A stretch of DNA of 19,394 bases from an uncultured bacterium (GTDB lineage: Bacteria; Verrucomicrobiota; Kiritimatiellia; RFP12; UBA1067). Made by a program: the position numbers and the translations under genes. The notes beneath the pieces are model-generated. The model was given only the letters and a program-made list of their open reading frames with translations, ran no database searches and was not told the DNA's origin. Positions 1 to 19,394 of this stretch are shown here, piece by piece. Location of the stretch: positions 1 to 19,394 of the forward strand of contig CACZAK010000080.1 of assembly GCA_902779075.1 (NCBI GenBank), read 5' to 3'. Within the stretch, counting starts at the first letter, position 1. The number at the start of each line of letters is the position of its first letter.

Positions 1-930
1 CATGTTGAGCTCGGTCTTGTGGCTCTGCACCTTGATGCCGAGCGCGCGCACCTGGCTCTCGATGAACGGGTCGAGTTCCTCGACCACGAGCACGTGGCGC
101 ACGGTCTTCGCGAACTTCTTCACGAGCTCGGCCGGGAAGGGGTTCGTCCAGCCCAGCTTGAGGATGGTGAACTCGGGGAAGATTTCCTTCACGTACTGGT
201 ACGCGACGCCGCTCGTGATGATGCCGATCTGCTTCTTGCCCGGCTCGATGCGGTTGAACTTCGAACGGGACGCGGCGCGTGCCATCTCCTGTTCGCGCTT
301 CTGCGCGGCGAGACGCTGGCCGCGCGCGAACGCCGGCACTGGAATCGTGTGCGTGATGTCCTTCTGGTAGGGAATCACCGGATGCGGCGCGGGATGGAAG
401 TCGCCGAGGTCCACGAGCGAGCTTGAGTGCGACGTGCGCGTGGTGAGGCGGAGGAAGCACGGCACGCGGTACTTCTCGGACGTCTCGAAGGCCGCCTGCA
501 CCATGTCGTACGCCTCCTGGCTGTCGGAGGGCTCGAACATGGGCGCGCGGGCGAACTTCGCGATGTTGCGGTTGTCCTGCTCGTTCTGCGAGGAGTGCAT
601 GCCGGGGTCGTCGGCCGTGACCACCACCATGCCGCCCGTGGCGCCCACGTACGTGAACGTCATGAGCGGGTCCATCGCCACGTTCAGGCCCACGTGCTTC
701 ATGGCCGTGAGAGAACGCGCGCCGGCCATGGACGCGCCGATTGCGGTCTCCATGGCGACCTTCTCGTTCACGGCCCACTCGCACTTGACGGTGTCCTTGA
801 ACTTGGCGATGTTCTCGAGGATCTCCGTGGACGGTGTGCCGGGGTAGGCGCTCGCCACGATGCAACCGGCCTGCGCGGCGCCACGCGCCACGGCCTCGTT
901 TGCGGACAGCAGGACTTTCTTCGCGCTCAT
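1..930 (-). CDS. iorA: Indolepyruvate ferredoxin oxidoreductase alpha subunit, N-terminal 310 residues (partial)
   Basis: This subunit oxidatively decarboxylates aryl-pyruvates from aromatic amino acids to aryl-acetyl-CoA, passing electrons to ferredoxin; it works in the cytoplasm with IorB. The frame is open from an ATG at 930 to the left edge, so the C-terminal thiamine-diphosphate and 4Fe-4S parts are outside the window. The visible protein begins MSAKKVLLSANEAVARGA and continues with the family-typical SAYPGTPSTEI, NEKVAMETAIGAS, MKHVGLNVAMDP and TADDPGMHSSQNEQDNR. These are the pyrimidine-binding and domain II segments of the IorA/2-oxoacid ferredoxin oxidoreductase family. It starts 28 nt after the stop of the fucO-like gene on the same strand, so the two are probably co-transcribed. 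A purine-rich GAGGGAAG lies upstream, somewhat far from the ATG. Family identity is confident; the exact keto-acid preference is inferred. Confidence 0.92.
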   Translation of the reverse strand, partial: MSAKKVLLSANEAVARGAAQAGCIVASAYPGTPSTEILENIAKFKDTVKCEWAVNEKVAMETAIGASMAGARSLTAMKHVGLNVAMDPLMTFTYVGATGGMVVVTADDPGMHSSQNEQDNRNIAKFARAPMFEPSDSQEAYDMVQAAFETSEKYRVPCFLRLTTRTSHSSSLVDLGDFHPAPHPVIPYQKDITHTIPVPAFARGQRLAAQKREQEMARAASRSKFNRIEPGKKQIGIITSGVAYQYVKEIFPEFTILKLGWTNPFPAELVKKFAKTVRHVLVVEELDPFIESQVRALGIKVQSHKTELNM

Positions 931-958
931 CTTCTTGCTTTCTCGACTTCCCTCGGGA

Positions 959-2127
959 CTACATCAGCGACTTGTAGAGCTTGGCGATCTGCGCCACCGT
1001 GCAGTCGCGCGGGTTGCCCGGACGGCACGCGTCCGCGTAGGCGCTCTCCGCGAGGAACTGCACGTCCTCCTTCTTCAGGACGCCCTTGAGGTCCGGCGGG
1101 ATGCCCACGTCGGCGGAGAGCTTCTCGACCGCCGCGATCGCGGCCTTGCGCGCCTGGGCGAGCGTCATCTTCTCGACGCCCTTCACGCCCATCGCCTCGG
1201 CGATCTTGCGGTACTTCGCGCCCGTCGCGGGGGCGTTGAACTTCATCGCCGTGGGGAGGAGGATCGCGCACGCCTTGCCGTGCGGCATGTCGTAGAGCGC
1301 GGAGAGGCCGTGCGCCATCGAGTGGTCCACGCCGAGGCCCACGTTCGAGAAGCCCATGCCGGCGATGTACTGGCCGAGCGCCATGCCCTCGCGTCCGGAC
1401 GGCTTGTTCGCCACGGCGTCGCGCAGGTGGAGCGAGATGAGGCGGTCGCCACGGCGTCGCGCAGGTGGAGCGAGATGAGGCGGATCGCCTCGAGGTGCAT
1501 CATGTCCGTCATCGGGCACGCGGCCTTCGTGATGTAGCCCTCGATCGCGTGCGTGAGCGCGTCCATGCCCGTGAACGCCGTGAGGCCCTTGGGCATGGTC
1601 GCCATCATCTCGGGATCGACGAACGCCACGACGGGGATGTCGTGCGGATCGACGCACACGAACTTGCGCTTCTTCTCGACGTCCGTGATCACGTAGTTGA
1701 TCGTGACCTCGGCGGCGGTGCCGGCCGTGGTCGGCACGGCGAGGATTGGCTTCGACGGGTTCTTCGTGGGGGCGACGCCCTCGAGCGAGCGGACGTCCGC
1801 GAACTTCGGGTTCGCGATGATGATGCCCACGGCCTTCGCGGTGTCCATGGAGGAGCCGCCGCCGATGGCGACGATGCAGTCGGCCTTCGCGGCCTTGAAC
1901 GCCTTCACGCCGTTCTTCACGTTCGCGATCGTGGGGTTCGGCTTGATTTCGGAGTAGACCGCATACTTCACCTTCGCCTTGTCCAGCAGGTCGGTCACCT
2001 TCTTCGTGACGCCGAACTTGATCAGGTCGGGATCGGAGAAGACGATCGGCTTCTTGAGCCCGCGGTGCGCGAGTTCGTTGACGATTTCCTTCACGGCGCC
2101 CGCGCCGTGGTAGGACGTTTCATTCAG
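959..2127 (-). pseudogene. fucO: Iron-containing alcohol dehydrogenase, lactaldehyde reductase (FucO)-like, frameshifted by a 38-bp tandem duplication
   Basis: This is a group III Fe(II)/NAD-dependent alcohol dehydrogenase, closest by eye to lactaldehyde/1,2-propanediol oxidoreductase. Seen: LNETSYHGAGAV at the N-terminus, NAD-binding GGGSSMDTAKA (about residues 89-99), VPTTAGTAAEVTINYVITD, VCVDPHDIP, and metal ligands D189 and H193 (MDALTHAIEGY) plus the two histidines of GVDHSMAHGL and the one in DMPHGKA. Removing one copy of an exact 38-bp repeat (1408-1483) restores one frame of about 376 residues, near the 382 of E. coli FucO. As given, the upstream frame runs past the repeat into nonsense ending at 1243, and the downstream half is in another frame ending at 959. 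No in-frame ATG lies near the homology start. A CTG at 2127 with GGAG five bases upstream gives the start expected from FucO (MILNET). The break may be real or an assembly error. Confidence 0.88.
1408..1483. repeat. Exact 38-bp tandem duplication inside the fucO-like gene
   Basis: Bases 1408-1445 and 1446-1483 are identical, and the match stops at the next base (T at 1446, A at 1484). The unit length is not a multiple of three, so the second copy shifts the reading frame. Without it the protein reads continuously from LEAIRLISLHLRDAVA into NKPSGREGMALGQYIAG. Confidence 0.97.
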
Positions 2128-2161
2128 GTTGTCTCCGTTTCTGGTTGGAAAATCGGCGCAT

Positions 2162-2191
2162 ATTATACCACTAAAACGCGCCGTGTGCCAT
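2162..2191 (-). promoter_or_regulatory. Promoter of the fucO-like/iorA operon
   Basis: On the minus strand a perfect TATAAT (2167-2162) is preceded by TG one base away (TGGTATAAT), an extended -10. An ATGGCA (2191-2186) 18 bp upstream matches four of six -35 positions. The predicted transcript start near 2155 leaves a leader of about 28 nt containing GGAG before the CTG start. It is divergent from the pncB promoter. Confidence 0.6.
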
Positions 2192-2221
2192 AACCCACTT
2201 GTAATTTCTGCGACACCGCAC

Positions 2222-2259
2222 TTGCTTTTGGCCCCCGAGTTTGGTACACTTGGTACACT
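2222..2259 (+). promoter_or_regulatory. pncB promoter with a 9-bp direct repeat over the -10
   Basis: TTGCTT (2222-2227) and TACACT (2245-2250) are 17 bp apart, with TGG just before the -10. The nonamer TTGGTACAC occurs twice in direct tandem (2241-2249 and 2250-2258), so a second TACACT lies at 2254-2259. The repeat overlaps the promoter and could be an operator for NAD-responsive control, which is inference only. AAGGAGG at 2270-2276 is a strong ribosome binding site, though close to the ATG at 2280. Confidence 0.5.
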
Positions 2260-2279
2260 AACAAAAAACAAGGAGGCGA

Positions 2280-3500
2280 ATGAAACTTGAACCGATCATA
2301 ACGACACCGCTAGAGACGGATGCATATAAGATCAATATGCTCCAGGTCATTTTCTCGCAGTTCAGCAACGACCGTACAATCTGGGCTTTCAAATGCCGCA
2401 ACAAAAACGTGAAGTTCACGGCGGAGATGATAGACGAGATCAAAGACCAGATAGACTGCTACTGCCGCCTGTCGTTCGCGGACGACGAAATCGAGTACCT
2501 CAGAAACGCCTTCACGTGGCTGAAGCCGAACTTCCTGGATTTCCTGAGATTCTGGCATCCCTGGCGGAACGAGATTTTCATCAACGAGGGCGACGCACAA
2601 TCATATAACGACTGCGGGCTTGCCATTGAGTGCCGAGGTCCCCAGTTGGATGTCACTATGTACGAGATTCCGATTCTGGCAATCGTGAATGAAGTGTACT
2701 TTGCCTTCAAGTATGGCGGCGGGGCGAAGAACGAGGAGTTCAAGAGACGGACGACGGCGAAGTTCGAGGCTCTCAAGCGAGGAGAATATGACATCGGGGC
2801 GTTCTCTGAATTCGGCCTGCGCCGCCGCTACTCAAAGGAAATGCAGGACTGGCTGGTCAACTACATCGTGTCGGAGGGGATCCCGGGCTTTGTCGGGACT
2901 TCAAATGTCCATCTTGCCAAGAAGTACGGGGTAAAGGCCGTCGGTACTATGGCGCACGAGATGTTCCAGCTGATGCAGGGACACCACGAGTACAATCCTG
3001 CGTATTCCAACATGCTTGTGATGAAAGCGTGGGTAAAGGAGTATCAGACGGACAACGGCATAGCTTTGACGGACGCGATCACGACCGACTGCTTCCTCAA
3101 GGACTTCAACAAGACATACGCGACGCTGTTCAACGGTGTCCGCCACGATTCCGGCGATCCGATCGCGTGGGGCGAGAAGATGCTGGCGCACTTCCGAATG
3201 CTAGGCATCGACCCCATGACGAAAACGCTTCTGTTCTCCGACTCCCTGAATTTCGACAAGGCCACAGGGATCAAGAGGTATTTTGAAAATCGCTGCAAGG
3301 TGGCTTTCGGAATCGGAACGTACCTGTCGAATCCGCTTGACGATCCTCTCAACATCGTCCACAAGATGGTGGAGTGCAACGGGACCCCGGTGGCCAAGCT
3401 GTCAGATGTCGAGGGCAAGAACATGTGCCGCGACGAGGAGTACATATCCTACCTCCGCCGCTGCATCGACTGGCGGCTCGCGCATGAGAGCGGGATGTGA
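2280..3500 (+). CDS. pncB: Nicotinate phosphoribosyltransferase
   Basis: PncB converts nicotinate and PRPP, with ATP, to nicotinate mononucleotide in the Preiss-Handler NAD salvage pathway; it is cytoplasmic. The 406-residue protein aligns over its whole length with E. coli PncB (400 aa). Seen: TDAYKINMLQ near residue 13, FGLRRRYS (178-185), FVGTSN (204-209), GTMAHEMFQ with the His expected to be phosphorylated at 226, GIALTDAITTD (260-270), RHDSGDP (288-294), LLFSDSLNFDKA (318-329), FGIGTYLSN and NIVHKMVECNG. The ATG has AAGGAGG just upstream. It leads a plus-strand run with the nicotinamidase gene 59 nt downstream, which supplies its substrate. All key motifs are intact. The family assignment is secure. 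Confidence 0.96.
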   Translation: MKLEPIITTPLETDAYKINMLQVIFSQFSNDRTIWAFKCRNKNVKFTAEMIDEIKDQIDCYCRLSFADDEIEYLRNAFTWLKPNFLDFLRFWHPWRNEIFINEGDAQSYNDCGLAIECRGPQLDVTMYEIPILAIVNEVYFAFKYGGGAKNEEFKRRTTAKFEALKRGEYDIGAFSEFGLRRRYSKEMQDWLVNYIVSEGIPGFVGTSNVHLAKKYGVKAVGTMAHEMFQLMQGHHEYNPAYSNMLVMKAWVKEYQTDNGIALTDAITTDCFLKDFNKTYATLFNGVRHDSGDPIAWGEKMLAHFRMLGIDPMTKTLLFSDSLNFDKATGIKRYFENRCKVAFGIGTYLSNPLDDPLNIVHKMVECNGTPVAKLSDVEGKNMCRDEEYISYLRRCIDWRLAHESGM

Positions 3501-3559
3501 CCCTGCGTCCTTAGCAGTTTCGTTCAGCATCGCGGTATTCCAGACGAGGAGAGTTGAAA

Positions 3560-4111
3560 ATGGCAGAAAAGAAAGTCTTGGTGGTGGTTGACGTGCAAAA
3601 TGACTTCGTGAAAGGCGGGGTTCTTCCATACGGGTTCCCCGCGCGCGACAACACTGGAGACATCGAGAAAGCGGTGAAGGAGGCCGTGGAAGGCGGCGAT
3701 TACGTCTTTGCGACCCGCGACACCCACCATGCCGGCTACCACGACACGCTAGAGGGCCGGAAACTTCCGGTTGCCCACTGTATCGCCGGAACGAAGGGAT
3801 GGGAGTTCGTACCGTGGTTGGAGGAGCTTTCGCACGGAAAAGTATTTGTCGTAGACAAGCCTACGTTCGGAAGCACCGGACTGGGGAAGATTATCATGGA
3901 GCAATGCGCCCGCGACGGCAATATGATCGGCGAGATCCGGATTGCTGGCTACATGACCAGTATCTGCGTCCTTGCAAACGCCGTCCTTCTCCGTGCACAG
4001 TTCCCGGACACGAGGATCTCCGTCATGTCCGGCCTTTGCGGCGACGTGGACGCGGAATCCCACCATGCGGCGTTGAAGGTGCTTGGGATGCAGCAGGTCG
4101 ACGTGCTCTGA
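3560..4111 (+). CDS. pncA: Nicotinamidase-like cysteine hydrolase (isochorismatase family)
   Basis: The family member most likely here deamidates nicotinamide to nicotinate, feeding PncB directly. The 183-residue product has the cysteine-hydrolase triad in order: D11 in VVDVQNDF, K99 in VVDKPTFGS and C135 in GYMTSICVLANA. A probable metal site is D53 and H55 (ATRDTHH) with H72 in PVAHC, as in nicotinamidases. It is somewhat shorter than E. coli PncA (about 213 aa). I chose the ATG at 3560 because GAGGAGAG sits 6 nt upstream; a TTG two codons earlier would overlap that site. The sequence alone does not exclude another isochorismatase-like amidase, but the pncB neighbour makes nicotinamidase the best reading. 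Confidence 0.85.
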   Translation: MAEKKVLVVVDVQNDFVKGGVLPYGFPARDNTGDIEKAVKEAVEGGDYVFATRDTHHAGYHDTLEGRKLPVAHCIAGTKGWEFVPWLEELSHGKVFVVDKPTFGSTGLGKIIMEQCARDGNMIGEIRIAGYMTSICVLANAVLLRAQFPDTRISVMSGLCGDVDAESHHAALKVLGMQQVDVL

Positions 4112-4142
4112 TCAGGAGATTGAAAGGGAAAGGGATGTTGGC

Positions 4143-4730
4143 ATGAATTGCGTGTTCTTCTGGAAGATAAGTAGCGGCGGTGCGCTCGACAAGGGATGCC
4201 TGAGCCAGTGGTTTCCGGGTGATTTCGCCGTCGAAGGCGAGATGTACAGCTGTGCCGAACAATACATGATGGCGGAAAAGGCCCGTGTGTTCGGCGACAG
4301 TGCGACACTGGGGAAAATCCTGGCGGCGGAAACGCCGCATGAGATCAAGAAACTCGGCCGCGAGGTAGCAGGCTTCGACGGATCCATCTGGGACGGGATG
4401 AAATTCGGCATCGTGGTGCGCGGCAACATGGCGAAGTTCTCGCAGAATGAAAAACTGCGGGATTTTCTGGTCGGAACCGCCGACGCCACCCTCGTCGAGG
4501 CCAGTCCGAAGGACAGGGTGTGGGGCGTGGGCCTTGAGGAGACAGACCGGCGCATCCTGTATCCCGACCTGTGGCAGGGCGAGAATCTTCTCGGAAAGGC
4601 GCTCATGAAGGTGCGAGAAGAGATTCTCGGCACGAATGAGGCGCAGGGCGTCTGCGCCAGTCCGACGGAGGAATTTCGCCTGGGTGCGGAATCGGTGGTT
4701 GACATCGACGCCCTGCGAATGAAATCTTGA
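4143..4730 (+). CDS. NADAR-domain protein (YbiA/RibX-like superfamily)
   Basis: NADAR proteins are N-glycosidase-like enzymes linked to ADP-ribose and NAD derivatives; relatives act on early riboflavin intermediates (YbiA type) or remove ADP-ribose from guanine in DNA. Seen in 195 residues: LSQWFPGDFAVEGEMYSCAEQYMMAEKARVF, which matches the family's N-terminal pattern (SNF.P.PF..dG..y.svEHYfqA.K), then FDGSIWDGMK, AKFSQNEKLRDFLVGTADATLVEASPKDRVWGVGL and NLLGKALMKVREEI, all domain landmarks in order. About 25 extra C-terminal residues have no family signal. The ATG at 4143 lies 31 nt after the pncA stop. An upstream in-frame ATG at 4083 would overlap pncA. GGAAAGGGATG provides the ribosome site. 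The substrate is unknown; NAD or ADP-ribose chemistry is inferred from family and operon. Confidence 0.88.
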   Translation: MNCVFFWKISSGGALDKGCLSQWFPGDFAVEGEMYSCAEQYMMAEKARVFGDSATLGKILAAETPHEIKKLGREVAGFDGSIWDGMKFGIVVRGNMAKFSQNEKLRDFLVGTADATLVEASPKDRVWGVGLEETDRRILYPDLWQGENLLGKALMKVREEILGTNEAQGVCASPTEEFRLGAESVVDIDALRMKS

Positions 4731-4771
4731 GATTGAATACACCCTCTAGACAAGGAAAGAAGGAAAAACCG

Positions 4772-6595
4772 ATGAAAAAGAACTACACTTTTGACGAACT
4801 GTTCGACATGGGGATCAAGTTTCACCACTACACGAACACAGCATACCCGCTGAGGGTGAATTCGCTGGCGCACTACGAACTCCACGATGCCGGAGACGTC
4901 AGGAGGGTCGTCGAGGCCAACGTCAAGGCACAGCGCGAGCTCAACCTCTACGTCCATGTGCCATACTGCAAGACGCGTTGCAGGTTCTGCGAATACGTCG
5001 TCATGGACGACCCCAACGAAGTGCCGCAGGACAAGTACGTGGACTACCTCCTGCGCGAAATCGAGATGTACCGCGAAATGGCGGGGGACATCCCCATCGT
5101 GGGCTACGACCTCGGCGGCGGCACGCCGATGTACCTAACGCCCGGCAACATCAAGCGCATCACCGAGGGCATCAGGCAGTTCAACCTCACGCCCGGCATC
5201 ACGTTCAGCATCGAGACAACGCCCGTGATTGCCGCAAAGGAAGCGGAGAAAATCGCCGCCGCAAAGGCATTGGGCTACGACAGGATCTCGATGGGGTTCC
5301 AGACGGTTTCCGCCAGCCTCCTCGAATCGCTCGGACGCGAGGGCAGCAAGTCTATCTATGAACAGGCCGTCAAGAACATCCGGCTCGCGGGCTACACCCG
5401 CCTGAATATCGACCTGATGTACGGATTCCTCAACCAGAGCGACGACGACTTCGCCAACACCGTCAAGTACACCATCGCGATGAATCCGGAGTACGTCACC
5501 TTGTACCGAAACCGCTACAAGGGCACGAAACTGGAGAAGGAGTCGCAGGGGGTCAGCCTTTTCAAGGCCAACCGCCAGTATGAGATCGCCTACACGCTTC
5601 TCAAGGCGGCGGGCTACGACGCCAACGTCGGGAAAAACACCTTCAGCCGCGTTCCGGGCGATCTAGGCACGTCCGACTACCTGACCACAAGAGTCGTCAA
5701 CGCCACATCGTACATCGGGATGGGCCTGGGCGCGCAGTCGTTTGTCGGCAACTACCTGGCGTACAACCTCGGTTGCGACAGCCACAGGACGGACAAGTAT
5801 TTCGCCGCCGTCGACCGGGGCGAACTGCCCATCAACGACATCGCCGACATGCCGCTTGAAGAGGTCAGGGCAAAGGCGGTGTCGGTGATGTTCTACTTCG
5901 GATTCATCTCCATGAAGAGCTACAAGGCGCGGTTCGGCGAAGATTTCAGAGAGGTGTTCAAAGGCGAAATCAAGTACCTGCAGGACAACATGCTGATGGA
6001 ATACGTCGATGACGACACCTTCATGCTCACGGAATACGGTTCGCACCACATCTACGGCATCATCCCGCTGTTCTACAGCCAGAGATCCAAGGAGGAGATG
6101 TTCGACATGGCGCGACGGATTCTCAACCCCGAAAAGGGCGAGAGCATCTACCTGGAGAAATACGACCGCAAGCAGTACGATGCGCCGTCGGTGGCTGCCG
6201 ATGTAGTTGTGCTCTCCGCCGACCGCAAGAACATCGTTCTCATCACTCGCGGCAACCATCCTTTTGCCAACTCCCTCGCCTTGCCGGGCGGCTTCTACAC
6301 CCCCGGCGACGACACAATAGAAAACTGCGCCGTCCGCGAACTTAACGAAGAGACCGGATTGGATGTCGACGCCGCCGACCTTAGGCTGGTGAAAGTGTCG
6401 AGCGGCAGGAACCGCGACCCGCGCGGCTGGATTGTCTCAGTGGCATACATGGCCGTCCTGAAGAGCGACGCCGTGCCCCTCGCGGATTCCGACGCGATCA
6501 TGTGCAAGTGGTATTCCGTGGCGGATCTGGACAAGCTCCAGCTGGCGTTTGACCATAGGGCGATAATCAAAAAGGCGATGGAGGCGATTGCGTAG
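4772..6595 (+). CDS. Fused HemN/HemW-like radical SAM enzyme with C-terminal Nudix hydrolase domain
   Basis: The 607-residue protein has two parts. Residues 1-470 resemble the oxygen-independent coproporphyrinogen III oxidase-like (HemN/HemW) radical SAM family: LYVHVPYC, the 4Fe-4S/SAM motif CX3CX2C (C66, C70, C73), a glycine-rich DLGGGTPMYL, RISMGFQTVSASLLESLGR, INIDLMYG-like NIDLMYGF and a HemN_C-like winged-helix segment ending LTEYGSHHIYGII. Residues from about 485 to 607 form a Nudix domain with LPGGFYTPGDDTIENCAVRE then LNEETGL (about 504-530). The spacing has one residue more than the canonical Nudix box, while the catalytic REL.EET is intact. HemW/HemN proteins are normally about 380-460 residues with no Nudix part. 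The ATG at 4772 follows AAGGAAAGAAGG. An in-frame ATG at 4727 would overlap the NADAR gene by 4 nt. Function is unknown; the Nudix part suggests a nucleotide-diphosphate substrate such as ADP-ribose or a dinucleotide. Confidence 0.87.
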   Translation: MKKNYTFDELFDMGIKFHHYTNTAYPLRVNSLAHYELHDAGDVRRVVEANVKAQRELNLYVHVPYCKTRCRFCEYVVMDDPNEVPQDKYVDYLLREIEMYREMAGDIPIVGYDLGGGTPMYLTPGNIKRITEGIRQFNLTPGITFSIETTPVIAAKEAEKIAAAKALGYDRISMGFQTVSASLLESLGREGSKSIYEQAVKNIRLAGYTRLNIDLMYGFLNQSDDDFANTVKYTIAMNPEYVTLYRNRYKGTKLEKESQGVSLFKANRQYEIAYTLLKAAGYDANVGKNTFSRVPGDLGTSDYLTTRVVNATSYIGMGLGAQSFVGNYLAYNLGCDSHRTDKYFAAVDRGELPINDIADMPLEEVRAKAVSVMFYFGFISMKSYKARFGEDFREVFKGEIKYLQDNMLMEYVDDDTFMLTEYGSHHIYGIIPLFYSQRSKEEMFDMARRILNPEKGESIYLEKYDRKQYDAPSVAADVVVLSADRKNIVLITRGNHPFANSLALPGGFYTPGDDTIENCAVRELNEETGLDVDAADLRLVKVSSGRNRDPRGWIVSVAYMAVLKSDAVPLADSDAIMCKWYSVADLDKLQLAFDHRAIIKKAMEAIA

Positions 6596-6598
6596 CAT

Positions 6599-6614
6599 TT
6601 GTCAGTCTTGACAA
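6599..6614. repeat. Short perfect hairpin downstream of the radical SAM-Nudix gene
   Basis: TTGTCA (6599-6604) and TGACAA (6609-6614) form a 6-bp inverted repeat with a 4-nt loop, three bases after the stop codon. No T-run follows, so it is a poor terminator. It overlaps a TTGACA -35 candidate (6608-6613) and could be an operator. Confidence 0.5.
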
Positions 6615-6635
6615 CGGGAAACGTTCTGATCTGAT
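6608..6635 (+). promoter_or_regulatory. Candidate promoter of the methyltransferase gene
   Basis: A perfect -35 TTGACA (6608-6613) is followed after 16 bp by TCTGAT (6630-6635), which matches four of six -10 positions. The predicted transcript start is near 6642, only a few bases before the ATG at 6645, leaving little or no leader and no Shine-Dalgarno sequence. Confidence 0.4.
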
Positions 6636-6644
6636 TTGTGACCC

Positions 6645-7622
6645 ATGCAGGCGGGGAACCGCCACAGAAAGATGCAGCAGCATTTGCCGCAAACGCAGGA
6701 TTTCGAGCCGTCGCCGGACTTTGCACGGCTTGACCCCGGCGAAGTCCGCATAGAAAACGTCAACGAATACCTGTCGGATATGGCGAAGACGTTCCCGGAC
6801 AAAGCCTGGTTCATCGGATACATCAAGCCGGAAATAGACACGATAGTCGATTTTGGCGGAGGTACCGGGGATTTCTGCAAATACATCGCAGAACAGGCCG
6901 CATATTCAGGCCGTAGTTTCAAATTTGTCGTAATAGACAACAATGAATCTTTTGCAGCTTCTGCCCGTGAAAAAGGATACTTGGCATTTGCGAATCTATC
7001 CGACATGCTCACGTCGCAAGAAGTGCCGCTTGACAACGCGCTTCTCGTAATGTCATCGGTAATACATGAGATATATTCATATGCAAAACATCCTTGGGAG
7101 ATCGGCATTTTCTGGGCGGATGTGCGCGAATGTGATTTCAAGCAAATCGCCATCCGCGACATGAATCCTTGTTGCGAAGATTCTGCCGACGTACCGACTG
7201 ATGACATCGTCTGGGTTTACGAGAACGTATTGAAAGCCCCTACGCTGACGGTAAACGGCACGAAAGTATCGGACATTCTCCACGATTTCGAAAATGTATG
7301 GGGTGCAATCTGCGATTGTGCAAATGCAAATGTCAACATCCGGAATCTCATGCATTTTCTTTTCAAATACCGCTACGTGCGGAACTGGCGCCACGAATTA
7401 TATGAAAACTACTTTCCTTTGACGCAGAATGCGCTTGAATCGATCTTGACAGGCTTGGGCTACAGGCTGGTGCGGAAAGATTCGACAAAACTCCGCTTTT
7501 ATGACAAGGCATGGGCAAGAGACTTTCACCTTGACTGTCTGGATGGCAGGGAACACCGGTTGAAGTTTCGGAACTGGCTTTACACGCTCAACACGCATGT
7601 CAAGTGGTTAGCCGAAAAATAA
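6645..7622 (+). CDS. Class I SAM-dependent methyltransferase, function unknown
   Basis: The 325-residue product carries a Rossmann-fold methyltransferase motif I, TIVDFGGGTGDFCKYIAEQ (about residues 66-84), followed by FKFVVIDNN (motif II-like acidic end of strand 2, about 94-102) and a downstream ALLVMSSVIHEIYSY segment where the motif IV region is expected. The C-terminal 150 residues contain no domain I recognise. There is no clear ribosome site before the ATG at 6645; an internal ATG at 6672 is an alternative start. The gene is AT-richer than murF and murD to its right, with more ATA and other A/T-ending codons, suggesting separate acquisition. It is the last gene of the NAD-linked plus-strand run, 49 nt after the radical SAM-Nudix gene. 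The substrate (small molecule, protein or nucleic acid) cannot be told from sequence. Confidence 0.75.
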   Translation: MQAGNRHRKMQQHLPQTQDFEPSPDFARLDPGEVRIENVNEYLSDMAKTFPDKAWFIGYIKPEIDTIVDFGGGTGDFCKYIAEQAAYSGRSFKFVVIDNNESFAASAREKGYLAFANLSDMLTSQEVPLDNALLVMSSVIHEIYSYAKHPWEIGIFWADVRECDFKQIAIRDMNPCCEDSADVPTDDIVWVYENVLKAPTLTVNGTKVSDILHDFENVWGAICDCANANVNIRNLMHFLFKYRYVRNWRHELYENYFPLTQNALESILTGLGYRLVRKDSTKLRFYDKAWARDFHLDCLDGREHRLKFRNWLYTLNTHVKWLAEK

Positions 7623-7666
7623 GTCGCGGCCCGCCGTGCCTTCAGGCATACCGTTGGAGAATATGC

Positions 7667-7681
7667 TATACTATGCGCATG
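7667..7681 (+). promoter_or_regulatory. Extended -10 abutting the murF start (possible leaderless transcript)
   Basis: TATACT (7667-7672), preceded by TGC (extended -10), is followed by ATGCGC and then ATG (7679). A usual 6-base gap to the transcript start puts +1 on the A of the ATG at 7679. There is no Shine-Dalgarno sequence and no strong -35. Confidence 0.55.
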
Positions 7682-8899
7682 ACTATTGGCACATTCAGAG
7701 GCGCGACGCTCGACTCGCGCAAGGTCAAGCCGGGCATGCTGTTCGTCGCTGTGAAGGGCGAACGCGTGGACGGACACGACTTCATCCCACAAGCCCTCGC
7801 GGACGGCGCGGCGGGAATCATCGACGGACGAGAGGAGCTCGCGCGCGTCGCCGCCGAGTACCGTCGCACGCTGAAGGCGAAGGTGATCGGTATCACAGGC
7901 AGCGCGGGCAAGACGACCACGAAGGAACTCGTGGCCGCGTTCCTCCGCGCGGGCGGTTTCCGCGTACACGCGACTGCGGGCAACTTCAACAACGACCTCG
8001 GCCTGCCGCTCACGATCCTCAACTGTCCCGAAGACGCGGAGTTTCTCGTGGTCGAGATGGGCACGAACCATCCCGGCGAAATCGCCTACCTCGTGGACAT
8101 CGCGCGCCCTGACGCGGGCGTGATCTCGTCCATAGGCACGGCGCACATCGAGTACTTCAAGACGCAGGACGGCATTGCGGACGAGAAGGGCACGCTCTTC
8201 GCGAGGTTGCCGCCGGACGGCTTCGCGGTGGTGGGCGTGAACAACGACCGCTATGAACGCCTGCGCGCGATGAGCGCCGCACGGGTGGTCGCGGTCGATC
8301 CATCCGATGCAGCGGGCGCGCGGATTGCCGAAGCGCTCGCGGTGCGTCTCCCCGGCGCGCACAACGTCTCCAACGCGCGTCTTGCGGCCGCGTGCGCGGG
8401 CGAATTCGGCGTTTCGCTGGAGCGTTGCATTGCGGCGCTTGAAGATTTCGCGCTGCCGGGCGACCGCTGGCGAGTGATAGAGAAGGACGGCGTCACGTAC
8501 GTGAACGACTGCTACAACGCTAACCCCACGTCGATGATCGCCGCGCTTGAGACGTTTGCAGCGATAACGTGTGCGGGTCGACGCGTGGCCGTGCTGGGCG
8601 ACATGTTCGAGCTGGGCGATCGCAAGGAGGCATTCCACGAGCAAGTGCTCAAGCGCGCTGCGGAACTTTCGATCGACGCGGTCTTCGCGGTGGGCGAGGC
8701 GATGGCCTCGGCGTGTGCGGCGGTCGCGGGGCGACCGCCCTACCGGGTGGCGGAAAATGTCGGGGTGGCGGGCGTCTCGCCCGCAAACTTCGCGGATGTC
8801 CCATCCGCGAAAGAAGCCCTCGCCACCTACCTTCGCTCTGGCGACGCCGTGCTGCTCAAGGCATCGCACGGCATGCACCTGGAGGCAATACTCGCATGA
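7679..8899 (+). CDS. murF: UDP-N-acetylmuramoyl-tripeptide--D-alanyl-D-alanine ligase
   Basis: MurF adds D-Ala-D-Ala to the UDP-MurNAc-tripeptide with ATP, the last cytoplasmic step of the peptidoglycan pentapeptide. Seen in 406 residues: DSRKVKPGMLFVAVKGERVDGHDF, the ATP loop GITGSAGKTTTKE (71-83), AGNFNNDLGLP, VVEMGTNHPGEI, SSIGTAHIEYF, the central-domain PGAHNVSNARLAAA and the C-terminal DCYNANPTSMIAAL and VLGDMFELG. The N-terminus is about 20-25 residues shorter than E. coli MurF, lacking the helix before the uridine-binding part. In-frame starts exist at 7673 (ATG) and 7604, but a promoter -10 at 7667-7672 argues for 7679 (or 7673). The stop overlaps the murD start as ATGA. It is the first gene of the cell-wall block. 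Confidence 0.94.
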   Translation: MTIGTFRGATLDSRKVKPGMLFVAVKGERVDGHDFIPQALADGAAGIIDGREELARVAAEYRRTLKAKVIGITGSAGKTTTKELVAAFLRAGGFRVHATAGNFNNDLGLPLTILNCPEDAEFLVVEMGTNHPGEIAYLVDIARPDAGVISSIGTAHIEYFKTQDGIADEKGTLFARLPPDGFAVVGVNNDRYERLRAMSAARVVAVDPSDAAGARIAEALAVRLPGAHNVSNARLAAACAGEFGVSLERCIAALEDFALPGDRWRVIEKDGVTYVNDCYNANPTSMIAALETFAAITCAGRRVAVLGDMFELGDRKEAFHEQVLKRAAELSIDAVFAVGEAMASACAAVAGRPPYRVAENVGVAGVSPANFADVPSAKEALATYLRSGDAVLLKASHGMHLEAILA

Positions 8900-10083
8900 A
8901 CGCGCTCGTGTTAGGCGCGGGGAAGAGCGGTGCGGCCGCTGCGGCGCTCTTGGGCCGCGACGGCGCGGACGTGCGCGTGCTCGACGGCGACGATGCCTAT
9001 CCCGACGGCACGTGGGATCTCGCGGTGACGAGTCCGGGCGTGCCTCTCACGCACCCTTGGCAGGTTGCGGCGCGTGCGGCGGGTGTGCCGGTGATCAGCG
9101 AGCTTGAACTCGGCGCGCGGCACTTCGCGGGGAAGATGCTCGCGGTTACGGGATCGAAGGGGAAGAGCTCCGTGGTGAAGCTCGTTGCCGATGGACTCAA
9201 CGCGGCTGGCATTTCCGCCGTCGCGTGCGGCAACTACGGCACGCCGCTCTGCGAGGTGGCACTGATGGAGCCGCAGCCTGCGTGGGCCGTGGTGGAGGTG
9301 TCGAGCTTCCAGATGGAGACCACGCACCCCGAGAATTTCCGTCCTGTCGCGGCCGCGATCCTCAATCTGCAGGAGGATCATCTCGACCGACACGGCAGCG
9401 TGGAGGCCTATCACGCGCTCAAGCGCAAGATGCTCGAAGGGGCCGCGCGCGCCGTCGCCGCGGCGCGCGCGTGGGACGACTGCCTCGCGGGCTCATATTT
9501 CGACAACGAGGTTCTCCGACCCAACGGCGAGGTCGCGGCGGCGCTTTTGGACGCCGCCGGACTGCCGCGAGACGCCATCGCGCGCGCCTTCGCGAACTTC
9601 GTCCCGCTCGCACACCGAATGCAAAAAGTGGCGGAAATAAAGGGAATTTCGTACATCGACGACTCGAAAGCCACGTCGCTCGCGGCGCTTGCGGCGGGCG
9701 TGCGGATGGCACAAGATGGGCGTGCGGAGCCGTCGGTGCGTCTGATTGCCGGCGGACTCGCAAAAGGGGATTCTCCAAATTCTGTAATTCCGTACTTGCG
9801 TTCCGGGGTCAAAAAAGTGTATCTTATAGGGCGTTGCGCAGACCAGCTCTTCGAAGCGTGGCGGGAAACCGTCCCGTGCGAGATCTGCGGGACGCTCGGC
9901 CGGGCGGTCGAGAGGTCCCGGCGCGATGCGCGTGCGGGCGAGGTAGTGCTCCTCTCTCCCGGCGCGGCGAGTTTCGATCAATTTAACAGTTACGGGGCCC
10001 GCGGCGATGCATTCGCCTCCTTCGTTCGTGCGGAGGGGGCAGGCGGCGAGGCGGAAACCACAAAACGAGGAATAAAAAAATGA
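8896..10083 (+). CDS. murD: UDP-N-acetylmuramoylalanine--D-glutamate ligase, compact form
   Basis: MurD adds D-glutamate to UDP-MurNAc-L-Ala with ATP in the cytoplasm. Seen in 395 residues: an N-terminal LVLGAGKSGAAAA, TSPGVPLTHP, the P-loop TGSKGKSS (K90), VVEVSSFQMETT (E134), LNLQEDHLDRH (H162), a lysine at 176 in the position that is carbamylated in MurD, HRMQKV (240-245), DDSKATS (255-261) and LLSPGAASFDQFNSYGARGDAF at the end. Typical MurD is about 440-450 residues. About 40 residues are missing between about 186 and 211, covering the segment that normally ends with GxHNxxNxxAA. The flanks stay in one frame, so it does not look like a frameshift. The start overlaps murF by 4 nt, with GGAGG 11 nt upstream. 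The identity is clear from both flanking domains. Confidence 0.9.
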   Translation: MNALVLGAGKSGAAAAALLGRDGADVRVLDGDDAYPDGTWDLAVTSPGVPLTHPWQVAARAAGVPVISELELGARHFAGKMLAVTGSKGKSSVVKLVADGLNAAGISAVACGNYGTPLCEVALMEPQPAWAVVEVSSFQMETTHPENFRPVAAAILNLQEDHLDRHGSVEAYHALKRKMLEGAARAVAAARAWDDCLAGSYFDNEVLRPNGEVAAALLDAAGLPRDAIARAFANFVPLAHRMQKVAEIKGISYIDDSKATSLAALAAGVRMAQDGRAEPSVRLIAGGLAKGDSPNSVIPYLRSGVKKVYLIGRCADQLFEAWRETVPCEICGTLGRAVERSRRDARAGEVVLLSPGAASFDQFNSYGARGDAFASFVRAEGAGGEAETTKRGIKK

Positions 10084-11471
10084 AGGCGCAAAAGCTCGGA
10101 CTGGTTCTGGGTATCAATATGGCTGCGGCCTGCTTGGTGATGCAGGGCTGCAAGGCGACGAGGCCGGGGAAACCCGCTCCGCGGTCGTCGCAGGTCGATC
10201 AAACAATTACGGTCATCTCTATGCCGGATGCACGCAAGTCTCCGGTCGTAGCTCCTGTTGCGGAGCCGCTGGAGGTCCAGCAGCCGGAGCAGCCGGTTGC
10301 CGTCGTTACCGAATTGCCGCCGCCCCCGCCCGAGCCTGCTCCCGTCGTAGTTACGCCCGCCGCGCCGGCGCCCGTCGTCGTGCCGGTGGCCAAGACCCAG
10401 TCGTCAGTGCGCGAGATCAAGCCGTTGCCTCCGCCTCCTCCCAAGACGCCGAAGCCGAAGGCTAAGCCGGCTGCCAAGCCTGCCACCGCGCTGGTTGCTG
10501 CGCCTGCCGAGTATGTTGTCAAGTCAGGCGATACGCTCTTCCTCATCAGCAAGCGGACGAATTATCGCCAGTCTGCAATCTTGGCCGCGAATCCCGGGAT
10601 GGATCCCAAGCGCCTTCGCATTGGGCAGAAAATCAAGATGCCTGGGGCGGTTGCCGCCGCACCGGCCGTTGCCAAGGTCGCTGCGCCCGAGGCCAAGCCT
10701 GCGGACAAGGGCAGTGACGGCAAGGTAGTGCAGGCCGCCGCTCCGTCGCCGGCCGCCGCGAACACGACTGCACCCGTCAAGACGAAGAATGCGTTCGTCG
10801 CGTACGAAGGGCCTACGAAGGATTATGTGGTGAAGAGCGGGGAATCGCTCGGCAAGATCGCCAGCGAGTATGGCATCTCCATCCGCGCTCTCAAGGCGCT
10901 CAACGGACTTCAGGCTAATCAGCTGCGAGCGGGACAGAAACTGAAGGTTCCGACCGAGAAACAGACCGCCCCGGTGAACAAGGATCCAGCTGCAAAGGCG
11001 GAGAAGCCCGCGACGGGCGTAGCACCTGAAGCGGGGGGGCAGCCTGCTGCTGACGCGAAGCCCGCAGAGCCGAAGCCTGCTGCGGAAACTAAGCCTGTTG
11101 AGGCGAAGTCAGTGGAGAAGAAGCCCGTAGAGAAGAAAGTAGAGAAGAAGCTCGTCACAGAGGCGACAGTCGAGAAGAAGCCTGCTGCCGAGGCTAAGCC
11201 TGCCGCTGAAGCTAAGCCTGCCGCTGAGGCTAAACCTGTTGAGGTGGCGAAGCCCGTAGCGGAAGTTGCCCCCGTGCCTCCGGCTCCGGTGGAGACACCG
11301 GCCCTGCCCACTTACAAGGTGAAGGAGGGCGACGATCTCGTCTCCATCGCTATTGCCTACGGCATCAGCCCGAGCGCGCTCATGGACATCAATGACCTCA
11401 AGCCGACGGACGAGGTCAAGCCCGGCCAGATCCTGAAGCTTCCGGCTAACGCCAAGTCGAACGTCCAGTAA
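10080..11471 (+). CDS. LysM-repeat cell-envelope protein, probable lipoprotein
   Basis: The 463-residue protein has an N-terminal hydrophobic segment (about 6-22) ending MQGCKA with a possible lipidated Cys at 24; the lipobox is non-standard (Q at -2). It then has a long Pro/Ala/Lys-rich linker and three LysM domains: about 145-188 (YVVKSGDTLFLIS to KIKMPG), 249-291 (YVVKSGESLGKIA to KLKVP) and 411-455 (YKVKEGDDLVSIA to ILKLP). LysM domains bind N-acetylglucosamine-containing peptidoglycan. Between the second and third domains, repeats of AEAKPA with an 18-bp DNA period (around 11188-11240) form a flexible spacer. No catalytic domain is visible, so it is likely a structural or scaffolding wall-binding protein. 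It overlaps murD by 4 nt (ATGA) and is followed 7 nt later by ftsW, which ties it to wall synthesis or division. Confidence 0.88.
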   Translation: MKAQKLGLVLGINMAAACLVMQGCKATRPGKPAPRSSQVDQTITVISMPDARKSPVVAPVAEPLEVQQPEQPVAVVTELPPPPPEPAPVVVTPAAPAPVVVPVAKTQSSVREIKPLPPPPPKTPKPKAKPAAKPATALVAAPAEYVVKSGDTLFLISKRTNYRQSAILAANPGMDPKRLRIGQKIKMPGAVAAAPAVAKVAAPEAKPADKGSDGKVVQAAAPSPAAANTTAPVKTKNAFVAYEGPTKDYVVKSGESLGKIASEYGISIRALKALNGLQANQLRAGQKLKVPTEKQTAPVNKDPAAKAEKPATGVAPEAGGQPAADAKPAEPKPAAETKPVEAKSVEKKPVEKKVEKKLVTEATVEKKPAAEAKPAAEAKPAAEAKPVEVAKPVAEVAPVPPAPVETPALPTYKVKEGDDLVSIAIAYGISPSALMDINDLKPTDEVKPGQILKLPANAKSNVQ

Positions 11472-11478
11472 GGCGGTC

Positions 11479-12642
11479 GTGCGCTGGACGCTGACAGTTC
11501 TGGGTGTTTCGGTTCTCGTACTTCTGGGCCTCGGTTTTACGCTGCTGGCGTCCGCCGGCGAGGAGACGGGCCGCGCGCTGTACCACAGCGCATACTACTT
11601 CTTCACGCATCAAGCCGTATGGCTGGGCGTGGCGATGGCCTTCTTGCTAGTGGCGGCGTTCTTCGACTACCACAACTGGCGGCGCTATCCCTACCTGACG
11701 GTCTGTGTCTATGTAGTCATCGTTGGACTGATGGCCGCAGTGCTGCTGGCGCCTGAGACGAAGGGCTCGCACCGCTGGCTGCGTCTGGTCGGATCCGTGC
11801 GCCTCCAGCCAAGCGAGCTGGGAAAGATATTCGTCGTAATCTCCACCGCCGTCTTCCTCGACTGGGCCGGCTGGCGCATCGAGAAGTTCTGGAAAGGTTC
11901 CGTGCCGGCGGTGATGATCGTAGGCGTGCTGATGGGGCTTGCCGTAGTCGAGCCGGACTTCGGCGCGACGATGGTCATCGGCCTTGCCGGTGGTACGCTC
12001 TGCCTGATTGGCGGCATGCGCATACTCCATATCGTCCTGATGGGCGGCGGTGCCCTGGTGGCCGTCGGTACGCTGCTGGCGTTCAACCCGAACCGCATGC
12101 GCCGTTTGGCCGCATGGCTTCCGGAGCCGATTCTCACGTGGCTGGGACTGCCGCCGCCGACGGGGGATGACCCTGCGGCGTACCAGCTCAGCCAGGCGCT
12201 TGTCGCCATCAGCCACGGCGGGTTGTTCGGCGTGGGCTACACTAAGTCGATGCAGAAGAAGTTCTATCTGCCCGAAGCCCACACTGACTTCATTTTCGCC
12301 ATTGGCGCTGAGGAGCTGGGGCTGGTCTTCTCGCTTCTGCTCCTGACGGTGTTCACGGTGTTCTTCATCTGCGGTATCCGAATTGCGCAGCGCGCGCCGG
12401 ACCGCCTCGGCCGGTTGCTCGCCTTCGGCATGACGTTCCTCGTGTTCTTCCAGGTGCTGTTCAACATCGGCGTCGTCACGGGCTGCCTGCCCACGAAGGG
12501 ACTTGCCCTGCCGTTCATCAGCTACGGAGGCACGAACCTCATGACGTCGATGATCGCAGTGGGCATCCTTTTCAACATCGGACGACAAATTGAGTTGCCA
12601 AAACCGCGTCCGAGGAGTACAATATCACCCGTTTTTTCTTAA
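11479..12642 (+). CDS. ftsW: SEDS-family peptidoglycan glycosyltransferase, FtsW
   Basis: FtsW polymerises lipid II at the division septum with its class B penicillin-binding partner. The 387-residue protein is almost all membrane segments. Family signatures are GSHRWLRLVGSVRLQPSELGK (about 95-115), EPDFGATMVI, YQLSQALVAISHGGLFGVGY, LPEAHTDFIFAIGAEELG with the functionally important Asp, and LPFISYGGTNLMTSM near the C-terminus. The start is a GTG at 11479, 7 nt after the LysM gene stop, with AAGG close upstream. I prefer FtsW over RodA because of the murF-murD context; sequence features of the two overlap. The gene normally following in the dcw cluster, murG, is not here. The C-terminal coding region contains the serC promoter. 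Confidence 0.9.
   Translation: MRWTLTVLGVSVLVLLGLGFTLLASAGEETGRALYHSAYYFFTHQAVWLGVAMAFLLVAAFFDYHNWRRYPYLTVCVYVVIVGLMAAVLLAPETKGSHRWLRLVGSVRLQPSELGKIFVVISTAVFLDWAGWRIEKFWKGSVPAVMIVGVLMGLAVVEPDFGATMVIGLAGGTLCLIGGMRILHIVLMGGGALVAVGTLLAFNPNRMRRLAAWLPEPILTWLGLPPPTGDDPAAYQLSQALVAISHGGLFGVGYTKSMQKKFYLPEAHTDFIFAIGAEELGLVFSLLLLTVFTVFFICGIRIAQRAPDRLGRLLAFGMTFLVFFQVLFNIGVVTGCLPTKGLALPFISYGGTNLMTSMIAVGILFNIGRQIELPKPRPRSTISPVFS
12595..12623 (+). promoter_or_regulatory. serC promoter inside the 3' end of ftsW
   Basis: TTGCCA (12595-12600) and TACAAT (12618-12623) are exactly 17 bp apart and match the consensus at five of six positions each. The predicted transcript start near 12630 leaves a leader of about 30 nt with AAGGA at 12648-12652 before the serC ATG. 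Unlike the other candidates here it lacks the TG extension. Confidence 0.65.
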
Positions 12643-12660
12643 CCAATCAAGGAACAAGCA

Positions 12661-13737
12661 ATGTCTCGTGTCTATAATTTCTCGGCCGGTCCGGCCGTGT
12701 TGCCCCTTGAGGTCCTGCAGAACGCGCAGGCCGACCTCGTGGATTACAAGGGCTGCGGAATGTCCGTGATGGAGATGTCCCACCGCGGCAAGGACTACGA
12801 CGCCATCCACCAGGAGGCCATCGCCACGTTCAAGGAGCTCTGCGGCCTGGGCGACGACTGGTCGGTGTGCTTCATTCAGGGCGGCGCGTCGATGCAGTTC
12901 GCGATGATCCCGATGAACTTCCTCGGCGCGGGACAGTCCGCCGACTACGCCAACCAGGGTACATGGTCGAACAAGGCGCTCAAGCAGGCTCAGATGATCG
13001 GCAACGTGAACGTGGTGGCGAACTGCCAGAAGGACATTCCCACGCGCATGCCTGCGAACGACGAGTTCAAGTGGACCGCAGGCGCGGCGTACAGCCACAT
13101 CTGCACGAACGAGACGATTTCGGGTGCCGAGCTGAAGGTGATCCCGGACTCCGGCTCGCCGCTCATCGGCGACATGTCGAGCGACATCCTCTCCTGCGAG
13201 CGCGACTACTCGAAGTTCACGATGTTCTACGCGGGCGCGCAGAAGAACCTCGGGCCTTCCGGCATGGCAGTGGTGGCAATCCGCAAGGAATTCGCGGAGA
13301 AGGGCTCCACTACGATCCCCACGATGTTGCAGTACCGCACCTACGTGGACGAGAACTCGCTCTACAACACGCCGCCCACCTGGGGCATCTACATCTTCGG
13401 CGAGGTAATGAAGTGGGTTAAGAAGATGGGCAAGGAGAACCTCTTCAAGCTCAACGCCGAGAAGGCGAAGAAGATCTACGACGTGATCGACGGCTCGGGC
13501 TTCTACCGCGGCACGGCACTGAAGGAATACCGTTCCAACATGAACGTCACGTGGCGCCTGCCCACCGAGGAGCTGGAGGCCCAGTTCATTAAGGAGGCCA
13601 CCGCCGCCGGCATGAAGTCGCTGAAGGGACACCGCTCCGTGGGCGGTATCCGTGCGTCGATCTACAATGCCTTCCCGATGGCCGGCGTGGACTGCCTCGT
13701 CGACTTCATGAAGGAGTTCGAGAAGAAGAACGGCTAA
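12661..13737 (+). CDS. serC: Phosphoserine aminotransferase
   Basis: SerC is a class V PLP-dependent aminotransferase converting 3-phosphohydroxypyruvate and glutamate to O-phosphoserine in serine synthesis (also used in pyridoxal phosphate synthesis in some bacteria). The 358 residues match the family length (about 360). Seen: YNFSAGPAVLP at the start, GMSVMEMSHRGKDY, FIQGGASMQFAMIPMNF, the PLP lysine K195 in YAGAQKNLGPSG, YNTPPTWGIY and GHRSVGGIRASIYNAF at the end. It is preceded by its own promoter and AAGGA. It adjoins ftsW by position only, with no shared pathway. All catalytic signatures are intact. Confidence 0.96.
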   Translation: MSRVYNFSAGPAVLPLEVLQNAQADLVDYKGCGMSVMEMSHRGKDYDAIHQEAIATFKELCGLGDDWSVCFIQGGASMQFAMIPMNFLGAGQSADYANQGTWSNKALKQAQMIGNVNVVANCQKDIPTRMPANDEFKWTAGAAYSHICTNETISGAELKVIPDSGSPLIGDMSSDILSCERDYSKFTMFYAGAQKNLGPSGMAVVAIRKEFAEKGSTTIPTMLQYRTYVDENSLYNTPPTWGIYIFGEVMKWVKKMGKENLFKLNAEKAKKIYDVIDGSGFYRGTALKEYRSNMNVTWRLPTEELEAQFIKEATAAGMKSLKGHRSVGGIRASIYNAFPMAGVDCLVDFMKEFEKKNG

Positions 13738-13755
13738 TCCGCCGCCGCGCGGATT
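13736..13755. terminator. Hairpin between convergent serC and the coiled-coil gene
   Basis: AATCCGC (13736-13742) and GCGGATT (13749-13755) form a perfect 7-bp stem with a 6-nt loop, overlapping both convergent stop codons. No clear T-run follows on the plus strand (AAAAC), so termination on either strand is plausible but weakly supported. Confidence 0.45.
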
Positions 13756-14695
13756 AAAACACCCGGTTGCAGATTTCCGCCGCGCTGTTAAGGCAGCTGC
13801 GGTGGTCGCTGGGTGTTTTTGCCACGGGGAAGCGGATGCCCGCGAAGTCGAGCTTGTGGTGGTTTGCCCCTGAGACGTAGCGGAAGCCGAGTTTCTCCAA
13901 CGCTGCGATCGTTGCGTCGTCGATGAAGGTTCCGGCGTCCTTCATGATCTGCTTCACCTCGTCGCGACGGCGCGCGAGTTCGCCCGTGACGGCGTTCTCG
14001 CAGAGAATCGCCTCGAGGATGCGCGCGCGGCGGTCGCGTCCACCCGCGTCTGCCGCGCGTTGCGCGTCCGCGAGCGCCTCCAGCAGGTGCTCGCGTACCT
14101 CGCCGGGAAACTTTTCGGAGAAGCTTTCGGGCTTGTCCAGCAGCACGGTGGAGGAGAGCGAGGTGCGCTGTGCCTCGACTAGCAGTTCCTGGAGGCGCGC
14201 GATCTCGCGGGCCTTTGCGGCTGCATCTTCCAGCATCGCCTCGTCCACTTTCGGCGCGGCGCGTTCGGCGTCGAGCGTAGCTTTCGTCTGGGCAAGCTCT
14301 CCCCGTACCTGCGCAAGTTCTTCCTGCGCCCGCGCTAGTTCTTCCTGTGCCCTTGCGAGTTCGTCCTTTGCCTCGGCAGCGTCTATGGCGAGGGCATCGA
14401 TCACAGCCTGTTTCTCTTCAAGTTCGGCGTTGAGGGCGTCGCGCTCAGAGGCGAAGGCGTCCTCGGCCTGCTCGGCACGCACGCGGGAGATCGTTGCTGG
14501 TGTTACGACTGTGGTGCGTGGAGGTTTCTTCCGTGGCGACGCGCCTGTGCCGAGAAGGGAGGAGAAGTAGTCGGTGGAGTTTGCGGATTCCGCAAGTTTT
14601 CGGTCTTCAGGCGCGGGCGGCGGCTCTGGTGGCGGTTCGGGTTCGGCGGGACGGAACTTTTTGAGCTGCGATAAGTCGGAAAATGTCTTTGCCAT
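13754..14695 (-). CDS. Coiled-coil protein of unknown function
   Basis: The 313-residue soluble protein has no signal peptide. It starts MAKTFSDLSQLKKF, has a proline-rich stretch (PEPPPEPPPAPE, about 19-30), then a long charged alanine/glutamate-rich coiled coil (about 70-175) with repeated ELARAQEELA heptads encoded by tandem-repeat DNA. The C-terminal part (about 180-313) is mixed and ends with the compact segment NHHKLDFAGIRFPVAKTPSD then HRSCLNSAAEICNRVF, which looks like a small folded domain that I cannot name. I chose ATG 14695 because GAGGAA sits 7 nt upstream; an upstream ATG at 14761 would overlap the preceding gene. It lies 10 nt after the PQ-loop-like gene, so it may be the last gene of that operon. 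It could be a structural or scaffold protein. Confidence 0.75.
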   Translation of the reverse strand: MAKTFSDLSQLKKFRPAEPEPPPEPPPAPEDRKLAESANSTDYFSSLLGTGASPRKKPPRTTVVTPATISRVRAEQAEDAFASERDALNAELEEKQAVIDALAIDAAEAKDELARAQEELARAQEELAQVRGELAQTKATLDAERAAPKVDEAMLEDAAAKAREIARLQELLVEAQRTSLSSTVLLDKPESFSEKFPGEVREHLLEALADAQRAADAGGRDRRARILEAILCENAVTGELARRRDEVKQIMKDAGTFIDDATIAALEKLGFRYVSGANHHKLDFAGIRFPVAKTPSDHRSCLNSAAEICNRVF

Positions 14696-14705
14696 GGCGG
14701 GTTCC

Positions 14706-14984
14706 TCAGGTGCGGTTCTTCCGGGCATAATGAAAGTAGAGCGCGAGGTCGGTCGCGACAAGCGCCGTATCGGCCAGGTACACCCAAGTCACCCAGCTTC
14801 GGTCACTGATGAGGTGACTCGCGATGCCAAAGAGGTACCCTACGATCACGATGATCTCAAACATCGGGCTTTTGCCGTCGACGCGCTTTGCGCGGAGGGT
14901 CTTGGCGATCGCGAACGGCCAGGAAAAGCCGAAGCAGAAGAGCATCGCGAATTCTAGAATGCGTGGAAGGGTGTCGGGATTCAT
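14706..14984 (-). CDS. Small membrane protein, PQ-loop/SemiSWEET-like
   Basis: This 92-residue protein has three predicted membrane segments: ILEFAMLFCFGFSWPFAIA, FEIIVIVGYLFGIASHL and WVYLADTALVATDLALYFH. The layout resembles the half-transporter PQ-loop family (SemiSWEET): the FSWPFAIAKTLRAKRVDGKS segment aligns by eye with the usual LPQ...K.T..IS loop, followed by a GY.FGI helix and a final D/N helix. This is a topological resemblance, not proof; substrate and oligomer state are unknown. The ATG at 14984 overlaps the stop of the upstream polyferredoxin gene (ATGA), giving tight translational coupling and choosing this start over the longer open frame. A role in the DUF362/polyferredoxin operon is inferred from that coupling only. 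Confidence 0.7.
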   Translation of the reverse strand: MNPDTLPRILEFAMLFCFGFSWPFAIAKTLRAKRVDGKSPMFEIIVIVGYLFGIASHLISDRSWVTWVYLADTALVATDLALYFHYARKNRT

Positions 14985-16219
14985 CTTGTCTGTGGCTTGC
15001 CTTTCGCCTTTAGCGGCTTGACGACTATGGCGATGGGGTCGGCCGGGCAGTTGCTTTCGCAAGCGCCGCAGCCGCGGCATTTCTTCTCGTCGATGACGGG
15101 ACAGCTCACACCGTCGTGTTCCTCCACCTTGACGGCCTTGTAGGGACAGTATTCGTCGCAAACGACGCAATACTCGTGGTTCTCCCACGCGAGGCACTTC
15201 TTGCGGTCAATCACGGCGATGCCGATCGGGGTCGCGTGTTTATGCTCCACAGTGAGCGGACGCAGCGCGCCCGTGGGGCACACCTGCGTGCAGGCGACGC
15301 AGTCCTGGAAGCAGTACTGCTCCTGGTCGGCGTTGCGGCTACGCAGCTGGAGCGCGGGCGTGAACAGGCCCTCGATGCCGCTGTCACCCAGGTCGGGCTG
15401 AATCAACTGGTAAGGACATGCCTTCATGCAGTTGCCGCACCGTGCGCAGAGTGCGTTGAAGCGCTCCAGATCGGCTCCGGGCGGACGGATGGCGTCGCGT
15501 CCCTTCGCGCCGACCGCATGCCGCACGGCGATGCTCGCGGCGGCTGCGGGGATGGCCGCCAGCACGGTACGGCGCGTGGCTCCGACGACGGAGAGGGCGG
15601 ACTGCTCCGGCGTGCCGTCCGCAGTCTTAGCCTTGCGGCGGCAGAGCTGCGCAATCGTCTCCTGCAGGCCGCCGAGCGGACACAGCCGGTGGCACCAGAT
15701 GTTCGGCACGGCGATGCTTGCGAGGAGAACCAGCACGAACCCGATGCCCGTACCGGCCGAGGCGATTGCAAGCGGCTCGCGCCAGGCGGCGAAGAAGCCG
15801 TTGAAGATGCACAGCGGGTCACACCAGATTAGGAGCGGATAGCCGCAGGCCGCCGACACGGCAATCACGAGCGCGAGCGCCTTGTTGACCATGGGCACGC
15901 GCCGGACGAGCCCCTTGCCCCACGGATTCAGTTTCCCGGCCGTCTCCGAGAGGAAGCCCATCGGGCAGAGGTGCCAGCAGAAGAACCTCCCTTTGAATGC
16001 GGCGAGCACTAGGAGCGGGATGCCGAGCAGCATGAGCCAGCCCAGCCACGCCCGCGTCGCCAACGCGCCGAAGAGGCTCAGGATCGGACTGAGACGCGGA
16101 AGGATCGAGGCGAGTTCGGGGTGTGATTCGGGGACGTACCCCAACGCGAGGACTGCGGCGGCCGCTGCAATCAGCAGTCGCCAGATGTTGCGCCTCAACC
16201 ACTTCATGGCGGCTTTCAT
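14981..16219 (-). CDS. Membrane polyferredoxin, NapH-like and NapG/MauM-like fusion
   Basis: A 412-residue electron-transfer protein. The N-terminal half (1-235) resembles NapH: several membrane helices and two NapH-type cysteine signatures, CWHLCPMG (81-88) and CHRLCPLGG (176-184). The second half (about 250-400) resembles NapG/MauM ferredoxins, with four cysteine clusters: C258-C268 (CARCGNCMKACP), C303-C314, C351-C358 (CVVCDEYCP) and C381-C391 (CRGCGACESNCP), enough for about four 4Fe-4S centres. At the junction, GATRRTVLAAIPAAAASIAV (213-232) looks like a NapG Tat signal turned internal, as expected if two genes were fused. No nap nitrate reductase is nearby, so it probably moves electrons for the DUF362 partner. 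The ATG at 16219 lies 2 nt after the DUF362 stop, with GAGG 7 nt upstream; 16207 is an alternative start. Confidence 0.85.
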   Translation of the reverse strand: MKAAMKWLRRNIWRLLIAAAAAVLALGYVPESHPELASILPRLSPILSLFGALATRAWLGWLMLLGIPLLVLAAFKGRFFCWHLCPMGFLSETAGKLNPWGKGLVRRVPMVNKALALVIAVSAACGYPLLIWCDPLCIFNGFFAAWREPLAIASAGTGIGFVLVLLASIAVPNIWCHRLCPLGGLQETIAQLCRRKAKTADGTPEQSALSVVGATRRTVLAAIPAAAASIAVRHAVGAKGRDAIRPPGADLERFNALCARCGNCMKACPYQLIQPDLGDSGIEGLFTPALQLRSRNADQEQYCFQDCVACTQVCPTGALRPLTVEHKHATPIGIAVIDRKKCLAWENHEYCVVCDEYCPYKAVKVEEHDGVSCPVIDEKKCRGCGACESNCPADPIAIVVKPLKAKGKPQTR

Positions 16220-16221
16220 CC

Positions 16222-17151
16222 TTAAACCTCGACGCGCTCGACGTCAATCTTCGAGAGATCGGCGCAACCAACGCCTAGTTCGGCCGCAAGCTTGATGTGC
16301 GGCACGTCCTCGGGGGTCTTCTTGAAGAGCGAGGCGGCGTATGTATCGGCAGCGACGGGATCTGTGGCGAAGATGATCTCGTGGGGATGCGCCAGCTTGC
16401 CGGGACCCTGCGGGCCGTGGTCGAGCATGATGCGCGTCGCGTCGATCACGATGAGTGTGGGTTTGAGGAAGGTGCTGAAGTCGGCGATGCACTGGTGGAG
16501 CCCGTTGCGGTGCCACGACCGGCGCGTCTTGTTGTCCACCGCGCCCATCCAGTTCTTCATCGAGAGGGTGAGCGTGGCGCCGCTGTGGTGCTTGGCAACG
16601 GGCATGTTCACGAGGCAGTCCGCCTCGATGAGGTCGCGCGTGACCTTGGCCTTCTGGCAGATTTTCCCCTTGGGCACGTCCACTTCCTTGTATTCGGCGG
16701 GCTTGGGACGGTAGAGTTTCGCCGAAGTCCCCTCAATCGCGTCGTTCGCGCCGCTGACCTTGAAAGTCATCTTCTCGGGCTGGCACGTGTTCTCGGGGAT
16801 GAGGATCTGCTTCACCTTGCAGGTCTCCGCGCCCTTGATGACGGCGCGCAGGATGTCGGGGTGCGTGTTGCCGCCCTGTTCGGGGGTGGAGTTCCAGGCG
16901 AGGTTCGGCTTGAGCGCCACTTTGGCTCCGGGCTTGAAGAACTTGTCCCATCCGCCCATCTTCGCCATGCCGGCCTCGACCATCTTTGCGAGGTTCGTGC
17001 CGTGCACGACGACGATCTTCGTCTTTTTTTCGTCCGCCAGCGTTTCCGCTGGCACGATTGCCGCTGCCGCCACGGCGGCTCCGGCCTTGAGGAACGTGCG
17101 CCGCTTGAGGTTGGCGGGCTTGCTAGTGACTTTGCTGTTTTTACTTTTCAT
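16222..17151 (-). CDS. Tat-exported DUF362-family protein
   Basis: The 309-residue protein begins with a twin-arginine signal (LKRRTFLKAGAAVAAAAIVP, about 15-34, with a likely cut near ETLADE), so it folds in the cytoplasm and is exported, often a sign of a cofactor. The mature part fits DUF362: KIVVVHGTN, VALKPNLAWNSTPEQGGNTH, ADCLVNMPVAKHHSGATLTLS then MKNWMGAVDNKTR, CIADFSTFLKPTLIVIDATR, and an ATDPVAADTYAASLF segment. DUF362 proteins have no firmly assigned reaction and commonly sit beside ferredoxin-like genes, as here. The ATG at 17151 follows AAGGAG by 8 nt and an extended -10 (TGGTATACT) at about 17186. It leads the minus-strand operon with the polyferredoxin. The family is confident and the function is unknown. 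Confidence 0.9.
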   Translation of the reverse strand: MKSKNSKVTSKPANLKRRTFLKAGAAVAAAAIVPAETLADEKKTKIVVVHGTNLAKMVEAGMAKMGGWDKFFKPGAKVALKPNLAWNSTPEQGGNTHPDILRAVIKGAETCKVKQILIPENTCQPEKMTFKVSGANDAIEGTSAKLYRPKPAEYKEVDVPKGKICQKAKVTRDLIEADCLVNMPVAKHHSGATLTLSMKNWMGAVDNKTRRSWHRNGLHQCIADFSTFLKPTLIVIDATRIMLDHGPQGPGKLAHPHEIIFATDPVAADTYAASLFKKTPEDVPHIKLAAELGVGCADLSKIDVERVEV

Positions 17152-17180
17152 GTTAAATCTCCTTGGAGCGAATGGCGAAC

Positions 17181-17189
17181 AGTATACCA
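17181..17189 (-). promoter_or_regulatory. Extended -10 promoter of the DUF362 operon
   Basis: On the minus strand TGGTATACT (17189-17181) is an extended -10. The predicted transcript start near 17174 leaves a leader of about 23 nt including AAGGAG. No good -35 is visible at 17-18 bp. Confidence 0.55.
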
Positions 17190-17257
17190 TAAAATTCCGC
17201 GTAAGCGGTCAGTGAAATGCAGGCGTGACCATGTTGGCAACGCAACTGCTTCTATTA

Positions 17258-17330
17258 AAGGATACGCGCGCGCGTCCTTAGAATCGATTGCACGTGATTC
17301 CGCGCCGTAATCTCACGCAGAGGCGCGGAA
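17258..17330. repeat. Two GC-rich hairpins
   Basis: AAGG (17258-17261) and CCTT (17276-17279) flank a self-complementary alternating tract ACGCGCGCGCGT (17264-17275), a possible Z-DNA or cruciform site. Next, TTCCGCGCC (17298-17306) and GGCGCGGAA (17322-17330) form a perfect 9-bp stem with a 15-nt loop. Neither is followed by a T-run on the plus strand. Confidence 0.6.
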
Positions 17331-17411
17331 ATACAAGGCCGACCCGAACAGTAGTATTACGGCATCGCTAAATCCGTCAAGGAAGAGCTTCCAATCACTG
17401 TCTGTGATCCG

Positions 17412-17496
17412 TGACACCTAGGTGTCAGGGGTTGTGACACCTAGGTGTCACTGGGTATGACACCTAGGTGTCATAGGTTGTGACACCTAGGTGTCA
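17412..17496. repeat. Four perfect 16-bp palindromes in a 23-bp-period array
   Basis: The self-complementary TGACACCTAGGTGTCA occurs at 17412-17427, 17435-17450, 17458-17473 and 17481-17496, all identical. The start-to-start distance is exactly 23 bp and the 7-bp spacers differ (GGGGTTG, CTGGGTA, TAGGTTG). Identity confined to the palindromes suggests selection on the site or recent spread by copying. It could be a multi-site operator, a partition or replication-type binding array, or a nuclease or transposon target. No recognised protein in the window obviously binds it. Confidence 0.97.
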
Positions 17497-17593
17497 CAAA
17501 TCGGCGCTCTAAAGGTCATAACAAACAGGAAAGCAGTTCAAGGGCAAAGCATGGGAAATAAACCTAAATCGAAGTTGGATTTCAGTTTTTAGC

Positions 17594-17620
17594 CACAAAG
17601 AACGCAAAGGTCGCAAAGTG
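17594..17620 (+). repeat. Three degenerate 9-nt tandem repeats
   Basis: CACAAAGAA, CGCAAAGGT and CGCAAAGTG lie end to end at 17594-17602, 17603-17611 and 17612-17620, immediately before the G-tract array. The pattern resembles degenerate CACAAAG/CGCAAAG intergenic repeats seen in various bacterial genomes; its role is unknown. Confidence 0.6.
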
Positions 17621-17629
17621 CATTACAAA

Positions 17630-17700
17630 GGGGGAATTGGGAATGGGGAATTGGGAATTGGGGAGTGGGGAATGGGGAATGGGGAATTGGGAATGGGGGG
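17630..17700 (+). repeat. G-tract array, potential G-quadruplex
   Basis: Ten runs of 3-6 G are separated by 3-4 nt loops (AATT, AAT, AGT) over 71 bp, all on the plus strand. This far exceeds the four tracts needed for one intramolecular G-quadruplex and could allow two. The degenerate unit is GGGGAATTGGGAAT-like. Confidence 0.9.
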
Positions 17701-17720
17701 ATTGCGAATAATCCAGACCT

Positions 17721-17854
17721 ATAACTTCATTGTGAATTCTCTTAGTTACTTTCGCTCTATTGGGAGTTTCGGAGTTTTGGAGGATGGGAGAAGTTGTAAC
17801 TCTCCTTATCTCCGAGGCTCCCAATCTCCCAATAGCGAAAGCAATCAAAGTTAT
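17721..17854. repeat. Large imperfect inverted repeat (~134 bp)
   Basis: The outer arms ATAACTT (17721-17727) and AAGTTAT (17848-17854) are complementary. Inside, CTTTCGCT (17749-17756) pairs with AGCGAAAG (17834-17841). ATTGGGAGTTTCGGAG (17759-17774) can pair, with two G-U wobbles, with the segment CTCCGAGGCTCCCAAT (17810-17825). CTCCCAAT is itself duplicated in the right arm. It could be a folded RNA, a MITE-like element or a recombination relic. No transposase is adjacent. Confidence 0.65.
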
Positions 17855-17962
17855 CCTCGTGCTCATTCCTACGTGAAGTGTAGGCAGCGGGCTACACGGC
17901 CAAAAATGGATACGCAGATGAGTGACCGAATACGACCGAATACTTGGCAACACGTTTTGCAA

Positions 17963-17991
17963 TTGCGCTCTACGCGGCGATGTGGTAGAAT
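17963..17991 (+). promoter_or_regulatory. Extended -10 promoter abutting a 38-aa ORF
   Basis: TTGCGC (17963-17968) is 17 bp from TAGAAT (17986-17991), which is preceded by TGG. The predicted transcript start at 17998 is the A of an ATG, as at murF. Confidence 0.5.
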
Positions 17992-17997
17992 ACCGGC

Positions 17998-18114
17998 ATG
18001 ATAAAAAAGAGCTCCCAGAACGGTGTGAAACTGTCGGCGCTTCCGATGGGTAACAGCAACTGGGCGAGGTGTCTCGCCGAGCCGCTTGAGCAAATAATCC
18101 ACGCGAAAACCTGA
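17998..18114 (+). CDS. Small 38-aa ORF, possibly leaderless
   Basis: Reads MIKKSSQNGVKLSALPMGNS with a further 18 residues, ending IIHAKT and TGA at 18112-18114. No family is recognised, and there is no signal peptide or membrane segment. The only support is the promoter -10 ending 6 nt before the ATG, the same arrangement as at murF and at the right edge. It may be a real small protein or the surviving start of a decayed gene. The next gene begins 47 nt later with its own ribosome site. Confidence 0.35.
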   Translation: MIKKSSQNGVKLSALPMGNSNWARCLAEPLEQIIHAKT

Positions 18115-18161
18115 GAGTTCCATTGATATCTCTATAAAAAATTGAGAAAGGAGTTGATGAC

Positions 18162-18548
18162 ATGGGCGATTCAAATTGGATGGAGCATTTTCATCCACAA
18201 GTCCCCGGCGATGACGAGTGGTTGGAGGGGATGCGCTGCCTGTATGGATCCGGCGAAGATGGACACGTGCCGGACTTCGAAGGCGCCCGTGAGCATTTCA
18301 TGAATGGCGTGAAGCTGGGAAACCTTTCGTGCGTATATAAGATGGCGACGCTTTGCGAGGACGATGTCGAAGACCCGCAGCGATTTGCCAAAGGCCGTGA
18401 CTGGCGCGCGAAGGCGATGGCGTTGGAACGCAAGGAGCAGGACTGGATGGACTGGACTTGGGAACGTACGGTTTTGCAGTTTGGCGACTATTCGCAGATA
18501 AGGCAATTCTATGAAGAACTTGGAAAGGAGGCATGTGCCCCAAAATGA
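18162..18548 (+). CDS. Small Sel1-like repeat protein, function unknown
   Basis: The 128-residue soluble protein is acidic and tryptophan-rich. Residues about 24-85 fit one to two degenerate Sel1/TPR-like repeats: GMRCLYGSGEDGHVPDFEGA then REHFMNGVKLGNLSCVYKMATL and a second D..RFAKGRDWRAKAMALE. Sel1 repeats mediate protein-protein contacts. The start is backed by AAAGGAG 8-9 nt before the ATG. The stop overlaps the next ATG (ATGA at 18545-18548), so it is translationally coupled to the RFGD-family gene. Composition is less GC-rich than the murF-serC block, hinting at accessory DNA. A partner or immunity-type role is conceivable but unproven. Confidence 0.7.
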   Translation: MGDSNWMEHFHPQVPGDDEWLEGMRCLYGSGEDGHVPDFEGAREHFMNGVKLGNLSCVYKMATLCEDDVEDPQRFAKGRDWRAKAMALERKEQDWMDWTWERTVLQFGDYSQIRQFYEELGKEACAPK

Positions 18549-18803
18549 AATTTATCAGATTTGGCGACTTGAAGGCTCTTAAGCAAAGGCATTACGAGAA
18601 AATCCCGGACGCTTCGGAGTATGCGAATGCCCCGCCACGTCAAAGGGGTTTCTTCGCCTTAAGCCTACGGTAAGCAACGGGCATTACGTGGCAACGCCAA
18701 GGCAAGCCTTTTCGGTGGCCCGAATTGCCCCAACGCGGAAATCACCATCGAGGGCATGTATGAGACATTTTTTGACGAGGATGACATCAAGAAAATCACG
18801 TGA
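18545..18803 (+). pseudogene. Frameshifted 'RFGD' family gene, first tandem copy
   Basis: An ATG overlapping the previous stop begins MKFIRFGDLKALKQRHYEKI and reads to QRGFFALSLR before TAA at 18671-18673 (42 aa). A +1 shift at about 18662 opens a frame from 18663 to TGA at 18801 (AYGKQRALRGN ... IEGMYETFFDEDDIKKIT). The first 40 residues resemble the start of the next gene (MKFVRFGDMKAFEQKLHRAC, PPRRKGFFAFPY), so this looks like a paralogue broken by a single base change. The second half has no visible counterpart in the paralogue. The family is not recognised. It could alternatively be two tiny real ORFs or a sequencing error. Confidence 0.6.
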
Positions 18804-18863
18804 TTGATATCGAATGATGATCCTGAAGAGAAAGCGGCAAGAATGAAACGAATTAAGCGAGGA

Positions 18864-19322
18864 ATGAAGTTTGTCCGTTTTGGTGACATGAAGGCGTTTG
18901 AGCAGAAACTCCACAGAGCATGTCCGAACATCGATCAGTCGCCACATCGTCCGCCAAGGCGAAAAGGGTTCTTTGCTTTCCCGTATGCATTCTTCGACCG
19001 ATTTTACATCATTTGCCGACCGGCGAGCGAAATCCATTCCCAGATGTCGTATCTACGGGATGGGCACGGGCGAAAGATGACAGATACGGCCTTGTGGGAA
19101 CTTTCAAAGACGGAATATGAACGCAATACAATAAACGGTCGAATGGAACCTAAGGCAATCCAAAAGATGATGGACAACGAGCTCTTGAGGAGCCTGAATC
19201 TCCCGAAGCAACCGATTGTCCGCGAGAAGAAGCCTTCGTGGGTATGCGTCATGGCAGACCCGACCCATCCTCCGCGCATTGCCATCGACGGGGGACTAAG
19301 TCGTCACTCAAAAATAACTTGA
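18864..19322 (+). CDS. 'RFGD' family protein of unknown function, second tandem copy
   Basis: The 152-residue soluble protein begins MKFVRFGDMKAFEQKLHRAC and continues with RPPRRKGFFAFPYAFFDRFY (about 32-51), SYLRDGHGRKMTD and KKPSWVCVMADPTHPP near the end. I recognise no named domain. The combination of a short R-[FY]-G-D opening with a P..RKG[FI][FY]AFP motif recurs, from memory, in small hypothetical proteins of gut bacteria. I set the start at 18864 by alignment with the upstream copy; in-frame starts at 18843 (ATG) and 18804 (TTG, right after the previous TGA) would add 7 or 20 residues. GCGAGGA lies just before the ATG. It is the intact member of a tandem pair, with a lower GC than the window's core genes. 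Confidence 0.65.
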   Translation: MKFVRFGDMKAFEQKLHRACPNIDQSPHRPPRRKGFFAFPYAFFDRFYIICRPASEIHSQMSYLRDGHGRKMTDTALWELSKTEYERNTINGRMEPKAIQKMMDNELLRSLNLPKQPIVREKKPSWVCVMADPTHPPRIAIDGGLSRHSKIT

Positions 19323-19355
19323 ACACTAAACGACATTCCGAACTCCGATCCGTGC

Positions 19356-19361
19356 TATAAT
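19356..19361 (+). promoter_or_regulatory. Extended -10 before the right-edge gene
   Basis: TGCTATAAT ends at 19361, and the ATG at 19369 follows after ATGGGGC. The predicted transcript start at 19368 makes the message nearly leaderless. No Shine-Dalgarno sequence or strong -35 is visible. Confidence 0.55.
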
Positions 19362-19368
19362 ATGGGGC

Positions 19369-19394
19369 ATGGAAACTACAGAAAAGACGGTTGG
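19369..19394 (+). CDS. Start of a gene running off the right edge
   Basis: An ATG directly downstream of a perfect extended -10 opens METTEKTV and remains open to the edge. Only eight codons are visible, so no family can be named. Support comes from the promoter-start arrangement shared with murF. Confidence 0.4.

Follow-up and report, generated by a model that had tools for sequence, protein, structure and literature searches.

Genomic context of the cassette

The window analyzed here (a stretch of 19,394 nucleotides) contains, between the Fe-ADH and murF genes, a five-gene insertion of 5,465 bp (positions 2192 to 7656, + strand), whose flanks are nearly joined in sister genomes. The cassette codes for a nicotinate phosphoribosyltransferase (NAPRT; 2280 to 3500), a PncA-like (nicotinamidase-like) amidase (3560 to 4111), a NADAR protein that is a predicted ADP-ribose N-glycosidase (4143 to 4730), a fusion of a HemN-like radical SAM domain with an NrtR-type Nudix domain (4772 to 6595), and a class I SAM-dependent methyltransferase (6645 to 7622), all on the + strand. 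Successive genes are separated by 59, 31, 41, and 49 bp, and murF starts 56 bp downstream of the methyltransferase gene. This agrees with an earlier note on this DNA, which described five closely spaced genes on one strand. Both genes of the salvage pair named in that note are present, although their order is the reverse of the one given, with NAPRT preceding the PncA-like gene.

The leader upstream of NAPRT (2192 to 2279, + strand) carries a 9-bp tandem repeat, TTGGTACAC, at 2241 to 2259, and a possible promoter, TTGCTT-17-TACACT, that was read by eye and is not listed by the promoter scan, which found four promoter-type sites versus 3.0 expected and is thus near chance. An Rfam scan of the window returned no family at gathering score.

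At the same site in two sister species (loci L197 and L207 of genomes G014 and G012), only 2 bp lie between the flanks. The five genes are therefore one inserted block, found in one lineage of the genus, and their neighborship means more than chance adjacency. The cassette differs from that of the nearest record, L002, by 13 substitutions (0.24%) and one gap base over 5,465 bp, whereas the flanking segments diverge by about 1.25 to 4.6%, which indicates recent movement of the cassette. Comparison of its two ends revealed no common word of at least 8 bases, a feature that 34 of 200 shuffled sequences do have. The set may also be a mosaic, given that the identities to the nearest relatives differ from part to part: 86% for the radical SAM-Nudix protein, 83 to 84% for NAPRT, 62 to 65% for NADAR, and 57% for the methyltransferase.

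The salvage pair

NAPRT scores above the curated cutoff of PF04095 (NAPRTase; 225.4 bits) and that of TIGR01514 (403.1 bits against 269.55), which places it in this family. Among 16 genomes of the genus, an NAPRTase match was observed in one, and that match is the cassette copy. A phage origin was considered for this gene and rejected, since viral NAPRT is 60% identical to it, while proteins with 83 to 84% identity exist among the 7,999 candidates scored, those with the most words in common.

The adjoining PncA-like protein belongs to the isochorismatase family (PF00857; 69.6 bits against a cutoff of 27) and falls under every NCBIfam cutoff, including those for biuret amidohydrolase (33.7 of 370) and nicotinamidase PRK11609 (22.8 of 174). 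The PDB entries that match it best, 6a8l and 5zn8, are both named isochorismatase. Further matches (1ilw, 3s2s, 3o90, and 3pl1) are named nicotinamidase or pyrazinamidase, so that the protein may still act as a nicotinamidase, with nicotinamide as its predicted substrate. A search for PncA in viral contigs gave no matches.

The earlier note had found NadD and NadE absent from the window, and neither is part of the cassette; the nearest genome has matches elsewhere to NadC, NadD, and NAD synthase, which could complete the salvage route. The pair thus resembles Preiss-Handler salvage (PncA, PncB/NAPRT, NadD, and NadE) in its NAPRT, its adjoining PncA-like gene, and these matches in the nearest genome. 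It differs in that the cassette genes lie in one mobile block together with NADAR, the radical SAM-Nudix protein, and the methyltransferase.

The NADAR protein

The third protein is a member of the NADAR superfamily (PF08719, 178 bits against a cutoff of 35.1; TIGR02464, 172.2 bits against 73.7). It keeps seven of the eight ADP-ribose-site residues of 8bau (E39, K46, R73, W83, E119, D124, and W127), the eighth position being K87 where 8bau has Arg. Relatives of this protein undo guanine ADP-ribosylation, and some of them are antitoxins, as described in two reports (PMC11543638, PMC11125620). The cassette protein shares its family, its ADP-ribose-site residues, and the YbiA-subfamily Glu with the NADAR/YbiA hydrolases of the DarT1-NADAR and YarT-YbiA toxin-antitoxin pairs. 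Unlike those pairs, however, the cassette has no ADP-ribosyltransferase match, either among its five genes or in the neighboring Fe-ADH and murF genes.

The radical SAM-Nudix protein

Both domains of the fusion score above their curated cutoffs, with 70.2 bits for Radical_SAM (PF04055; cutoff, 29.5) and 70.3 bits for NUDIX (PF00293). In an alignment of 43 sequences (A4), throughout which the Nudix domain is fused to the radical SAM domain, the cluster cysteines C66, C70, and C73 (CxxxCxxC) and the GGGTP motif are invariant, which places the protein among the radical SAM enzymes. The Nudix residues R522, E523, and E527 are invariant as well, and E526 is kept in at least 90% of the sequences. 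The protein is a member of a conserved family. Searches of viral contigs gave no matches to it, and none of the 62 phage and 564 plasmid records held a match over 80% of the query, HemN-like pieces being all that was found there.

A structure model of the protein has a pLDDT of 87.8. The closest solved relative of the radical SAM domain is HemN (1olt), with 9p2u as the other top match, and the named radical SAM models that it matches are all HemN/HemW-like. The radical domain could thus be an ordinary HemN/HemW relative of heme metabolism, its linkage to NAD being incidental. We consider this quite improbable, because the protein misses all the named equivalog cutoffs (hemN, 145.7 of 324.95; HemW, 107.9 of 205.4; STM4012, 176.8 of 380; ChuW/HutW, 122.2 of 400) and because the NAD linkage recurs among related loci, as described below. 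The Nudix domain fused throughout the family likewise sets it apart from HemN, HemW, and the radical SAM methylase NocN.

The closest solved structure to the Nudix domain is the Nudix domain of NrtR with ADP-ribose (3gz8). The pattern RE[LIVF]xE[EA] is present in 74 of 80 radical SAM-Nudix proteins. The RExxEE motif is, however, also kept by 10 of 11 separate NrtR-like proteins and therefore cannot tell an enzyme from a regulator; an intact motif was rejected as proof of an active Nudix enzyme. The full Nudix box is GX5EX7REUXEEXGU. That of the window protein, GFYTPGDDTIENCAVRELNEETGL, departs from this form by one additional residue before RE and by Asp at the Glu position.

These features raise the possibility that the protein acts not as a catalyst but as a sensor, in which the state of the iron-sulfur cluster or of SAM tunes an NrtR-type ligand switch. 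The noncanonical box spacing and the retention of RExxEE by separate NrtR-like proteins are consistent with such a role, as is the distribution of NrtR among the relatives given below. In contrast, the cluster cysteines and GGGTP are invariant, Shewanella NrtR has RKLAEK where the radical SAM-Nudix family has RExxEE, and the winged helix (PF21906) that is present in the relative L054 is absent from the window protein, which has a HemN-like domain in front of its Nudix domain and does not fall among the NrtR regulators. On balance, we regard a sensor as unlikely.

Genomic neighborhoods of the relatives

The neighborhoods of the radical SAM-Nudix gene were compared in 79 related loci, a set that leaves aside L002, which bears the same cassette. 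Of these, 20 have salvage-type genes at a distance of up to 4 kb on the same strand, and 32 have an NrtR, either as a fusion or as a neighboring gene. Matches to salvage genes or NrtR amount to 66 per 528 kb in the near sequence versus 1 per 402 kb farther out. Neither salvage genes nor NrtR were found in 45 of the 79 loci, including L003, which belongs to the closest relative from Bacteroidales (86% identity).

The NrtR winged helix is fused to the radical SAM-Nudix protein in 14 loci, and a separate NrtR-like gene accompanies it in 18 others, with no overlap. An earlier count of 26 fusions was rejected, since the model had taken in Nudix sequence; its last 66 residues alone gave the 14. The lack of overlap has a chance of 0.018 when relatedness is ignored, and without correction for it this exclusivity was not accepted as strong evidence. 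NrtR is a repressor that responds to ADP-ribose, and with so many relatives fused to it or beside it, the radical enzyme in those loci looks like part of an NAD/ADP-ribose regulon. ADP-ribose is nevertheless not certain to be the ligand, because the NrtR family takes in the arabinose-responsive AraR, according to one report (PMC4666351).

In locus L072, consecutive genes code for NrtR, a PncA-like protein, NAPRT, a macrodomain, the radical SAM-Nudix protein, and a methyltransferase fusion. The macrodomain, another ADP-ribose-processing fold, also occurs 5 kb away in L059. By comparison, none of the 79 loci, many of which are short contigs, has NADAR or the single-domain methyltransferase next to the radical SAM-Nudix gene; among the loci examined, these two partner it only in the lineage of the window. 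The tie between the radical SAM-Nudix protein and NAD that the earlier note had drawn thus holds beyond this genome, and the co-occurrence check that it proposed bears out the salvage genes. The five-gene set as a whole, with NADAR and this methyltransferase, did not recur: the exact set is unique here, and it is the link of the radical SAM protein to NAD that is found elsewhere.

A pair of PRPP-synthase-like and NAMPT-like genes, Adps/Namat-like in the members tested, is present in 6 of the 79 loci. The L051 protein scores 392 bits to Namat (9w5x/9w5w) versus about 160 to human Nampt entries, 315 bits to 9ke8, which is labeled Nampt, and 435 against a cutoff of 405 for an NCBIfam model named nicotinate phosphoribosyltransferase. 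This pair recalls NAD reconstitution pathway 1 (NARP1; Adps and Namat), although neither component is among the five window genes, which sets the cassette apart from that system.

Together with the chemistry of the NADAR relatives and the recent movement of the cassette, these six loci are consistent with a protective module that rebuilds NAD and clears ADP-ribose adducts after an NAD-depleting or ADP-ribosylating attack. Namat counteracts NAD depletion, according to one report (PMC12774641), and among PADLOC candidate families, PDC-M42C matches the cassette NADAR at 3.2e-46. We nevertheless find this role somewhat unlikely for the cassette, given that its five genes hold no NADase or ADP-ribosyltransferase match and no NAMPT-like or PRPP-synthase-like member, and that the NCBIfam antiphage NADAR model reaches only 44.4 of 240. 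The remaining PADLOC matches are weak or partial (PDC-S07, 8.2e-6; mad2, 8.6e-4), the best outside the window being that of mad2 to the L025 fusion (2.1e-9).

The methyltransferase

The last protein of the cassette has no Pfam match, and its assignment comes from a model with a class I methyltransferase fold (mean pLDDT, 90.6). A fold search returned many tied class I small-molecule methyltransferases and pointed to no substrate. Its family comprises 52 proteins found, the near-copy of the window's protein included, the nearest relative being 57% identical.

The methyltransferase, and perhaps NADAR, may be passengers carried along with the salvage pair and the radical enzyme, a reading that we consider a real possibility, if short of probable. 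The G+C content of the methyltransferase gene is 0.486 versus 0.54 to 0.60 in the other cassette genes, no ribosome-binding site was seen by eye upstream of its start, and 111 viral relatives were found, the scan of bacterial genomes having been confined to the phylum. However, a related methyltransferase domain within a larger protein adjoins the radical SAM-Nudix gene in 5 of the 79 bacterial loci, and of 80 viral loci with members of the methyltransferase family, 9 have salvage-type genes close by. Phage Phosso is a contrary case, in which a long distance separates the methyltransferase from the NAPRT genes.

Proposed function and implications

The explanation that we favor, with evenly balanced confidence, is that the cassette is a recently moved module for NAD salvage and ADP-ribose turnover that includes a HemN-like radical enzyme. 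From the families of the proteins, PncA would convert nicotinamide to nicotinate, NAPRT would join nicotinate and PRPP into nicotinate mononucleotide, and host NadD and NadE would complete NAD. NADAR would release ADP-ribose from N-glycosidic conjugates, ADP-ribosylated guanine being the known substrate of its relatives. The Nudix domain would bind ADP-ribose or a similar ligand, and may split it into AMP and ribose 5-phosphate, the latter able to refill PRPP. Most speculatively, the HemN-like domain would use radical chemistry to process or repair a pyridine or ADP-ribosyl nucleotide that the Nudix domain holds or gates, and the methyltransferase would work on a related small molecule if it is not a passenger.

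More broadly, we tentatively propose that the radical SAM-Nudix/NrtR family comprises undescribed ADP-ribose-responsive radical enzymes of NAD reconstitution (salvage and NARP1 type), with a pyridine or ADP-ribosyl nucleotide as their substrate. The family would be spread across several phyla, and the mobile cassette would give a lineage lacking NAPRT both salvage and ADP-ribose recycling. A literature search covering titles and abstract openings returned no account of a role in NAD metabolism for a fusion of radical SAM with Nudix or NrtR.

The cassette represents an entry to NAD salvage acquired as a single mobile block and not otherwise found in the genus of this lineage. Should NAD or ADP-ribose derivatives prove to be its substrates, the radical enzyme would add a chemical step to NAD recycling in anaerobes outside the known salvage routes. 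The rebuilding of NAD is relevant to bacterial stress and phage conflict, and the recurring pairing with NrtR and NARP1-type genes offers direct candidates for testing. The radical SAM-Nudix protein may thus mark an unexplored step in microbial NAD rebuilding.

A five-gene insertion of recent spread

The earlier note read the genes as a closely spaced, one-strand row, and the coordinates bear this out: five plus-strand genes are separated by gaps of 59, 31, 41 and 49 bp. Family scans confirmed a NAPRT (2280-3500), a PncA-like amidase (3560-4111), a NADAR protein (4143-4730) and a radical SAM-Nudix protein (4772-6595); the amidase falls under the cut-off of both NCBIfam models that it matched, biuret amidohydrolase and nicotinamidase. 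The fifth gene, a methyltransferase (6645-7622), has no Pfam match, but its predicted model is confident (mean pLDDT 90.6) and matched many class I methyltransferases in a fold search. The cassette is preceded by an Fe-ADH gene on the opposite strand and followed by murF.

The cassette is present in the nearest genome, G001. Two sister species (G014 and G012) have just 2 bp between their Fe-ADH side and murF at the place of window positions 2192-7656 (5,465 bp), and this segment is one insertion. The genome-contig scan also found the cassette in the record L002 (isolate RUG10619), which is probably the same genome as G001 because the cassette lies on contig 34 in both. Aligned to L002, the cassette shows 13 substitutions and 1 gap base, against 19 substitutions in 700 bp of the left flank, 50 in 1,098 bp of murF, 47 in 1,292 bp of murD, 32 in 2,559 bp (10084-12642) and 78 in 1,992 bp (12643-14634). 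This lower divergence indicates that the cassette spread later than its flanks diverged. The methyltransferase has a G+C content of 0.486 and the other cassette genes 0.54-0.60; nine of ten flanking ORFs measured lie at 0.61-0.66 and the tenth (14706-15197) at 0.585. By itself G+C proves nothing, because positions 17001-19000 are also at 0.50-0.51. That low-G+C region (17001-19394), with three ORFs lacking a Pfam match (17618, 18162 and 18804), is possibly another island.

Among 97 related genomes, the methyltransferase occurs in G001 only, and radical SAM-Nudix relatives occur in G001 and G078, the latter a member of the same order whose protein (44% identity) carries an NrtR-like part. In a sample of 194 genomes of the phylum, one has the methyltransferase.

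The Fe-ADH gene (959-2271) is split over two overlapping reading frames, 959-1657 and 1243-2271, and its start is about 20 bp shorter than in L002 and the sister species; since L002 has the missing stretch, the loss reflects either strain variation or misassembly. At 8755-8791, the murF alignment breaks against both L002 and the sister locus L197, with about 40 extra bases in the window, and murF of G012 (L207/L208) was matched in two pieces in different frames.

Genomic neighborhoods of the radical SAM-Nudix family

One species-genome scan gave 147 radical SAM-Nudix relatives, of which the best 80 loci were kept; neighborhood counts cover 79, leaving out L002. As named in the records, the hosts, mostly metagenome-assembled, include Bacteroidales, Lachnospiraceae, Ruminococcus, Treponema, Desulfobacterales, Photobacterium, Planctomycetia, Verrucomicrobia and others. 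A same-strand PncA, NAPRT, NadE, NAMPT-like or PRPP-synthase-like gene lies within 4 kb in 20/79 loci. The NrtR winged helix is fused in 14/79 and a separate NrtR-like gene is nearby in 18/79 (both in none); 34/79 loci have salvage genes or NrtR in either form and 45/79 neither. Because many loci are short contigs, the counts of loci with such genes are lower bounds. On either strand, salvage-type and NrtR-like genes gave 66 matches in 528 kb near the gene versus 1 in 402 kb farther away. When all 80 proteins were clustered, loci with salvage-type genes fell in 4 of 17 clusters at 75% identity and 19 of 63 at 90%. The cassette had been proposed as an NAD-linked system: the link of the radical SAM-Nudix protein to NAD is thus supported in other genomes, whereas the five-gene set is not conserved around these relatives. 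Full-length proteins were not found in the viruses or plasmids searched. We found no description of the family in the literature, a weak negative given that few subscription journals were covered.

The closest analogue of the cassette is L072 (Anaerobacterium), which encodes in order NrtR, a PncA-like protein, NAPRT, a macrodomain, radical SAM-Nudix, a methyltransferase fusion, an SPFH protein and a relative of an L031 protein that weakly resembles NAD kinase (24.8 of 371 bits, no Pfam match). A profile comparison matches the window methyltransferase family with the fusion (probability 97.7, E 1.6e-12). The position taken by NADAR in the window is occupied in L072 by the macrodomain, and both are ADP-ribose-processing folds (PMC9503650). 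L025, L031, L033 and L072 share a cluster in which radical SAM-Nudix is accompanied by a methyltransferase fusion resembling PRK06922 (575 of 602 bits in L025), an SPFH protein and the weakly NAD-kinase-like protein. Directly downstream of radical SAM-Nudix in L031 (9958-15457), and also in L033, lies a tandem array of three ~600-aa genes (cluster c43), the first reading by eye like a membrane-anchored efflux adaptor.

Six loci (L047, L048, L051, L054, L055 and L062) suggest a connection to NAD reconstitution pathway 1 (NARP1, made of Adps and Namat): in them radical SAM-Nudix is followed by PncA, PRPP-synthase-like, NAMPT-like and NadE genes. Two of the six PRPP-synthase-like proteins were tested: L055 reached 239 bits and L047 236 bits against phage family phrog_619, compared with 110 and 112 bits against the ribose-phosphate diphosphokinase model (cut-off 113). 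The one NAMPT-like protein compared with solved structures (L051) scored 392 bits to 9w5x and 9w5w, which PMC12774641 gives as Namat, 315 to 9ke8 (labeled Nampt only) and about 160 to human Nampt entries; L051 and L054 also exceed the cut-off of an NCBIfam model named nicotinate phosphoribosyltransferase. Around two clamp residues of Namat, R40 and F392, the sequence is conserved in five of six proteins (the pattern missed L062); at the third clamp position, Y396, L051 has Cys. PMC12774641 reports a working bacterial NARP1; its main text mentions neither radical SAM nor NrtR.

Viral relatives

The methyltransferase family has 111 viral-contig relatives, of which 80 loci were retained; many of these lie on contigs 50-500 kb long. 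Salvage-type genes are nearby in nine (L088, L090, L119, L131-L133, L145, L150 and L151), by our reading about six separate contexts; in L090 the gene order is Nudix, PncA-like, NadE, NAPRT and methyltransferase. Against a viral link to salvage count the 71/80 loci where such genes were not seen, and phage Phosso, whose methyltransferase lies at 12 kb of the record, far from NAPRT and NadE (~272-274 kb). L131-L133, L150 and L151 also carry VWA, PP2C, polynucleotide-kinase-phosphatase-like (L131) or metallophosphatase (L150) genes. In L085 (5935-6951) the methyltransferase reads in three pieces under the standard code, from a reassigned stop codon, sequencing error or decay, and the 533-aa homologue P0016 has an extra C-terminal part. 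For NADAR, 29 viral relatives were found, three near a NAMPT-like gene (L170, L185 and L186).

Conserved residues and proposed function

In an alignment of 43 radical SAM-Nudix sequences, C66, C70, C73, GGGTP, E148, Q177, R189 and D214 are invariant; in HemN, these residues bind SAM. Nudix R522, E523 and E527 are also invariant, and E526 is kept in at least 90%. Shewanella NrtR differs, having RKLAEK at the RExxEE position. RExxEE is, however, also kept by 10 of 11 separate NrtR-like proteins of the family loci, and in the first part of the window Nudix box there is one extra residue and Asp replaces Glu, both of which count against the Nudix domain as an enzyme. The box therefore does not separate enzyme from regulator, which slightly favors the reading of the radical SAM-Nudix protein as a sensor rather than a catalyst and slightly weakens the salvage-module and new-enzyme-class readings given below; we still consider a sensor unlikely. 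In NADAR, aligned to 8bau, seven of the eight ADP-ribose-site residues named in PMC11543638 are kept and the eighth is Arg to Lys; we infer a numbering offset of 2, which brings all eight letters of 8bau into agreement. For its subfamily residue the protein has Glu, as does YbiA (PMC11125620).

We give about even odds to the cassette being a recently moved module of NAD salvage and ADP-ribose turnover. In this module PncA and NAPRT would recycle nicotinamide, as family and host context support; NADAR and Nudix would recover ADP-ribose, a step backed by family membership and residues but subject to the reservation on the Nudix box; and the radical domain may process a related nucleotide, as gene linkage suggests.

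The host context is as follows. NAPRTase occurs in 1 of 16 genus genomes, as the cassette copy itself, and is absent from all seven that are ≥90% complete and ≤5% contaminated. NadD was matched in 15 of the 16 (13 over cut-off), NadC in 13 (12 over cut-off) and NAD-synthase-type domains, a Pfam family that also catches other ligases, in all; G001 has strong matches to NadD, NadC and NAD-synthase. These matches suggest that the host lineage makes NAD de novo and that the cassette adds a route of entry by salvage, with NadD and NadE able to complete NAD from its product.

More tentatively, the radical SAM-Nudix/NrtR family could be an undescribed class of ADP-ribose-responsive radical enzymes of NAD reconstitution, spread through several phyla, also via the cassette. 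Because the linkage recurs yet most relatives stand alone, the enzyme may have a role that coincides with NAD salvage only in some cases.
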